Assembly (NCBI GenBank): GCA_031289775.1
Contig: JAITOY010000022.1
Location: 1 to 64,000, forward strand
Direction: 5' to 3'
DNA from: Synergistaceae bacterium
GTDB lineage: Bacteria > Synergistota > Synergistia > Synergistales > Synergistaceae
Length of the DNA stretch: 64,000 nt
The stretch's first letter is position 1. Each line of letters opens with the position of its first letter. A program made the translations under genes and the position numbers. This document shows, piece after piece, positions 1 to 64,000 of this stretch. Below the pieces are notes generated by a model. It was not told the origin of the DNA. It did no database searches and was given only the letters and a program-made list of their open reading frames with translations.

Positions 1-1
1 A

Positions 2-205
2 GTATGCGGACACAGAGAATTTTACCCGGTGAGAAAGCGTCATCAGTATCACTGTCGAAAATGCGCACATCAGGAATCAGTCACGGCCCATACCATTTTT
101 CATGGAAGCCACACACCCCGCAACCTTATGCGCTCATTTTATGACTTTTCCCTGTTAAACTCGGGGGAGTACAGAAATCGCCAAGAAGTATGTTATAATC
201 CGTAA
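2..205 (+). pseudogene. IS1595-type transposase fragment (zinc-ribbon end)
   Basis: An open frame from base 2 to the stop at 203-205 encodes a zinc-ribbon-like segment. It begins with Cys-Gly-His and continues through the residues YHCRKCAHQESVTAHTIFHG. This matches what I know of the N-terminal zinc ribbon of IS1595-family transposases (C-x2-C, then a 'T.F.GS.TPL' stretch). The match fades after about residue 45 and the frame closes long before a DDE catalytic domain could appear, so this is a remnant that also runs off the left edge. No terminal inverted repeat could be picked out. The family call comes from motif memory only. Confidence 0.6.
191..199 (+). promoter_or_regulatory. extended -10 promoter for a small RNA
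   Basis: TATAAT lies at 194-199 and is preceded by TG at 191-192, the extended -10 form TGnTATAAT. No good -35 box sits 17 bases upstream. Transcription would start near 206 and run toward the terminator at 360-396. The promoter lies inside the decayed transposase frame. Confidence 0.5.
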
Positions 206-209
206 AAGC

Positions 210-291
210 AAGACCCCCGCCGGAGAGGTAGCAGGGGAAATCATCTTGCTGGCCGTGCCCGACTGAGCTCCTAACTCAGCCAGGGGGTCTT
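210..291. terminator. long inverted repeat, terminator of the minus-strand peptide gene
   Basis: AAGACCCCC at 210-218 pairs perfectly with GGGGGTCTT at 283-291. Read on the minus strand, the stem is followed by GCTTTTA (209-203), so it can end transcripts of the hydrophobic peptide ORF. On the plus strand it is internal to the small RNA. Confidence 0.5.
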
Positions 292-301
292 ACAGGCTAA
301 G

Positions 302-423
302 TCAGTGGTTAAGCACTTCTACTATGAGTCTAGCAATGACCCCAAGAAGTGTGGAAGCGAGAGCTACTAGGGCGGCTACCCAGTAGCTCTTTTTTGTGCC
401 TTCCTTCTCTCAGACAAATTCAT
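302..423 (-). CDS. small hydrophobic peptide, toxin-like, frame broken at an A6 run
   Basis: On the minus strand a strong SD (AGGAGG, 438-433) precedes ATG at 423-421. The zero frame gives only 15 codons and stops at 376. A run of six A (about 390-395) sits at the break. A -1 shift there, or one extra A, opens a 40-residue peptide ending at TGA 302. Its N-terminus is charged (MNLSERRKAQKK) and the rest is one membrane-spanning helix (SYWVAALVALASTLLGVIAR, then LIVEVLNH). That pattern, with a convergent structured RNA and a terminator downstream, is typical of type I toxins. The break could be a decayed gene, programmed -1 frameshifting, transcriptional slippage on the A run, or a sequencing error. 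I do not recognise the family. Confidence 0.4.
360..396 (+). terminator. intrinsic terminator of the small RNA
   Basis: AGAGCTACT (360-368) pairs perfectly with AGTAGCTCT (382-390) and is followed by six T (390-395). On the opposite strand the same hairpin lies immediately 3' of the A6 run inside the peptide gene, so it could also act as a downstream stimulator of frameshifting. Confidence 0.75.
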
Positions 424-577
424 TGTGGGCCACCTCCTGAAAAATGAGGGCCTTTTTGTGGGCCATTTATCGGGCATAGCATAGCATATCAAGGCATTTT
501 AAAACATAATAAAAATGGCGCGAGGGGCGATTGTGAGCGCCTTGCGCCATGCTGGGACATTTGGGGGCATTTTATTG

Positions 578-662
578 TGGTGCGAGAGAGGGGACTCGAA
601 CCCCCAAGCCACATGGCACATGATCCTAAGTCATGCGAGTCTACCAATTCCTCCACTCTCGC
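578..662 (-). tRNA. tRNA-Leu (anticodon TAG)
   Basis: The minus strand reads as a complete class II tRNA. The 7-bp acceptor stem starts GCGAGAG and the CCA is encoded at 580-578. The anticodon arm CATGA / TCATG carries loop CTTAGGA, giving anticodon TAG, which reads CUA-type leucine codons. A long variable arm follows, then the T arm GGGGGTTCGAGTCCCC. The long variable arm and the anticodon agree on leucine. It is isolated, with no other tRNA beside it. Confidence 0.95.
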
Positions 663-723
663 GTAATGCCAACGTGGAGGAGTTTATACCGTTTTCCGGG
701 GAGAGTCAACGAAAAAAATTCGT

Positions 724-2727
724 TCATCGTAACGTCTTTATCTTTCCCAGAATCTCGCGGAGTTCCAGCTCCACGCTTTTATTGATTGGGATGTCGCGGT
801 AATAAAACGACTCGAATCTAAGGACGAAGGCGCTGGCCAGTCGTGCGAGATAATTTACGCGCCCCTCCTCCTGAGACAGACTTGGTATGGACGCTGCGAA
901 CTCCTCTAAGCCCTCGCTTCTTTTTTTCTCATAACCGCTCCGTTTCATAACGAGGAGAAAATCGCGCAGCAGCGTCTCGTCCCTGTTTCGCCGCCTCAGG
1001 TTTATTCTTTTGGACGCTGCAAAAAGGACAGAGAGTGCGGCTGCGCAGGCCGCGATAACCGCTCCGGCGCGCGCAGCCGCTATCAGGCTATCTGTGTTTC
1101 TGGAGAGGACATCGCCCGGATTGGATAACAGGTCGCGCAACAGCCCCAGAATCTCCGACTGCGATTCTCTGTCATAAAGCAGGAATAGCCTTGAGACATG
1201 GTAATTCAGCGTATCCAGATACAACGACAGCATTGCGAAGCCCTGATCGAGGTCTGCGGCGCCAGTGGCTGCGGTAATGGGGGTTGGGTCGCGCCTCTCC
1301 CACTCGCCAGATTCTTCGTTCCACGCCTCAACCCAGACGTGGGCGTTCGATTGGCGCACTATGTAATATCCCCCGCTCTGGTTGTACATGCCGCCCTGAT
1401 ACCCGGCTACGAGGCGCGATGGAACGCCGGCCATCCTCAGCATCACTGCCATTGCGGAGGCGAAGAACTCGCAGTTGCCTTGTTTTGAGGAAAATATAAA
1501 ATCCTCCAGGGGATTTTCAGAGACCGGTAGATCCTCCAGAGTGTACTGGTAATTCGGCGGAGCGAGAAATGCTGCCACAGCGTCAATTTTTTCGCTCCCG
1601 CTTAAGCCGCGCGAGATCTCCCCGACTATATCGAAAAGGCGCGGCGAGTAATCGGGCGGCAGGGCGAGGTACGACCTTCTGCTTGCGTCGGTGTTCGAGG
1701 GCTTCATCGACATCGATGCTACCGACATCGCGGTATATTCGAACCTCGTGGCGCCCCTCGAGTCCATTCTCGCGAAAATCCCATTCCCAAGCGGCATTAT
1801 GTTATCGCCCAGGATGAAGACCGTTTTGTCGAGTGCGAAAAGGATCTGTTGACGGCCTGGCTCTATAAGTATTTTTTGGGAAATTTGTTCTCCATCGGCG
1901 GTGAAAGCCCCCTTTTCGGCGTTTCCTCGCGCTGGGAACCATGTCTTGCCGTTGAAGAAACTGAGAATCATTCCCCGCCAATAGAGCGATTCCGGGGGTA
2001 TCAGCCGCATTTCCGCCCTGAAAGCTAATTCCTCGCTCGCCTGTATGTCCCTGACAGTGCCGAGAGTGACTTGGTCGGAAAAACCGCTGAATGTTCGCTG
2101 TTGGCCGGTTGGCTGGAATTGAGCCATTGTAGTTCTGGCGCGGGGGGCCAGGAAAAAAAGCGCAAGACAAATAGGGAGCATCGTCCCCCAGATCGCAAGG
2201 GACGCCCCGGCAGTGCGGAGGAGTGCGGCAGAGGATAGAGTTGCCCCGGGCTCTCTGCCGAACCATGTTGTGAGCACCAGCTCGAATCCTGCGGCGATGC
2301 TTGCCAGAAAACAGAAAAAGAGCACGGTCTGGTCGACCGAAAGCACGGCCGAGCTCAGCAGGGCGAGAACGGAAAGCCCGAGAACCTGAATATAGTCCCT
2401 CGCGCGCTTCTCCTCGAGCATCTTGACGGAGATCAAAAGCAGAACCGCGCCGGTGAATGTCTCTATCACAATATTATATCGCAGCGTCATAAAGGCAAAA
2501 ACGAGTATGCACACTGATACGATGTTGAGCGCGAACCTCGGGGGGCGCTTCAGTCCGAGCGTGTCAATGACGAACGCGGTTATGAAAAGCGCACAGAATA
2601 CGCCTGCGTGAAGCAGGCTTATGATGTCCAGACAAGCGGCGAATGCTATGAGGACGCAGATGGTTGTGTTGGCGTAAAGCAACGATTTCAGGGAGAATTG
2701 CCTGATGGTGGCGTAGGTATTATTCAT
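724..2727 (-). CDS. membrane transglutaminase-like protein (TgpA/DUF3488 type)
   Basis: A 667-residue membrane protein. The first ~200 residues hold about six hydrophobic segments. A periplasmic or extracytoplasmic transglutaminase-like domain follows, with the papain-type triad visible: Cys419 in KQGNCEFFAS, His463 in NAHVWVEAW and Asp480 in RRDPTP. Another helix lies near residue 560 and a basic cytoplasmic tail follows, like the DUF4129 region of TgpA proteins. It is last in a three-gene operon: its ATG overlaps the end of the DUF58 gene by 8 bases, and moxR comes before that. MoxR, DUF58 and transglutaminase genes are a well-known conserved cluster thought to act in envelope protein assembly or processing. 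The substrate is unknown. Confidence 0.85.
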   Translation of the reverse strand: MNNTYATIRQFSLKSLLYANTTICVLIAFAACLDIISLLHAGVFCALFITAFVIDTLGLKRPPRFALNIVSVCILVFAFMTLRYNIVIETFTGAVLLLISVKMLEEKRARDYIQVLGLSVLALLSSAVLSVDQTVLFFCFLASIAAGFELVLTTWFGREPGATLSSAALLRTAGASLAIWGTMLPICLALFFLAPRARTTMAQFQPTGQQRTFSGFSDQVTLGTVRDIQASEELAFRAEMRLIPPESLYWRGMILSFFNGKTWFPARGNAEKGAFTADGEQISQKILIEPGRQQILFALDKTVFILGDNIMPLGNGIFARMDSRGATRFEYTAMSVASMSMKPSNTDASRRSYLALPPDYSPRLFDIVGEISRGLSGSEKIDAVAAFLAPPNYQYTLEDLPVSENPLEDFIFSSKQGNCEFFASAMAVMLRMAGVPSRLVAGYQGGMYNQSGGYYIVRQSNAHVWVEAWNEESGEWERRDPTPITAATGAADLDQGFAMLSLYLDTLNYHVSRLFLLYDRESQSEILGLLRDLLSNPGDVLSRNTDSLIAAARAGAVIAACAAALSVLFAASKRINLRRRNRDETLLRDFLLVMKRSGYEKKRSEGLEEFAASIPSLSQEEGRVNYLARLASAFVLRFESFYYRDIPINKSVELELREILGKIKTLR

Positions 2728-3619
2728 AGAGCGCGAGCGCCTTGAGCATGGAGAGCTTGTCCGATCTCGCCAGGGATGGGGCGTGTATGACTCCTCGGCT
2801 CGATAGCCCGATCGCCTCGCCAGACCCTATTGTATTCCGTATTTCGTGGCAGGCGGCGGAGAGACCCCTCTCGAGCTCTGTTATTATGAGGCGGTCGAGG
2901 TCAATAATCTTGCCTCCGCCTTGGTTTTCGAACAGCCTCGACTTCAATGCCCCGGTTCTCGCGCTTGATTTCCAGTGGATAATCCTCATGGAGTCGCCCT
3001 CTACGTAGGGTCGGACGCCTGTAATGTCGGAGTTGGCGATCGACTCCTGTTTCTGGTTCTTTACTATCGCTACCTTCGAGCGATCGAGTTCCTCGGCGTT
3101 TATGTATGCGATACTTGGATCCCGTATTGGCTGGGGGTATACGACGAACCTCTCGCGACATGGTAGGGAGAGACCGCACGTGAAAAGGTTGAACGGATAG
3201 ATCGACGAGATTTTTACTTCATCCACGAGACCGAGACCCCTCGAAGCGAGTGATACTGTGAGGGACGCCCTTTCACTCTTGCCTGGCTGGATCATAGGGA
3301 AAAATACGGATTTTCCACAAACATTGACGTCGAGGAACGTGACTGCGGAGCGTTTTTTTGAGTTGCGGGCCTCCACCGTCAGCGAAAACGGCGTACGCGC
3401 GTATATTTCGTCCGGAAAGGACAGCGCGATGGATACGCCCCTTATGTTGCGCTTCGCGGACTCTCCGGCAGCGGTCGTATACCCGAGCACGAGCGCGGCG
3501 GCGAGATAGTGGAAGTTGTTTCCGCTGTTTAGCGCCAGTATGCCCAGGACTATTGATATTAGTATAAAAACCGTGCCGGACATGTGAACCTTGAAAGTTA
3601 CCTTCTGGGTGCGCTTCAC
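2720..3619 (-). CDS. DUF58 domain protein
   Basis: A 299-residue protein with two N-terminal hydrophobic segments (about residues 12-48). The DUF58 signature is near residues 198-222 (DITGVRPYVEGDSMRIIHWK followed by SSARTG). DUF58 proteins carry a von Willebrand A-like fold and normally pair with a MoxR AAA ATPase. The start is a GTG at 3619 that overlaps the moxR stop by 4 bases (GTGA), indicating translational coupling. The biochemical role is unproven in this family; here the partners are the MoxR ATPase upstream and the transglutaminase downstream. Confidence 0.85.
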   Translation of the reverse strand: MKRTQKVTFKVHMSGTVFILISIVLGILALNSGNNFHYLAAALVLGYTTAAGESAKRNIRGVSIALSFPDEIYARTPFSLTVEARNSKKRSAVTFLDVNVCGKSVFFPMIQPGKSERASLTVSLASRGLGLVDEVKISSIYPFNLFTCGLSLPCRERFVVYPQPIRDPSIAYINAEELDRSKVAIVKNQKQESIANSDITGVRPYVEGDSMRIIHWKSSARTGALKSRLFENQGGGKIIDLDRLIITELERGLSAACHEIRNTIGSGEAIGLSSRGVIHAPSLARSDKLSMLKALALYE

Positions 3620-4563
3620 GACAAGACTGGCGTCTCGTTTAAAATAGAGGTCAGCGCGTCGTCGATCTCAGGCGCGCCAGGTTTGGAGCCTCCCTTCAAC
3701 TGCATCCTGTGCGAGAGCACCTCCTGCGCGAAGATTTTTACGTCCTCCGGTATCACGAAAGCCCGTCCCTGCATCCATGCGGCGCACCTCGCGCAGTTGA
3801 GCATAACTATTGCGCCGCGCGTGGAGACGCCGGTAGCTATCCTCGGATGTTTCCTCGTCCTGTCCGCTATCCCGAGGATGTAGTCCAGAACCTTATCCGA
3901 GACGACGATGTCCCTCTCTATCGACGCCTGGAGCGAAATAATCTTTTCCGGCGAGAGCAAAGCGGGAATGTTGTCGATGAATTGGCGCTGGCTGCCGGAG
4001 CGCAGGATGTCGCGCTCAGCGTCCCTGTCAGGGTAGCCGATCGATATCTTCATCATGAAACGATCCATCTGCGACTCCGGCAGCGGAAAGGTGCCGGAGT
4101 GCTCTATCGGATTTTGGGTGGCTATCACGAGAAACGGGCGCGCCAGTCTGTGCGTCGTTCCGTCGATAGTGGCCTGTTCCTCGCCCATAGCCTCCAGCAG
4201 CGCGCTCTGCGTTTTTGGCGTCGCCCTGTTGATCTCGTCCACAAGCACGAGGTTGTTGAAGATCGGTCCTGGGTGGAACTCGAACTGTCCACTGTCCGCC
4301 TTGAAGATGTTGAGCCCGGTGACGTCCGTCGGAAGCAGGTCGTTTGTGCACTGGATACGGCCGAAATCGAGCCCCATCGCGTGGGCAACGGCTATCGCCA
4401 TAGTGGTCTTGCCCAACCCGGGGAGATCCTCGAGCAGAAGATGCCCTCCGGAGAAGACGCACGCGAGTATTCTGAGCAGAGCGTCGCGCTTGCCGTGCAG
4501 AGAGGCCGACAAGTGTTCGATCAGCGCCAGCACGGTTTCATTTTTTACTTCAAGCAAATACAC
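3616..4563 (-). CDS. MoxR family AAA+ ATPase
   Basis: A 315-residue AAA+ ATPase of the MoxR/RavA type. Walker A is seen as LPGLGKTT near residue 49 and Walker B as LVLVDEINRATPKTQSALLEAM near residue 110. The sensor region ATQNPIEHSGTFPLPESQMDRF is highly typical of MoxR. MoxR proteins are cytoplasmic chaperone-like ATPases that mature partner complexes. First gene of the moxR-DUF58-transglutaminase operon; the start is a GTG at 4563 with only a weak SD. No convincing promoter was identified upstream on this strand. Confidence 0.9.
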   Translation of the reverse strand: MYLLEVKNETVLALIEHLSASLHGKRDALLRILACVFSGGHLLLEDLPGLGKTTMAIAVAHAMGLDFGRIQCTNDLLPTDVTGLNIFKADSGQFEFHPGPIFNNLVLVDEINRATPKTQSALLEAMGEEQATIDGTTHRLARPFLVIATQNPIEHSGTFPLPESQMDRFMMKISIGYPDRDAERDILRSGSQRQFIDNIPALLSPEKIISLQASIERDIVVSDKVLDYILGIADRTRKHPRIATGVSTRGAIVMLNCARCAAWMQGRAFVIPEDVKIFAQEVLSHRMQLKGGSKPGAPEIDDALTSILNETPVLS

Positions 4564-4662
4564 TCAACCACATCCGTTCGCTAAATAATTATGTATGAAA
4601 TAATACCGCCAATGATACGGTAAAACCACCCCCCAAGCCTGATGTTTTTGCGACCGCTTATC

Positions 4663-4690
4663 TTGACAGTGGCGAACGTCATGGCATAAT
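4663..4690 (+). promoter_or_regulatory. sigma-70-type promoter for the PDZ protein gene
   Basis: TTGACA (4663-4668), a 16-base spacer and CATAAT (4685-4690). Transcription would start near 4697, giving a leader of about 93 bases before the ATG at 4790. Confidence 0.65.
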
Positions 4691-4789
4691 GCTCAAGGAG
4701 GCGCTGGTTAAGCTGTTCGGACGGTTCCTTTTCGTTTGGGCGGTATGAGGGTTGTTTGTCATGTTCTCGATAAATGGAGGCTAAAGTAA

Positions 4790-5536
4790 ATGAAGAAGGC
4801 ACTGGCAATTATTATTGTATGCACCCTGTTTTTCGCGTATGCCGGCGCGGCTCTCGCGTCTCCTAAGTCCATAGGCTTAAACACGACGGACAGGGCGCCG
4901 GTGAGAACCGGAATAGCGATGATGATGCAGGTACAGGGCTATAAACTCGTCGGTTCCGACGCCTACCGGCTTGTTTTTGAAAAGCGAATGGGCAACTCGT
5001 ACGAGGATTTCGTGTATCGCGATTTAATCATTATGAAAAGACCCGTGCTGAGAAAGCTATGGAGCGTCTTGCCAGGCCCTGGAGGCGTCGAGGCGATCGT
5101 GGACATTTTCCTGGTCTCGAGTCCAGGCACCGATATGGAGAAAATCTATGACACGGTCGAGATCCCGTCATTTCAGGGCAGCGAAAAGTTTGACAAGGAG
5201 AAGCTGTACGACCTCTTCAATCTGAAAGCGTCCGTCGAAGGTCTGGATCCTTATTTCATAATGCGTGCCTCTGGGTTTTTCCCAGAGCTGAAAACCGAGA
5301 TTCCAAAAGCAGATATGCTCGTGGATGACAACCGCATAATCGCGGTTCTCCCGGACGGCGTAGCCGGCAAGTCTGGGTTGATGCCTGGCGACTACATTCT
5401 CGAGGTGAACGGAAGCGCGGTCGAGGGCGATATAGTGGACTTGATCGACTCGAGGCTCGCGCAGGGCAACAGGGTCATGCTCCTAGTGCAGAGGGGGAAT
5501 CTCCGCGAGGTTATCACGTTTATGGAGATGGATTGA
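4790..5536 (+). CDS. secreted PDZ domain protein of unknown function
   Basis: 248 residues. A signal peptide is clear: MKKALAIIIVCTLFFAYAG followed by a small-residue cleavage region near ALAS (about residue 24). The middle (about 30-170) is not recognised. Residues about 180-245 form a PDZ domain, with the GVAGKSGLMPGDYILEVNG core and a C-terminal LVQRG strand. No protease catalytic triad is present, so this is not HtrA; the PDZ may bind a peptide or membrane partner in the periplasm. It has its own promoter, a good SD (GGAGG, 9 bases from ATG), and stands alone, converging on the J-domain gene. Confidence 0.75.
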   Translation: MKKALAIIIVCTLFFAYAGAALASPKSIGLNTTDRAPVRTGIAMMMQVQGYKLVGSDAYRLVFEKRMGNSYEDFVYRDLIIMKRPVLRKLWSVLPGPGGVEAIVDIFLVSSPGTDMEKIYDTVEIPSFQGSEKFDKEKLYDLFNLKASVEGLDPYFIMRASGFFPELKTEIPKADMLVDDNRIIAVLPDGVAGKSGLMPGDYILEVNGSAVEGDIVDLIDSRLAQGNRVMLLVQRGNLREVITFMEMD

Positions 5537-5565
5537 TGCGGGCCTGACGTTTTTGTGACGGCGCC

Positions 5566-6057
5566 CTACAGCAGGCGGAGGAGCGCCACGCAGCCGGCGA
5601 AGACAAGAAAGCTCAACAACGTGACCGTGAAAACAGTGTGCTGTTTGTGTTCCCGGCTCGCCCTCTCCATTCGCCTCTCCTTTATGTTTTGCCAATAGCG
5701 TTCACGCAACGTCGCGAAATAATCGCCGGCGAGCGCGTCCTCGTTTCCGACGCACGGCTTTTCCTCGTCGTCGTCTGGCTCACGCTCTTTTTCAGCCCCA
5801 TAACGTCTGCCTCTGCTCCACGCTTCCCACTTTACGAGATTAATCCTGTCTATGTGTTCCTCGACGGTTCTGAACTTCCTTAGCCAGTCGTAAGCCTCGT
5901 TGAGCTCACGCAACATGTCGTTCGCGACCTTCCAGTCGGTCGAGCCCTGCTCGAAGCGATCGGGGTGCACGATACGGACGCGCATAGTATATGCGTGTTT
6001 TATCTCCTCGAGGGAGGCGTTATTGGAAACTCCCAGAATAACATTTGCGTCTTTCAT
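5566..6057 (-). CDS. J-domain (DnaJ-like) protein with C-terminal membrane anchor
   Basis: 163 residues from the ATG at 6057. Residues about 3-65 form a J domain: NVILGVSNNASLEEIKHAYT, then the invariant HPD motif in RIVHPDRF. A charged linker (DDDEE) follows. The last ~25 residues are a single hydrophobic helix, so the protein is probably tail-anchored in the cytoplasmic membrane. J domains stimulate Hsp70 (DnaK); this one lacks the Gly/Phe and zinc regions of true DnaJ, so it is a dedicated co-chaperone for a membrane-related client. The longer frame upstream of 6057 has no support. The SD is weak. Confidence 0.7.
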   Translation of the reverse strand: MKDANVILGVSNNASLEEIKHAYTMRVRIVHPDRFEQGSTDWKVANDMLRELNEAYDWLRKFRTVEEHIDRINLVKWEAWSRGRRYGAEKEREPDDDEEKPCVGNEDALAGDYFATLRERYWQNIKERRMERASREHKQHTVFTVTLLSFLVFAGCVALLRLL

Positions 6058-6497
6058 CTTTAGATTTTTTTCATAGCCAGCTCCGTCCGAATTTGATCCG
6101 GGTACTTCCCCGGGGCGTCCGTACGTCCATCCACAGGACACTGTATAATTTTACACCGTATCTCCAAAAAATAATATTGGATCATAAGATCCTCACACCA
6201 CAGGTTCGTTTCCATATATCCATATCCTATACGCAGGCCCGGAAAAAAGTCGCTTAAAATGGCCCTGCGAAATGCCAGGACGAATATTTTTGAGCCGTTT
6301 TGGGCTCGTAATCCCGTTGAGAACAAAATTAAATTATTATATAGGCTAAAAATAATATTTAAGCGCATTAAACTAGTGTGTTTTGGCATAAAAAGTTTAT
6401 GAATCATTGTGTTTAGAGTTTTTTGCGGCGTCAGATGCGCCTTTTCCTTTCATCGAGGTATAATTGTCGCATATACGGCTAGCATCGAAAACGAGGA
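6058..6497. other. intergenic stretch with a possible promoter for the regulator gene
   Basis: AT-richer than its surroundings and without a convincing gene. A TATAAT lies at 6459-6464, about 43 bases before the likely TTG start at 6507, but it lacks a recognisable -35 box. A 115-codon frame on the minus strand (6060-6407) has no SD or family resemblance and was not accepted. Confidence 0.4.
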
Positions 6498-6506
6498 GTG
6501 GTGCGA

Positions 6507-9500
6507 TTGCCTGTCTATTTGCATTTTTTAGGCGAACCCTTCGTGGAGATGGAGGGTTCGCGAGTCGAGATACCTCTGAAAAAGGCCGAGGCCGCGTTGT
6601 TTTATATGGCTTTCGAGGGGAGCGCAAACAGGAATCGCCTCAAAACGCTCCTTTGGGGCGACAGGGGAGAGGAGCTGGCGGCCGGCAATCTCAGGAACGC
6701 TGTCTACATTCTTCGCAGGATTTTGCCGGATAACTTCGTGGCGGATCGCAAAAAATTATTTCTCGAACGCTGCGAGAGGGACATAGACGGAATCCCTGAC
6801 CTCGCTGACCCATTGAAGCCGGTTGCCCCGCTCTTCTTCGAGGAGCCGTTGCGCGGTTTCGATATGCTTGGCATCAGCGAGTTCGACGAGTGGATATCGC
6901 TCGCGAGGAATTCCATCAGGGCGCTTATAGCGGACAGGCTGAGGGAGAGGGTTTTGGCCTGCTACGAGATGGAGCTTCGGGACGAGCTGAAAAACGCGCT
7001 CTCCGCGTTGCTCTCCTTCGAGCCCTACGACGAGGACTCTGTGCTCGAGCTGATGGAGGCCTGGAGCTCGGATGGCTGTGTCGCGAAAGCGGTTTCGATT
7101 TTCAACGCGTTCAGAGAGAAGATAGAATCCGAGATAGGGGTCTCCCCGAGCGAACGCGCGCAAGAGTTTTTCAAGAGGCTTCTCGCGTCGCAAGCGCCAG
7201 CCGACGCGAGAAGCCCTGGGGAGTTTTTCTGCGGCAGGAAGCGCGAGATAGAGGAGATATCGGAGGCTCTATCAGGCAAGAGGGACGACCTGCTCATATT
7301 TTTTATACACGGGGAGGCTGGCGTGGGAAAAACCGCGCTCGTTTCCAGGGCGCTCGAGCTCCACGCTCTTGAAAACAACGACGTATACGCTGCGCGTCCG
7401 TATCAGGTCGGAGAGAAGTACCCCTACTCGTCATGGAGCGGTATGGTTCTCGAAATGGGGAAAAAACTCGACGAACGCGGGATATCGGTCGATTCTACTA
7501 CCGCGTCGGTGCTGTCGAGCGTTTTTTACGACTTCGTGAACGAGAGCGGCGCCTCTGGCGCGCAGGACATAGCGCTCGCGTCGGAGCGCAATCCGGTGAT
7601 GCTCGGGCGAATGCTCGCCGGCGTCGTCGAAAAGTTGTCGCGCGGGGCGAGGCCTGTTTTGATATTGGAGGATCTTCACTGGTTCGACCAAAGATCCCTG
7701 TTTCTTCTCAGGGCGTTTCTGTCGGAGGTCGCCATTCCACTTTCGATATTTCTCACGAGCCGTCCGGAGGGTGTCCCGACCGTAACCGATCTGCTGTATG
7801 GCCTGAAGACGGCCACCAAGCGAAGGTTCCTCCAGATCGACCTTGCCCCGTTCGACGCGGCGGAGACGATGAAGTTCTGTCGCGCCTTCCTGCCTGAGGA
7901 CGTTATAAGTCTCAAGGGGGATGACTACTTTCAAAACAAAAGCGCGGGGCTTCCTCTCTTGCTCGTCGAGATGCTCCGCGTCATCTCCGGCAACCCGGAC
8001 GCCGACCCGTCATCCGGCCTCAATGGAGTCATAATGGGGCGCATGGAGGATCTTTCTCCCCTCCAGAGCGAGATCCTGTCAGTTCTGTCGGTGTTCGGCG
8101 TCGGCGCGTCGGTCGACGACTTGGCGTCTGTGCTGCGTCTGGAGCGGCGCGATATAGACGGTTCTATAGAGGAACTGCTCGGCAAGAAACTCGTGCGCGA
8201 GACACAGGGCGCCGGCGCCTTGCTTCTCGATTTCCTCCACCCCAACGTGCGCGAGTGCGTTTATAACGCCACCCCAGGCTTTAAAAAACGCGACATCCAC
8301 AGCAGGATAGCCGACGTGCAGGGGGCGCGCTATTCTCCTCACGTCTGGAACCCGGCGCTCGGTGCGATACTTCGCCACCATTACGCCATGGCCGGCCAGA
8401 CGGTTCAGGTGCTCAGACAGCACTTAGGGGAGATGAGCTTTTATATAACGCTCAACCATGATCTCTTCCCACTCGTGGAGGATCGAGCGCTGCTCTCATG
8501 TAGTGTTCCGTTCAGCAACAGAGAGGACACAGAGTATAAGATAGAGCAGGCTAGCGACCTGCTCCACGAGATAAATGCGGCATCACCCGACACGCGCGGC
8601 ACAAATATCGCCGAGAACAGGAGAATGGAGGCTTCGTACCTCGAGATACGTAGCGGATATCTCATAAGCTGGGGGGAGTATAGGGAGGGCCGGGTTTTCC
8701 TGAATAGGGCGATGAAGATAGCGAAGGAGTATGGGTTCGACGAAATAGGTATGTACTGTCTCGAACACGTCTGTCATCACTTCCTCCAGACGGACGACGG
8801 GGCGAGGCTCCTTGGGGTCGGGCGCGACCTTCTCAGGCTCTCGAAGAGGATCGGCAGGGAGAACCACATGGGGATGGCTCTGCGCTTCATAGGCATGTCG
8901 ATGCTTCTTGGCGGCGATTTCAGGAGGGCCGAGTCCGTTTTTCGCCGCTCGATGGATCTTTTCGAGGAGCTTGGCCTCACTGGCAGGAGATATACCCTCA
9001 ATCTTCTGGCTTCGCTCTGCTACATAGGTGAGATGCGCCAATGGGTCGGGGATCTCGACGTGGCGATGGAACATTTCGAGCGATGTATCGGGAGATGCGG
9101 TGACGCCGGGCTTTTCTGGGGCCGCAGTCACTTCCACGCGCACGCGGCCGACACGGCGCTCGATATGGGCGACTGGCGTCTCGTGAATAGCCACATAGAG
9201 GCTGGCGAGGCTTTTTTCGACATAAGGAGGGGTGGGAGGTGCAGCTCTCTTTTTTACAGTCTGAAGTCGATATGCGACGCCCGCGCGGGCCGGATTGGCG
9301 ATGCTCTGGAGTCGCTCCGGCTTGGGGACTCGCTTTCGTCCATCGGGAAAAGGACGTGGCGCGCGCCACAGCTAATGGCGTGTGCCTGGATCGCCCGCAT
9401 GAGAGAGTCCGGAGATGTCAATCTCGGTGGCGGCTTCCCGGAACACGAATCCGGGTTTTACGCGGCGGCCGCTGAAAAACTATACCGCGAAACCGGCGCG

Positions 9501-9575
9501 TCGCGAAGGGCCAATTTCATAAGGGACAGTTTTTTGCGGGAGGCGTCTCGCATTTCGGGGATGACGAAAACTTGA
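6507..9575 (+). CDS. SARP/BTAD-type transcriptional regulator with AAA ATPase and TPR-like tail
   Basis: About 1,022 residues. The N-terminal ~90 residues resemble the OmpR-type winged helix of SARP regulators (LKKAEAALFYMAFEG, then NLRNAVYILRRILP). A bacterial transcriptional activator (BTAD) helical domain occupies about 95-230. An AAA/NB-ARC-like ATPase follows, with Walker A GEAGVGKT near 270 and Walker B PVLILEDLHWFD near 390. The C-terminal half is helical, probably TPR repeats. Such proteins sense a signal through the ATPase/TPR part and activate nearby genes. TTG 6507 is preferred because GAGGAG (6493-6498) sits 8 bases away; GTG codons at 6498 and 6501 are too close to or inside the SD. 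It lies 63 bases before the urocanase operon, its probable target. Confidence 0.8.
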   Translation: MPVYLHFLGEPFVEMEGSRVEIPLKKAEAALFYMAFEGSANRNRLKTLLWGDRGEELAAGNLRNAVYILRRILPDNFVADRKKLFLERCERDIDGIPDLADPLKPVAPLFFEEPLRGFDMLGISEFDEWISLARNSIRALIADRLRERVLACYEMELRDELKNALSALLSFEPYDEDSVLELMEAWSSDGCVAKAVSIFNAFREKIESEIGVSPSERAQEFFKRLLASQAPADARSPGEFFCGRKREIEEISEALSGKRDDLLIFFIHGEAGVGKTALVSRALELHALENNDVYAARPYQVGEKYPYSSWSGMVLEMGKKLDERGISVDSTTASVLSSVFYDFVNESGASGAQDIALASERNPVMLGRMLAGVVEKLSRGARPVLILEDLHWFDQRSLFLLRAFLSEVAIPLSIFLTSRPEGVPTVTDLLYGLKTATKRRFLQIDLAPFDAAETMKFCRAFLPEDVISLKGDDYFQNKSAGLPLLLVEMLRVISGNPDADPSSGLNGVIMGRMEDLSPLQSEILSVLSVFGVGASVDDLASVLRLERRDIDGSIEELLGKKLVRETQGAGALLLDFLHPNVRECVYNATPGFKKRDIHSRIADVQGARYSPHVWNPALGAILRHHYAMAGQTVQVLRQHLGEMSFYITLNHDLFPLVEDRALLSCSVPFSNREDTEYKIEQASDLLHEINAASPDTRGTNIAENRRMEASYLEIRSGYLISWGEYREGRVFLNRAMKIAKEYGFDEIGMYCLEHVCHHFLQTDDGARLLGVGRDLLRLSKRIGRENHMGMALRFIGMSMLLGGDFRRAESVFRRSMDLFEELGLTGRRYTLNLLASLCYIGEMRQWVGDLDVAMEHFERCIGRCGDAGLFWGRSHFHAHAADTALDMGDWRLVNSHIEAGEAFFDIRRGGRCSSLFYSLKSICDARAGRIGDALESLRLGDSLSSIGKRTWRAPQLMACAWIARMRESGDVNLGGGFPEHESGFYAAAAEKLYRETGASRRANFIRDSFLREASRISGMTKT

Positions 9576-9638
9576 CGAAACAAAAATATAATGAAAATTA
9601 ACATACGGTACACGATGCCGAATAGGGAGGGTTTATGA

Positions 9639-11357
9639 TTGTCCGGAAAAGCTGAGGTTCTTTACAGCGTAAAGGCGCAGAGGGGCGGGACGCTCAGGTG
9701 TAAGGGGTGGAGACAGGAGACCATCCTTCGGATGCTCGAGAACAACATGGAGAACGCCGAGCACCCGGAGAGGCTTGTCATCTACGGGGGTAATGGAAAG
9801 TGCGCCCGAAACTGGGAGTCGTATCACGCGATAGTAAAAAGCCTCAAAGAGCTGGCAGACGACGAGACGCTGGTCGTACAGTCGGGTATGCCAGTCGCGA
9901 TCTTCAAAACGCACAAGTACGCGCCGGTCGTAGTGATGGCGACCACGAACTTCATGCGCCCGACGTGGGAGACGTTTTACGACCTCGAGGCGAAAAATCT
10001 GACGATATTCGCCCAGTACACCGCCGCGCCGTGGGAGTACATAGGCACGCAGGGCGTCATAGAGGGGACGTTCGAGACGCTGGCGGCCGTCGGCATCAAG
10101 CACTACAAGGGCGACATGAAAAACAGGATATTGCTCACGGCCGGCGCTGGAGGAATGGGCGGCAACCAGACATGGGCGATGAAGATGCACGGCGGCGTCG
10201 CGATAGTTGTCGACGCTGACAGGAACATCCTCGAACGCAGGATAGAGAAAAAATACCTCGACGAGATCGTCGACTCCATAGACACCGCGATGAAGCTTGC
10301 CAAAGAGCGCGCCGCGGCGGGGAAACCTCGCTCGTTTGGCGTCGTCGGCAACGCGGCCGACTGCTTCGAGGAGGCCTACGAAAAGGGCTTTATGCCGGAT
10401 GTGCTGACTGAGATGTGTCCCTGCCACGACCCAGGTTCGTACATACCGTCAGGTTATACGCCGGAGCAGGCGAGGGAGCTCCATGAAAAGGACATAGACG
10501 TCTACATGGAGAAGGCGCGTACTACAATGAAGCGTCAGCTCGCGGTCATGCTCAAATATCTCGACAAGGGCGTTCCTGTCTTCGAATACGGCACAAGCAT
10601 ACGTAAAGAATGCCGCGATGCCGGGTTCCCCGAGTCAGAGGCTATGCGCCTTCCAGCGTTTGTGGCCGATTACATCAGGCCGCTTTTCTGCGAAGGTCGC
10701 GGGCCGTTCCGTTGGACTTGTGTCTCCGGCGAGGCGAGTGACCTGAAGAGGACGGACGAGCTGGCCATGGAGCTTTTCGGAGACGACCCGATAGTTGGCC
10801 GCTGGATACCGCTCGCGAGCAAATTCCTTCCTATAGAGGCGCTCCCGGCTCGAGTCTGCTACATGGGTTTCGGCCAGCGCAAGAAGTTCGCGCTCGCTGT
10901 CAACGAGCTGATCCGCAAGGGCGAGATAAAGGGGCCCGTCGCTTTTTCGCGCGACAACCTCGACTCCGGCTCCATCGTGAACCCGACGTTCGAGTCCGAG
11001 AGGATGCCGGACGGCGGAGACCTCATATCCGACTGGCCAATGCTGAATGGGTTGTTGAACGCCTGCGGCATGTGCGACCTCATTGCGATTCAGGCGAACT
11101 ACTCGATGGGCGAGGCTGTGCATACCGGCGTTACGCAGATCGCCGACGGCACGGAAGACGCTAAGATCCGCCTCGAGGTGGCCATGACGGTCGACGCCGG
11201 CATAGGGGTTGTGCGCCACGCCCAGGCCGGGTATGACAGCGCGAAGACTGTGGCGAATGGCAAGGGGCCGCTCACGGACGAGTCGATAAACGTCCCGCTC
11301 TGGTGGCAGCCCGCCGAGTTCGTGACGTTTGGCCCCGACGAGAGAGCCAAAAACTGA
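9639..11357 (+). CDS. urocanase family protein, divergent (urocanate or related hydratase)
   Basis: 572 residues from a TTG start with a GGGAGG SD 8 bases upstream. Family hallmarks are present: LVIYGGNGKCARNWESYHAI near the N-terminus, LVVQSGMPVAIFKTHKYAP, the NAD-binding LLTAGAGGMGGNQ near residue 165, PDVLTEM near 255, and ADGTEDAKIRLEVAM near 500. Urocanase adds water to urocanate using tightly bound NAD+ as an electrophile. The canonical segment with a GGGVGxGxSxHAG pattern is replaced here by IAIQANYSMGEAVHTGVTQ, and the TDQTSAHDP region reads TEMCPCHDPGSYIP. It is therefore a divergent branch and may act on a modified urocanate. It is followed after one base by a cyclodeaminase-like gene. 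Confidence 0.8.
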   Translation: MSGKAEVLYSVKAQRGGTLRCKGWRQETILRMLENNMENAEHPERLVIYGGNGKCARNWESYHAIVKSLKELADDETLVVQSGMPVAIFKTHKYAPVVVMATTNFMRPTWETFYDLEAKNLTIFAQYTAAPWEYIGTQGVIEGTFETLAAVGIKHYKGDMKNRILLTAGAGGMGGNQTWAMKMHGGVAIVVDADRNILERRIEKKYLDEIVDSIDTAMKLAKERAAAGKPRSFGVVGNAADCFEEAYEKGFMPDVLTEMCPCHDPGSYIPSGYTPEQARELHEKDIDVYMEKARTTMKRQLAVMLKYLDKGVPVFEYGTSIRKECRDAGFPESEAMRLPAFVADYIRPLFCEGRGPFRWTCVSGEASDLKRTDELAMELFGDDPIVGRWIPLASKFLPIEALPARVCYMGFGQRKKFALAVNELIRKGEIKGPVAFSRDNLDSGSIVNPTFESERMPDGGDLISDWPMLNGLLNACGMCDLIAIQANYSMGEAVHTGVTQIADGTEDAKIRLEVAMTVDAGIGVVRHAQAGYDSAKTVANGKGPLTDESINVPLWWQPAEFVTFGPDERAKN

Positions 11358-11358
11358 T

Positions 11359-11925
11359 ATGCGGATAGAGGAAATTTTTGGCAAGGTGACGGACAGTGGC
11401 GACGCCACAGTAGGCGGCGGAGCCGCTTCCGCCATTGCCGGGGCGATGGCCGCCGGGCTCGTGAGCATGGTGTCGCTTCTTTCGAGGGGCAGGGAACTGG
11501 GTCTCGACGACGCGGCTTACGTTGGTTTTGCCGAGGAACTGAAAGCCATCTCCGAGGAATTCAGGGCGGGAGCGTACGCTGACGAGGTTGCGTTCCTCGG
11601 GATAAAGGCCGCGCTTGCCCTGCCGAAAGCGACGGACGAGGAAAAGTCGACAAGGCGAGGAGCGCTCTCTGCGGCGGCCATAACCGCCGCGGACGTGCCG
11701 CTTGAAAACGCTGGAAGAACTGTGCGGGTTCTGGAGATAGTCGCTGCCCTTGAAGGAAAATACAACACGTCCGCCGCGTCTGACATGGAGTGCGGCAGGA
11801 TGTTAGCGAGGAGCGCGCTCTCGGGTTGTCTGCTCAACGTGGAAGCGAACCTGCCCATGATAAAGGATCCTGGCGCGAAGGAAAGGCTTGAAAAAGCGTC
11901 GGAGGAACTCAAGCGCCTGCTGTAA
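11359..11925 (+). CDS. fchA: formimidoyltetrahydrofolate cyclodeaminase-like protein
   Basis: 188 residues of the formiminotransferase-cyclodeaminase C-terminal family as a free-standing protein. Visible: GDATVGGGAASAIAGAMAAGL near the N-terminus, the classic glycine-rich start of the family, then AGAYADEVAF and a central NAGRTVRVLEI helix. The family converts formimino-THF to methenyl-THF with release of ammonia, or acts as methenyl-THF cyclohydrolase (FchA). The ATG at 11359 lies one base after the urocanase stop, so the two are co-translated. Placement after a urocanase supports a role in one-carbon recovery from an imidazole ring, although the formiminotransferase half is not in this window. 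Confidence 0.8.
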   Translation: MRIEEIFGKVTDSGDATVGGGAASAIAGAMAAGLVSMVSLLSRGRELGLDDAAYVGFAEELKAISEEFRAGAYADEVAFLGIKAALALPKATDEEKSTRRGALSAAAITAADVPLENAGRTVRVLEIVAALEGKYNTSAASDMECGRMLARSALSGCLLNVEANLPMIKDPGAKERLEKASEELKRLL

Positions 11926-12134
11926 AGGCATTTTTTCAAATGGAATTGATTATTTTTTCGATACTTGATTTTGTTAAACTGTTGTGATAACCTGCTTCGA
12001 TTGCTCGAAAGAACAGGTAGTATCATCGAAGTAAATGCTGATTTATTGATAGAGGCCTGTCTCTGTACTCCAGGGGCGAGGGAGGATCATTCGAAGCCTG
12101 AGATATTTCTCGGGAATCTGAAGGGCGTGGTCAG

Positions 12135-12998
12135 TTGCAGTTATTTTTCGAGCAGTTGCTGAACGGGCTTGCAATAGGTTCCATATACGCGCTTATAACG
12201 CTCGGGCTCGCGCTCGTATACGGAATCCTTCGTATCCTGCACGTTGCGCACGCCGCCGTCTACACTGTCGGGGCGTATGTGGGACTCGCGATATACAGCC
12301 ACACGTCGACTCTGCTGCTTGCCATTCCAGGCAGCATGGTGGTCTGCGCGCTCATCGGAGTGGCGATAGAGCGGTTAGTCTACTTCCCTCTCCTCAAGTA
12401 CCCTCCGTATGTTCCGCTGATAAGCAGCATAGCGTTGTTTCTAAGTCTGGAGGAGCTGTGCCGGATCATCGCCGGTCCAGAGCTCCTCACATTTCCGGCC
12501 GCTCTTCCGTTTCCGTCATTTTCGGCCGGTGGGGTGAGGGTGTCGGGCACGCTTGTCGCTGTGTATGTCGTGACAGCCCTCGTGCTAGCGATCCTCTGGT
12601 TCATCACGTCCAAGACAGAGTTCGGCCTCGCGATGCGCGCCGCCTCCCAGGACATGGACGTGGCCTCCTCCCTCGGCGTGGACAGCCGCAGGGTCGTGGA
12701 CGCGATGTTTGCGATAGGATCCGCCATAGCGTCCATAGCCGGGATTCTCGTCGCGATATATTACAATCAGGTTTATTCGACCATGGGCACGATGCCGGCG
12801 TACAAAACGCTCGCGCTTATCGTCGTGGGTGGCATGGGCTCTGTTCCAGGCGCGGTGGTCGCCTCGATCCTGCTAGGCCTCGGCGAGACGCTTTTGATTG
12901 GATTTGCCAACATTCCAATGCCAAGAGACGCGCTTGCGTTTATCGCCATGATAATCGTGCTGATGTGGAAGCCTGCGGGCCTTCTTGGCAGGGGCTGA
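12135..12998 (+). CDS. livH: branched-chain-type amino-acid ABC transporter permease (LivH)
   Basis: 287 residues, about eight hydrophobic helices. The start LFFEQLLNGLAIGSIYALIT is a textbook LivH N-terminus, and GGMGSVPGAVVASILLGL near residue 235 is the conserved cytoplasmic loop that contacts the ATPases. LivH and LivM form the membrane pore of HAAT-family importers for branched-chain or other amino acids. The start is TTG 12135; the SD is weak. It opens the livHMGFK group, 209 bases after the cyclodeaminase gene. That gap holds no obvious terminator, so co-transcription with the urocanase genes is possible. Confidence 0.92.
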   Translation: MQLFFEQLLNGLAIGSIYALITLGLALVYGILRILHVAHAAVYTVGAYVGLAIYSHTSTLLLAIPGSMVVCALIGVAIERLVYFPLLKYPPYVPLISSIALFLSLEELCRIIAGPELLTFPAALPFPSFSAGGVRVSGTLVAVYVVTALVLAILWFITSKTEFGLAMRAASQDMDVASSLGVDSRRVVDAMFAIGSAIASIAGILVAIYYNQVYSTMGTMPAYKTLALIVVGGMGSVPGAVVASILLGLGETLLIGFANIPMPRDALAFIAMIIVLMWKPAGLLGRG

Positions 12999-13009
12999 AG
13001 GCCGGGGAC

Positions 13010-13936
13010 ATGGATTATTTCGCGACCGTGGCAACGCTCATAGTCATACAGGCAATAGCGGCCTGCGGCCTCAACGTGATCGTAGGGTACGCAGGGCAGA
13101 TTTCGCTCGGGCACGCCGCGTTTTTTGGCATTGGGGCATATGCGAGCGCCATGTTGACGACAAAGGCCGGGCTCACGTTCTGGCAGGCTCTGCCTGCGGC
13201 GCTCCTCATAACCATGCTCCTCGGGTTTCTTCTCGGGCTGCCGAGCCTGAGGGTGAGAGAGGATTTTCTTGCCATAACTACGATAGGGATCAATTTTATT
13301 GTCGAGGCCGTGTTTATCTACACGCCATTTTTCGGAGGCGCCCTCGGCATAGGCGGAATTCCGCGAGTCGTTGTAATGGGCGGCAGGCTCGGCAACAACC
13401 AGTTTTTAGCGCTCTGCCTCGTTTTTCTGGTTCTCTCGCTCGCGCTCTGCAGGCAGTTTGCCAGGGCTTGGGCCGGACTCGCCTGTTTCGCTGTGCGCGA
13501 GGACGAGACGGCGGCTTCGAGCATGGGCATCTCACCGGTGCGCGCCAAACTCTCGGCCTTTGTCCTCGGAACCGGCATGGCCGGGCTTGCCGGTACTCTG
13601 TATGCCCACTACGCCCGCTTCATATCGGCCGGGGACTTTGGGTTCCCTGTGTCCATTTCAATTATGTCAATGGTGGTTCTCGGAGGTATGGGCACGCTCT
13701 TCGGGCCACTGCTCGGGGCCATGATTATAGGGATACTGCCGGAGATATTCCGTCCGCTGATAGACTATCGCATGTTCATCTATTCCGTTCTTTTGCTCCT
13801 CATGATCCGATTTCAGCCCGGCGGACTCCTCGGTGATAGCAGCCTCGTCGTTGGTCTGCTGAAAAGCTTGAAAAAACTGGTAAAACCTAAAAACATCGCA
13901 AATCCTCGAGAAATAGGAGGAGATGGAGATGTCTAG
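13010..13936 (+). CDS. livM: branched-chain-type amino-acid ABC transporter permease (LivM)
   Basis: 308 residues from the ATG at 13010. Hydrophobic throughout. Family marks: CGLNVIVGYAGQISLGHAAF near residue 20 (the LivM signature), and GGMGTLFGPLLGAMIIGILP near 230. Partner permease of LivH. A longer open frame upstream overlaps livH and is not used. It ends with a short basic tail that overlaps the livG start by 8 bases. Confidence 0.92.
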   Translation: MDYFATVATLIVIQAIAACGLNVIVGYAGQISLGHAAFFGIGAYASAMLTTKAGLTFWQALPAALLITMLLGFLLGLPSLRVREDFLAITTIGINFIVEAVFIYTPFFGGALGIGGIPRVVVMGGRLGNNQFLALCLVFLVLSLALCRQFARAWAGLACFAVREDETAASSMGISPVRAKLSAFVLGTGMAGLAGTLYAHYARFISAGDFGFPVSISIMSMVVLGGMGTLFGPLLGAMIIGILPEIFRPLIDYRMFIYSVLLLLMIRFQPGGLLGDSSLVVGLLKSLKKLVKPKNIANPREIGGDGDV

Positions 13937-14699
13937 GGCGCTGTTGGAGGTGCACGGCATCTCCGTAGTTTTCGGAGGTTTGAGGGCTGTGGACGACGTG
14001 AGTTTCGAGATCCATGACAGAGAGATTCTCGGGCTGCTCGGGCCAAATGGGGCCGGGAAGACGACTTGCTTCAACGCCATCTCCGGCGTCTACCCGCCGA
14101 CGTTGGGAGATATACTGCTCGACGGGGCGAGGACAAACGGCGCGCCCCCGCATGGGATGGCAAGGCTCGGGGTCGGCCGCACGTTTCAGATAGTCCGTCC
14201 GTTCTCCGGCCTGTCCGTGCGCGAGAACGTGATTGTTGCCCTCGGAGGCCCCCGTTATCGTGGAAACTTACTGCGCTCGCTCACGTCGTGGAGAAAGAAG
14301 GGCATTGCTGACGAGGCTGGAGCGATACTCGACAGAGTGGGGCTTCTCGACGTCGCCGATCGCACGTCAGGCCAACTTCCGATCGGCAGTCTGCGTCGGG
14401 TGGAGATTGCGCGAGCCCTCGCTCTGAGCCCGAGGCTTCTCCTTCTCGACGAGTCATTCTCGGGTCTTCGCAGTACGGAGATAGCCCAGATAGAGGAGCT
14501 GATCCGCTCCATAAGGGAGGATGGGGTCTCAGTTCTCCTCATAGAGCACAACATGAAAGTGGCGATGGGCCTCTCTGATCGCGTGGTCGTACTTGATCAC
14601 GGCAGGAAACTTGCTGAGGGAAAGCCATCGGAAGTTGCCTCGAACCAGGCTGTCATAGAGGCGTATCTCGGCAGGGGGGAGCGCGGTAATGTTGCTTGA
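13929..14699 (+). CDS. livG: branched-chain-type amino-acid ABC transporter ATP-binding protein (LivG)
   Basis: 256 residues. Walker A is LGPNGAGKTT near residue 40. The Walker B region reads LSPRLLLLDESFSG, and the H-loop is in LIEHNMKVAMGLSDRVVVLD. The usual LSGGQ signature is degenerate here, reading PIGSLRRVEIARAL, where canonical LivG has LSYGxQRRLEIARAL; this is unusual for a working ABC ATPase. Of two ATG codons, 13929 has an AGGAGG SD 8 bases away, whereas 13923 is only 2 bases from it. One of two ATPases powering the LivHM pore. Confidence 0.9.
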   Translation: MSRALLEVHGISVVFGGLRAVDDVSFEIHDREILGLLGPNGAGKTTCFNAISGVYPPTLGDILLDGARTNGAPPHGMARLGVGRTFQIVRPFSGLSVRENVIVALGGPRYRGNLLRSLTSWRKKGIADEAGAILDRVGLLDVADRTSGQLPIGSLRRVEIARALALSPRLLLLDESFSGLRSTEIAQIEELIRSIREDGVSVLLIEHNMKVAMGLSDRVVVLDHGRKLAEGKPSEVASNQAVIEAYLGRGERGNVA

Positions 14700-15408
14700 C
14701 GTCTCCGGGCTGTCCATAGCTTATAAAGGCCTCGAAGCTCTGCACGGCGTCTCTCTTCACATTGAGGAGGGCGAGCTCGTCTCTGTCATTGGGGCTAACG
14801 GGGCCGGAAAAACGACGCTTCTCCAGTCACTCATAGGTTGGCAGCAGCCGTCGGGCGGAATAGTTTCCTTCAATGGGCGGGACATCACAGGGGAGCGCTC
14901 GCATATCAGGGCGCGCCTCGGTATTCGTATTGTGCCGGAGAAGGCGAGGGTCTTCACGAGGCTTACCGTCCATGAAAATTTGATGATGGGCGCGTATGGC
15001 ATGAGCGGCCGGCGCGAGAAAATGGCGGTCAGGGATAGTCTCAGGCGCCTCTACTCTCTGTTTCCCGTATTGGAAAGACGGAGCGGCCAGCTCGCGTCGA
15101 CGCTCTCCGGCGGCGAACAGCAGCAGCTCTCCATAGCGCGCGCCTGCATATCGGCGCCGAAACTTCTTTTGGTTGACGAGGTCTCCATGGGGCTGATGCC
15201 CATCTTGGTCGACCAGGTGTTCGAGCTTCTCGCGCAGCTGAACAGAGAGGAGGGTCTGACTATTCTCCTTGTGGAACAAAACGCCCTTGCGTCGCTTAAA
15301 ATATCGCACAGGGCATACGTTTTGGAGACAGGCGACATTGTCCTTGAGGGCGAGGCGGATCGAATGCTCAACGACGAACGGATTCGTGAAGCTTATCTCG
15401 GTATATGA
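14689..15408 (+). CDS. livF: branched-chain-type amino-acid ABC transporter ATP-binding protein (LivF)
   Basis: 239 residues. Walker A IGANGAGKTT near residue 35, signature LSGGEQQQLSIARA near 138, Walker B PKLLLVDEVSMGL, and the H-loop replaced by LVEQNALASLKISHRAYVLE, as is normal for LivF. It overlaps livG by 11 bases. Works with LivG as the ATPase pair of the importer. Confidence 0.93.
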   Translation: MLLDVSGLSIAYKGLEALHGVSLHIEEGELVSVIGANGAGKTTLLQSLIGWQQPSGGIVSFNGRDITGERSHIRARLGIRIVPEKARVFTRLTVHENLMMGAYGMSGRREKMAVRDSLRRLYSLFPVLERRSGQLASTLSGGEQQQLSIARACISAPKLLLVDEVSMGLMPILVDQVFELLAQLNREEGLTILLVEQNALASLKISHRAYVLETGDIVLEGEADRMLNDERIREAYLGI

Positions 15409-15435
15409 CGCGAAAAATATGGAGGTGTTTTGCAA

Positions 15436-16590
15436 ATGAAGGTAAAGTCAACGTTGTGCGCGATTATTGTGCTTCTTGCCTGTTTATTCTGCGGCGCGGC
15501 GAGTGCGGCAGATACGATTAAAATCGGCGTCCTCGCTCCGATCACTGGTTTCGCGGCGTCGGATGGGTTCAGCACTATCGAGTCGATCAAGCTGGCGCAG
15601 GAGAAGGTGAACGCGGCGGGCGGCGTCCTCGGCAAGCAGATCGAGGTCGTGTACTACGACGACGCGGCGGATCCGAAACAGGCCGTGCCGCTCGCCAATA
15701 AACTCATCACACAGGACAAGGTCGTCGCGTTTGTCGCCGGCTCATACAGTATGCCGTCGCGAGCGGTGGCCCCGATATTCGACGAGGAGGAAATTCCGCT
15801 CGTGGCCGCCTACGCCCTGCACCCTGAGATAACAAATGGCGACTATACGTTCCGTAACGGTTTCCTGGGGACGACCGAGGGGCGCGTCGCGGCGTACACG
15901 GCGCTCGAGCTCTTCAAGGCTAAGACTGTAGCTCTTGTCACGAGCGACAACGACTTCGGCCAGACGCTAAAGGACGGCTTTGTTGGATATCTCAAGAGCG
16001 TGGGGCGCGAAAAAGATCTTATACTCCAGCAGACATATCCCAGCAGCGAAAAGGATTTTGCCGTCTACCTCTCTAAGATAAAGGACGCGGCGCCCGATGT
16101 TGTTTTTTTCAGCGGCTACTACTTCCAGACCGCGCCAGCACTGAAACAGGCTAAGGAGATGGGCATAGAGAACATACGCTTCATAGGCGAGCAGGGCTCC
16201 GACTCTCCGAAGATGGCGGAGATAGCGCTCGACGCCGCCGAGGGTTTCGTGATATTGACGAACCTCGACCGCGACGATAAACGTCCATTCGTCCAGGAGT
16301 TTCTCAAGTCCTACCGCGATCGCCACAATATAGAGCCTGACATGGTTGGCGCGTCCGCCTACGACGCGTTTATGATAATAGTCGACGCGATAAAGACGGC
16401 CGGCGGCACGGACGGAAAGGCAATTCGCGACGCGATAGCCGCCACGAAAAATTACGATGGTCTCACAGGGGTCATCAACGGTTTCGACGCGGCTGGCGAG
16501 GTGCTGAAACCGGTTCAGTTGCAGGAGATAAAGGAAGGCAAGTTCCGCTATTTCGGCATAGTGACGGACTCTGAGCTGATCAAGCCCTGA
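15436..16590 (+). CDS. livK: amino-acid ABC transporter substrate-binding protein (LivK-type)
   Basis: 384 residues from the ATG at 15436, chosen because GGAGGT lies 10 bases upstream; the in-frame TTG at 15430 is only 4 bases from it. Signal peptide MKVKSTLCAIIVLLACLFC ending near ASA-AD, so the protein is exported. The mature start DTIKIGVLAPITGFAASDG is the Peripla_BP_6 pattern, followed by AAGGVLGKQIEVVYYDDAAD and AYDAFMIIVDAI. It binds the amino acid in the periplasm and delivers it to LivHM. The true substrate cannot be read from sequence; proximity to the urocanase genes suggests histidine-related compounds as well as branched-chain acids. Confidence 0.92.
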   Translation: MKVKSTLCAIIVLLACLFCGAASAADTIKIGVLAPITGFAASDGFSTIESIKLAQEKVNAAGGVLGKQIEVVYYDDAADPKQAVPLANKLITQDKVVAFVAGSYSMPSRAVAPIFDEEEIPLVAAYALHPEITNGDYTFRNGFLGTTEGRVAAYTALELFKAKTVALVTSDNDFGQTLKDGFVGYLKSVGREKDLILQQTYPSSEKDFAVYLSKIKDAAPDVVFFSGYYFQTAPALKQAKEMGIENIRFIGEQGSDSPKMAEIALDAAEGFVILTNLDRDDKRPFVQEFLKSYRDRHNIEPDMVGASAYDAFMIIVDAIKTAGGTDGKAIRDAIAATKNYDGLTGVINGFDAAGEVLKPVQLQEIKEGKFRYFGIVTDSELIKP

Positions 16591-16685
16591 GGAAGGTCTG
16601 ATTTATTAGAGGCCTAAGGGTAACGATTAAAAACAGGAAAAGCGCCCTGGGGTTTTGTCGCGCGCATAAGAATGGGAGGCCTACA

Positions 16686-17903
16686 TTGAAGCTGACGCAA
16701 GAACAAAACGACATGTTAAACGGTGTCCATGGCGAAGCCGTAGCCTACTCCATGCGCATTCAGGTTGGGATGGGCAGGATATTCGGCGCGAAGAGGATGG
16801 TTCCCATCACGAGGGCTCACGTCGCATTGAGCGCGCAGGACGCCGACGTTTGGTTCGTGGAGAAGATGCTCGGTATGGGCGGGAAGTGCAAAATAGCCCC
16901 GACTGTCAACCCGAGCATAGACCTGTCATATTTAAATCAGCATCTGGCTCAGATACCGGAGGCTGGCCTCGATATCGTTTCGCGGACGAACGAGGCGTAC
17001 AAAAAGATCGGCGCGGTGTTGAGCTTCAACTGCACGCCATATCTCCAGCAAAACGTCCCGGCCTTCGGAGAGGTCGTCGGTTTTTCCGAGTCGAGCGCCA
17101 CGCCGTACGTCAACTCGGTTTTGGGCGCCAGAACGAACCGCGAATCCTCGCAGAGCGCGCTGTGCGCGGCTATAACAGGGCTTGTCCCGGAGTACGGTCT
17201 TTTGCTCGACGAGAACAGGCGCGCCGAGATATTGGTCGAGGTGAAGGCGAAAATAAAGGACGACTTCGACTATCAACTGCTCGGCTGGTGCTACCCGCTT
17301 GTCCACAACGGCCCGGAGGTTCCCGCGTTCCTTGGGATTGATGAGCGGGCTACGCCGGAGGGCTTCATGAACTTCGGGGCGCAGTTGAACACGTCGGGGG
17401 CGGTCGGGCTCTACCACGTCGTAGGGATCACCCCTGAGGCGCCGGACGAGCGAATCGTCTTCGGCGGGAAGCCGCCGAAGCGCAAGGTCACGATCGGCGA
17501 CGAGGAACTGGATATGGTGCGCCGCAAGATATGCGGAGGGCCCGGCAAGGTAGACTTCGCTATGTTCGGCTGTCCACACCTCACAATCCGCCAGGTCGCG
17601 GACATTGCCAGGATATGCGAAGGCAAAAAATTCGCCGTCGACGTCTGGGTGCTGACGAGCTCGCTTACAAAAGAGCTGGCTCAGAGGATGGGCCTTCAGG
17701 AGATCATAAATAGGTCGGGAGGGCATGTTATCGCCGACACCTGCATCGACGTCCCGCCCTGCTGGCGCCCATATTACGGGGGCGTCGGGGTGACCGACTC
17801 GCCAAAGTGCGCTTATTACAACGAGATACGGAAGATCGACTTTAAAATAAGGCCGCTCGGCGTCGCGATAGAGTCCGCGATCGCGGGGGAGGTGCGCCTA
17901 TGA
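16686..17903 (+). CDS. aconitase X large (catalytic) subunit
   Basis: 405 residues, TTG start with GGGAGG 7 bases upstream. The aconitase X catalytic domain (DUF521) is recognisable from MHGEAV-like VHGEAVAYSMRIQVGMGRIF, the central GAVLSFNCTPYLQQNVPAFGE, AALTG-like AAITGLVPEYGLLLDENRRA, and the C-terminal CPHLTIRQ. In this family three cysteines bind an Fe-S or metal centre. Here the large and swivel domains are separate genes overlapping by 4 bases. In bacteria the two-subunit form (type IIb) has been shown to dehydrate cis-3-hydroxy-L-proline; in archaea two-subunit AcnX is a phosphomevalonate dehydratase. The bacterial context and adjacent TRAP importer favour a hydroxyproline-like substrate. 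Confidence 0.85.
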   Translation: MKLTQEQNDMLNGVHGEAVAYSMRIQVGMGRIFGAKRMVPITRAHVALSAQDADVWFVEKMLGMGGKCKIAPTVNPSIDLSYLNQHLAQIPEAGLDIVSRTNEAYKKIGAVLSFNCTPYLQQNVPAFGEVVGFSESSATPYVNSVLGARTNRESSQSALCAAITGLVPEYGLLLDENRRAEILVEVKAKIKDDFDYQLLGWCYPLVHNGPEVPAFLGIDERATPEGFMNFGAQLNTSGAVGLYHVVGITPEAPDERIVFGGKPPKRKVTIGDEELDMVRRKICGGPGKVDFAMFGCPHLTIRQVADIARICEGKKFAVDVWVLTSSLTKELAQRMGLQEIINRSGGHVIADTCIDVPPCWRPYYGGVGVTDSPKCAYYNEIRKIDFKIRPLGVAIESAIAGEVRL

Positions 17904-18313
17904 GCGCGACGTTCAAGTGTTCGGCCATTGCCGGGGGAAGCGCGTCCGGACCGGCGCTCGTGAGCGACGAGCCCATCTGCTTCTATCTGGTCGAGCCAGA
18001 CACTGGCATCGTGATCGAGGAAGGGCACGTCCTCAAAGGCAAAACTTTGGCCGGCACGGTCTTGGTTGCCCATGCTGGAAAAGGGAGCTCCGTAGTGCAG
18101 ATGGATGGACTCTACAAAATTGCCGCGCGCCACAAGGGGCCGGTCGCCGTAATTCTCCGCAACCCGGATCCAGTCTTCGTCTCAGCGCTTCTTGTCATGG
18201 AGATATCATCCGTCTACGACGTCGACGAGAAGTTTTATGACTTCATCGCCGGCAGAGACGGCATCCATATTTCGGTAGACGCGTCTGGCGGGCTTATAAC
18301 CGTGGAGGAGTGA
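17900..18313 (+). CDS. aconitase X small (swivel) subunit
   Basis: 137 residues. Matches the AcnX swivelling domain (DUF126): FKCSAIAGGSASGPALVSDE at the start and HAGKGSSVVQMDGLYKIAAR in the middle, where the GKGSS loop carries the active-site serine pair seen in aconitase-type swivel domains. Translationally coupled to the large subunit (ATGA overlap 17900-17903). A 145-base gap follows before dctP. Confidence 0.85.
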   Translation: MSATFKCSAIAGGSASGPALVSDEPICFYLVEPDTGIVIEEGHVLKGKTLAGTVLVAHAGKGSSVVQMDGLYKIAARHKGPVAVILRNPDPVFVSALLVMEISSVYDVDEKFYDFIAGRDGIHISVDASGGLITVEE

Positions 18314-18458
18314 CGGGACTGACAGGTTATACGACGCGACGAAGGAGGTGATAGCCTCGGTCTGATAAATGCGGAGAAAAACGAAAATCACAAGAATAAC
18401 TGTAATGGCGGATCTTGGGGGAATCTGTTTTTTATTTAATAATGAGGAGGAAATTAAA

Positions 18459-19457
18459 ATGAGAAAAGCGGTATTTTTGGGACTTGCGCTCTCTATTCTA
18501 ATGGCTCTGCTGTGTATCCCGTCGTTTGCGGCTAACCCTGAGTATACGATAAGGGTTGGCTCCATCGTCTCTGAGATCCATCCGGACATGGTAGCGATGA
18601 GGGATGTTTTTGTGCCGCAGGTGGAGAAGGAGTCAGGCGGCAGGATAAAGGTGGAGCTCTACCCGAACGCGCAGCTCGGCGGCGACAGGGAGCTGACGGA
18701 GGGAGTCCAGATGGGCACTGTGCATATCGCGATCCCCGCGAGCTCGGCCATAGCCGGTTTCGACAGGCGCATCCAAGTCCTCGACCTCCCGTACCTCTTC
18801 ACGAGCAGGGAGGCAGCTTTTGAGGCGCTCGACGGAGATCTGGGCAAAAAGCTCAACGAGTACATGATAGAAAAGGGCTTCTGGAACCTCGGCTACCAGG
18901 AGAACGGTATGCGTCACGTGACGAACAACAAGAAGCCCATCAAGACCCCGGAGGATCTCAAGGGCATCAAGATTCGCACGATGGAGAACCCGATGCACAT
19001 AGCTTACTTCAAGGAACTCGGCGCCAACCCGACCCCGATGAGCTGGGGCGAGCTGTACACGGCCCTCCAGCAGGGCGTCGTCGACGCTGAGGAGAACCCG
19101 TATGCCATGATCGACGATGGCAAGTTCAACGAGGTGCAGAAGTACGTCTCCGAGACAGGTCACGTCTTCTCCGTCACTCTCCTTATAGCTAACAAGAAGT
19201 TCGTCGAAGGTCTGCCCGAGGATCTCCGCAGCGTTCTTATAAAGGCGGGCCACGACTACGCGTTAGCGCAGCGCAAGCTGATTGGCGGTTTGGAGAGCGA
19301 ATACAAGACAAAACTCGTCAACAGCGGAATGCAGGCGAACGAGCTGACGGCCGAAGATAAAAAGCCGTTTGTGGAAGCCACAAAAAATGTCTACGCGCAG
19401 TTCGAGGAGCAGCTCGGCAAGGAGATCATGGATATAGCTAGAAAAGCCCAGAAATAA
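18459..19457 (+). CDS. dctP: TRAP transporter substrate-binding protein (DctP)
   Basis: 332 residues from the ATG at 18459, with GAGGAGG 8 bases upstream. A signal peptide ends near SFA-AN (about residue 24). DctP features: IRVGSIVSEIHPDMVAMRDV at the mature start, GGRIKVELYPNAQLGGDREL, the ligand-contact region PEDLKGIKIRTMENP with the conserved Arg, and GVVDAEENPYAMI. It binds organic or amino-type acids in the periplasm. It is the first gene of a complete TRAP system that follows aconitase X, so its ligand may be the AcnX substrate or a related hydroxy acid. Confidence 0.93.
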   Translation: MRKAVFLGLALSILMALLCIPSFAANPEYTIRVGSIVSEIHPDMVAMRDVFVPQVEKESGGRIKVELYPNAQLGGDRELTEGVQMGTVHIAIPASSAIAGFDRRIQVLDLPYLFTSREAAFEALDGDLGKKLNEYMIEKGFWNLGYQENGMRHVTNNKKPIKTPEDLKGIKIRTMENPMHIAYFKELGANPTPMSWGELYTALQQGVVDAEENPYAMIDDGKFNEVQKYVSETGHVFSVTLLIANKKFVEGLPEDLRSVLIKAGHDYALAQRKLIGGLESEYKTKLVNSGMQANELTAEDKKPFVEATKNVYAQFEEQLGKEIMDIARKAQK

Positions 19458-19463
19458 CCTGCA

Positions 19464-19501
19464 GCGCCGGCCGGCGAGTTTTACTGCCCTACGGCCGGCG
19501 C
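19464..19501 (+). promoter_or_regulatory. GC-rich hairpin between dctP and dctQ
   Basis: GCGCCGGCC (19464-19472) pairs perfectly with GGCCGGCGC (19493-19501) around a 20-base loop, 7 bases after the dctP stop. No T run follows, so it is more likely a 3' stabiliser that raises the amount of binding protein over the membrane subunits than a full terminator. Confidence 0.6.
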
Positions 19502-19533
19502 CTCGAAAATTCCACTGAAAGGGCTGATCTCAT

Positions 19534-20046
19534 GTGACTTTCAAGAAATTTATCAACAATATGGAGGAGTACCTCTGCGTATGGGGCACGGTCTTCATGA
19601 CCGTCGTCGTTTTTGTACAGGTCATAATGAGATACGTCTTCGCGAACTCGCTCTCCTGGAGCGAGGAGTTCGCGAGGTTTACGTTCCTCTGGATATCTTG
19701 GGTCGGCGCCAGCTACGCCGTCAAGGAAGGCAGCCACTTCAGGGTCGAGATGTTCGTCAATAATATGAAGAGGGACGCCAGGAGGTATTTCGAGCTGTTT
19801 GTCCTTGTGGCTTGGTTTCTATTCTGCTTTTTCCTGACATGGTACGGCACAAAGCTGGTGATTTTCCTGGTTGACACTGGCCAGACGTCCGCAGCCATGC
19901 AGATACCGATGTCGTGGCCCTACGCGTCCGTCCCGGTCGGCTGCGGTCTCATGTGCCTAAGGCTCATCATAGAGATGTGGAAGGTCATAAAGGGCGAGTA
20001 CAAGTCAAAAGACCGCGAGAAGTCGGCGGTGGAGGGTGGGCTGTAA
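19534..20046 (+). CDS. dctQ: TRAP transporter small membrane subunit (DctQ)
   Basis: 170 residues, GTG start. Four predicted helices, with the DctQ marks LCVWGTVFMTVVVFVQVIMR, then NSLSWSEEFARFTFLWISWV and GASYAVKEGSHFRVEMF. The small subunit bridges binding protein and DctM in the sodium-driven importer. It is followed directly by dctM. Confidence 0.92.
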   Translation: MTFKKFINNMEEYLCVWGTVFMTVVVFVQVIMRYVFANSLSWSEEFARFTFLWISWVGASYAVKEGSHFRVEMFVNNMKRDARRYFELFVLVAWFLFCFFLTWYGTKLVIFLVDTGQTSAAMQIPMSWPYASVPVGCGLMCLRLIIEMWKVIKGEYKSKDREKSAVEGGL

Positions 20047-21330
20047 TTGTATGAATCCATGATTCTTTTCGGTATAATGATCATATGCATAGCGCTCAGC
20101 ATACCGATAGGCATCACGCTCGGCATATCGACGGCACTTTGCCTGTGGCTGTTCTCCGACGTTTCGCTGATCATGATCGCCCAGAAATCCGCCACTGGCT
20201 TGGACTCGTTCCCGCTCTTGGCCATTCCTTTCTTCATGCTAGCCGGCTCCCTCATGAGCGAGGGGGGGATAGCAAAGAGGATAGTCAATCTTGCCGACAG
20301 TCTAATAGGTTTCGTCGCTGGCGGGCTCGCAATGGTGACTGTCATGGCCTGCATGTTCTACGCAGCCATCTCAGGCTCCGGCCCGGCTACCGTCTCAGCC
20401 ATAGGGTCGTTCATGATCCCGGCGATGAAGGAGCGCAACTACGACGCGCCGTTCGCGGCTGCGATAACAGCCGCAGCCGGGACTATAGGCGTCATTATAC
20501 CGCCGAGCATCCCGTTCGTCATATACTGTGTCGTAGCGCAGGCGTCCATTGGGGACATGTTTCTGGGCGGCGTAATTCCCGGGATCATGATAGGCATCGC
20601 TCTGATGATCGTCTGTATGATTACGTCAAAGAAAAGGGGCTACGTCAGCTCGACGGCCCGCCCTACCGCCAGATCCATCGGCAAGGCGTTCCGCGAGGCC
20701 ATTTTCGCCATCATGGTGCCGGTCATCATTCTGGGAGGCATCTACTCCGGCGTCTTCACCCCGACGGAGGCTGCCGTTGTCGCGGTCGCGTACTCGATCG
20801 TCGTAGGGAAATTTATCTACAAAGAGCTCAGCAACAAGGCTATCTACGAGTGTTTTCGCTTATGCGGGCTCATGAACGGCGCCCTCGAGTTCATGATAGG
20901 CCTCTCGATGGCGTTCGCGGCGTTTCTCGCCATGGAGCAGATTCCGGCAGCTATAGCGACTTGGCTGACGGGCCTCTCAGACAGCTGGATAGTCATAATG
21001 CTCGTTATAAATGTGATACTTCTCATCTTGGGCTGTTTCGTCGACAATATCGCCGCCGTCATAATCCTGACGCCGATACTTCTGCCTGTCGTGACAAAAC
21101 TTGGAATACACCCGATCCACTTCGGGCTCATCATAACAGTCAACCTAGCCTGCGGCTTCCTCTCACCGCCGTATGGCATCAACCTGTTCGTAGCCTCCGC
21201 CGTCTCCGGCGAGAGCATAGAAAAAGTCTCCGTAGCCGTGCTCCCGTCGTTCATAGCGGTGATAATCTGTCTGATGCTCTTTACATACTTCCCGATACTG
21301 ACAATGGGACTCGTAAACCTGGCGAAATAA
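20047..21330 (+). CDS. dctM: TRAP transporter large permease subunit (DctM)
   Basis: 427 residues with a TTG start directly abutting the dctQ stop and a GGAGGGTGG SD inside dctQ. About twelve helices, with the family marks LLAIPFFMLAGSLMSEGGIA near residue 58, ISGSGPATVSAIGSFMIPAM, IPPSIPFVIYC, TPTEAAVVAVAYSI near 240, and the C-terminal NLACGFLSPPYGINLFVASA. It is the transport channel of the TRAP system. Confidence 0.93.
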   Translation: MYESMILFGIMIICIALSIPIGITLGISTALCLWLFSDVSLIMIAQKSATGLDSFPLLAIPFFMLAGSLMSEGGIAKRIVNLADSLIGFVAGGLAMVTVMACMFYAAISGSGPATVSAIGSFMIPAMKERNYDAPFAAAITAAAGTIGVIIPPSIPFVIYCVVAQASIGDMFLGGVIPGIMIGIALMIVCMITSKKRGYVSSTARPTARSIGKAFREAIFAIMVPVIILGGIYSGVFTPTEAAVVAVAYSIVVGKFIYKELSNKAIYECFRLCGLMNGALEFMIGLSMAFAAFLAMEQIPAAIATWLTGLSDSWIVIMLVINVILLILGCFVDNIAAVIILTPILLPVVTKLGIHPIHFGLIITVNLACGFLSPPYGINLFVASAVSGESIEKVSVAVLPSFIAVIICLMLFTYFPILTMGLVNLAK

Positions 21331-21331
21331 A

Positions 21332-21363
21332 CATAAAAGCCTCGGGAGAACGCCCCGGGGCTT
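21332..21363 (-). terminator. intrinsic terminator, end of the thiamine operon
   Basis: AAGCCtCGGG and CCCgGGGCTT (21337-21363) form a near-perfect stem. On the minus strand the stem is followed by TTTTA, immediately after the tenA stop. It also sits 6 bases after dctM on the plus strand and may work in both directions. Confidence 0.7.
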
Positions 21364-22034
21364 CAATTATACGACATCTGGCATTTGTATGACATGTCCC
21401 AGAATAAATACTCGAACTCGACGCTTGACTTGAAAATTCCCTCGATTTGCCTAAGTTCGGCATCAGATTTGCGTTCGCAGGTTTTGTCGAGCGCCTCGTA
21501 GAACCACTCGAACGACGCGGCGAACTGCTCGCTCGCGTAGCCCTGTATCCAAGACCTGTAAAAGTTATTTTGAAGTTCGGCCGGGTAATCCGCGACGAGG
21601 CGTCTCGCGTAATCGGAGTAAGTCCAGGCGCAGGGGAAAAGCGTCGCGATTATCTCCGCTGTGCCGCCGGACTGTCCTACTGCGAGCATGTTCGCAGTGT
21701 ACGTTCTGTTGAAAAGAGACGGTCTAACAGCCTCCATCTCGCTTTGTGTGACGTCGAACGAGCTCATGTATTCCCTGTGGATGTTCATCTCTCCGTTCAG
21801 CAAGGCGTTCTGCGAAGCGGAGAAGCGTGACATCATCTCCTCCGTCTCGGACTTCAGAACGCCGAGAGCGAAGACCTTAGCGTAAGACAGGAGATATTTA
21901 TAATCCTGCAAAAGGTAGAATTTGAACTTTGTCCTCTCAAGCGTGCCGCGCCCCAGCTCCTGTACGAACGGATGGCGGTACCCGTCCTCCCAGACGGAGG
22001 AGGCGAGTTCTTTCAATCCTCTCGAAAATGACAT
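21363..22034 (-). CDS. tenA: TenA family thiaminase II / aminopyrimidine hydrolase
   Basis: 223 residues, all-helical TenA/THI-4 family. Visible: HPFVQELGRGTLERTKFKFY and LLQDYKYLLSYAKVFALG at the N-terminus, and LFPCAWTYSDYARRL near residue 135 with the catalytic cysteine of TenA. The late SWIQGYAS and EYLFWDMSY segments are also typical. TenA hydrolyses aminomethyl-pyrimidine breakdown products of thiamine to recover HMP for ThiD. It is the last gene of thiD-thiE-tenA under the TPP riboswitch. Confidence 0.9.
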   Translation of the reverse strand: MSFSRGLKELASSVWEDGYRHPFVQELGRGTLERTKFKFYLLQDYKYLLSYAKVFALGVLKSETEEMMSRFSASQNALLNGEMNIHREYMSSFDVTQSEMEAVRPSLFNRTYTANMLAVGQSGGTAEIIATLFPCAWTYSDYARRLVADYPAELQNNFYRSWIQGYASEQFAASFEWFYEALDKTCERKSDAELRQIEGIFKSSVEFEYLFWDMSYKCQMSYN

Positions 22035-22054
22035 ATCCTTCGTTGCCCCTTTCG

Positions 22055-22681
22055 TTAACCTTCGAAGGCGGTCTTTAGCTCCCTCGCCGCCGATTCGATA
22101 TCGGGCGCCCCTATGACGGCGGATACGACCGCAAGCCCGTCAACGCCTGTGGCCTTTAGCAGGCGCGCGTTTTGGGTGTTTATGCCGCCGATGACGACGA
22201 TAGGTATAGAAATTCCATATCTAATTTTTCGGAGCTCCTCCATCGACACCAAATTCGTGTCCGTCTTTGTCCCCGTAGCGAACAGAGCCCCGGCGCCTAT
22301 GTAGTCGGCGCCAGCCTCAACTGCCGCTATCGCCTCCGCGAGGTTCGATGCTGACACGCCAAGAATCATGTCGGCTCCGACTAGGTTCCTCACGATGCGT
22401 GCGGGGATGTCGCTTTGTCCGACGTGAACGCCGTCCGCGCCGACCGCGAGCGCGATGTCAAGCCTGTCGTTTATTATGAGGGGAACGCCATGATCGTCCG
22501 TGACGGTCTTGACCCTTTGCGCGATTTCGAAGAACTCGCGCAGCGAGGCGTTTTTTTCCCGAAGCTGCACGAGAGTGCAGCCGCCATTTATCGCGCTCTG
22601 TACGGCCAACTCGATCGTGGGCGCGCTCATCAAGCCCCTGTCCGTCACGAGGCATATCGAATAATCGACCTTGCGCTTCAT
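22055..22681 (-). CDS. thiE: thiamine-phosphate synthase
   Basis: 208 residues, TIM-barrel ThiE. Marks: ICLVTDRGL near the N-terminus, GGCTLVQLREKNASLREFFE with the pyrimidine-pyrophosphate loop, LIINDRLDIALAVGADGVHV followed by GQSD, ADYIGAGALFATGTKTDTN (thiazole site), and IPIVVIGGINTQNA. It joins HMP-PP and thiazole phosphate to make thiamine phosphate. Positioned 30 bases after thiD. Confidence 0.95.
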   Translation of the reverse strand: MKRKVDYSICLVTDRGLMSAPTIELAVQSAINGGCTLVQLREKNASLREFFEIAQRVKTVTDDHGVPLIINDRLDIALAVGADGVHVGQSDIPARIVRNLVGADMILGVSASNLAEAIAAVEAGADYIGAGALFATGTKTDTNLVSMEELRKIRYGISIPIVVIGGINTQNARLLKATGVDGLAVVSAVIGAPDIESAARELKTAFEG

Positions 22682-22711
22682 AGCGCGAGCTTCGCCAGCA
22701 GCTTTATTGAG

Positions 22712-23530
22712 TTATTCATAGTCGGCATCGTCCTTTCTGAGTCCGTTCCGGTAAAGGTCGAAGAAGTGGTTCGTAGGACCGTGTCCCCGGCCTATCGGCA
22801 GAGAGTGTTGTATCGCTCCTGTGATGTAGCTTTTCGCGCGGCTCACAGCCCGCTCGACAGGCAAGCCGAGAGCAAGGTTCGAAGCTATGGCGGACGAGTA
22901 TGTGCAACCAGTCCCGTGAGTGTTTTTAGTGTGGATTCTGGGCGCGGAAAAACAGTGAAACTCCGTCCCGTCGAACAGGACGTCGACCGCGTCGCCGGAG
23001 GCGTGCCCGCCCTTAACGAGCACAAAACGCGATCCCATCGCGTGGATTGCAGCAGCGGCGCTTTTCATGTCGTCAACGTTTTTTACGCACACGCGTGTTA
23101 TGCGCTCGGCCTCCGGAATATTAGGGGTCAATACGTTGGCGAGCGGGAGTATCTCCTTTATGAGAACGTCAGTAGCTCCGGGATCCATGAGCGGGTCGCC
23201 GTTTTTGGCGTACATGACAGGGTCGGCCACGATCCAGGGCGGACGATACTCGCGCAGCTTTTCAGCGACGGCCTCCATCGTTTCGGCGCAGGACAACATG
23301 CCTATTTTGACAGCGTCGACCTCGATGTCCTCGAACACAGCGTCTATCTGTTTTCGTATCATGTCCGGGCTCACGTCCTGAAAGCCAATAACCCGGCTCG
23401 TGTTCTCCGCCACGACAGATACGATGACGCTCATCCCAAAAACCCCGTGCGCGGAAAACGTCTTCAAATCGGCCTGAACCCCCGCGCCGCCGCTGCAGTC
23501 CGACCCAGCTATGCTCAACACTTTTTTCAT
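22712..23530 (-). CDS. thiD: hydroxymethylpyrimidine (phosphate) kinase
   Basis: 272 residues, ribokinase fold. Marks: LSIAGSDCSGGAGVQADLKT at the N-terminus, VVAENTSRVIGFQDVSP, KIGMLSC, VADPVMYAKNGDPLMD, and the C-terminal anion hole THGTGCTYSSAIASNLALG. It phosphorylates HMP to HMP-P and HMP-PP. First gene after the TPP riboswitch and its terminator; SD GGAGG is 7-9 bases from ATG 23530. No thiC, thiG or thiM is in the window, so only the pyrimidine-salvage and coupling steps are seen. Confidence 0.95.
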   Translation of the reverse strand: MKKVLSIAGSDCSGGAGVQADLKTFSAHGVFGMSVIVSVVAENTSRVIGFQDVSPDMIRKQIDAVFEDIEVDAVKIGMLSCAETMEAVAEKLREYRPPWIVADPVMYAKNGDPLMDPGATDVLIKEILPLANVLTPNIPEAERITRVCVKNVDDMKSAAAAIHAMGSRFVLVKGGHASGDAVDVLFDGTEFHCFSAPRIHTKNTHGTGCTYSSAIASNLALGLPVERAVSRAKSYITGAIQHSLPIGRGHGPTNHFFDLYRNGLRKDDADYE

Positions 23531-23560
23531 GGCTCGCCTCCTCCGCTAAAAATGGGAAAA

Positions 23561-23599
23561 GAACAAAAAAACCGCCCGATCCCGGGCGGCGTTTTGTTC
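23561..23599 (-). terminator. riboswitch-controlled intrinsic terminator before thiD
   Basis: CCGCCCG (minus strand) pairs with CGGGCGG around GAT, with flanking GAACAAAA/TTTTGTTC extending the stem, and a run of seven T follows (23571-23564). It lies between the TPP aptamer and the thiD SD, so ligand binding probably promotes termination here. Confidence 0.85.
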
Positions 23600-23603
23600 G
23601 CTT

Positions 23604-23682
23604 GTGCTCCCTACGTTGGTCTTAACCGTCAGGTTCAAAGGGTCAGGTTTTACCTTCTCAACTCTTTCGAGTCCCCCCGCTC
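23604..23682 (-). promoter_or_regulatory. TPP riboswitch (THI element)
   Basis: Read on the minus strand, the segment has the conserved TPP aptamer pieces in order: GGGGGG near the 5' end (P1/P2), GTTGAGAAG (variant of the CTGAGA loop), ACCCTTTGAACCTGACGGTT, and CAACGTAGGGAG at the 3' end. It precedes a terminator and thiD-thiE-tenA, so it represses the operon when thiamine pyrophosphate is plentiful. Confidence 0.93.
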
Positions 23683-23698
23683 AATATTCTTTTCAACC

Positions 23699-23728
23699 AT
23701 ACTAGCCCATTGCGGTTGTTTTTGTCAA
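23699..23728 (-). promoter_or_regulatory. promoter of the thiD-thiE-tenA operon
   Basis: On the minus strand TTGACA (23728-23723), an 18-base spacer and TAGTAT (23704-23699). Transcription would begin near 23692, just ahead of the riboswitch. Confidence 0.75.
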
Positions 23729-23743
23729 CTTATCGGAGATGTT

Positions 23744-23887
23744 TTAGCCGCGCTTCCTCATAATAAGCTCTTTGGGTGGTATTATTTCGCCAGTCACGGG
23801 GTCGAGGAACATTATCCCCTTATCCTCAATCCTAAGCCAAACATGCATCCTGCACGTTTGGCTTAGAAAAGCCGCAATGCTACGCAT
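23744..23887 (-). CDS. small ORF, 47 residues, unknown
   Basis: Begins in the same frame as, and 21 codons after, the TAA of the secreted protein gene upstream. It reads MRSIAAFLSQTCRMHVWLRI then EDKGIMFLDPVTGEIIPPKE and LIMRKRG before TAA 23744. The alternation of hydrophobic strand, DPVTGEIIPP turn and basic tail looks like real protein, not a chance frame, but I recognise no family. The first ATG (23887) lacks an SD; a second in-frame ATG at 23848 would leave 34 residues and has only GCAGG near it. It ends 15 bases before the thi promoter. It could be the eroded end of a longer gene. Confidence 0.4.
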   Translation of the reverse strand: MRSIAAFLSQTCRMHVWLRIEDKGIMFLDPVTGEIIPPKELIMRKRG

Positions 23888-23950
23888 AATGTCATTCGTC
23901 TGTGATAATCGTGAGACAGCAGGGCCAAAATCACGGCGCCAGCCATCTCG

Positions 23951-25360
23951 TTACGGTGGCGTTATCCGCTCTGTGTGGACGGTGATCTCTTTCTCCCATT
24001 CGCCCGACGCATACTCTTTTTTGTTAATCCCCTGGGGGACGATCTTCCAGATCGTCGTTGCTCCAGTCCCCGAGCCCTCGACGTTCAGGACGAAGTTTTT
24101 GTCTGTCCCGAACGTTATAATGACAAATTGTTCTGATGACGCTGATGTTTCTACAGGGATGCTTGTGATCCATTTTTTGACGCCGCTCTTTGTTATGATT
24201 AGGATGCCTGTATTCCCGTATCCTGAGAGAAAATGTCGTATGAATGGCGCAACAGAGTCGACGCCTGTTTCCGCCGCGAGAATCGCGTTCACGAACCTGG
24301 CGAACGAGGATGGGCCTGAAACGCCCGGTGCGGTTTTGAAAGTCTGCCCGAGGATAGCCGCCGCAGCGCTCTCGTCGTTTTCGCGAAGTTTCTCCCTCAC
24401 ATCCCGCGCTATTGTCTCGATTTCTGGGGCGCCGAGTCTGTCCAATATTTCGATCGTCGCGCGGAAAAGACCGGGCATTTCGGAGGCTATCGGCATGTCG
24501 CCGACGGCTTCGAACGTGGTTGTGAGCTCTTTTACGGCTACTCCGCCAGTGTTTGGTTTCAGCGACGCCGTCAGGCGATACGCTCCGGGCGCTGGCGCGA
24601 CGACGCCTGGGGCGCGTCCGTCGACTCCCGTCCAGAAAAACTCGCCGCTTTCGCCGCTGTCACCGCCCCTAAGAATTCCTGGTTCGAATTTTTCGTCTGG
24701 ATACGAAGCATCCGCGCTGGCGCGTCCGTTTTCTCCGAGGAACCCAAATACTATGCGTTCCATTGCCGGGTCGCTATTTGCGGCGGGTGAGTCCGCGACG
24801 AGAGAAAACCTCAGCTCTGGGTTGACGCCTAGCTTCTGGAGTATCGAGTCGAGCGGGGCTTCGGGGTGGAAGCGGTCGGACATCCATACCGAAACAGACG
24901 AAAAAACGCCGCTTTTAACGTCCTTCGGCAGAGACAACTCCATCAACTGCAAGTCGACTCCGACGGAGAACTCGGCGCTTGCCACGAGACCGAGATTCTG
25001 CACAAAAACGGTTATGGTCTCCGTCACGGGAGAGTCGGTTGGAAGAGCGCCGGACCAGCGGTATTGCAGCAACGTCGTCTCTCCGGCCCGAATGTCGAGG
25101 TTTCCTGCTGATGTTGGGGCGTCTTTAAGCATCAGCACCCCGTATCCGGACTCCGCAGTCACGGTCGCCTCTACCTCATCACCGCTCTTTAGTTCCGGGG
25201 AATCGAGCCTGATTCGAATCTCCTGCATGACACCGTGCGCGACCGGCAGTATCGGAGTCAGGAATTCAACGCTTATATTCACTGTTTCCGACGCCGAAGC
25301 GCGGATTGGTAAAAACGCGACAATCGCAATTACGAAAAAAAATATTTTCGAGGCTCTCAT
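23951..25360 (-). CDS. secreted protein of unknown function
   Basis: 469 residues. Signal peptide MRASKIFFFVIAIVAFLPIR ending near ASA-SE (about residue 24). The mature protein begins with beta-strand-rich segments, e.g. NISVEFLTPILPVAHGVMQE, with repeated 'E...V.I...S...L..GD.V..TVT' patterns suggesting immunoglobulin-like or VWA-associated folds. No catalytic motif was seen. It follows the UPF0182 gene by 12 bases, so the two are co-transcribed and may act together in the envelope. Confidence 0.65.
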   Translation of the reverse strand: MRASKIFFFVIAIVAFLPIRASASETVNISVEFLTPILPVAHGVMQEIRIRLDSPELKSGDEVEATVTAESGYGVLMLKDAPTSAGNLDIRAGETTLLQYRWSGALPTDSPVTETITVFVQNLGLVASAEFSVGVDLQLMELSLPKDVKSGVFSSVSVWMSDRFHPEAPLDSILQKLGVNPELRFSLVADSPAANSDPAMERIVFGFLGENGRASADASYPDEKFEPGILRGGDSGESGEFFWTGVDGRAPGVVAPAPGAYRLTASLKPNTGGVAVKELTTTFEAVGDMPIASEMPGLFRATIEILDRLGAPEIETIARDVREKLRENDESAAAAILGQTFKTAPGVSGPSSFARFVNAILAAETGVDSVAPFIRHFLSGYGNTGILIITKSGVKKWITSIPVETSASSEQFVIITFGTDKNFVLNVEGSGTGATTIWKIVPQGINKKEYASGEWEKEITVHTERITPP

Positions 25361-25372
25361 CTGCGATCCTTC

Positions 25373-28225
25373 TCAATCCTCGGCGATGGCTTCGAGTATC
25401 TCGCCAAGTATATCCAGTTCAATCCCGAACGTGGTCCAGTCGCCGCTTTTTATGGCCTTTTGCGCCTTGTCATAGTGTTCTTTGGCGTCCTTCGCGAGTC
25501 TCAGCAGGGCTTCGTCAAGTTCCGGCTTTTCCTGGGTGGGCGTCTCTGGAGGCGACACCGGCTCTTCGACGACGGGCGGCGGCATGACCGATACGCCGAA
25601 GAGCTCGGTCACAGCTTTGTCGAACGTCTCGCCCCAAGCTACGCGTCCTCCGGTCGAGAGTATGATTCGTTTGAGCTCCGGCAGGTCGCCGCGCTCCGCC
25701 CTCAGATAGAGGGGTTGGACGTAAAGAAGCGATTTGCCTATGGGTATCACGAGCAGGTCTCCGCGGATCACGTCCGACCCCCTCTGGCTCCACAGGGATA
25801 TCTGCGACGAGATCACGGTGTTTTGGTCTATGAGCGCTTCGATCTGTGAAGGCCCGAAGACTAGTTCCTGCTTGGGAAACTGGTAGACGATCAGCTCGCC
25901 GTAATTTTCGACGTCGCAGCGCGCTGCCATCCAGCCTATCAGGTTGTTGCGCCCGAACGGCATAAATGGCGCTATGAGGGCGAACTCTGGGTCGCCCTCG
26001 TCAAGCAGTTGCATCGTGACGTAGTTCGGCCTTATGCGGCGATCCTGTCCCTGAGGCGTCGTCATCCAGACGTCCTCCCGGTTGTAGTACGTGTTTGTGT
26101 CGGTCATATGGTACGTACGGTAGATCTCGCTCTGCACCTCGAAGTACTCCTCAGGATATCTGAAGTGCGCCAGTACCTCCTCCGGCGCTTCGCTTACGGG
26201 TTTGAACAGCTCTGGGAAGACGCCGCTCCAACTCTTTAATATAGGGTCTTCCCGGTCGGCGGTGTAAAAGTTCATCGTTCCGTCGTAGGCGTCTACTGTG
26301 ATTTTTACGCTGTTTCTTATATAGTTCACGTTCGAGTAAGGGGCGAGGCCGGACTGTATCGCGATCTGTCTAGACATCGGGCTCGAATAAGGGTACAGAT
26401 CCGTAACTGTGTAGGCGTCCTGAATCCAAAGTATGTGTCCATCGATGATGACTGGGTAGATGTCCTCCTCGAGTATGAGGAATGGGGCGATTTCCCTTAT
26501 CGACTCGCGCACGTTGCGATGGAGCAGTATCATACTCTCAGGCCTGATGGCGCCGGTGAACAGAATCTCGGAGTCGCGGAATTTTATGGCGAACAGTATT
26601 CGTCTGAGCAACGAACCTACCTCGACGCCGCCGGTTCCATCGTATGTGCTGCGCGAGTTCGAGTCGCCGGTTGGGTAGTCGAACTCGTTCACGTCCGTCT
26701 TGACGAGGGCGTATTCGTTCGGCTTCTCACCGAAGTATATCTGAGGCCTGTCGATTACGATGGGAACCGTGGTTCGCGGCGGCAGATCCTTCATAAAGAA
26801 GACAGGAAGTCCGCTCTCCTCTATCTCGTTGACTGGGTTCATGACGACGCCATAGCCGTGAGTGAACTCTAGGTGGGTGTTCACCCACGTAGGGTTCTGG
26901 AGATGTCCCAGGTCTAGTTCGCGAACGGAGAGCATGACCTGCCTGTTCTTGCCGTCCAGCTTATAGCGGTCGATGTCGATATCCGCGAAGTCATAGTATG
27001 TCCTTATCTCCTGGAGCTGTTTGTACGTGCGGAGGAGCGGGCTGTAATCCCAGAGGCGAATGTTCTCCACCGTCTCTGAGTTCACGTCCATATCCGAAAT
27101 GCTCACCTCCTGCATCGGAGTCATCTGCATGGTCGTGATTTTGTCAAAGGCGAACGCGTGTCGCGTTGCGCGTATGTGGTTGTCGATAAAATGCTTCTCG
27201 CGCTCGTACTCGTTCGGTTTCACAATGTAGTTCTGGACGATGGATGGAATTAACGAATACGCTAGGAAACCGGCAACGAGGAGCAGTACGAGCAATATGG
27301 CTGAGAGCTTCCACATTGGTCTGAAAAAGTTCACGAGCAGCAGCATGGACGCGGCCACGGTCGCGAGCGATATTATCGCGAGGGCGGGAAGCCGGACGTA
27401 AAAATCTGTGTATCCCACGCCGTAGACAATGCCGGTAGGGGAGTAAAGAAGTTCGTAACGGGACAGCCAGAGGCCGATACCAACGAGGAATATGAAAAAT
27501 GAAGAGAGCGCAAAGAGATGCAATCGCGCTCTCTTCACGAGAACTATCCTCGTCCCCTCGCTCCTGAGAGCTTTGCAGAGCAGGTAAATGACCGCGCTGC
27601 CCAAGAGGGAGAACAGCGCCATGTTCGCGAGCCATTTCTGAATTATATGAACGAATGGGAGCGTGAAAACGTAAAAACCGACGTCCATTCCAAAAACAGC
27701 GTCCGTTTCGCCGAAGGGAACCCTGTGCAGAAACTGCAGGACAACCGGCCAGTACAAATTGGCGCCGAAGCCTGAAAAGAGCGAAATGAGCGCCGCGAAG
27801 ATCGTAACGTACAACGGACGGACTAGGATAGCATCGTAGAGCCCGGTCATGGAGCGAAATTCATCGTTGCCGATCCTGGCAGCCCTGCGCCAGTTGAAGT
27901 TGTAGACGGCGAATGTAACGGTTAGGCCGACGGCGAAAAGCGCGACCTGCGGCAGGATCCTTCGCCACAGAACTGAGCTCAACCCGTGCGAGCTGAACCA
28001 GAGGAGGTCGGTGTAGAAGTCTATAACGCCGGAGAAGCAGAGCGTGACGACCAGAACGAGGAGTAGGGCAGCTAACGCGACTCGCGGGAATTTTATCCTC
28101 CCGCGCATCATGCCGCCATTCCCAGCGCCGGAGTCCCATCCTGAGTCGTTGTCGCCATTGCCCTCACGCCACTGCTTGCCCTCTGCCTTGAACAATCTGC
28201 GCAGAAAATCATCAGTATTAATCAT
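25373..28225 (-). CDS. UPF0182 family large membrane protein
   Basis: 950 residues from ATG 28225, which has GGAGG 8 bases upstream; a longer frame above it is unsupported. Seven or so hydrophobic helices occupy about residues 35-320, followed by a large extracytoplasmic domain. It matches the UPF0182/COG1615 pattern: WLSRYELLYSPTGIVYGVGY near 215, NVENIRLWDYSPLLRTYKQL-type text (TVENIRLWDYSPLLRTYKQL) near 400, MNPVNEIEESGLPVFFMKDL, IYFGEKPNEYALVKT, and ANYVT-like PNYVTMQLLDEGDPEFALI. The C-terminus is acidic and Pro-rich, then helical. Function is unknown across the family. Confidence 0.9.
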   Translation of the reverse strand: MINTDDFLRRLFKAEGKQWREGNGDNDSGWDSGAGNGGMMRGRIKFPRVALAALLLVLVVTLCFSGVIDFYTDLLWFSSHGLSSVLWRRILPQVALFAVGLTVTFAVYNFNWRRAARIGNDEFRSMTGLYDAILVRPLYVTIFAALISLFSGFGANLYWPVVLQFLHRVPFGETDAVFGMDVGFYVFTLPFVHIIQKWLANMALFSLLGSAVIYLLCKALRSEGTRIVLVKRARLHLFALSSFFIFLVGIGLWLSRYELLYSPTGIVYGVGYTDFYVRLPALAIISLATVAASMLLLVNFFRPMWKLSAILLVLLLVAGFLAYSLIPSIVQNYIVKPNEYEREKHFIDNHIRATRHAFAFDKITTMQMTPMQEVSISDMDVNSETVENIRLWDYSPLLRTYKQLQEIRTYYDFADIDIDRYKLDGKNRQVMLSVRELDLGHLQNPTWVNTHLEFTHGYGVVMNPVNEIEESGLPVFFMKDLPPRTTVPIVIDRPQIYFGEKPNEYALVKTDVNEFDYPTGDSNSRSTYDGTGGVEVGSLLRRILFAIKFRDSEILFTGAIRPESMILLHRNVRESIREIAPFLILEEDIYPVIIDGHILWIQDAYTVTDLYPYSSPMSRQIAIQSGLAPYSNVNYIRNSVKITVDAYDGTMNFYTADREDPILKSWSGVFPELFKPVSEAPEEVLAHFRYPEEYFEVQSEIYRTYHMTDTNTYYNREDVWMTTPQGQDRRIRPNYVTMQLLDEGDPEFALIAPFMPFGRNNLIGWMAARCDVENYGELIVYQFPKQELVFGPSQIEALIDQNTVISSQISLWSQRGSDVIRGDLLVIPIGKSLLYVQPLYLRAERGDLPELKRIILSTGGRVAWGETFDKAVTELFGVSVMPPPVVEEPVSPPETPTQEKPELDEALLRLAKDAKEHYDKAQKAIKSGDWTTFGIELDILGEILEAIAED

Positions 28226-28408
28226 TATATGTGCCTCCATGTTTTCACGTTTGTCAAAAAAATTTCTGAAATTTGGCGGCGAGAAAGTTATCAAGATATT
28301 CCATTTTTCGAGTATATCATATATATTAATCAAGGTCGTCACAAAAAATGTGTATGTCGGGCGTGCGCTGTCAATTCACGTATCGCTTTGAAACGGAGGC
28401 TTTGGACC

Positions 28409-28711
28409 GTGATAATCACAATTGACATCCTAAAAAAAATCAACGGTTCGATTGCGTCAGGTAAGTTTCTCACCATGGGGGAAATTGCTCAGGAGTGTTG
28501 TCTTGACGAGAAGGTACTTGAAGTTGTCGCGGGTGATCTGAACAGTAACATCTCATCGATGAATAAATTCCTGAAGACAGTTGACGCATACCTTATTGAG
28601 ACGCAAAAAAGGGTTAAGGTGCTGAGCGAATGTTACAACGCCATTCAAAAACTCCAGGTATCCCATGGAATCATTAAAAAAGGCGCTAGCGATCCCCCTA
28701 TAATTTGGTGA
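28409..28711 (+). CDS. small protein, possible helix-turn-helix, unknown
   Basis: 100 residues from a GTG at 28409 with GGAGG 9 bases upstream. Residues about 10-45 (SIASGKFLTMGEIAQECCLD then EKVLEVVAGDL) could form a helix-turn-helix. The second half is a long amphipathic helix (YLIETQKRVKVLSECYNAIQ), suggesting coiled-coil dimerisation. No family is recognised. It faces away from the UPF0182 gene and toward the helicase gene. Confidence 0.5.
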   Translation: MIITIDILKKINGSIASGKFLTMGEIAQECCLDEKVLEVVAGDLNSNISSMNKFLKTVDAYLIETQKRVKVLSECYNAIQKLQVSHGIIKKGASDPPIIW

Positions 28712-28799
28712 TATCGTGCATGATATTAGGAAATAGACCGCGATGATTGTACTAAATTATTATTATATTTTTTGGGGTTGAACACGAGTTGAATTACGC

Positions 28800-28862
28800 A
28801 AGGCGTATCCTCCAATGTTGGTTTAGAATCGATCGTTCCATATCAACAGAATACGCCTTTTT
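28800..28862 (+). terminator. long-looped hairpin with T run after the small HTH-like gene
   Basis: AAGGCGTAT (28800-28808) pairs perfectly with ATACGCCTT (28851-28859), followed by a short T run. The 42-base loop can itself fold weakly. It could be a terminator or a small structured RNA. Confidence 0.45.
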
Positions 28863-28894
28863 CTTAACTTACGTTATACGCCGGAAATGAACAC

Positions 28895-28944
28895 TGCCTC
28901 TGCAGAGGCAACCAGGGTTTTAGTCTTTACCCTTTATGCCTCTG
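28895..28944. repeat. nested inverted repeats between convergent genes
   Basis: A perfect 16-base palindrome TGCCTCTGCAGAGGCA (28895-28910) is followed by another TGCCTCTG (28937-28944). The second copy can pair with CAGAGGCA inside the first, and an inner AGGGT/ACCCT stem fits between them. It lies 30 bases after the helicase stop, without a T run; a bidirectional 3' structure is possible. Confidence 0.5.
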
Positions 28945-28973
28945 ACAATAAATTAACGTCCGCTAGTTTATCG

Positions 28974-30836
28974 TCAGTTGTACCTTCTGCTTCTTGAACG
29001 GTCGGAGTCGCTCTTGCGGCTTCTTGCGCCGCCGCGCTCAGATCTGTCGGAGCGGTCGGTTCTCTCCTGGCGCTCCTGGCCCGGTCTGGAGCCTCTTCCG
29101 TATGGCCTGCCGTACGATCTTCCCTCTCCGCCGGTTTTTGGCAGCGCTCTTATCGCGCTGCAGACAAGGCCTTCCTTCGTCATTCGCGACTTGCGTGACT
29201 CGAGGAGTTCCGCCGCCTTCGCGGATAACTCTACGCTGGCTGAGTCGTCGCGGAGCCGGATGTTGCCGACGTCATCGCGGCTTATGCCCATAGAGCGGCA
29301 AATTGCGCCGAGTAGCGCGCCTACCTCCCAGCCCTCGTTACGGCCCTGTCCGAGCTGTATCTGCACGCCGCCCTCCATCGTTGGCCTGGCAGGCCTGTTG
29401 CCGCCGAAGGGCTGTCCCCGGCCCTGAAAGCCTGGTGTCAAGTCGCTTCTGTTTTTGTCGCGGTTCATCTCGGACTCGACATCGGCCCGGATGGAGTATC
29501 CCTGGGGCTGCTCGCCATAAGCTCTCGCCAGAAGCCCCGCTATCATCATGCGCGCATCCTCGCGGTTCAATAGCTCGTCCGCCCAAGTGTGATATTCGTC
29601 CGTCTCGTTCGCGTGGTCGAATAGGAGCGTCTCGAAACGAGATTTCGTGTGGCCCGATATCTCAGACGCGTCTGGGGCGGGAATTATCTGCATCTGGAGG
29701 TTCGAGCCGTGCGTCATCTGCCGAAACTGTCTCGCCTCGCGGCTCGTAAGGAGCACGAGATTCGACCCTTCGTGCCCGGCTCTGCCTGTGCGTCCGCTGC
29801 GGTGAACAAAAGCCTCCAGATTGCTCGGGAGCCCGAACTGGATAACGTGGCTTATGCCGTCTATGTCGAGGCCGCGTGCGGCCACGTCTGTGGCGACGAG
29901 TATCATGACGCGCCCGCCGCGTAGCGACGAGAGCGCCGCGTTCCTCTCCCTCTGGCTCATGTCGCCGTGAATGGCGCATGCCTTGAAGCCCTCGTCGCAG
30001 AGCCTGTCGGATATGTCCTGAGTTTCGACCTTTGTCGCGCAAAAAAGCAGAGCGCGCGACGGGTTCTCCCATAGCATGACGTTCGCCAGTCCCTCGAAGC
30101 GTTTGCGGGCTGGGATTATATACGTCTTCTGCGCTATGTCCTCGTGGTATGTGACGTCCGCGACTAGCGAAACCTTGCGCGGGGCGTCCAGGTATCTGCG
30201 GGCTAGCGACACGACATCGGGCGGCATCGTGGCGGAGAAAAGCCACGTCTTCTCAAGCTTCTCCATGCCGCTCATGATCGCCTCGAGCTCGTCTCGGAAG
30301 CCCATATCGAGCATGTGGTCACCCTCGTCGAGCACGAGCACCTTCACGCTGTCTGTCTTGAACGAACCCCTGCGGACATGATCGAGCACGCGGCCGGGCG
30401 TCCCGACGATTACAGTGGCGCCCTCCTTCAGGGAGCGAGTCTGACGCTCCATGTCGAGCCCTCCTACGAGGGTCGCGACACGGGCGCCGAGATCGGCCCC
30501 GAGCCATGCGAACTCACGCGCCGTCTGTTGCGCGAGCTCTCTCGTCGGAGAAAGGACGAGTACCTGCGGTTCTCTCGTCGAGTGTTCCATCTGGTTGAAA
30601 ATTGGGATCGCGAAGGCCAAGGTCTTGCCCGAGCCCGTTTTCGCCTGAACTATGAGGTCGCCCTCCGTGAGCGTGTGATCCTCGAGAATGTGAACCTGCA
30701 CCGGCATCGGGGATTCGAATCCCTTGCGCTCTATCGCCTTGAGCAGTTCCTGTCGTAAGTTGAAATCCTCAAATCGCGCGGCTATTTCCTTTACCTCTGC
30801 TGCCTCTGTTTCAATTTCCGCTGTTGCTGTTGTCAT
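28974..30836 (-). CDS. deaD: DEAD-box RNA helicase, DeaD/CsdA type
   Basis: 620 residues from ATG 30836 (SD GGGAGG). Helicase core motifs in order: Q motif FEDFNLRQELL/PMPVQ, motif I AKTGSGKT, Ia PTRELA, Ib TPGRV, II as DEGD in VLVLDEGDHMLD, III SAT, IV to VI ending HRSGRTGRAG. Motif II reads DEGD where most members have DEAD. The C-terminal part carries the DbpA-like RNA-binding domain (WEVGALLGAICRSMGISRDD) and an Arg/Gly/Ser/Asp-rich tail. It unwinds structured RNA in ribosome assembly or cold adaptation. The ~150-base leader after its promoter fits the cold-shock mode of control known for this family. Confidence 0.92.
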   Translation of the reverse strand: MTTATAEIETEAAEVKEIAARFEDFNLRQELLKAIERKGFESPMPVQVHILEDHTLTEGDLIVQAKTGSGKTLAFAIPIFNQMEHSTREPQVLVLSPTRELAQQTAREFAWLGADLGARVATLVGGLDMERQTRSLKEGATVIVGTPGRVLDHVRRGSFKTDSVKVLVLDEGDHMLDMGFRDELEAIMSGMEKLEKTWLFSATMPPDVVSLARRYLDAPRKVSLVADVTYHEDIAQKTYIIPARKRFEGLANVMLWENPSRALLFCATKVETQDISDRLCDEGFKACAIHGDMSQRERNAALSSLRGGRVMILVATDVAARGLDIDGISHVIQFGLPSNLEAFVHRSGRTGRAGHEGSNLVLLTSREARQFRQMTHGSNLQMQIIPAPDASEISGHTKSRFETLLFDHANETDEYHTWADELLNREDARMMIAGLLARAYGEQPQGYSIRADVESEMNRDKNRSDLTPGFQGRGQPFGGNRPARPTMEGGVQIQLGQGRNEGWEVGALLGAICRSMGISRDDVGNIRLRDDSASVELSAKAAELLESRKSRMTKEGLVCSAIRALPKTGGEGRSYGRPYGRGSRPGQERQERTDRSDRSERGGARSRKSDSDRSRSRRYN

Positions 30837-30992
30837 ATGAACCTCCCAGTTTCGCGTCCCGAACAAAAATCTCAACCATCGGTACGGACGCTGGCGAAAC
30901 GCTAGGCCGTTCATAAGGATTGCATCAGTCGGAACTGCGATGTGTACTCAAGTGAGTTTATGATATAGATAACCCATCTAAGCTAAACAATT

Positions 30993-31020
30993 ATGATACC
31001 ATAGATAATAATTACGTCAA
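30993..31020 (-). promoter_or_regulatory. promoter of the DEAD-box helicase gene
   Basis: Minus strand: TTGACG (31020-31015), 16-base spacer, TATCAT (30998-30993). This implies a 5' untranslated leader of about 150 bases before ATG 30836, which is long for this genome. Confidence 0.6.
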
Positions 31021-31121
31021 GGACAATTTCGTGACAATTTTGTGAAGTTAACGTTGGTGAATGAAGTGCCATTCGTCTGTGATAATCAAACTTTTGTGGC
31101 GTATCCTCGAGATTTTCCACC

Positions 31122-31150
31122 TTGGATTGGGGAGTTCGTTCGGTTATAAT
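31122..31150 (+). promoter_or_regulatory. promoter of glyQS
   Basis: TTGGAT (31122-31127), a 17-base spacer and TATAAT (31145-31150), giving a start near 31157 and a short leader before TTG 31199. No T-box leader is visible: no AGGGTGGNACCGCG motif lies between the promoter and the gene. Confidence 0.75.
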
Positions 31151-31198
31151 TATATTTGCTTTTCTCGATGCAGCTTGATAAATATAGGGGGCTTACGT

Positions 31199-32101
31199 TT
31201 GAATTTTCAGGATTTGATAATGCGCCTCGAGGGTTTTTGGACGGGGCGGGGTTGTGTCTTGCAGCAGCCTTATGATATCGAGGTCGGCGCCGGTACGATG
31301 AACCCGGCGACGACGTTGCGCGTCATTGGGCCGGAGCCGTGGAAAGTGGCTTACGTCGAACCGTCTCGTCGTCCGACCGACGGCAGATATGGCGAGAACC
31401 CGAACAGGCTTCAGCACTATTACCAGTATCAGGTCATTTTGAAGCCCGCGCCGGAGGACATTCAGGATCAGTACCTCGACAGCCTTCGAGCTCTTGGGAT
31501 CGACCCTGCCGACCACGACATCCGCTTCGTCGAGGACGACTGGGAGAACCCGACGACAGGGGCGTGGGGATTGGGCTGGGAGGTCTGGCTCGACGGGATG
31601 GAGATAACGCAGTTCACGTACTTCCAGCAGATGGGCGGCGTTGATATGGAGAAGGTTCCTGGAGAGCTCACATACGGGATCGAGCGAATCGCCATGTACG
31701 TTCAGAAAGTGAACAACGTCTATGACCTCGAGTGGGTCGGGAGCGTGAAGTACGGAGACATTCATCACCGCTCGGAGGTGGAGGGCTCGACTTACAATTT
31801 TGAGCTGGCTGACGTCGACATGTTGTTCAAGCTCTTTGGCATGTACGAGGCCGAGTCCGCCCGCGTCCTGAAGACCGGCATGATCCTGCCAGCTTACGAC
31901 TGCGTCCTCAAGTGCTCGCACGTCTTTAACACGCTCGACGCTCGTAGCGCGATCAGCGTCACAGAGCGCACGGGGTATATAGGCCGGGTCAGGGCGCTCG
32001 CAAGCGCGTGCTGCAGGGCGTACCTGAAGCAGCGCGAGGAGATGGGTTTCCCCCTGCTAGGCAAGTTCGACGAAGCGCTGAACGGAGGTGACGCGAAATG
32101 A
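31199..32101 (+). CDS. glyQ: glycyl-tRNA synthetase alpha subunit
   Basis: 300 residues from TTG 31199, with AGGGGG 7 bases before it. Starting here gives the standard GlyQ N-terminus [20 protein letters not shown]. Other class II marks: [40 protein letters not shown], and [20 protein letters not shown]. It charges tRNA-Gly as an alpha2beta2 enzyme with GlyS, whose ATG overlaps its stop by 4 bases. An upstream in-frame ATG at 31061 lies before the promoter and is not used. Confidence 0.97.
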
Positions 32102-34185
32102 TCCTCCGAGATCTGCTTTTTGAGATAGGAGTGGAGGAGATACCGGCTCGTTTTATGACCTGGGCGATCGCGGAGCTGGAGCGCGCCGCCATCGCGGATC
32201 TCGCGGAGCTGCGTCTCTCTTACGCGAAGTTGAGGGTCACAGGCACGCCGCGCCGAATAGTCCTCTATGTCGAGGATCTGGCAGAGCGGCAGGATGACTT
32301 CGAGGAGTCCGTGAAAGGCCCGCCGAAGACTCAGGCGCTCGACTCGGACGGTAATTATACGAAAGCGGCCATCGGGTTCGCGAAAAGTCGCGGCGTTGAC
32401 GTCAGAGATCTGAAGTTCGGGACGAATAAAGGCGTCGAGTACCTTTACGCGCTTGTCAAAGAATCCGGTAAAAACGCCTCTATCCTGCTTCCCGACTTTC
32501 TCTCGGGCCTCATGAGAAAGCTTGTGTTCCCGAAGAGCATGTATTGGGACGACCCTGCGGTTCGTTTCGCGAGGCCGGTGCGCTGGATCGTGGCGCTCTC
32601 GGACGGCGAGCTGATACCAGTCGGCTTTGGCAAGGTGATGAGCGGGTACAAGAGCAGGGGACACCGTTTCATGGGCGCCTCGCGTGTAAACATACCCTTC
32701 ACGAAGGACTACTTCTCGATAATGGAGCGCGAGTTCGTCATAGTGGATCACGAACGCCGCAAGGCTATGATCCTGGAGGGCATCGCGAATATTGAAAAGG
32801 AGACGGGCGGAACCGCCGATCGGGATCCCGATCTTTTGGAGGAGAACGCGCAGCTCGCGGAGTACCCGATACCATTTTTGGGTGAGTTCGAGAGAGAATT
32901 TCTCGAAATACCTGAGGAAGTTCTTATCGCCACGATGAAAAAAAACCAGCGCTACTTTCCCATGCGCGACGTGAGCGGAAAACTGACGGCGAGGTTCGTC
33001 GGGGTCTCGAACAACGCGGCGCGAGACATGGCTGTCGTGCGAGACGGAAACGAGCGCGTCCTTCGTGCGCGGCTTCATGACGCGGCGTTTTTCTGGAAGG
33101 AGGACATACAGAAACCGCTCGATTCGCTTCTCCCTCAGTTGGGCAAGGTTCTGTATCAGGAGAGGCTTGGCTCCATACTCGACAAGTCGGAGCGCGTCCG
33201 TGATCTGGCGTCGAGCCTGGTTGTCGAGATGAGGTGGGGCAGCAACGCGGCTCTGGCCGAGGCTGTGGACAGGGCAGCGAAGATCGCCAAAGCCGACCTT
33301 GTAACGAGCATGGTCTTCGAGTTTCCGGAGGTTCAGGGAGTCATTGGGCGCGAGTACGCGAAGCGGGGGGGCGAAAGCGACGCGGTCGCCAACGCCATAT
33401 TCGAGCAGTACCTGCCGCGTTTTGCCGGCGACGACCTGCCGAAGGGCAGAGAGGGCGCCGTTATAGGCATATGCGACAGGGTGGACACCATAGTCGCCAT
33501 AAATATGGTCGGCCTCTCGCCGACCGGCTCGCAGGATCCATACGGCCTTCGCAGGGCCGCGCGCGGGATAAATGAAATAATCTGGGGGCTCGGGATAGAC
33601 GTCGACCTGTTCAAGCTGTTCGGAAAAAGCGCAAAGTCGCTCGGCGCTGGCGAGGACGTTATGACGAAGGTGAAGGACTTCTACAGGAACAGGTTGCACA
33701 ACCAGCTCCGCGAACGCGGCCACGGACATGGGACGACGAGCCTGGCCGTCGCGTCTATGGGACACAGGCCGCTTCAGGCGCTCCGGATGCTCCGCGCCTT
33801 CGACGACGTGAGCGCGGCTGACTGGTTCGGCCAGCTCGTGCTTTCTGCCGTCCGGGTGGGCAACATATTGGGCAAACTTTCTGACGAGGAGTTGAATTCA
33901 GTGCGGTCGATAGATAAGAAGAAACTTAAACTGACAGAAAACGCTGAGACAAGCCTGCTTAATTCGCTCACGACACAGAGTGCGCTCGTGAAAGACGCTC
34001 TTTCTGAAAACGACTGGAAGGCCGTCTGTGAGGCCCTGTCCGCTCTCGCTCCGGCGATATCCGGTTTCTTCGACTCGGTTATGGTTATGTCCGAGAACGA
34101 GGCTGAACGAATCAACAGGCTTGCGCTGCTCGTCAGGTGCATGGCGCTGTTCGACTCGATAGGAGATTTTTCGCTGATAAAATAA
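32098..34185 (+). CDS. glyS: glycyl-tRNA synthetase beta subunit
   Basis: 695 residues, the usual GlyS size. Marks: [15 protein letters not shown] at the N-terminus, [61 protein letters not shown], and [20 protein letters not shown] in the HD-like domain. The C-terminal anticodon-binding domain includes FFDSVMVM. Translationally coupled to glyQ. The operon ends in a terminator at 34192. Confidence 0.97.
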
Positions 34186-34191
34186 ACGCGC

Positions 34192-34226
34192 AAACGCGGC
34201 GTCGCGGAAAACAGGCGCCGCGTTTT
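34192..34226 (+). terminator. intrinsic terminator after glyS
   Basis: AAACGCGGCG (34192-34201) pairs with CGCCGCGTTT (34216-34225), followed by T. The stem is symmetrical enough to act in both directions and sits between glyS and the convergent secreted protein gene. Confidence 0.85.
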
Positions 34227-34310
34227 AAACAAAAACCACAAACCGCGTGATCCAAAGTCTGCTGTTCAAAAAAACCATTTTTCGTTTTTTGCCTTGAATC
34301 CTTACCTTCG

Positions 34311-34907
34311 CTAAAATGACATTCTGATCTTGTCGAACTGCGGATACAGCCTTTGCGCCGCCATCTCGTTGTCCTTGTTTCCCTCGGGCGGAGAGTGGAT
34401 GTCTATCATATAAGCCTTCCCGCCTCTGAATGAGACGACGGCCCATGCCATGCCGTTTTCGTTTCTGTAAGCTTTTGCCGCGCCCTGAGCCGCATAGGGA
34501 CGGCCGAAAAGCGCGTCGGCCGCGTTCTCTGGCGTGCCGGGCTGGAATCCTTCCAGAAGGCCCTTGAAGTCGGTCGTGGAGTACCTCGTCACGAACTTTC
34601 TGCTCTCCTTGTTCTCACTGTCCAATATTTCGTGTACGACCAATACTCGCTTCAGCGCCCTGTAAAGCGTGTCTCGCTCCTTGCCGCCAGTCGCGATGTT
34701 CACGTAATCGACTGCGGCGACCTTCTGCCACCTGCCGCCCAGTTTTTCGTTCGAGTAGAGCTCGTCTATTTTGCCGCTCAGATCGTCGACGGCGTAAACG
34801 TCCGCTGATGCCTGTTGAGCAAAATATGTAAAACAAACCAGAAAAGCCTGAAAGAATAAACACGTCGCGAGAGTTGCCATCACGCGCTGGAAGAAAGTTT
34901 TATACAT
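34311..34907 (-). CDS. secreted protein of unknown function
   Basis: 198 residues. An N-terminal hydrophobic segment (about residues 10-30: LATCLFFQAFLVCFTYFAQQ) with a likely cleavage after ASA (about 35) marks export. The mature part has NEKLGGRWQKVAAVDYVNIA and a late WAVVSFRGGKAYMIDIHSPP. No family motif is recognised. It lies just downstream of the HD-GYP regulator gene on the same strand (28-base gap), so it may belong to that transcript. Confidence 0.55.
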   Translation of the reverse strand: MYKTFFQRVMATLATCLFFQAFLVCFTYFAQQASADVYAVDDLSGKIDELYSNEKLGGRWQKVAAVDYVNIATGGKERDTLYRALKRVLVVHEILDSENKESRKFVTRYSTTDFKGLLEGFQPGTPENAADALFGRPYAAQGAAKAYRNENGMAWAVVSFRGGKAYMIDIHSPPEGNKDNEMAAQRLYPQFDKIRMSF

Positions 34908-34935
34908 CGATATTCCTCCTTAATTGGCGCCCATA

Positions 34936-36120
34936 TTATTTTAACGCGTTGCTGAAGAGGACGCTGGCCACGATCTCTGTGTCCACCGACTCCTCTTCTA
35001 TGATATCGTCGATTATAGCGCCCGGCGTAACTTCGCGCGCTATGTACTGGAACGTGCCGCCTAGCTGTCCCAGTGCCTCAGCCACGTCAGGATCGAAGTG
35101 GCGTCCGCTTTCGCCCATTATAAACCCTATGGCCTCGTCGTGCGGCATCGGCGCCTTGTAGACCCTCGGGCTGACTATCGCGTCATACACGTCGGCAATA
35201 GCCATCAGCCGTCCGGGAATTGGTATCTCCTCGCCCTTCATGTTACGAGGATACCCCGTTCCGTCCCACTTCTCGTGGTGCGTCCAGGATATCTCGTCTG
35301 CCAGTTTGAGGAATACGTTGCCCGGCAGTCTGGAGACTAGCTTGCTCAATATCTCGTGGCCGTAGGTCGCGTGTTTTTTAATCTCCTCGTATTCGTCCGG
35401 CGTGAGCCTAGCGGGCTTCAGCAGAATGTGATCAGGAACGCCGACCTTTCCGATGTCGTGGAGCGTCGCGGCGGTTCCGAGATCTGACGAGTGGATGGAC
35501 GCCAGAAAATCCCTGAATTTTGGATGGCGTTTCAGTTTTACGCACAGCGCCTCGACGTAATACCTCGTTCGCATAACGTGATCCGCAGTCTCGGAGTCCC
35601 TCGTCTCCGCGAGGCTCGCCATTGCCTCTATGATGACGCCCTGAGTGACCGCGAGCTCCTGCGTACGCTCCCTAACCTTGATCTCCAGCATCTCGTTCTG
35701 CTCTTTGAGCGCTTTTTTTGCGTTCAGCAGCGAGAGATGGACGTCAAGACGAGCCTGAACCTCAAGAATGGCGAATGGTTTCACCATGTAGTCGACGGCC
35801 CCGAGCTCGAACCCTCGTGCCTTGTCGTGTATGTCTGTCATGGCGGTGAGGAAAATCACCGGTATGTCGACAGTCTCCGGGTTCTCCTTGAGCTTGATAC
35901 ACACGTCATATCCGCTCATGCCGGGCATAACGACGTCGAGCAGTATTATATCGGGAGGCGACTTCGCCACCATGGCGAGCGCGGTTTCGCCGTCCATCGC
36001 GGTTGTCATGTCATACCTGTCGCCCAGCGCCGCCTCAAGGATGTCGATATTGAGTGCCGTGTCGTCCACTACGAGCACGGAGCTCCTGTTCTCGTGTGAT
36101 TTTTCGCTTGAACCGTCCAT
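34936..36120 (-). CDS. response regulator with HD-GYP phosphodiesterase domain
   Basis: 394 residues. Receiver domain at about 14-130 with VLVVDDTALN, the phospho-acceptor Asp in IILLDVVMPGMSGYD, and the Lys in MVKPF. A coiled linker (ALKEQNEMLEIKVRERTQEL) follows. The HD-GYP domain has LHDIGKVGVPDHILLKP and HHEKWDGTGYPRNMKGEEIP, both metal-binding motifs intact. HD-GYP enzymes hydrolyse cyclic di-GMP. The gene lies 4 bases after rlmB in the uvrB-uvrA-rlmB cluster. Its partner kinase could be one of the two orphan hybrid kinases in this window, but nothing in the sequence proves that. Confidence 0.9.
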   Translation of the reverse strand: MDGSSEKSHENRSSVLVVDDTALNIDILEAALGDRYDMTTAMDGETALAMVAKSPPDIILLDVVMPGMSGYDVCIKLKENPETVDIPVIFLTAMTDIHDKARGFELGAVDYMVKPFAILEVQARLDVHLSLLNAKKALKEQNEMLEIKVRERTQELAVTQGVIIEAMASLAETRDSETADHVMRTRYYVEALCVKLKRHPKFRDFLASIHSSDLGTAATLHDIGKVGVPDHILLKPARLTPDEYEEIKKHATYGHEILSKLVSRLPGNVFLKLADEISWTHHEKWDGTGYPRNMKGEEIPIPGRLMAIADVYDAIVSPRVYKAPMPHDEAIGFIMGESGRHFDPDVAEALGQLGGTFQYIAREVTPGAIIDDIIEEESVDTEIVASVLFSNALK

Positions 36121-36124
36121 TTAT

Positions 36125-36961
36125 CTACCCTCTTTTTATGTCGTGCACCCTGAACCATTCGAACATAGCGACCGCAAGGGCGACTGAAGCGTTCAGGCTC
36201 CCTGTGCTCCCTGAAATCGGGATGCGGAGCGTCTCGTCGCAAGCGTCGGTCGTGGTTCTGCCAAGTCCCTTGCCCTCTCCTCCGACGACAAAAAGCGTTC
36301 GATCGGGAAGCGGCTGCGAGTATATCGACGTTTTCGCGCTGGAGTCCAGACCTATGACCCAGAGCCCCGCCTCTTTCAGCTCATTTGCCGCTGTCGCCAC
36401 GTTGCCGACCGCCGCCAGCGGCAATCGAAGAGACGCGCCAGCGCTCGTCTTAACCACTGTTCCCGTAGGAAGCGAACTCCTTCGGAGCGGCAAAGCCACA
36501 AAAGCCGCAGAAGCCGCCTCTGCGCTCCTTATCATAGCGCCCAGATTGTGAGGATCCTGCACGTGATCCAGCAAAACTGCGAGTGTCTGGGACGGAGGTT
36601 TTGGCAAAAGCCCCGCCGCGTCCGCGAGGCTTATCATACCAGATGACGCGATAACGGCGCTCACTCCCTGATGGTTCTCACCCTGCACTATCGAGTCAAT
36701 CACCTTGGGTTCCGCCATTGAAAACGGTATTCCAGAAACCCTGCACAACCCGATTATCTTCTCTTGGACGCTTCGCTGCATAGTCCTTGAAAGCGTCACT
36801 TTAAGGCATCGCGACGGATCATTTTCAAGGAGCGACAGGACGGGGTTGCGCCCCCAACAGATATTTTCCCCGACGTTTTCCTCCCTATCGAATCTATTTG
36901 CCGTGTCTTTGCTCTGGCGCGCTCTTCCAGAGCTTGCGCCCGAAAGTCGGGAGTTCGTCAC
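36125..36961 (-). CDS. rlmB: SpoU/TrmH family rRNA 2'-O-methyltransferase (RlmB-like)
   Basis: 278 residues, GTG start overlapping the uvrA stop by 4 bases. The first ~35 residues are polar and probably disordered. Then comes an L30e-like substrate-binding domain (ICWGRNPVLSLLENDPSRCL) and the SPOUT knot: LLDHVQDPHNLGAMIRSAEA (motif 1), VVGGEGKGL (motif 2) and RIPISGSTGSLNASVALAVA (motif 3). The family methylates the 2'-OH of a ribose in 23S rRNA (Gm2251 in E. coli). Confidence 0.88.
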   Translation of the reverse strand: MTNSRLSGASSGRARQSKDTANRFDREENVGENICWGRNPVLSLLENDPSRCLKVTLSRTMQRSVQEKIIGLCRVSGIPFSMAEPKVIDSIVQGENHQGVSAVIASSGMISLADAAGLLPKPPSQTLAVLLDHVQDPHNLGAMIRSAEAASAAFVALPLRRSSLPTGTVVKTSAGASLRLPLAAVGNVATAANELKEAGLWVIGLDSSAKTSIYSQPLPDRTLFVVGGEGKGLGRTTTDACDETLRIPISGSTGSLNASVALAVAMFEWFRVHDIKRG

Positions 36962-39798
36962 GATGCCCTCTCGGCCTGTTGCGGCGATCCAAGTTCCTTC
37001 ATGTACTCCCTCAGATATGCCGCAGTGTAACCGGTTTTTGCCCTGGCCACCTGCTCTGGCGTGCCTTTCGCGACGACGTTTCCGCCGCGTGTGCCGCCTT
37101 CCGGGCCGAGGTCTATCAGATAGTCCGATGAAACCAAAACGTCGAGATTGTGCTCAATCAATAACACTGAATTACCCTGATTCACCAGTTTGTGGAGGAG
37201 GATCAGGAGCTTTTTTACATCCGTATAGTGCAACCCGGTCGTAGGTTCGTCGAGCAGGTAGAGAACGCTGCCCCTGAACTTCTTGCCGAGTTCCGTGGCG
37301 AGTTTCACGCGTTGCGCCTCGCCGCCAGAGAGCGTGGTTGCCGACTGCCCGAGTTTTATATAACCTAGACCAGCCTCCTGAAGAACTCCAAGACGCGATG
37401 CTATTCTCGGAAGATCCTTGAAATGTTCGACGGCCTCATCCACTGTGAGGTCGAGCGCGTCGGCGATTGATAACCCCTTGTGCAGAACCTCAAGCGTTTC
37501 CCTATTATACCTCTTTCCCCGACAAATATCGCAATTTACATATACGTCGGGCAAAAAAAGCATCGAAACTTTGAGAACGCCGTCGCCCGAACAAGCCTCG
37601 CAACGTCCTCCCTTTACGTTGAAGCTGAAGCGGCCCGGTATGTATCCTCTCAGCTTCGACTCCGGAAGTTGGGCGAAAAACTCGCGGATTGGGGTGAAGA
37701 CTCCCGTATACGTCGCGGGGTTTGACCTTGGCGTTCTGCCTATAGGGCTCTGGTCTACGAGCACGACATTTCGGAGTCCCTCGGAACCGGTGATCTTGCC
37801 GAATTTCCCCGGCCTGTCCCTGTACTCTCTGTCGATCTGCATACGTAGGCCCTTGTAGAGGATCTCGTATAAAAAAGTGCTTTTGCCGGAGCCGGAGAGA
37901 CCGCAGAGGGAGACGAGGACTCCTTTGGGCACTGAGATGTCCACATCTTTTAAATTGTTCTCTCGGCAATCCGTGACCTTCACCCATCCTTGAGGCGATC
38001 TTCTGCCTCCCTCGGCCTTGATTATCCCCGTCACCTCGCCCCTGAGGAACGCTCCTGAGAGGGAGGACGAGACCTCGATCGCCTTCGGCTCGCCCTGTAT
38101 GACGACGTTGCCCCCGCTTTCGCCCGCGCCGGGGCCGAGTTCCAGCACATAGTCCGCCGCCTTCAGCGCGTCCCTGTCGTGTTCGACGACTATTACGGTG
38201 TTGCCGAGGCTGCGTATCGTGCGAAGCGTGTCGAGCAGCCTGTTCGTATCCCTGGGGTGCAGCCCTATGGTTGGTTCGTCGAGGACGTAAAGCACGCCAG
38301 TCAGCTTCGAGCCAATCTGTGTCGCGAGGCGAATCCTCTGGCTCTCCCCGCCGGAGAGGGTGTCCGCCCTGCGGTCGAGCGAGAGATAACCCGCGCCGAC
38401 GTCAACGAGGAACGACAGCCTCTTTTGAACCTCCGTGAACGCCTGGCCAACTATCTGCCTTTGGTTTTCGGTGAGCGTGAGCGATTCGAGGGCAGGCATC
38501 AGCTCGTCGACCGGCATCGCGGACAGCTCCGCGATGTTGTACTCGCCCAGCTTGACGGCCAGGGCCTCCGGTTTCAGCTTCCTTCCGCCGCATGTCTCAC
38601 ACACGTCGTCCACCCTGTAGCGAACCATGTCCTCGCGCCATATCTCGGACTCCGTCTCGTTGAAGCGTCTCGTGAGCCAGGGGATCAGACCTTCGTAATG
38701 CCCCATGTAGGGGTTTTCGCCGTCCTTGTCCACGAACATGAGCAGCAGTTTCTCCTCTGAGCCGTAGAGCAGGACGTTTTTGGCCTCCTCCGGCAGGTTG
38801 TCGAACGGTTTTCCCAAGTCCCACCCATGTCGCTCCGCGATCATCTCGGCACGCTGGAGCATGTACTTGTAGCTCTTCCATGGCAGGAAACCGCCCTCGG
38901 CTATGGGAAGCGAGCCGGTGACGGCGAGCTCCGGCGAGAAATGCTGGTGTATGCCTATCCCGGAGCAGTCCGGGCAGGCCCCGAACGGGTTGTTGAACGA
39001 AAAAAGCCTCGGCTCGATCTCCGGCAGGCTGACCTGACAGTCTGAGCAGATGTATTTTTCGGTCAGTTCGAGGTCGGCCAAATCCTCGGAGTGGAGGAGC
39101 ACAAAACCATCCGAAAGGCGAAGCGCTATCTCGACTGCTTCGGCTATTCGCGATTTACTGTCCTCTTTAACCCTCAGTCTGTCGACCACCACCTCTATGG
39201 AGTGACGCTTTTTTTTGTCGAGCGGCACGTCCTCCTCCAGCCAGTAGGTCTCGCCGTCAATGCGCGCCCTCATGTATCCCTGTACGCGCAGTTGGAGGAG
39301 CATGTTCCTGTACTCGCCCTTTTTGCCCCGGATGAGGGGTGACATTATCTCAAGAGGTTTGCCGTCGTACTCGGAGAAAATCCTGTCCACTATCTCGTCG
39401 AGACTATACCGGAGAACCGGCTTGCCGCAGGAGGGGCAGTGAGGCGTCCCAGCTCTGCCGAAGAGCAGGCGGAGGTAGTCGTATATCTCCGTCACCGTGC
39501 CCACCGTCGAGCGCGGGTTGTGGTTCGTACCTTTTTGCTCTATGGATATGGCCGGCGAGAGGCCGGAAATGTCGTCGACATCTGGTTTGTCCTGTACCCC
39601 GAGAAACTGCCGCGCGTATGAGGAGAGCGACTCGACGTACCTGCGCTGTCCCTCCGCGTAAATTGTGTCGAAGGCGAGCGACGACTTGCCAGACCCCGAC
39701 GGCCCTGTGAGTAGTATCAGTTTATTTTTTGGCAGCTCGACGTTTATGTTTTTTAAATTGTGCTGACGAGCGCCTGTGATTTTTATCCATTCCGACAC
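36958..39798 (-). CDS. uvrA: excinuclease ABC subunit A
   Basis: 946 residues. Both ABC halves are intact: Walker A LTGPSGSGKSSLAFDTIYAE near residue 30 and LCGLSGSGKSTFLYEILYKG near 635. The ABC signatures are LSGGESQRIRLATQ and LSGGEAQRVKLATELGKKF. Zinc fingers are CPSCGKPVL, CSDCQVSLPEIEPRLFSFNN and CEACSGDG. GTG 39798 is chosen because GGAGG is 8 bases upstream; TTG 39804 is only 2 bases from it. UvrA finds DNA damage and loads UvrB. Its start lies 77 bases inside the uvrB reading frame. Confidence 0.96.
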   Translation of the reverse strand: MSEWIKITGARQHNLKNINVELPKNKLILLTGPSGSGKSSLAFDTIYAEGQRRYVESLSSYARQFLGVQDKPDVDDISGLSPAISIEQKGTNHNPRSTVGTVTEIYDYLRLLFGRAGTPHCPSCGKPVLRYSLDEIVDRIFSEYDGKPLEIMSPLIRGKKGEYRNMLLQLRVQGYMRARIDGETYWLEEDVPLDKKKRHSIEVVVDRLRVKEDSKSRIAEAVEIALRLSDGFVLLHSEDLADLELTEKYICSDCQVSLPEIEPRLFSFNNPFGACPDCSGIGIHQHFSPELAVTGSLPIAEGGFLPWKSYKYMLQRAEMIAERHGWDLGKPFDNLPEEAKNVLLYGSEEKLLLMFVDKDGENPYMGHYEGLIPWLTRRFNETESEIWREDMVRYRVDDVCETCGGRKLKPEALAVKLGEYNIAELSAMPVDELMPALESLTLTENQRQIVGQAFTEVQKRLSFLVDVGAGYLSLDRRADTLSGGESQRIRLATQIGSKLTGVLYVLDEPTIGLHPRDTNRLLDTLRTIRSLGNTVIVVEHDRDALKAADYVLELGPGAGESGGNVVIQGEPKAIEVSSSLSGAFLRGEVTGIIKAEGGRRSPQGWVKVTDCRENNLKDVDISVPKGVLVSLCGLSGSGKSTFLYEILYKGLRMQIDREYRDRPGKFGKITGSEGLRNVVLVDQSPIGRTPRSNPATYTGVFTPIREFFAQLPESKLRGYIPGRFSFNVKGGRCEACSGDGVLKVSMLFLPDVYVNCDICRGKRYNRETLEVLHKGLSIADALDLTVDEAVEHFKDLPRIASRLGVLQEAGLGYIKLGQSATTLSGGEAQRVKLATELGKKFRGSVLYLLDEPTTGLHYTDVKKLLILLHKLVNQGNSVLLIEHNLDVLVSSDYLIDLGPEGGTRGGNVVAKGTPEQVARAKTGYTAAYLREYMKELGSPQQAERAS

Positions 39799-41818
39799 TT
39801 GCAAATCCTCCCTCGTTGCTTTTCCGCATCGCGTTTATAGTATCACGAAACTCCGCCGCCCTTTCGAAATCCAGGCGCTCCACCGCCTCCCACATGAGGC
39901 GCTCCAGGTCGCGTTTGCTGAACTTCGCGGCGGCAGACGCCTCCTCGCCGTCAGCCGCCGCATTTATCGCGTCGTCTGGGCTGTGGTCGAGAAGTTCCGC
40001 AGGGAGCATGTCCTTCACGGGCTTGCTGATGGTCTGCGGCGTGATGCGGTTTTCCTCGTTGTACTTTATCTGAGCGTTCCTGCGGCGTAAAGTTTCGCGC
40101 AAAGCCTTGTCAATACTGTCCGTCATCTTGTCCGCGTAAAGGATAACGCGCCCGGCATCGTTGCGCGCTGCCCGCCCGATCATCTGTATCAGCGACCTGA
40201 ACGATCTCAGGTAGCCCTCCCTGTCCGCCTCCGTGATGGCGACGAGCGAGACCTCCGGGAGGTCGATCCCCTCACGGAGCAGGTTTACTCCTATCAGAAC
40301 GGAGTAGACGCCGAGCCTGAGATCGCGAAGTATCTCAGCGCGCTCGAACGTGTCGAGCTCCGAGTGTATGTACTGCACCTTCAGGCCAAGCTCGGCGTAG
40401 TACTTCGCAAGATCCTCGGCCGAGCGTTTTGTGAGCGTTGTGACGAGAGCTCTCTTCCCGGCGGCGACTATCTCGCGCAGCTCGGCCAGCAGGTGGTCGA
40501 CCTGCCCAGTCGCCGGGTAGACCTCGACCTCCGGGTCGAGGACGCCGGTGGGGCGGATGAGTTGTTCGGCCACGACGGAGGAAATTTCGAGCTCGTAGTC
40601 GCCGGGGGTCGCGGACGCAAAAAGGACATTTTTCATGTACCTGCCGTACTCCTCCCAGCGCAGCGGCCTGTTGTCGAGGCACGACGGCAGTCTGAAGCCG
40701 TATTCGACCAGAACTTCCTTCCTCGCTCTGTCACCGTTGTACATGCCGCGTATTTGCGGTATGGACATGTGCGACTCGTCGATAAAAAGCAAAAAGTCGT
40801 CAGGGAAGAAGTCCATGAGAGTGCCTGGAGGTTCGCCGGGCGCTCTGCCGTCCAAAAATCGCGAGTAGTTCTCTATGCCGGAGCAGTAGCCGACCTCTGT
40901 GAGCATCTCGAGGTCGTACTTCGTTCTGCCGGCGAGCCTCTGCGCCTCGAGCGGCTTCAACTGTTCCGTGAAGCTCTTGACGCTCGAGGCGAGTTCATCC
41001 TCGATCATGGCCTTTGCCTTTATTATAGCGTCGTCCGTCGTGACGTAGTGCTTCGACGGAAATATCGACGCGCTACGCTTGACGAGCAGACTTTTCCCGG
41101 AGACCGGGTCTATCTCCTCTATCCGCTCTATCTCGTCGTCAAAAAAACCGATCCGCAGCGCCGTGTCGCTGTACGAAGGGTAAAGCTCTAGCACGTCGCC
41201 CCGCGATCGGAAGACGCCGGGCGCGAACGCGGAGTCGTTGCGCTCGTAGTAGTTGTCCAGCAGCCTTATCATAAAGTCGCGCTTTTGCCACTTGTCTCCT
41301 ATTGCGAAACGAAACACCGCGTCCTCGTAATTTTTTTTCTTGCCCAGACCGTAGATGCAGGAGACGCTCGCGACGACGATGACGTCCCGGCGTTCGATGA
41401 GCGCTTTTGTCGTGGCGAGGCGCAGTTTTTCGATGCGCTCGTTTATGGACGCGTCCTTTTCGATGAATACGTCCTGCGCAGGGACATACGCCTCCGGCTG
41501 ATAGTAGTCGTAGTAGCTGACGAAGTAGTGGACGGCGTTGTTCGGGAAAAAATCCTTGAACTCGCTGTATAGTTGGGCTGCCAGGGTTTTGTTCGGCGCC
41601 ATAACGAGCGTCGGCCGCTGGAGCCGCGCGATTATGTTCGCCATCGTGAACGTCTTGCCGCTGCCGGTGACGCCTAGCAATGTCTGCATTACGCCGTCTG
41701 GAGCGTTCTCGAACCCTCGATAAAGCGCCTCTATAGCGTTCGGCTGGTCGCCGGACGCCGGCCAGGGTGATACCAGCTCAAATTTTTCATCGCCCTCGCT
41801 GCCGCTTTCCTCGAACAA
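39722..41818 (-). CDS. uvrB: excinuclease ABC subunit B
   Basis: 698 residues, TTG start with an AGGAGAG SD. Marks: FELVSPWPASGDQPNAIEAL, Walker A LLGVTGSGKTFTMANIIARL, the beta-hairpin HYFVSYYDYYQPEAYVP, helicase motif DEYSH-like FIDESHMSIPQIRGMYNGDR, and IQMIGRAARN. The C-terminal UVR motif (LERLMWEAVERLDFERAAEF) binds UvrC. After the UVR motif is a basic tail of about 35 residues (HRRSSAQFKKHKRRAAKK) that overlaps the uvrA gene by 77 bases. First gene of uvrB-uvrA-rlmB-HD-GYP; a TATAAT (41869-41864) may be its -10. Confidence 0.96.
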   Translation of the reverse strand: MFEESGSEGDEKFELVSPWPASGDQPNAIEALYRGFENAPDGVMQTLLGVTGSGKTFTMANIIARLQRPTLVMAPNKTLAAQLYSEFKDFFPNNAVHYFVSYYDYYQPEAYVPAQDVFIEKDASINERIEKLRLATTKALIERRDVIVVASVSCIYGLGKKKNYEDAVFRFAIGDKWQKRDFMIRLLDNYYERNDSAFAPGVFRSRGDVLELYPSYSDTALRIGFFDDEIERIEEIDPVSGKSLLVKRSASIFPSKHYVTTDDAIIKAKAMIEDELASSVKSFTEQLKPLEAQRLAGRTKYDLEMLTEVGYCSGIENYSRFLDGRAPGEPPGTLMDFFPDDFLLFIDESHMSIPQIRGMYNGDRARKEVLVEYGFRLPSCLDNRPLRWEEYGRYMKNVLFASATPGDYELEISSVVAEQLIRPTGVLDPEVEVYPATGQVDHLLAELREIVAAGKRALVTTLTKRSAEDLAKYYAELGLKVQYIHSELDTFERAEILRDLRLGVYSVLIGVNLLREGIDLPEVSLVAITEADREGYLRSFRSLIQMIGRAARNDAGRVILYADKMTDSIDKALRETLRRRNAQIKYNEENRITPQTISKPVKDMLPAELLDHSPDDAINAAADGEEASAAAKFSKRDLERLMWEAVERLDFERAAEFRDTINAMRKSNEGGFASVGMDKNHRRSSAQFKKHKRRAAKK

Positions 41819-41915
41819 AAAAACTCTCCTCTCAAAATAAAATCATTCGATTTTTCAAGGAGGATTATACTACGTAGAGCGCAAAGTCGCCTAATAAAAA
41901 TCGTGCGCGGGATTT

Positions 41916-41944
41916 TTGACGTTTCGTCGCGCGTCGTCTATCAT
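41916..41944 (+). promoter_or_regulatory. promoter of the acyl-CoA dehydrogenase gene
   Basis: TTGACG (41916-41921), 17-base spacer, TATCAT (41939-41944), about 58 bases before ATG 42003. Confidence 0.7.
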
Positions 41945-42002
41945 TCGTCTGAAGCGGACAAAAAATATAACGGCGAAAAATTACGATAAAGGGGATGACG
42001 TA

Positions 42003-43145
42003 ATGTTAATTGAACTTACCGAAGGGCAGAGGATCGCGCAAAAGACCGCGCGCGAGTTCGCGGCGGAGGTCGCGCCGCATAATCGCGAAATGGATCTGAA
42101 TGGGTTTTCTCAGACTCTGCACGACAGAATGATGGAGACCGGGCTGCCCGGCGTGCTTCTGCCGGCTGAATACGGTGGCTTAGGGGGCGACGCGCTGTCG
42201 GCGGTGATCGTGCTCTACGAGCTGGCGAAGGGGAGCGCGAGCGTCGCACTGTCGCTCGACGCCAACTGGCTGGGCGTCGAGGCGATCCTGAGGCATGGAA
42301 GCGACGAGCAAAAAAAGAAATATCTCCCGATGTCCGCAGGTAAGGGTTATTTTGCCTTCGCCCTGACGGAACCCGGCGCTGGTTCGGACGCGGCGGCGGT
42401 GAGCGCGGAGGCGAAAAAAACGGCGGATGGCTACGTCCTCGACGGCGTGAAGAGCTGGTGCACGAACGGCGGTCTCGCCGGCGTATACATCGTCATGGCG
42501 CGGACGGATTGCGAGGGCGGCCGAAAAGGCGCGAATGGAATATCGGCCTTTATAGTGGAGAGGGCGAACCCCGGGCTCGCCATAGGCCTGGATGAGGACA
42601 AGATGGGGATGAGAGGTTCGCGCACGACGAACCTTTTACTTAAAAATTGCAATGTCGGCAAGGAAGCGCTGCTCGGGAAAGAGGGCGGCGGTTTCAAAAT
42701 AGCGATGGGCGCCCTCGACGGAGCGCGTGTCTGCATAGCGGCGATGGGCGCCGGCATTACCGAGGCGGCGCTCGACGTCTCGCGAGAGTTCGCGAACCGG
42801 CGCGAGGCGTTCGGGGCCCCGATCGCGAACATTCAGGCCATCCAGTTCAAGATAGCCGAAATGGCGATCGGCCTCGAAGCGGCGAAGCTTTTGACGCTCG
42901 AAGCCGCGAGGAAAAGAGCGTCTGGCGAGAGGCACACGAAAGAGGCCGCGATGGCGAAGTTTTTCAGCTCGTCCCACGCCGTAAAAAGTGCCATGGAGGC
43001 GATTCAGATCCACGGCGCGAGGGGATACAGCAAAGACGTCCTGCCAGAGCTACTGCTGCGCGACGCGAAAATGCTGGAGATAGGGGAAGGCGCTAACGAG
43101 GTGCTGCTCATGCTCATCGGCCGGGCGGAGCTGTCGGGAAAATAA
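42003..43145 (+). CDS. acyl-CoA dehydrogenase
   Basis: 380 residues from ATG 42003. Standard ACAD layout: helical N-domain (LTEGQRIAQKTAREFAAEVA), the FAD-binding YFAFALTEPGAGSDAAAVSA at about 125-145, the beta domain with YVLDGVKSWCTNGGLAGVYI, and C-terminal helices ending in IQIHGARGYSKDVLPELLLR. The glutamate base usually found near residue 365 falls within IGEGANEVLLMLIG. It introduces a trans double bond into short acyl-CoA substrates with electrons passed to ETF. No etfAB is in the window; an amino-acid-derived acyl-CoA is a reasonable substrate. Confidence 0.93.
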   Translation: MLIELTEGQRIAQKTAREFAAEVAPHNREMDLNGFSQTLHDRMMETGLPGVLLPAEYGGLGGDALSAVIVLYELAKGSASVALSLDANWLGVEAILRHGSDEQKKKYLPMSAGKGYFAFALTEPGAGSDAAAVSAEAKKTADGYVLDGVKSWCTNGGLAGVYIVMARTDCEGGRKGANGISAFIVERANPGLAIGLDEDKMGMRGSRTTNLLLKNCNVGKEALLGKEGGGFKIAMGALDGARVCIAAMGAGITEAALDVSREFANRREAFGAPIANIQAIQFKIAEMAIGLEAAKLLTLEAARKRASGERHTKEAAMAKFFSSSHAVKSAMEAIQIHGARGYSKDVLPELLLRDAKMLEIGEGANEVLLMLIGRAELSGK

Positions 43146-43195
43146 GTAAGGCATGGCATATTCTCAGGGCATGGATGTTTAGCGGGGGATCTAAT

Positions 43196-43936
43196 GTGGG
43201 AAACAAGGACGAAAATTTATTCCGAAAAAAAATCGCGAGACTGATTGGAAAGGCGGTCGCGGATTTTGAGATGATACGGCCGGGCGACAAAATCGCCGTC
43301 GGTCTGTCGGGGGGCAAGGACAGCGCTTTTTTGCTGCGCTCTCTCTGCGCGCTTCGAGATAAAAGCCCGGTTCGTTTCACCGTTGAGGCTATCACGCTCG
43401 ACCCGGCCGACGGAACTCGCGACATAACGTCGCTCGAGAAGTTCACTGAATCTCTTGAGGTCAGGTACAGCGTGGTAAAATACCCAATTTTCGAAATACT
43501 CGAAAAGACCCGGACGCCTTCGCCTTGCAGCCTGTGCGCTAATCTCAGGCGCGGCATTCTCGCCTCGAGCGCCGCCGAATATGGGTGCTCGTCGCTCGCC
43601 CTCGGCCACCACCGGGACGACGTCGTAGAGACTGTTTTTTTGAACCTGATGTACGAGGGACGGTTTCGCTCCTTTCACCCGAACTTGCTGATGAGCCGCT
43701 CCGGGATACGGGTCATACGGCCACTCGTCTACGTCGCCGAGTCGGACATACAAAAGGAGGCTGACGCGCTAGGGTTTCCGATAGTCAACTTCTGTTGCGG
43801 GAACGAAGCGACCTCCATGAGGGCTTATGTTAAAGTCAGTCTCAGAAGACTGTCGAGAAAAGCGCCAAGCCTGCCGAATAATGTGCTGCACGCCCTGAAG
43901 AATATCAAGGGAAGCGACGTCTGGACGCCGATTTAA
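43196..43936 (+). CDS. TtcA-like PP-loop ATPase (tRNA thiolation family)
   Basis: 246 residues from GTG 43196 (GGGGG 7 bases before); ATG 43175 is the alternative. The PP-loop SGGKDSAFLLRSLCALR is at about residue 33. CSLCANLRRGILASSA matches the CxxC-x-x-x-RRG of TtcA-type enzymes, and LALGHHRDDVVETVFLNLMY is the other conserved TtcA helix. TtcA uses a [4Fe-4S] cluster to convert C32 of certain tRNAs to 2-thiocytidine. The late NFCCGNEA differs from the standard 'PCNLCGSQ' segment, so a related tRNA-modifying or sulfur-transfer activity is possible. Confidence 0.8.
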   Translation: MGNKDENLFRKKIARLIGKAVADFEMIRPGDKIAVGLSGGKDSAFLLRSLCALRDKSPVRFTVEAITLDPADGTRDITSLEKFTESLEVRYSVVKYPIFEILEKTRTPSPCSLCANLRRGILASSAAEYGCSSLALGHHRDDVVETVFLNLMYEGRFRSFHPNLLMSRSGIRVIRPLVYVAESDIQKEADALGFPIVNFCCGNEATSMRAYVKVSLRRLSRKAPSLPNNVLHALKNIKGSDVWTPI

Positions 43937-43947
43937 ATTGCCACAAA

Positions 43948-44904
43948 TTAGTGGAATGGAATATTCAGGAGCGGTAGTTTTTCGACCACCTGATCCACGC
44001 ACTTCTTCAGGCAGTTGCCCTTTGCCTTGCCTGAGAAATAACCTATGTGAGGGGAGGTCTGCACGTTAGGCAGTCTGCATATGGAAAAATCCGTCAGCGG
44101 TTCGTCATCGAAAACGTCTATTGCCGCTCCTTTGATACTGCCTGATCGCAGAGCATCGGTCAGTGCTTCCATGTCGACAATCTCCGATCGGGAGGTGTTG
44201 ATGAAGAGGGCCTCTTTTTTCATCAACTTTATTAGCTTTTCGGAGACTAAATTCTTCGTCGCGGGCAAGTATTTGACGTGAACTGATATTATATCGGATT
44301 TGCTGAAAACTTCCTCGATGGGCGCGTATTCCACTCCCACTTCGTTCTTCAGTTCCTCCGATTCGAATACGTCGTTCACTATTACGCGTGCGCCGAGCGC
44401 GCGCAGTTTTTTTGCCACGAGGCAACCGATATTGCCGGCGCCCAAGATGCCGACTGTTGAATCGCTGATTTCGATTCCCTCGAGATTTGTATAAACCCAC
44501 TTGCCGTCCCTCATATAGCGATCAGCCGCGACGACATTTCTCGCCAGGGATAACATCTGCGCCAGCGCATACTCGGCGACCGCGTTGCTCCCGTAGTTGT
44601 CCACTCCCATAAATAAAATTCCGGATTTCTCGCAGAACTCTGGATCAGCGAACGTAGCATATCCCACTCCCATGAACTGAAGCATCTTCAGTTTCTCAAG
44701 CCTTTTGAGAAACTCGTTATCAAATTTATGAACGCCGAATATTATCACATCGGCATCCTTGAGGCGCTCATAGCGTTCCTCTTTTTCGCACGGAGCTTCG
44801 GAATATGCGATTATTTCCGCATTTCTCTCAAGGGGCTTCAGCGCGTCGAGATAAGGGATATACTCCTCGAATATAGCCTGATCTGGAAAAACGACCTTTA
44901 TCAT
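43948..44904 (-). CDS. D-2-hydroxyacid dehydrogenase (NAD-dependent)
   Basis: 318 residues from ATG 44904, which overlaps the symporter stop (ATGA). The NAD-binding Rossmann loop is seen in TVGILGAGNIGCLVAKKLRA. The catalytic set is present: Arg in LFINTSRSEIVDMEAL, Glu in AIDVFDDEPL, His in QTSPHIGYFS. The family reduces 2-oxo acids to D-2-hydroxy acids or runs the reverse. Phosphoglycerate dehydrogenase is less likely because no ACT domain is present. Operon context with an aminotransferase and a solute symporter suggests reduction of an amino-acid-derived oxo acid. Confidence 0.88.
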   Translation of the reverse strand: MIKVVFPDQAIFEEYIPYLDALKPLERNAEIIAYSEAPCEKEERYERLKDADVIIFGVHKFDNEFLKRLEKLKMLQFMGVGYATFADPEFCEKSGILFMGVDNYGSNAVAEYALAQMLSLARNVVAADRYMRDGKWVYTNLEGIEISDSTVGILGAGNIGCLVAKKLRALGARVIVNDVFESEELKNEVGVEYAPIEEVFSKSDIISVHVKYLPATKNLVSEKLIKLMKKEALFINTSRSEIVDMEALTDALRSGSIKGAAIDVFDDEPLTDFSICRLPNVQTSPHIGYFSGKAKGNCLKKCVDQVVEKLPLLNIPFH

Positions 44905-46322
44905 TGCGCGGCGCCAACTGAGGAGGGTTTGAAGAAGCTGCCGATGAATATGCACGCAGCGGAAGCCAGCATTCCGGTGTAGATCGGATCACCGCCAGGT
45001 CCCATATAATTCACCTGGTACATTATCGCCGTGATCGCCCCGCCGGCCAGCACCCCAGTGGTGACCCCGCCGACAGTGCATTTATTTGGCATGTAAAGCT
45101 GCGCCAGCATAGGAACGATGAAGGACGCCGATACAAGGGAGAATACGAAGTACATTGTGGCAAGCAGCGACGTTATGCGCAAAGCGATGAAGAGCGCGAA
45201 TATGCCGAGAACGACTGTCACCCACGGCAAAAATTTTACGGCTTTTTCCTCAGTCAGTTTTTTGGGGGCTACGCTCATGGCGATGTCGTAAACTAAGTGC
45301 GTGGTGCAGAGCAACAACATCGAGTCGGCTGTCGACATAACGGCCGCCAGCATACCGGCGAATGCGAGGCCGGTCAAGACGGGCGGGAAGTATTTAATGG
45401 CAAATACCGGGAACGCCGCCTCAGCAGTTCCCCATTCCTCAGCAATGTTCGGCATGAGGTAAAACGCCGCGCCGCCGATTATCGACAGGGCGGCGCCCCA
45501 CCAGAACATCGAAATACCGGCGAAGGTAAAAGCCTTTCTCGCGGTGGGCGCGTCTATTGCCGCCAGCGCCCTCTGCGGCGATGTAGGGTCGCCCGGAACG
45601 CCAAAGAGCATGAGCAGTGCAAATGTGAAACTCGGCCAGATGGCGTTGCCGACCGCCGGGTTGAAGAGCGACAGATTATTGGAGGCGAGATTCGACGCTA
45701 TCGGCGCTATGCCGCCGGACGCCGAGATAGCTATGATGGGGCCTATGACGCCAGCCGTCCCCAGCATTATTATGAACTGGACAAAATCCGTCCAGACGAC
45801 CGCATAAAGGCCCCCGAGCGCGGTATATGCCGTCATTACTATTGCGGCGAAAATAGTCGCTTGTACCGGCGTGATGCCTAGGTCGGAACCAGCGTAATTG
45901 AGCAGGCGGCCAACCGCCGCTACGTTCTGGCCCGTCAGAACTATAGTATAGAATGTAGCTATTATCGCCACCGCTATCTGGGGAGCCTTCCCGTTCTTGC
46001 CGGCTATGACTTCAGCTAGGCTGCGCTTGTTTGTCTCGCGGAGCTTTCCGGCTATCGCGGCCATCATGAAGAGGCCGATAGCCACGCCTATGAGATCCCA
46101 CATAATGCCGGAGCCGCGCCTCGAAACCGCCCCAACCATGCCGAGCGTCATTCCGGCGCCGGTCATGGTGGTCATTATTGTGGCGGTAAGTGGAAGGACT
46201 TTAAAACGCTTGCCTCCCAGAAGAAAATCGTCCATGTTGGATATCTTTCCCCTGGCGAATATGCCGACTCCCAACATTCCGAGCATATAAACACATACGA
46301 CAACAATATCAATTGTCCGCAC
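44901..46322 (-). CDS. sodium:solute symporter (SSS family)
   Basis: 473 residues, about 13 hydrophobic helices. SSS marks: FLLGGKRFKVLPLTATIMTT near residue 33, GQNVAAVGRLLNYAGSDLGI, the signature-like TAYTALGGLYAVVWTDFVQF around 165-185, and AGMLAAVMSTADSMLLLCTT near 325, where small/hydroxyl residues form the sodium site. It imports an organic or amino-acid-like solute with Na+. Located 54 bases after the aminotransferase gene and translationally coupled to the dehydrogenase gene. Confidence 0.92.
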   Translation of the reverse strand: MRTIDIVVVCVYMLGMLGVGIFARGKISNMDDFLLGGKRFKVLPLTATIMTTMTGAGMTLGMVGAVSRRGSGIMWDLIGVAIGLFMMAAIAGKLRETNKRSLAEVIAGKNGKAPQIAVAIIATFYTIVLTGQNVAAVGRLLNYAGSDLGITPVQATIFAAIVMTAYTALGGLYAVVWTDFVQFIIMLGTAGVIGPIIAISASGGIAPIASNLASNNLSLFNPAVGNAIWPSFTFALLMLFGVPGDPTSPQRALAAIDAPTARKAFTFAGISMFWWGAALSIIGGAAFYLMPNIAEEWGTAEAAFPVFAIKYFPPVLTGLAFAGMLAAVMSTADSMLLLCTTHLVYDIAMSVAPKKLTEEKAVKFLPWVTVVLGIFALFIALRITSLLATMYFVFSLVSASFIVPMLAQLYMPNKCTVGGVTTGVLAGGAITAIMYQVNYMGPGGDPIYTGMLASAACIFIGSFFKPSSVGAAQ

Positions 46323-46376
46323 CTGTAAAACCTCGCTTTCCTCCAGTGAGACTAAATTAAAACTAGCATCTTGCGT

Positions 46377-47594
46377 TTAACTCCTGTAAGATTTAATAGC
46401 CCTGGCCAGCCGGGCTGAGCCCTCCTCCGCTTTAGCCTTATCGACTTTGGCGAACGAGAAGCGTACGCTCGACGGATCCTCAGCGCCAGGCACGAAAAAC
46501 ACGCTGCCCGGTATTACGCCTATTTTTTCATTCACGACCGCATAGCGGGAGAAGTCGCTCATGTCCTTTATACCTTCCAGCCGGCCCCAGATGAAAAAGC
46601 CGCCAAGCGGTCTGTTGTGGACTAGGCCCTCGCCGCTCAAGTGCGCGTCGAGGGCTGAGAGCAGGGCGTCGCGTCTGCCGGCGTATGCCGAGCATAATCG
46701 CCCGATGTAGCTCTCGAGATCCAGCCGGGTCAGCAGGTTGAGCATCCCTTGTTGAACCATTGTGGGCAGCCCCAAACACGAATTTACCCGAAGCGACGTA
46801 ATTTCAGCGATAAGTGAGTCGGGGACGACCATCCAACCGCATCGCACCCCCGGCGCCACTATCTTCGAAAAGCTGCCCAGGTAGACGACCCTGGCGTCGT
46901 CGCCAGCGAGGCAGATATACGAGGCCGGCGTGGCGCTGTCGTAGCTGAGATAATGGTATGGATCATCCTCCAGCAGAGGGACGTCGTATTTTTGCAACAG
47001 TGCCAGAACCTCTTTCCGGCGTTCGAGAGTGGCTGTGTTGCCGCTCGGATTTTGAAAATTCGGTATTGAATATAAGAATCTGATTTTTTTCATGCGGAGG
47101 ATGTCCTCCAGCGCGCCTATGTCGATCCCGTCCTCGTCTATCGGGACGCCCAGACAGACGGCGCCCTGCTTCCTGAACGTGAGAAGCGTCTCCATATATG
47201 TCGGGCTCTCGACAAGTACATAACACCCCGGGTCTATGAGAGCCTCACCCGCAAGGCTGATCCCCTCCTGCGAGCCGCAGGTCATCATGATGTTTTCCGT
47301 CTTCACCCAACCTGGGATGAGTCCGTCCCGTCTCATCCACTCGACGATCCAATCCCTGAATTCGACGTGACCGAGATCTGAGCGGTAATAGCCCAGCTGA
47401 GCCGCATCGTCGAAAACCCCCTCAAACGCCTCCGCAAGAAGATCCGCAGGCAGCAAGTCTGCGGATGGCTCACCGGCTGTGAATGAGATGGCGCCGTGCT
47501 CAATGACGAGCTTTATCATACTTCCGATGGCCGATACCTCCAAACGCTCTCGCGCCATCGTCGACATCGTCTTTTTAAAATCGAAGGATTTCAT
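46377..47594 (-). CDS. PLP-dependent aminotransferase, class I/II (2-aminoadipate/aromatic type)
   Basis: 405 residues. Fold-type I aminotransferase without the GntR head of MocR proteins. Marks: ISFTAGEPSADLLPADLLAE, TCGSQEGISLAGEALIDPGC, the YSIPNFQNPSGNTATLERRK segment with the PLP-ring Asn, DDPYHYLSYD, and the Schiff-base lysine in VYLGSFSKIVAPGVRCGWMV. The C-terminal FVPGAEDPSSVRFSFAKVD has the carboxylate-binding Arg. Likely partners are branched-chain, aromatic or aminoadipate substrates with 2-oxoglutarate. SD GGAGG precedes the start. It heads the aminotransferase-symporter-dehydrogenase operon. Confidence 0.9.
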   Translation of the reverse strand: MKSFDFKKTMSTMARERLEVSAIGSMIKLVIEHGAISFTAGEPSADLLPADLLAEAFEGVFDDAAQLGYYRSDLGHVEFRDWIVEWMRRDGLIPGWVKTENIMMTCGSQEGISLAGEALIDPGCYVLVESPTYMETLLTFRKQGAVCLGVPIDEDGIDIGALEDILRMKKIRFLYSIPNFQNPSGNTATLERRKEVLALLQKYDVPLLEDDPYHYLSYDSATPASYICLAGDDARVVYLGSFSKIVAPGVRCGWMVVPDSLIAEITSLRVNSCLGLPTMVQQGMLNLLTRLDLESYIGRLCSAYAGRRDALLSALDAHLSGEGLVHNRPLGGFFIWGRLEGIKDMSDFSRYAVVNEKIGVIPGSVFFVPGAEDPSSVRFSFAKVDKAKAEEGSARLARAIKSYRS

Positions 47595-47615
47595 TTAACG
47601 ACCTCCAGTCACGTC

Positions 47616-47638
47616 TAAAACGCGGCCTCAAACGCCGC
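47616..47638 (-). terminator. small terminator-like hairpin between the short ORF and the aminotransferase
   Basis: Minus strand GCGGC, 7-base loop, GCCGC, then GTTTT. It is short and its T run is only four, so it could be an attenuator and not a strong terminator. It lies 24 bases after the 28-codon ORF and just before the aminotransferase SD. Confidence 0.4.
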
Positions 47639-47661
47639 TCAGTCACTCTCGAGAGCCCTGG

Positions 47662-47748
47662 TCAGACAGGTTTGCCGCCGCAGCAATTGAGGGTTATGTC
47701 ATCGACTGGATAGCCGATGTCTTTTAATAATTTTTTTGTGAGCTCCAT
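47662..47748 (-). CDS. 28-residue ORF with tandem Cys, possible leader peptide
   Basis: ATG 47748 is preceded by AGGTGG, 6 bases away. The product is MELTKKLLKDIGYPVDDITL followed by NCCGGKPV and a TGA. It is hydrophilic with no signal peptide. It sits 67 bases ahead of the aminotransferase on the same strand, with a small GC-rich hairpin and T run in between, the arrangement of a leader-peptide attenuator; the tandem Cys codons near the end would make cysteine the sensed amino acid. Alternatively it is a chance frame, a short regulatory peptide, or the tail of a decayed gene. The longer frame upstream (to 48027) is not believable because it overlaps a transposase remnant. Confidence 0.4.
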   Translation of the reverse strand: MELTKKLLKDIGYPVDDITLNCCGGKPV

Positions 47749-47797
47749 AATATTCCACCTTGCGTCTACTGTCAAGAACTTCTTCAAATCTGCGGGA

Positions 47798-47835
47798 CAA
47801 ATGCATTTACCAAATGCATTACCCAAATGCATTAC
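47798..47835. repeat. short tandem repeat, three near-identical 12-13 base units
   Basis: Three copies of CAAATGCATTACC-like units lie end to end (CAAATGCATTTAC, then CAAATGCATTACC, then CAAATGCATTACC). Each contains the palindrome ATGCAT. The repeat separates the 28-residue ORF from the transposase remnant and may be linked to insertion or a regulator binding site. Confidence 0.6.
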
Positions 47836-47865
47836 CCTCAAACCACAGCAAATAAAAAATACCCC

Positions 47866-48185
47866 CCCGCTGGCCTGTTGAAGTCTTTGAAGTCTATAAC
47901 GCTGGATCAGGACGCAACGTTTATCACGACGGCGCGCTAAGAAGTTTGTATCGATTACAAGGCGAGAGAAGCTATGGGGCGGTTCAATACCTACTGCCCG
48001 GAATACGATCTCATGGTTGGCACACAATACCGGGACGGCGACGTAGAGCCTGGTTATGGTCAGTTCGAGGAATTCAAGAGGATTTTATCCAGTTTGCTTT
48101 GTGGACTGAGGTCGCTAACACATTTTCCAGGGCTATTTTTGCGGATTTTTCCCATGTCTGTATAAAGTGTGGCTTGTCCTCCTGA
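47866..48185 (+). pseudogene. IS1380-type transposase remnant
   Basis: One frame reads ITLDQDATFITTAR, an in-frame stop at 47938, then YKAREAMGRFNTYCPEYDLM and QYRDGDVEPGYGQFEEFK. This is the DDE core pattern of IS1380-family transposases (TLDxDAT, then NTYxAE...FRDGN.PAGY). The similarity then jumps to another frame (EDFIQFALWTEVANTFSRAI) that ends at 48185. At least one nonsense change and one frameshift show that it is dead. Flanking inverted repeats were not found. Confidence 0.65.
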
Positions 48186-48222
48186 CAGTGGGCCACATAA
48201 GATCGCGTTTGTCCTGTGGAAA

Positions 48223-48762
48223 TCATCTGGGTAATTTTTTTATCTCTTCCTGATATTTTTTCATCTCAAGAGAGACTAATTTCGTATATTTTTTATACGT
48301 TTCCTCCGTTCCGTGCAACTGGCTCATGTCGTAGCCGCTCAGGTCACCGGAATCTATCCTCTGCTGGGCCAGCATCATGTTTTCGTCCCATCTTTTTACA
48401 ATATCCTCGTCGTCGGCTTCGATTTTTTGGAATTTGGCGACAGTGAAAAGACTCAGCTTCTGCTCCTCTAGCTGAACGAGATTGTCCTTCATCTTATAAT
48501 ATATGATCATCAAAAAATGAGCGTTGATCAGATCTTCCTTGAAAAATGGCAAAGACTTTATCGGCACGATGTTTCTATCTCTGTGAGTCTTGAAAAAATC
48601 GCGAAAATCGTAAACTACGTTTGCGGCCCAAACAACGCCGTCCATAAAATCATCCTTGTTGAACATCACGCCGTAAACACCTTCGGTGCGAATTCGATCC
48701 GCAATCCTCTTATTTTTCGGCTGAGCTCCGACGAACTCTCTCTCCTCACGCTTTTGGGCCAC
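48223..48762 (-). CDS. cytoplasmic protein of unknown function
   Basis: 179 residues from GTG 48762, which has GGAGG 7 bases upstream; this is preferred over an ATG at 48840 that has no SD. The product is charged and helical: ADRIRTEGVYGVMFNKDDFM near the N-terminus, INAHFLMIIYYKMKDNLVQL in the middle, and a Lys/Glu-rich end (YKKYTKLVSLEMKKYQEEIK). No signal peptide or membrane segment. No family is recognised. AT content is higher than in neighbouring genes and it sits beside a transposase remnant, so acquisition by transfer is possible. Confidence 0.55.
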   Translation of the reverse strand: MAQKREEREFVGAQPKNKRIADRIRTEGVYGVMFNKDDFMDGVVWAANVVYDFRDFFKTHRDRNIVPIKSLPFFKEDLINAHFLMIIYYKMKDNLVQLEEQKLSLFTVAKFQKIEADDEDIVKRWDENMMLAQQRIDSGDLSGYDMSQLHGTEETYKKYTKLVSLEMKKYQEEIKKLPR

Positions 48763-49092
48763 AATAATCCCTCCGCAGTCGATCACGCTTATTTTCTGTG
48801 TATATGAATATACTATAATTCGATGATTTTTCATATACATCGAGACGGCAATTTGTTGATATTTTCACAAGGGTGAGGAGTTTGGATTGTGAATAGGAAC
48901 CTGTGGTTTGAGTGGTTTACATTCAATTCTTGACAGCTTGAAAAGTTCATGATAGCCTGATTAATCATATTTAGTCCGTAATATTACTTATGCGACAAGG
49001 ACGTGCGGAGCGGAGAGAGGAGGCGATGCGGCAAAATGTTTGTTTCTTGCTTTCAACATGAAGCGTCGGCATAACGAAAGGAGAGATCAACG
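48763..49092 (+). promoter_or_regulatory. intergenic region with probable nhaC promoter
   Basis: TTGACA (48930-48935) followed 17 bases later by TAGCCT (48953-48958) is the best promoter here. A tiny frame reading MRQNVCFLLST lies further down (49026-49061) after GGAGG, but it is too short to judge. No RNA gene or other ORF was found. Confidence 0.45.
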
Positions 49093-50508
49093 ATGGGAGA
49101 AATAGCACCGAAGGGTTTTTTGTCGCTCGTTCCTGTCATTATCACACTTCTGTTGGCGTTTATGACGAAGGACGCCATTTTTTCGCTCGTAATCGGATGC
49201 GTAATAGGGGTGGTCGTCGCCGGATTTGATCCTTTTACCGGCATGTCGAAGCTCCTCCAGGCGTCGCTCGGCAACGCCGATTTCATATGGGTTCTCATGA
49301 TCGAGGTCGCTGTCGGCATCATGATAGCGTTTTACCTGAGGGCGAACGTGATCAAGGGTTTCGCCGATTGGAGCGGAGACAAGATAAAATCGCGCCGCGT
49401 CGCCTCCGGCTTTGGCTGGCTGCTTGGGATATTTATATTTTTCAGCGATTACTTCAGCCCCCTCTTCGGCGGCCCAATAGCGCGTCCCATAACCGACAAG
49501 TTCAAGATATCGAGGGAGATGCTTGCGTATACGCTCGACTCCGGAAGCGGCCCCATCTGCACGATAATCCCGATAACCAGCTGGGGCGTCTACGTCTCCG
49601 GACTCCTGAAAGGACATGGGTCGATAACGACTGCTGACGAAGGGATGGCGGCCTTTATAAAATCAGTTCCATATAACTTCTACGGCTGGCTCGCGGTCAT
49701 CGTCTGCGGTCTGGTCGCGTTCCGCGTAATCCCGCTGTTCGGGCCGATGAAAAAGGCGGAAGAGAGGGCGCTCAACGAGGGTAAAGTTCTGAGAGACGGC
49801 GCTACCCCGCTTGCCGGTGAGGAGCTCGACAACATCAAGCCGATCCAGGGCAAGCCGACGCACATGTTCCTTCACCTCGTAGTTCCGGTGACGATGCTCA
49901 TTGTCATCTCGGTCGGTTCATTTTTCGTCTTGGGCGGCGTGAAGATTCTCGAGACGTTTTTTATCGTCATCACGTATCAGGCCATTCTGCTCAGCCTGGG
50001 CGGATATTTCGAGAACATCCGCGACTTCATGAGCGTAGTGACGAACGGGATAAAGTCCGTCCTTCCAGCGATATTCATACTCGCGCTCGCGTACTGCATA
50101 AACACGATTTCAAAGAGTCTCGGCGCGCAGCAGTTTGTCATCGACGCTACGCAGCAGTGGATGAACTCGCTCCTTCTGCCGTCGATTACGTTCTTCGCCG
50201 GCGCCTGCATCTCTTTTTTCACTGGAACCTCGTGGGGAACTTATGCCCTTCTCGTCCCGCTTTCGCTTCCTATAGCGTTCAACCTCTCCGGCGGCGAGGT
50301 CTCTACGATCGTGTTGGTAACGATAGGCTCGATAATGGGCGGCGGTGTCTTTGGTGACCACTGCTCACCTCTCTCGGACACGACGTGCCTCTCGTCCTTC
50401 GGCGCAGCGTCGGATCACATGGATCACGTCATAACGCAGCTGCCGTTCGCCCTCGTGTGCGCTGGCGCGTCGATCCTCCTCTACCTGCTCCTTGGGGCGA
50501 TATTGTGA
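49093..50508 (+). CDS. NhaC family Na+/H+ antiporter
   Basis: 471 residues, about eleven hydrophobic helices. Family marks: GFLSLVPVIITLLLAFMTKD at the start, FIFFSDYFSPLFGGPIARPI near residue 120, ISFFTGTSWGTYALLVPLSL near 380, and GDHCSPLSDTTCLSSFGAAS near 425, the conserved NhaC box. Members include Na+/H+ antiporters and amine/acid antiporters. It is the first gene of a set with a saccharopine dehydrogenase-like enzyme and a YjiH protein, so it may exchange an amino-acid-related compound. Confidence 0.88.
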   Translation: MGEIAPKGFLSLVPVIITLLLAFMTKDAIFSLVIGCVIGVVVAGFDPFTGMSKLLQASLGNADFIWVLMIEVAVGIMIAFYLRANVIKGFADWSGDKIKSRRVASGFGWLLGIFIFFSDYFSPLFGGPIARPITDKFKISREMLAYTLDSGSGPICTIIPITSWGVYVSGLLKGHGSITTADEGMAAFIKSVPYNFYGWLAVIVCGLVAFRVIPLFGPMKKAEERALNEGKVLRDGATPLAGEELDNIKPIQGKPTHMFLHLVVPVTMLIVISVGSFFVLGGVKILETFFIVITYQAILLSLGGYFENIRDFMSVVTNGIKSVLPAIFILALAYCINTISKSLGAQQFVIDATQQWMNSLLLPSITFFAGACISFFTGTSWGTYALLVPLSLPIAFNLSGGEVSTIVLVTIGSIMGGGVFGDHCSPLSDTTCLSSFGAASDHMDHVITQLPFALVCAGASILLYLLLGAIL

Positions 50509-50581
50509 GAGACGCCCAGGGTTTAATCTTCAATCTTCAGCCCACTGACGATAAATCAGTTTTCCGGAGGGATCGTATAGA

Positions 50582-51901
50582 ATGAAGACCGTTTTGATAC
50601 TCGGAGCTGGAAGAGTCTCGGCGCCAGGCATAGATTATCTCGTAAGAAAAGGCGGTTGTAAGGTCGTGGTTGCGGACTTCGACGACTCGAACTTCGCCAC
50701 AGCGGCGAAGCTTTTCCCGTCCGCCGTCGTCCTGAAGGAGGACGCAGGCGCGTCGGCCGCGAAATTAATCGGCCAGCACAAGCCGGACGTAGTGTTCTGC
50801 CTCCTGCCGCCGGCACTTATGCCCCATATATCTAAGCTGTGCCTCGATAAAAAAGTGCATCTCGTCCACCCAGCCTACATAGACGCTCCAACGCTCGAAC
50901 TTTCGAAGGACATAGAGAGGGCCGGGCTCATCTTCGTGACGGAGTTGGGCCTAGACCCCGGCATTGACCACATGTCCGCCTCGAAGACCATCGAGGGCAT
51001 ACGCGCGTCCGGCGGAAAGGTCGAGTCCTTCCGTTCGCTTTGCGGCGCGCTGCCGGCGCCGGAGGCGAACAATAATCCGTGGGGCTACAAACTCTCATGG
51101 TCGCCGTCAAGCCTCATCGGCGCGAGCAAACGCACGGCTAAAATATTGCAGGACGGGCAGGAGCTGACCTGGCCTGACGGCGAGACCTACGAACACGTCT
51201 ACATGCTCGACATGTCCGGTTTCGCCTTTGAGGTGTACGCAAACGCCGACGCGACAGTCTACAAAGAGGCTTACGGCATACCGGAGGCAACGTCGATTTA
51301 CCGCGGCACACTGCGCTACCCCGGCTGGTGCGAAACCATCTGCTACATGAACGAGATAAAATATTTCGACACCGACGAACAGGATACAAAGGGATTTACA
51401 TTTGCCTCTTTCACCGCCAGACAGGCCGGCGCTTCCGCCAACCCCAAAGAGGCGCTCTGCCGCAAATTTGGCTTGAAACCGTGGTCGGCATTCATTATGA
51501 GGATGGAGTGGCTCGGTTTTTTTGACGACAGGCCGCTCCCTTTCGACAAAACCTCCGCCAGGGAGATCGTGTCGTTCCTCTTCGCCGAGAAGCTCCTGTT
51601 CACCCCGGAAGAGAGAGACCTAGTCGTGCTCGCGGACGAACTCGTCTCCGTCTCCAAGGACGGCGCGAGAAAACTTCACAGATCGGTTCTTGTCGATTAC
51701 GGCATCCCTAACAAGTGGACCTCTATCGCGAAGACAACCGGCGTCCCGCCGGCGATCGCCGTTCGCTTCATCCTCGAGGGCAAAATAAAAACTCCAGGCC
51801 TTCACAAACCCACGTTGAAGGAGATCTATGACCCAGTCCTGAATGAACTCGCCAGCGAAGGCATAAAGCTGGAGGAGAGCGTAAAAGATATATCTAAATA
51901 A
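50582..51901 (+). CDS. saccharopine dehydrogenase-like oxidoreductase
   Basis: 439 residues. Rossmann start TVLILGAGRVSAPGIDYLVR. Further marks of the Lys9-type saccharopine dehydrogenase: CLLPPALMPHISKLCLDKKV, ELGLDPGIDHMSASKTIEGI, and APEANNNPWGYKLSWSPSSL, then STRGTLRYPGWC-like YRGTLRYPGWCETICYMNEI. Saccharopine dehydrogenase interconverts saccharopine and 2-aminoadipate semialdehyde plus glutamate (or lysine plus 2-oxoglutarate). No lysine-ketoglutarate reductase is in the window. The context of transporters suggests lysine- or ornithine-type amino-acid breakdown. Confidence 0.85.
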   Translation: MKTVLILGAGRVSAPGIDYLVRKGGCKVVVADFDDSNFATAAKLFPSAVVLKEDAGASAAKLIGQHKPDVVFCLLPPALMPHISKLCLDKKVHLVHPAYIDAPTLELSKDIERAGLIFVTELGLDPGIDHMSASKTIEGIRASGGKVESFRSLCGALPAPEANNNPWGYKLSWSPSSLIGASKRTAKILQDGQELTWPDGETYEHVYMLDMSGFAFEVYANADATVYKEAYGIPEATSIYRGTLRYPGWCETICYMNEIKYFDTDEQDTKGFTFASFTARQAGASANPKEALCRKFGLKPWSAFIMRMEWLGFFDDRPLPFDKTSAREIVSFLFAEKLLFTPEERDLVVLADELVSVSKDGARKLHRSVLVDYGIPNKWTSIAKTTGVPPAIAVRFILEGKIKTPGLHKPTLKEIYDPVLNELASEGIKLEESVKDISK

Positions 51902-51911
51902 GGAGAAAAAG

Positions 51912-53273
51912 ATGAGTATGGCGAAAAAAGAAAGTTATTCGAGCGCACAGTTGACTAAGTTCATTCTACCCTCCCTGATCGCGGCCATCGCGTTTATCAT
52001 GCCCATACCGCAAGATGGCACGTATAACACAATTCTCGGAATAGTCATAGACTTCGGCAAGACAGTTTTAAAGTCCTACCTGCCGATGGCGGCGATGATT
52101 TTCGTCGTGCTTAGCGCTCTTGTAACCGTTCTGGCCGTGGCGGCTAGGCCGAAGTTCATAACGGAGAGCGAGTTTCTGCGCGAGATCTTTGTGGTAACGC
52201 CATTTTGGCTGCTCTCACGTCTCCTTGGCGGAGCGTTGTATATTTTGATTATCTTTCATATCGGGCCGGAAGTGATCTGGAACATGGATAACGGAGGGAC
52301 GCCGGGGATAGTGCTCGCGCCCGCTCTTCTCATAATTTTCCTCGTCCTGGCTGCCATCGTTCCTTTTCTCACAGACTATGGGCTCATGGAGTATGTTGGC
52401 ACCTTCGCCCGCCCGCTGATGCGCCCGCTGTTCAAACTTCCCGGCAGGGCAGCGGTGGACTGCCTGGCGTCCTGGATCGGTTCGAGCTCTGTCGCGGTCG
52501 TGATTACGACAAAGGTGCACGATCAGGGGTATTACACCGACAGAGAGGGCGCTATCATCTCCACGACATTCTCCGTCATCAGCATAGCGTATATCTACGT
52601 CATGGCCGACTTCGTCAAACTTCCACACATGTACTTTCAAATTCTCATCTCGATCTACATAGTGACATTCCTGCTTGCCATCATAATGCCGCGAATTTGG
52701 CCGTTGTCGAGCATTCCGGACACGTTTTCCGGCAAGGCCGGCAAACAGCGCATAGGCGACGAGATACCGGAAGGGTATAAGCTCGGCGATTGGGCGCTGA
52801 AGCTGGCTGTCGATCGCGCGGCCAAACAGACGCCCGCCGCTACTGTCGCCGGCGTTGGGAAGACCCTCGTTTCGCTCGTCGTCGGCACCATGCCGCTCGT
52901 CATCTCGTGGGGCACGGTCGTTCTGATAATCGCGAACAACACCCCTATATTCAACATCATCGCGACGCCGTTCACCTTGCTGCTGAACCTGATGCGGATT
53001 CCGGAGGCCGGGGCGGTTGGCACGGCGTTTGTTCTGAGCTTCGCGGATCAGTTCCTCGCGGCAGTGGTCGGCGCTGGCGCCGAGACTGACGCTGCCAGGT
53101 TCATGTGCGCTGGAATATCGGCGACGGGGCTTGTCTACATGACAGAAGTCGGGGTTTTGATCCTGAACTCATCCATCCCGCTGAACTTCATAAAGCTCAC
53201 CTGCATCTACATAATTCGCGCGGTGCTCACCATATTCCTGCTCGCTCCATTTGCATGGTACTTCACGATGTAA
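51912..53273 (+). CDS. YjiH family membrane protein (nucleoside-recognition/Gate domain)
   Basis: 453 residues, ten or more hydrophobic helices. Similar to YjiH proteins with the Gate domain: LTDYGLMEYVGTFARPLMRP near residue 155, then LPGRAAVDCLASWIGSSSVA and VHDQGYYTDREGAIISTTFS, and C-terminal AGISATGLVYMTEVGVLILN. Gate-domain proteins are transporters or transport-coupled proteins of uncertain substrate. It follows the dehydrogenase gene by 10 bases (SD GGAG, 6 bases). With NhaC it brackets a saccharopine dehydrogenase-like enzyme, so transport of an amino acid or its product is a fair guess. Confidence 0.82.
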   Translation: MSMAKKESYSSAQLTKFILPSLIAAIAFIMPIPQDGTYNTILGIVIDFGKTVLKSYLPMAAMIFVVLSALVTVLAVAARPKFITESEFLREIFVVTPFWLLSRLLGGALYILIIFHIGPEVIWNMDNGGTPGIVLAPALLIIFLVLAAIVPFLTDYGLMEYVGTFARPLMRPLFKLPGRAAVDCLASWIGSSSVAVVITTKVHDQGYYTDREGAIISTTFSVISIAYIYVMADFVKLPHMYFQILISIYIVTFLLAIIMPRIWPLSSIPDTFSGKAGKQRIGDEIPEGYKLGDWALKLAVDRAAKQTPAATVAGVGKTLVSLVVGTMPLVISWGTVVLIIANNTPIFNIIATPFTLLLNLMRIPEAGAVGTAFVLSFADQFLAAVVGAGAETDAARFMCAGISATGLVYMTEVGVLILNSSIPLNFIKLTCIYIIRAVLTIFLLAPFAWYFTM

Positions 53274-53423
53274 CGGGGATATTTCGATTATGGATCGTAG
53301 CGGCGTTTACGTAGGTTCGGAGATAGGCTCGCTGACGCGCTCAAAAAAGCCGTTATGGAGATGAGCGCGGAGGATGCGGCGAATACCCTAAGCCTGTCGA
53401 TGCCGCTGTATCGGGAGGGCTGA
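53274..53423 (+). pseudogene. coding remnant, unrecognised
   Basis: Two frames in succession look protein-like: MDRSGVYVGSEIGS from ATG 53290, then, one frame over, DRLADALKKAVMEMSAEDAA followed by NTLSLSMPLYREG and a stop at 53421. Joined by a single-base shift they would form one short chain. I cannot name the family. It may be the frameshifted C-terminal end of a lost gene. Confidence 0.35.
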
Positions 53424-53443
53424 TAGGCATTTTTTCGCATAGC

Positions 53444-53484
53444 GCGACCAGGAGGACGACAATCCTCCCGGTCGCCGTTTTTTT
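53444..53484 (+). terminator. intrinsic terminator after the nhaC-dehydrogenase-yjiH group
   Basis: GCGACCaGGAGGA pairs with TCCTCCcGGTCGC (53444-53475) around a six-base loop and is followed by seven T (53478-53484). It ends at the stop of the convergent sensor kinase gene. Confidence 0.88.
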
Positions 53485-56104
53485 AGTTCGACAGGCGCTT
53501 CAGGCGGTCGCCTATCTCATCATACTCCAGATTACCGGTCTTTTCCCTTATCCATCTAACGAGCTCGCCGTCCCGCTCATATTCATATTCCTCGAGCTTG
53601 CCAAGAACGTCCGTCATGCCTTGTATGTCATAGTGTTCGCAGCGATCGAGCAGTTTTCTCAGCAGTTCGTCGTCCGGCGCCGCTTTTTTCTCCAGAGCCT
53701 TTGATTTTGGTGAACTCTCTCGTATAAAAATCAGATCCGCGATAAGTTTCTCAACTGTTTCGATGAACGCGCCATTTTTTTCGACAATTGCCTCTAACTC
53801 GTTCTTTTTAGCGTGGAGCTCGAGATCCTCCGCCAATTTCGCGGATTTAAAGGCGCAGATGCTGGAGCTTGAACCCTTTATTCCGTGCACTGTCACTGCG
53901 TACTCATGGATGGAATCCCTGTCGACGTTCCGCAGTTTGTCGAGCAGTGGCGGCGTGTTGTCCATAAAGGAGTCAAGTACCTCCTGATACGCGCTTTCTT
54001 TCGGAAAACGGGATAGGCAAGCGGCTATATCCAGTCCGTCGATTACGGCCTCGGCGATGGAATGGTTCTTGTTCTCGGAGGCGGCTCTCTTGAATATGCC
54101 GTGGTCTTTCAACTCGTCGCTCGCTTTAAGGCGTCGTCTTTCATGCGGCACCCATTTTTCGACGCACTCCTTCAGCTTCGCTATTTCAAGTGGTTTCGAC
54201 AGGAAATCGTCAAAACCGTTCTCCAGAAACATCTCTTTCATTCCTGAGACCGCGTTTGCGGTGAGCGCCGCGATAGGAAGCCTCGTGAAACGTCCTCCCA
54301 GCGAACGAATCGCGGAGGTCGCCTCTACCCCGTCCATGCCGGGCATCATGTGATCCATGAGCACGAGATCGTATTCCTTCTCCCTGACGAGGGCCACTGA
54401 CTCTTCGCCGCTTTGGCATGTTTCCACCTTCATCATGTACGGAGAGAGAAGTCCCTCCGCTACTTTCAGGTTTGTCGCGTTGTCGTCCACTATCAGCACG
54501 CGAAAGTCGGGCGCGGTGAAGAGGACTTCGCCGGATCGCGAGCTGGTATGCGTCCTCCTCACGAGATCGCCCATTGGTATGTAATCGCGGCACGTCTGTC
54601 TGACTGAGGCTGTGAATACGGAGCCCTTCCCGTATTCGCTCTCGACACTCACGTCTCCGCCCATGGCGCGGCAAAGGAGACGCGTGATAGACAACCCGAG
54701 GCCCGCACCTTGAATGTTTTTGTTGTGTTGGGTATCGACGCGGGTGAAGTCGTTGAACAGACGACCCACATCCTCCAATTTGATGCCGATCCCGCTGTCT
54801 GAGATGGAGAAAATCAAATTTACCGAGCCATCCCCAAAGCGCTCGCATCGAGCGGCGAAATTGATAAAACCACTGTTCGTATACTTCTCAGCGTTCGAGA
54901 GGATGTTGAGCAGTATCTGGCGAACCCTGACCTCGTCGCCTATCAGGAACGCGGGAATCGAAGAGTCCACCTCCGTTAGCAGCTCGACCGGCTTGTCGCC
55001 GAGGCGGACTTTTATTATGGTGAGGACGTCGTCGAATAAAGACGCGGTTTCATAACGAGAGGTCGCGATCTGGACGTGACCGGACTCTATTTTCGAGAAA
55101 TCGAGGATGTCGTTGATTATGGAGAGGAGGCTTGCGCCGGCCTGCTTGATGTCCTGTATGTATTCAAGCGCCTCATGCCTGCCGTAGTCGCGCTCCGCTA
55201 ACTCGCTCATTCCGATTATCGCGTTCATAGGGGTGCGAATCTCGTGCGACATCCTGGCCAAAAACGCGCTTTTGGCCTCCGACGCAGCCTGCGCTTTTCT
55301 GTTCATCGCCATCAGTTCGCGATTTTGTCCCGTTATAGCCTTGAGCAGGGATAGGTAGAGGATAAAACCGAGAATGATAAAACCCACGATGAAGATTATT
55401 TCATTGATTATTCTGGAGCGCATGCTTAAATAAATGCTTTCGGCCTCAAAATCGCAGCCAATTACGCCAACAACGTCGCCTGCGGAATTAAAAATGGGAA
55501 AAAACGTCGATATCAGCCACCCCCAATCTGGAAGGTAGGACATTTTTTCGTACTGCATAGTTTTGGTCTCGTATGTCTTCATGTAGGAAGGGCCATATTG
55601 CGAAATATCCTCTTGGAGTCCCAGGGGCGAGACTTCATCTATAGTCTCCCCGTCTATAACGTACATATGGACAGTATCCAAGTATGGCGCCATTGTATAA
55701 AGATACAGGCACCCGGTCTCACGTTTCAGGTTCAGCAGTTTTATCCGTGTTTCCTCATAATACGGGTCTTCGGGATCGAGGCTTTTGGCCAGCCTTTCGA
55801 AAGAGTCGCCGTCTATTAACTCGGAGGCGCGTTTAACGATGGGCGCGCCTATGCTGTAATTGACAAACTCAGTAATTTCGTTTACCTCTTGTATCGTGTT
55901 GATGATGATTACTGAAAAAATCGTCAGTACAAAAACAATAAAAAATAGGGCAAACCGTATTTGAAGGTAAAACGGTTTAACATTTGAATCGGAATCTGAA
56001 AAAAGACGAGAGCCTACCACAACAAGGCCCCACACAATGGACAGTCGACCAATAAACGAACCTCCCTGCATGTATTCGCGCAAAACGTCACTAACGTAAA
56101 GCAT
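53483..56104 (-). CDS. hybrid sensor histidine kinase with Hpt domain
   Basis: 873 residues. Membrane helices near 47-72 and 232-255 bracket a sensor region with a Cache/PAS-like ending (LPDWGWLISTFFPIFNSAGD, then VVGVIGCDFEAE). The HisKA box ARMSHEIRTPMNAIIGMSEL puts the phospho-His at about 286. The HATPase has SDSGIGIKLEDV and GAGLGLSITRLLCRAMGG. The receiver has VLIVDDNATN and the Asp in LVLMDHMMPGMDGVE (about 586). A C-terminal Hpt domain has HGIKGSSSSICAF (His about 738). It is a full phosphorelay in one chain. The true start is uncertain: the first ~40 residues (YVSDVLREYMQGGSFIGRLS) are atypical, and a TTGACA lies just upstream of 56104. Confidence 0.9.
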   Translation of the reverse strand: MLYVSDVLREYMQGGSFIGRLSIVWGLVVVGSRLFSDSDSNVKPFYLQIRFALFFIVFVLTIFSVIIINTIQEVNEITEFVNYSIGAPIVKRASELIDGDSFERLAKSLDPEDPYYEETRIKLLNLKRETGCLYLYTMAPYLDTVHMYVIDGETIDEVSPLGLQEDISQYGPSYMKTYETKTMQYEKMSYLPDWGWLISTFFPIFNSAGDVVGVIGCDFEAESIYLSMRSRIINEIIFIVGFIILGFILYLSLLKAITGQNRELMAMNRKAQAASEAKSAFLARMSHEIRTPMNAIIGMSELAERDYGRHEALEYIQDIKQAGASLLSIINDILDFSKIESGHVQIATSRYETASLFDDVLTIIKVRLGDKPVELLTEVDSSIPAFLIGDEVRVRQILLNILSNAEKYTNSGFINFAARCERFGDGSVNLIFSISDSGIGIKLEDVGRLFNDFTRVDTQHNKNIQGAGLGLSITRLLCRAMGGDVSVESEYGKGSVFTASVRQTCRDYIPMGDLVRRTHTSSRSGEVLFTAPDFRVLIVDDNATNLKVAEGLLSPYMMKVETCQSGEESVALVREKEYDLVLMDHMMPGMDGVEATSAIRSLGGRFTRLPIAALTANAVSGMKEMFLENGFDDFLSKPLEIAKLKECVEKWVPHERRRLKASDELKDHGIFKRAASENKNHSIAEAVIDGLDIAACLSRFPKESAYQEVLDSFMDNTPPLLDKLRNVDRDSIHEYAVTVHGIKGSSSSICAFKSAKLAEDLELHAKKNELEAIVEKNGAFIETVEKLIADLIFIRESSPKSKALEKKAAPDDELLRKLLDRCEHYDIQGMTDVLGKLEEYEYERDGELVRWIREKTGNLEYDEIGDRLKRLSN

Positions 56105-56232
56105 GATCGACCCAAAGTATTTTTATGTCAAGACGCGATATTGACATCCTGAAAGCGGGGGAGGGCGATATATTGTCTGTGGGGGCTCGGCGCTGAAATT
56201 CGCCCGTCGATCCCCGCCCGGTTTTTTGTCTT

Positions 56233-57504
56233 TTACGGTTTGGATACCCTTCCCATGAACAGGATCGTCCCGCTTGCCTCGTCCTGGATCAGAAAGATGA
56301 ATGGGTGGTCGGCCCGGAATATAACTGGTTCTTCCTCCTTTAGCAGAGCGGTCGCCCGGGCCGCGCTTATTGCCGTTGCTGCTGCGGCCTCAGTTCCCCT
56401 CTCGTCGACCTCAACTATCGCTTTGTGAGACGCCACGTTTATATAGAGATTCCTCTTGCCGTTCATGAGGGAGAAATCAGCTAGATCCTCGTCAAACGCG
56501 CTTCCGACGCCCAGGTTTTTCAGCGTCTCCGTGAGGTCGAACGAGCTTTCGAGCCTGAACTTCGGAATGTTCACGTCCACCCGTCTGCGTTCAACTCTGT
56601 TGCGCAGGTCGTCCAAGCCGCCCAGAGCGAGCTTTCCCTCGATCGCGCCGAGGCCGTCCCGTTCCTTTGGCAGGAAAATTATCATAGAGTAAACGCCTCT
56701 GGCGTACGGAAGTTTCAAAACTTGCGTTTCGTCAGTCTCAAAATACGGGGTATACCTGACTGAGCGCATCATCACGGCTGGGGCCGAGGCGTCCGGAGAC
56801 GCGAAAAAATCAGATTCGTAGTTCAGGGTCTCGCGAAACTCGTCGAGCCATGGAGCTTTAAAGTATACGGCGTTTACAAGGACGAGCCTCGTGTCTGAGC
56901 GCACACTCCCAGAGGGGAGTATGTCCTGTATTTTGTCGTTTGTGTGCTTCGCGACCCAGTCGTTTATCTCGGCCCTCGATCGATCCGGCTGGTTTTTGTA
57001 GTCGAGCGGTCTCGCGGACGCCTCGTAGGCGCTCGCGAGAAGGCGGGTGAATGAGTTCAGGAGCCGGTAGTCGCGCTGTGGCCAGATGGAGTTGGCTGTT
57101 GAAAGTTGGCCCGACCCCTCAGGCGCGCCGGCGAAGCCCTTGAGGAGAGCCGCGTTCGACTCGTGAATCTCGTCGCTGTAGTAGAGGAGTTTTTCCATCT
57201 CAGCCGCAGTGTCGCCCGCCGCGCCTGCGTAGGTCATGGCGAACGTCGTGGATACGCTGTATGGCGAGAAGCAGATGTTTTCGCAGCCCAAGTCCTTCGC
57301 AAAGGCCCGGTACAGGTCGACTGCCAGGGAGTTTACCGCGAACGCAGCCGCGTCCTCGGTCATCGGGGTTATATTTTCGGCCGCTTGAAGAGAGTCGGCG
57401 GAAAAAATGGAGAGACATACCAGAAGCGTGAGGATGAGCGAAAATTTCGCAAAAAACGGAGATCTCCACACTAAGTTGTTTTCGCAAAACACGTGAATTA
57501 TCAT
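56233..57504 (-). CDS. secreted serpin (serine protease inhibitor family)
   Basis: 423 residues. A hydrophobic signal segment (FSLILTLLVCLSIFSADSLQ) ends near residue 42. Serpin marks: NICFSPYSVSTTFAMTYAGA, TRLVLVNAVYFKAPWLDEF, IPKFRLESSFDLTETLKNLG, and the hinge plus reactive loop VDERGTEAAAATAISAARAT then ADHPFIFLIQDEASGTILFM. The small-residue hinge GTEAAAAT is the form of an inhibitory serpin. Counting G as P15 places P1 at the Ala after Arg, giving an elastase- or trypsin-like target depending on register. It probably guards the cell envelope against host or neighbour proteases. SD GGAGAG is 8 bases from ATG 57504. Confidence 0.93.
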   Translation of the reverse strand: MIIHVFCENNLVWRSPFFAKFSLILTLLVCLSIFSADSLQAAENITPMTEDAAAFAVNSLAVDLYRAFAKDLGCENICFSPYSVSTTFAMTYAGAAGDTAAEMEKLLYYSDEIHESNAALLKGFAGAPEGSGQLSTANSIWPQRDYRLLNSFTRLLASAYEASARPLDYKNQPDRSRAEINDWVAKHTNDKIQDILPSGSVRSDTRLVLVNAVYFKAPWLDEFRETLNYESDFFASPDASAPAVMMRSVRYTPYFETDETQVLKLPYARGVYSMIIFLPKERDGLGAIEGKLALGGLDDLRNRVERRRVDVNIPKFRLESSFDLTETLKNLGVGSAFDEDLADFSLMNGKRNLYINVASHKAIVEVDERGTEAAAATAISAARATALLKEEEPVIFRADHPFIFLIQDEASGTILFMGRVSKP

Positions 57505-57548
57505 TCGAAGTCACTCTCCATAATAAAATCAGACATTCCCTAAGCGCA

Positions 57549-57576
57549 ATATTAATCGCGGGCGTCGTTTTGGCAA
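57549..57576 (-). promoter_or_regulatory. promoter of the serpin gene
   Basis: Minus strand TTGCCA (57576-57571), 16-base spacer, TAATAT (57554-57549), about 45 bases before the serpin ATG. A TTGACA a few bases further up does not space well with any -10. Confidence 0.5.
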
Positions 57577-57623
57577 ATGTCAAAAACACCAATCAGGCGC
57601 GAATCTGCAAACTGGCGCGTCGG

Positions 57624-58760
57624 TTATCTGAAGAAGTCGGCTAACGGGTGGCGCCTTTTCGCTTTGTTCAGGGCGTCCAATACGCCTTGACGCAGGATAT
57701 CGAGGGACTCCGTTCCGTCTGGCAGTTCGTTTGCGCCGGCTATTTTTTTGCCATCGACGAAGAGAGCTTGCCCGGAAGGGGAGTTGCCGACCCTTATGTC
57801 GTAAGGCGCCGTCTCGAGCTGGAGTGAGTCCCACAGCGCCGAAGCGGTGTCTTCAAACAGCTCTGCCGTCGCTTCGTTCTCCTCGCCTCGCCAGACCGGC
57901 GTTTCGTCTATCGTGAGACAGAGATCGCCTGAGAGAACCTCGACACGCGTCCTCAGGAGACCGAGCGGGTATTTCCTGTTTACTGGCAGGTCGTGTTCCT
58001 CCATATACTTGATCGCGGAGGCTATTCTCTCCTTTGTGTCCGGGTGAGTCTGATAAATTCCGAGGTCTACCTGTGCGCGCTTCAAACTCTCCTCCTGAAG
58101 CCGCTCCTGAAGCGTCAGGACTCCAGTAGGGTTGTAGCCCGCCCTGTGTAGGGCCTGGATGCCATAAGCGTCCGCCTCTTTTTCGATATCGATGCTATAG
58201 GCGCCCATCACGGCGACCTGAATTGCGTTTGCGGCAATGATCGCCGCCCCCTTACCGCGCGACGCTATCATAGCCGCTATCGCCAGAAGGGTCATGCGGT
58301 CGTTGCGAGCCATCTGGGTTATGACGTGTTTTCTGTCCGCGTGGCTCATCTCGTGAGCGAGCACTCCGGCGAGTTCGAGGTCTGTCTTCACGAAGTCTAG
58401 CATACCGGTTGTGACGTACATAGGGCCGCCCGCCAGGGCGAAGGCGTTCACCATTTTGTGGTCGACAATTTTTACCTCATAGGGGAGGTTTCGCTTCATC
58501 TGCGGCTTCAGCCTTTTGACGATTGTCTCGACGCGCGCCTGAAGCACTGGGTCGATTATGACAGGCATGGCCTTCTCGACCTCATCGACGCCGCGGCGCG
58601 CTAATTTTTCCTCCTCAGGAGTGACGTCGTACGAGACGGAGACGTCGTTGGATACGGAAAGGGGAGCGGCGTATGCCGCTCCCGGCGTGAAGGCGACTAA
58701 TAGCGACAACCAAACAAACAGGATTTTGGATGTTTTTGATTGCGCAAAAAAGGACTTCAG
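57624..58760 (-). CDS. M48 family metalloprotease, periplasmic
   Basis: About 378 residues if translation begins at CTG 58760. The frame stays open there, a purine-rich SD-like AAAGGCGGG lies ahead, and the product then starts with a proper signal peptide (MKSFFAQSKTSKILFVWLSL, LLVAFTPG, AAYA-AP). The next possible start, TTG 58709, would cut the signal short. The zinc site is intact: HEMSH in LELAGVLAHEMSHADRKH (about 128), and the third ligand Glu in SIDIEKEADAYGIQALHRAG. This is the BepA/Oma1-like layout, used for outer-membrane protein quality control or peptide breakdown. The C-terminal ~130 residues are not recognised. Confidence 0.85.
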   Translation of the reverse strand: MKSFFAQSKTSKILFVWLSLLVAFTPGAAYAAPLSVSNDVSVSYDVTPEEEKLARRGVDEVEKAMPVIIDPVLQARVETIVKRLKPQMKRNLPYEVKIVDHKMVNAFALAGGPMYVTTGMLDFVKTDLELAGVLAHEMSHADRKHVITQMARNDRMTLLAIAAMIASRGKGAAIIAANAIQVAVMGAYSIDIEKEADAYGIQALHRAGYNPTGVLTLQERLQEESLKRAQVDLGIYQTHPDTKERIASAIKYMEEHDLPVNRKYPLGLLRTRVEVLSGDLCLTIDETPVWRGEENEATAELFEDTASALWDSLQLETAPYDIRVGNSPSGQALFVDGKKIAGANELPDGTESLDILRQGVLDALNKAKRRHPLADFFR

Positions 58761-58776
58761 CGTGGTTTCCCGCCTT

Positions 58777-59241
58777 TCAGATACTGGAAGCCACTCCCTG
58801 CGAATAGCCTTTCATGGCGACGCGGTTCCGTCCCATAGAGAGCAGGGTTTTGCGCATCTCTGCGAGATTCTCCTCCAAGTTCTGGCGAATTCTCCCTTCG
58901 CGGTCAAGGAGGTTCTGTCCGAGTTCGCGGATTTTATCGATGTTGCCTACTATCTGGTTATATCCGCGCTCTCCTACGCTCGTCGCGACGGCGTTCCAAA
59001 AGACTGGCCCCTCACGCCCCTCGGCAATGCCGAGTCCAGAGGATATTTGGTTCCAACGCTCAAGGAGCGTCTCCTGGAGGGAGATCACGGACTGTTTCTG
59101 CTGAAGAACATCAAGAAGGCCTTCCATATCCGACTCCCTGACCTTGATTTCCTCGATGTCGACGAGGTTTTCAAGATCCCTGTACAGAGTCAGTTCCTCC
59201 TCGACGAGCTTGTTTACTCTGTAGAAAAGTTCAGTACGCAA
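58777..59241 (-). CDS. flgN: FlgN-like flagellar export chaperone
   Basis: 154 residues, almost wholly helical with heptad-like repeats: VNKLVEEELTLYRDLENLVD near the N-terminus and LLDVLQQKQSVISLQETLLE in the middle. This fits the FlgN family, which holds the hook-filament junction proteins FlgK and FlgL in the cytoplasm before export. The assignment rests on pattern, size and on overlapping the fliS gene by 11 bases. No flgK/flgL is visible in the window. Confidence 0.7.
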   Translation of the reverse strand: MRTELFYRVNKLVEEELTLYRDLENLVDIEEIKVRESDMEGLLDVLQQKQSVISLQETLLERWNQISSGLGIAEGREGPVFWNAVATSVGERGYNQIVGNIDKIRELGQNLLDREGRIRQNLEENLAEMRKTLLSMGRNRVAMKGYSQGVASSI

Positions 59242-59683
59242 AATTCGTCCCTCCCGCAGACGGCGCTACGGCCGCTACTTTTTTATCACCGGTCTCCATT
59301 TTGAGTTTGGAGATTGCTTCCATCCAGGTAGATTTCAGCTCCTCCAACATCTGACGAACCATTTTTATCGGCTCGCCCTCTTTTTTGACGTTAGCTTCGA
59401 CGAGCTGGAAGTACATGTAGTCGTATAGACGCATAAGAGACGCCGCGACCTCGCCTCCCTGCTCGAGGTTCAGAGTTACCATCAGCTCCCTGACGACCGC
59501 CTGAGCTCTCTTGAGGTGATTGTTTATCTGTTCGACGTCATTGACCTCTATGGCCTTCTCCGCCGCAACACAAGATCTAATCCCAATGTCGTAGGTGATT
59601 ATCAGCAATTGTTCCTTGGACGCCATCTGAATCTGGTTGACTCTGTAAGTGTCCTTGGCCTGCTGAGCAAAGCGTTCATCCAT
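59231..59683 (-). CDS. fliS: flagellin chaperone FliS
   Basis: 150 residues. The family start is clear: AQQAKDTYRVNQIQMASKEQ then LLIITYDIGIRSC, corresponding to the 'Y...Q..ta.p..Ll.mLydg' pattern of FliS. NHLKRAQAVVRELMVTLNLE and YDYMYFQLVEANVKK follow. FliS binds the C-terminus of flagellin and prevents early assembly. First gene of fliS-flgN. Confidence 0.93.
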   Translation of the reverse strand: MDERFAQQAKDTYRVNQIQMASKEQLLIITYDIGIRSCVAAEKAIEVNDVEQINNHLKRAQAVVRELMVTLNLEQGGEVAASLMRLYDYMYFQLVEANVKKEGEPIKMVRQMLEELKSTWMEAISKLKMETGDKKVAAVAPSAGGTNFAY

Positions 59684-59707
59684 TCAGATTCGCCCCCCTC
59701 ACTTATA

Positions 59708-59735
59708 TTGTCGGACGATACCCGTGTGCAATTTA
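59708..59735 (-). promoter_or_regulatory. possible sigma-28 (FliA) promoter for fliS-flgN
   Basis: Minus strand TAAA (59735-59732), 16-base spacer, TCCGACAA (59715-59708), against the FliA consensus TAAA-N15-GCCGATAA. The spacer is one base long and two positions differ, but location 25 bases before the fliS start fits a late flagellar gene. Confidence 0.4.
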
Positions 59736-59797
59736 GAGAATATAAAAAAGGACGCCGCATCCCAGAAAATTATAGCAGAATTATTTGACGTTTTTGC

Positions 59798-62700
59798 TCA
59801 TTCCGTCACTTTTTTTTGTCCGAGAAATCTGACGGATACCTCGATCAGTTTTTCTATCTCCAGCGGCTTGGAGAGATGTGCGTTCATTCCGTGAACGAGC
59901 GCTTTGTCTATATCCTCCTTGAAAGCGTTAGCAGTGAGCGCCACTATGGGTACGCTTCGCGCGTCCGAGCGCTCGAACGCGCGTATTGCCGAGGCTGCCG
60001 AGTAGCCGTCCATCTTCGGCATCTGCACGTCCATGAATATTATGTCGTAAGTGTTTTCGTCGGATTCGCTGAATATCTTGACCGCGTCCTCTCCGTCCTC
60101 CGCTTCGTCTATCGTCATCCCAGTGAACTCCAGCAAGTCCATGGCGATTATGCGGTTGATGGAGACGTCGTCGACGAGAAGAGCTTTTTTGCCCTTGAAA
60201 ATATCCGTCGCGTCGATCGTCTCCGCGACCTCCGGCAGGGCGTATTCGGATTCGTTGAGCCAGACGGCGAAACTGAAAGAGCTTCCCTCTCCTGGCGTGC
60301 TTTTTATGGCGATATCCCCTTCAAAGAGCTGTACAATCCGCCGGCTGATAGCGAGGCCAAGCCCGGTTCCGCCGTATTGTCTCGATATGTTCGCGCCCCC
60401 CTGTTCAAACGGCTGGAACAGGTTGGACATCGCTTCATTCGAGATCCCTATTCCCGTGTCTTTTACCGTAAATTCAATGAGCGAGCTACCGGTGCGTCTG
60501 TCAATGCGCTCGATCCTGAATTCCACCCTGCCGCACTCTGGGGTGAACTTGACTGCGTTGCCCAACAGGTTGATCAGCACTTGCCTCAGGCGCAGGGAGT
60601 CGCTGATGAATGTCGATGGGGAGAACGATTCGAAAAACGTGCCGAAAGTTATGTTCTTTTCGTCGCAACGTGGTTTTATGATGCCGGCGACTGTGTTCGC
60701 CAGCCTTGTGATCGCCATCGCTTCCTCGGAGAGTACTATCTTTCCGGCCTCTATTTTCGAGATGTCCAGAATGTCGTTCAGAAGACCCAAAAGATGCTGC
60801 GACGAGGATTCTATCTGGCGCACGTTCGACATTACCTCGTCCATGCCGCCTATGTCATCCAGAGTCCCCTTCATGACGCCGAGTTTCCTCTTCACTATGT
60901 TCGTCATGCCGATTATAGCGTTCATCGGAGTGCGTATTTCGTGGCTCATGCGGGCGAGGAACTCGCCCTTATGCTCGTTCGCCCTGTTGGCGTCCGCGAC
61001 GGCGTCTTCCAGCTCGATCTGGGTCTCGCGCAGCTCGTTTTCTATCGCGACACGCGCGGAGACGTCGCGGGCGACGCCTAGAAGTCCCGCAAGGAGGCCG
61101 TTTACGTCGTAAATTGGCGTTCTGACGGAGTCGAGCGTCTCCTCGTGTCCGTCGGCGAAGCGCGCGATATCCTCTGTGTATAGGGGGGATGGAGACTTAA
61201 TCGCGTCCGCGTCGTTTTTCTTGAACGTCACCGCAGCCTCCGGCTGCAACACTTCGTCAGATGTGCGCCCAACGACCTCGGCCGACGGTTTGCCGACGAA
61301 CGCCGAAAAGCGCGGATTGACGGCGAGGTACTTGCCCTGCGTGTCCGCGTACCAGATCAGATCCGGAGTGGAGGAGAAGATAGTGTCGAGCAGCATCCTC
61401 TGCTCCTCCGTCTTTTTTTGCTGCCTCGCTATCTCTGTGACGTCGGTGGAGACTATTATGTAGCCGATTTTTTTGCCGTTTTTGTCGGTGAGGTACGACG
61501 CTGTCCCCTTGAAATAGGTTTCTCCGTCCTCTATGTAATAGACTTCCGCCTCCCTGTCGTCTATCAGGGCGGTGATGGGGCAGTATATCGAATATGCCGG
61601 GTAAATGCTGTTTTCGCTGTATGACGACCCGACAACATCCTCGAGGGTTTTGTTGCCGTGAACGAGTCCGTATGCGTTCATATAGATGATCTTGCGGTTC
61701 ATATCCGTGATGCAAAGGGGTCCAGTGACGCTTTCGACCAGGCTGTCGGCCATCTCATCGAACGAGTCGGCGAGAGTGCCGAGCTCGTCCTTGACTGGCG
61801 CGTCGAAGCGGAACTGGCGCTCGCCTGCGCGGAAGCGTGAAATTCCGCTTATGAGTTTTGTGATGCTGCCGGTGAAGATGGACGCCATCCAGATAGCTAT
61901 CATCACGACCAGGACGATCATGATGCCTGCGGACATCATGATCTGGGTTGTCGTGTTCATGAGGTTTTCCGTGATCGCTGATTGCGTCGCTTTCGCCGCA
62001 TAGGATATCTCACTGTCCGCAGCCGATATCAGCGATCCAATCTTCTTCTCCGTCTCCTTCGCCGGGTGTTGGAAGTCATCGAGGCCAGCGCCGATGGTAA
62101 CGAAACCGAACCCTCGCTTCGAATCGCCGTAATGCCCAGTGTAATAGGGGATTGCGGCGGCAGTTGTCAGCTTTGTGAGTCCGCTCCAGAGTATCACAAA
62201 CGATCCGGAGCCGCCCTCAGCCGTGAGGTCGAACCACCCGGTACACTGAGGGGCGAAGTTGAGATAACGGCCGTCAAGTCCAACGAGGCCCATTTCGGTC
62301 AGCGTCTGAGCCGGTTTTTTGCTCACCGATTGCCCGACAAACGTTGGCTGATCCTTTATGAATTCGACGTAGCTCTTCCCGCTTGCCTGCCACGCCTCGT
62401 AAATGCTCGTCTCGAGCCACGGAATCTGGGGCTCGCCGGTTTTCGGGTCGAACCCTGTGATCGAGTGATGCCTTGGGTGACAGATGCTGCGGCATTTGTA
62501 GTCCCATATAAAGGCGTAGTTGCCGCCGTAGGCGCTTGGCAGTTGAGTGTAACGCTCCCCGGTCGGCATAAGGTGATCCGTGAACTCCATTATATGGTCG
62601 TGGTCGAGTGCGAGAGTGACGTAGCCCACGATGCGGTCGTCGCTTACGACGGGCGTAGCCCAGCGGACTAAACCTTCGAAGCGCTTGCCGTTAGGGTTTT

Positions 62701-63577
62701 CCATTCCGGCATACGCCTCCTCCTGAGGGAGGAAATCGAGCCCGCGCTTTGCGACGTTTTCCGGCGTGTACATGCCGATGAAGCGCGATGGGACATACGC
62801 TCCTATAACGTCGGATACATAAATCTCGCCAGGGCGCAACTCCTTGAGATCCTCAAAGTACGTCTCCGACTTGACGTAAGTGTTCAGCCTGTCTGAGACG
62901 TTTTTCAGGGCTGGATCCATGCGGGGCGAAGTGACTGTCTTTACGAGTTCGTTCCCGTCGAGGTCGATAAATGTCGCCTCGAGATAGAGCGGGCGTTTTT
63001 CATATTCAAAGGCGTCCGGTTCTCGGTAGCGGAAGCTGAGGTCGTTCTCCCTGTTGGAGGAGAAGACGCTCCCCGCCGTCAGATTTGGGCTCGACTTTGT
63101 GACAGGGATCCATGAGGCGCCATTCGCGGCCAGCTCCCAGTCGCCATTTTTTATGAGCTTGGCAAGCCTGCTCTCGATAAAATACCCGTAGTTCTCCTCT
63201 GACGGGCCCAGCATCGCGATGGAGAGTATATCGTCGTCGCGCCCGTACAGGAAGCCGGCGACCCTCTGAGCCGTGTCCGTAGTCATGCGCTCTATGTCTT
63301 CAGTGGCGCGGGCGTTCATCGCCTCCACTGAGTCGTCGACGGCTATCTTGCCTGTGCGAGTGAGAGAGTCGTTCATCTTAGCGGCGAGCTCCTGCGTGCG
63401 CATACCGAGTTCGCTGCCCAGAAGTCCGAACTGTCTCCACGCGATGTACGTGAGCAGCACAAGCGGTATGACCTTTATGAGAAGAAAAATTATGATTAGT
63501 TTTGCCCGCATCCCGAAGCCCATCTTAGAAAGGAAACTCCCGAAAAACATCGTTACGGAACGAGTGGTTTTATTCAC
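59798..63577 (-). CDS. large hybrid sensor histidine kinase (Cache-HAMP-PAS-HisKA-REC)
   Basis: 1,259 residues. A first membrane helix at about 26-46, then a ~500-residue extracytoplasmic double Cache sensor (HYGDSKRGFGFVTIGAGLDD near its end), a second helix at about 545-565, HAMP (about 567-620), and two PAS domains (DITDMNRKIIYMN..., then SSTPDLIWYADTQGKYLAVN). HisKA has ARMSHEIRTPMNAIIGMTNI (His about 880). The HATPase shows VKDTGIGISNEAMSNLFQPF and GTGLGLAISRRIV. A receiver follows, with its Asp in IIFMDVQMPKMDG (about 1184). No Hpt is present, so an external Hpt protein or the neighbouring kinase's Hpt may be used. The dCache suggests small-molecule, perhaps amino-acid, sensing. Confidence 0.93.
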   Translation of the reverse strand: MNKTTRSVTMFFGSFLSKMGFGMRAKLIIIFLLIKVIPLVLLTYIAWRQFGLLGSELGMRTQELAAKMNDSLTRTGKIAVDDSVEAMNARATEDIERMTTDTAQRVAGFLYGRDDDILSIAMLGPSEENYGYFIESRLAKLIKNGDWELAANGASWIPVTKSSPNLTAGSVFSSNRENDLSFRYREPDAFEYEKRPLYLEATFIDLDGNELVKTVTSPRMDPALKNVSDRLNTYVKSETYFEDLKELRPGEIYVSDVIGAYVPSRFIGMYTPENVAKRGLDFLPQEEAYAGMENPNGKRFEGLVRWATPVVSDDRIVGYVTLALDHDHIMEFTDHLMPTGERYTQLPSAYGGNYAFIWDYKCRSICHPRHHSITGFDPKTGEPQIPWLETSIYEAWQASGKSYVEFIKDQPTFVGQSVSKKPAQTLTEMGLVGLDGRYLNFAPQCTGWFDLTAEGGSGSFVILWSGLTKLTTAAAIPYYTGHYGDSKRGFGFVTIGAGLDDFQHPAKETEKKIGSLISAADSEISYAAKATQSAITENLMNTTTQIMMSAGIMIVLVVMIAIWMASIFTGSITKLISGISRFRAGERQFRFDAPVKDELGTLADSFDEMADSLVESVTGPLCITDMNRKIIYMNAYGLVHGNKTLEDVVGSSYSENSIYPAYSIYCPITALIDDREAEVYYIEDGETYFKGTASYLTDKNGKKIGYIIVSTDVTEIARQQKKTEEQRMLLDTIFSSTPDLIWYADTQGKYLAVNPRFSAFVGKPSAEVVGRTSDEVLQPEAAVTFKKNDADAIKSPSPLYTEDIARFADGHEETLDSVRTPIYDVNGLLAGLLGVARDVSARVAIENELRETQIELEDAVADANRANEHKGEFLARMSHEIRTPMNAIIGMTNIVKRKLGVMKGTLDDIGGMDEVMSNVRQIESSSQHLLGLLNDILDISKIEAGKIVLSEEAMAITRLANTVAGIIKPRCDEKNITFGTFFESFSPSTFISDSLRLRQVLINLLGNAVKFTPECGRVEFRIERIDRRTGSSLIEFTVKDTGIGISNEAMSNLFQPFEQGGANISRQYGGTGLGLAISRRIVQLFEGDIAIKSTPGEGSSFSFAVWLNESEYALPEVAETIDATDIFKGKKALLVDDVSINRIIAMDLLEFTGMTIDEAEDGEDAVKIFSESDENTYDIIFMDVQMPKMDGYSAASAIRAFERSDARSVPIVALTANAFKEDIDKALVHGMNAHLSKPLEIEKLIEVSVRFLGQKKVTE

Positions 63578-63661
63578 AGATTCTCAGCCCTTTTCCCGCT
63601 TTATGGAGACGTCGGATCCTTAAAAACATATCAACCATTCCATCAGTGCAAAAAATCGCCC

Positions 63662-63693
63662 GAAAAAAGCCGCACCTAAAAACAAACGCGGCG
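63662..63693 (-). terminator. intrinsic terminator of the gene at the right edge
   Basis: Minus strand GCCGC (63692-63688), 14-base loop, GCGGC (63673-63669), followed by TTTTTT (63668-63663). It lies about 80 bases after the small gene at the right edge and before the large kinase gene. Confidence 0.7.
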
Positions 63694-63771
63694 ATTTTCA
63701 GTGATCCGTGATCAACGGGGAAAAAGGCGCTAACTATTATACATTCATTATTTGGGATTTTGACGATATCA

Positions 63772-63990
63772 CTAACAGTAAAACGCGGCCGCCGTGAGTT
63801 CCTCGGGCATGAGTTTCTGTTCGCGGGCGGATTTGATCGCGTACAGGTAATGCCTCGCGTCGCATATCATTCCCTCCATCGCCATCATGTCCCTTGAGCT
63901 GAGAAACATCTTCGAGTGCAACTGCCAGAAAAGTTCGACCAGGTGCGAGGGATCGTCCATAACGAAACAGGCCATGCGTTTGTTTTTCAC
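63772..63990 (-). CDS. small protein of unknown function, possibly cut by the window edge
   Basis: 72 residues if begun at GTG 63990; the frame remains open to the edge, so the real start may lie outside. It reads CFVMDDPSHLVELFWQLHSK, then SSRDMMAMEGMICDARHYLY, helical with many Met. No SD can be assessed and no family is recognised. It is followed by a good terminator, which supports it being a real gene end. Confidence 0.45.
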   Translation of the reverse strand: MKNKRMACFVMDDPSHLVELFWQLHSKMFLSSRDMMAMEGMICDARHYLYAIKSAREQKLMPEELTAAAFYC

Positions 63991-64000
63991 GATGTCGACG

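Follow-up and report, generated by a model that had tools for sequence, protein, structure and literature searches.

A cross-phylum clade of divergent urocanases with a probable role in methylhistidine breakdown

Which substrate is converted by a urocanase that keeps the fold, the NAD-binding motif and the catalytic cysteine of its family, yet differs at some 15 otherwise invariant sites? The question is raised by a 64,000-nucleotide stretch of a Synergistaceae genome (GenBank assembly GCA_031289775.1, contig JAITOY010000022.1, positions 1 to 64,000; hereafter the window), in which such a gene is separated by a single base from a free-standing cyclodeaminase gene (Table 1). A preliminary description had reported this pairing, the two altered urocanase segments, and the lack of hutH, hutI and formiminotransferase genes next to the urocanase, all of which was borne out; the partner genes sit on other contigs of the genome (2.37 Mb, 83% complete). 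It had further proposed a new branch of the family that perhaps acts on a modified urocanate, for example the thiol analogue from ergothioneine.

Table 1. Features of the window around the divergent urocanase (all on the forward strand).
Feature	Position	Strand	Basis or remark
BTAD/AAA large transcriptional activator, likely cluster regulator	6498..9575	+	Pfam BTAD + AAA_16
Clade-A urocanase, proposed N-methylurocanate hydratase	9639..11357	+	572 aa; 3 Pfam urocanase domains, tree, residue table, AF2
Altered NAD-contact loop, residues 253-271, PDVLTEMCPCHDPGSYIPS	10395..10451	+	Q264M, S266P, G273 deletion (1UWL numbering), fixed in clade A
T450-F451 (N454-R455 of P. putida)	10986..10991	+	Phe in 87/88 clade members, Asp in 1
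Replaced glycine-rich loop, residues 482-500, IAIQANYSMGEAVHTGVTQ	11082..11138	+	Residue comparison
Free-standing cyclodeaminase (FTCD_C)	11359..11925	+	PF04961, 137 bits vs cut-off 24.5; 1 base past urocanase stop
LivH-type ABC permease	12135..12998	+	Sequence
LivM-type ABC permease	13010..13936	+	Sequence
LivG-type ATPase	13923..14699	+	Homologues by 670-aa urocanase: 66% G014 (L127), 64% G020 (L131)
LivF-type ATPase	14689..15408	+	Homologues by 670-aa urocanase in G014 (L127), G020 (L131), 61-62%
LivK-type binding protein	15430..16590	+	Peripla_BP_6; 66-67% homologues by 670-aa urocanase
AcnX (aconitase X) large subunit, hydro-lyase	16686..17903	+	PF04412
AcnX small (swivel) subunit	17900..18313	+	PF01989
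TRAP transporter DctP	18459..19457	+	Homologues near clade-A urocanase: L035, L037, L038, L040, L048, L052
TRAP transporter DctQ	19534..20046	+	Sequence/homologues
TRAP transporter DctM	20047..21330	+	Sequence/homologues

Active-site changes fixed in clade A

The urocanase reading frame is intact and begins with a TTG codon preceded by GGAGGG. Its product exceeds the cut-offs of all three Pfam urocanase domains and of the curated hutU model TIGR01228 (608 vs 375 bits) and retains the NAD-fold motif GAGGMGG. An AF2 model (pLDDT 84.7) displays the urocanase fold, with the thiourocanate hydratase 7NED as best PDB match in Foldseek; with pLDDT values below 50 in the changed loops (residues 448-452 and 489-491), this ligand-free model speaks to the fold, not to the pocket. 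Fold, NAD domain, catalytic cysteine and Arg362 are shared with the ordinary HutU enzymes 1UWL and 2FKN, to which the overall identity is about 45%.

The window enzyme belongs to a group referred to here as clade A, whose residues were compared with those of 13 ordinary enzymes and 29 members of a distant type of 670 residues (1UWL SEQRES numbering). About 15 changes are fixed in clade A at sites that are invariant in the ordinary enzymes and mostly also in the 670-residue type, i.e. K87M, G130A, M132Y, S136P, I138E, A181N, Q264M, S266P, N325T, H444N, R455F, T457S and H489Q, together with replacement of the GGGVG loop. Four of these, namely the substitutions Q264M, H444N and R455F and the loss of the GGG loop, are absent from all ordinary urocanases that were compared, including those with as little as 30% identity. 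In the window enzyme, MCPCHDPGSYIP at residues 259-270 takes the place of QTSAHDPLNGY(I/V/L)P in ordinary enzymes, and IAIQANYSMGEAVHTGVTQ at residues 482-500 that of their (H)HGGGVGxGxSxHAG. Hence, the HutU hallmarks Arg455 (a residue of the catalytic mechanism), the QTSAH loop, the GGGVG loop and His444 are represented by F451, MCPCH, QANYS and N440. Arg455 is the residue mutated in the R450A structure 8Q9U of S-methylthiourocanate hydratase, according to the title of that structure. Cys411, established as catalytic for the urocanase family (HAMAP/UniProt), and Arg362 are retained as C407 and R358. Judged by these residues, clade A is not a plain urocanate hydratase.

The altered segments recur nearly letter for letter in 88 clade members from several phyla; clade A is a tight cross-phylum clade and no isolated oddity. 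The near-uniformity of the changes over 88 sequences points to an enzyme under selection and rules out a decayed or chimeric gene. Orthologues with 74-90% identity were found in 8 of 60 relatives, whose other urocanases are merely about 31-34% identical to that of the window. A scan of 84,980 species added further members at 70-92% identity among the best 80 matches listed, and the hosts among the matches listed include Synergistota, Bacillales, Clostridia, Calditrichota, Actinomycetota and delta-proteobacterial metagenome-assembled genomes (MAGs). In a maximum-likelihood tree, of the kind the preliminary description had called for, clade A is monophyletic (support 100/100) and lies outside the ordinary urocanate hydratases, apart from the enzymes of P. 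putida, B. subtilis, Geobacillus and Legionella as well as from the 670-residue type. Its sister group (95/96) consists of two hydratases of modified urocanates, 7NED from Paenibacillus and the S-methylthiourocanate hydratase 8Q9V from Variovorax, whose long branches are a caveat for this placement. An additional ordinary-type urocanase is present in 45 of 46 carrier genomes, the exception being a MAG of 1.7 Mb, so that a lineage-specific replacement of the ordinary enzyme is ruled out. Several clusters contain two clade-A copies (L056, L058, L068, L069, L083, L086, L092, L096, L111 and L123), some of which are near-identical, while some flank amino-acid ABC transporter genes.

Partner enzymes in carriers and in the window genome

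Linkage was counted over 66 clade-A loci with a minimum length of 12 kb. A HutI gene is present in 64 and a lyase gene in 54 of these. Near the urocanase, the terminal gene set consists of either formiminotransferase and cyclodeaminase or an M20 hydrolase: the hydrolase was found in 41 loci, formiminotransferase in 16, and both together in none (Fisher p = 2e-9, which is indicative only, as the loci are interrelated and hence not independent). At the site of His83 in P. putida HAL, the linked lyases with an MIO triad that cover it carry Asp in 49 cases, Cys in 7 and His in none, while His83 is present in 6 of 7 MIO lyases from other loci of the same set. In the clade-A-linked HutI, the glutamate of the HADE motif is replaced by Ala, Cys or Gly. 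Moreover, these HutI, the linked formiminotransferases and the linked cyclodeaminases separate from the copies in ordinary hut clusters.

The window cyclodeaminase groups with the clade-A-linked ones. Its start is the ATG at 11359, not the TTG at 11329 of the listed reading frame. It matches the C-terminal domain of FTCD over the full length of PF04961, yet is free-standing and of a lineage separate from the hut-cluster enzymes; with the methenyl-tetrahydrofolate cyclohydrolase model NF045657 (FchA) it scores 86 bits against a cut-off of 275.

While HAL-like and imidazolonepropionase-like partners are clustered with the urocanase in relatives, those of the window genome are scattered over other contigs and are of a hybrid type. 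The search for hutH or ergothionase that the preliminary description had suggested yielded three lyase-family genes, on contigs C65, C38 and C10. An Asp83 lyase on C38 adjoins an ordinary 670-residue urocanase, which has its own cyclodeaminase and is 31% identical to the window enzyme. The only HutI found, along with one formiminotransferase, is encoded on C23, and both fall on the clade-A side of their groupings. The C10 copy lacks the MIO triad and is ergothionase-like (GSVGYLG); it is accompanied by genes for an MttB-like methyltransferase, an SSS transporter and an AcnX-like protein (G000, L046 1527-9506), a cluster for which betaine or ergothioneine breakdown is possible.

A caveat for reading the partners comes from genus g16 (G015, G030 and G036), in which an Asp83 lyase, a clade-A-kind HutI and formiminotransferase occur with an ordinary 670-residue urocanase; a clade-A urocanase was not found in these three genomes. 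Hence, Asp83 alone is no proof of a modified substrate and was dropped as such. Either unmodified histidine is handled as well by the lyase, HutI and formiminotransferase of g16, or an Asp at site 83 does not mark specificity.

Regulator, Liv, AcnX and TRAP genes

Homologues of the BTAD/AAA activator adjoin clade-A urocanases as well as 670-residue urocanases in relatives. Likewise, Liv genes with 61-67% identity lie beside a second 670-residue urocanase in G014 and G020, and thus the importer follows either kind of urocanase. These two loci (L127 and L131) also encode a methyltransferase along with LivHMGFK, and an SDR dehydrogenase gene is located downstream of the second 670-residue urocanase in L127 (7448-16000), L131 (934-9890) and L134 (6602-11867).

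Of 9 genomes with a clade-A urocanase, 5 have AcnX homologues with at least 66% identity, as against 0 of 52 other relatives (p = 2e-5, uncorrected for relatedness), and in all 5 they are linked to the clade-A urocanase. In G019, a TRAP operon comprises AcnX, LarA, two HutG, HutI and the clade-A urocanase; the cluster is devoid of a lyase, and no Asp83 lyase was found in that genome. The pocket of this urocanase (L040 6036-7742 / L055) has changed once more, with F451D, Y488S and CPDHDP. Speculatively, this arrangement suggests a second way into the pathway, in which an imidazole hydroxy acid would be dehydrated. For the AcnX family, of which few substrates are known, the linkage offers a new context that is open to testing. 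Adjoining the TRAP genes, positions 21363-23530 of the window (reverse strand) hold three thiamine-salvage-like genes, which by eye resemble TenA, ThiE and ThiD.

Substrate and proposed pathway

A lead to the substrate is provided by the Bacillales. Bacterial degradation of Ntau-methylhistidine has been published (Beliaeva, Atac and Seebeck 2022, doi 10.1021/acschembio.2c00437, cited in PMC11432326 and PMC9960084). That pathway reportedly involves a urocanase-family member likewise clustered with HAL-like and imidazolonepropionase-like enzymes. The anaerobes considered here would differ from it in having formiminotransferase and cyclodeaminase rather than the M20 hydrolase, and the window genome in its scattered partner genes. 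The organism is reportedly 'Bacillus terra', and glutamate and N-methylformamide are said to be the products. This name resolves in taxonomy to Siminovitchia terrae (genome L074), which has four urocanases, one of them inside clade A with 72% identity to the window enzyme. The cluster of this one encodes the urocanase, HutI, an M20 hydrolase and an Asp83 lyase (HAL), and it is the only one among the S. terrae clusters examined with all four enzyme kinds. Presumably, its urocanase is the one studied in the Ntau-methylhistidine work. On the strength of this cluster, clade A is read as N-methylurocanate hydratases, and the window urocanase probably belongs to a methylhistidine pathway, here in a setting that is new in being anaerobic and coupled to folate.

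From the sequences we infer the substrate, each reaction step and the release of methylamine as follows. An MIO lyase with Asp or Cys at site 83 would convert methylhistidine into methylurocanate. The NAD-dependent clade-A hydratase may then turn Ntau-methylurocanate, or a close N-methylated urocanate, into methyl-imidazolonepropionate, which a matching imidazolonepropionase could open to N-methylformimino-glutamate. In Bacillales, the M20 hydrolase would subsequently free glutamate. In Synergistota and Clostridia, the formiminotransferase is instead predicted to move the methylformimino group to tetrahydrofolate, before the cyclodeaminase, in the present case that of the window gene pair, closes the ring to methenyl-tetrahydrofolate and releases methylamine. 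Such a route would run parallel to the ordinary histidine route, with the clade-A urocanase as second enzyme. Methylhistidine is a residue of actin and myosin in animal muscle, and the group of the window bacterium comprises amino-acid fermenters. If the proposal holds, methylhistidine breakdown extends from soil Bacillus to anaerobic fermenters, in which the folate-coupled ending saves a one-carbon unit. Furthermore, a large number of genes that carry the annotation 'urocanate hydratase' in several phyla probably encode something else, for which F451/N440 in the hydratase and Asp/Cys83 in the lyase may serve as markers.

The evidence is not all on one side. The lyase beside the ordinary urocanase and the HutI of the window genome resemble those of g16 (the HutI motif being HSEG vs HEGG in g16), a genus that pairs the same types of lyase, HutI and formiminotransferase with an ordinary urocanase; a complete methylhistidine pathway in the window organism itself is thus a tentative proposal. 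Together with the score against the hutU model, the retained Cys411 and Arg362 and the formimino enzymes among the neighbours, the gene set of g16 would also suit a divergent but ordinary urocanate hydratase, i.e. an isoenzyme under different regulation, for instance under anaerobic conditions or with another transporter. Such an isoenzyme seems unlikely given the four changes seen in no ordinary urocanase (at sites 264, 444 and 455 and in the GGG loop), an ordinary urocanase already in place in nearly all carriers, and closest relatives that act on modified urocanates. The latter relationship would in turn fit a thiourocanate or S-methylthiourocanate hydratase of ergothioneine breakdown, as do the fold match with 7NED and the MIO-less ergothionase-like genes, one on C10 and another 3 kb upstream of the clade-A urocanase of Acidaminobacter hydrogenoformans. 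Like the window enzyme, 7NED is devoid of R455 (Ile) and has a polar residue at 138, whereas its QTSAH motif and a good part of its glycine loop are unaltered; 8Q9V shares the deleted glycine loop and gives the best NCBIfam score, whereas it keeps R455. In both thio enzymes, however, Cys411 is replaced by Gly, a change absent from the window enzyme, and both curated models are missed by more than 240 bits (NF058530, 558 vs 930; NF058531, 636 vs 880). In addition, the linked lyases of all loci but one have the MIO triad, unlike ergothionase, and formimino enzymes would not fit a substrate with sulfur at C2. A thio substrate is therefore highly improbable and was discarded in spite of the MIO-less genes. 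The ergothioneine suggestion of the preliminary description is thus not supported, while its new branch gains support from the separate clade, the clade's own lyase and imidazolonepropionase, and the second urocanase.

With the formimino enzymes kept and S. terrae inside the clade, an N-methylated urocanate fits better than a thio compound, but the AcnX, LarA and TRAP genes are not accounted for by the methylhistidine pathway. Their restriction, at the above identity, to clade-A carriers among the relatives and the G019 cluster, with its altered pocket and a HutI of ordinary type, may indicate another urocanate as substrate, with a modified ring or derived from the side chain, such as Npi-methyl- or 2-oxo-urocanate, or one that the linked AcnX, as dehydratase, would make from an imidazole hydroxy acid, with LarA as racemase and TRAP-mediated import. 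This is a minority option in our estimate, as AcnX occurs in 3 of the 66 loci and is missing from nearly all outside Synergistota, while most clusters include an ammonia lyase. Conceivably, though as a long shot, both views could be combined in Synergistota, where one modified-urocanate hydratase would be fed from methylhistidine by the Asp83 lyase and from an imidazole hydroxy acid by AcnX, with LarA and TRAP import, forming (methyl)urocanate; the cyclodeaminase would then free methylamine from N-methylformimino-tetrahydrofolate, a new adduct.

Besides the N-methylurocanate hydratases proposed here, another divergent urocanase type, 39-41% identical to the window enzyme, was observed in Bacillaceae (L135 6253-11613, L137 6287-9668, L138 5993-11183 and L140 6848-8515). 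It adjoins genes for a CaiB-type CoA transferase and an acyl-CoA dehydrogenase, and three of the four loci also contain an ordinary-type urocanase and ETF. This arrangement looks like a pathway from imidazolepropionate via a CoA ester to urocanate.
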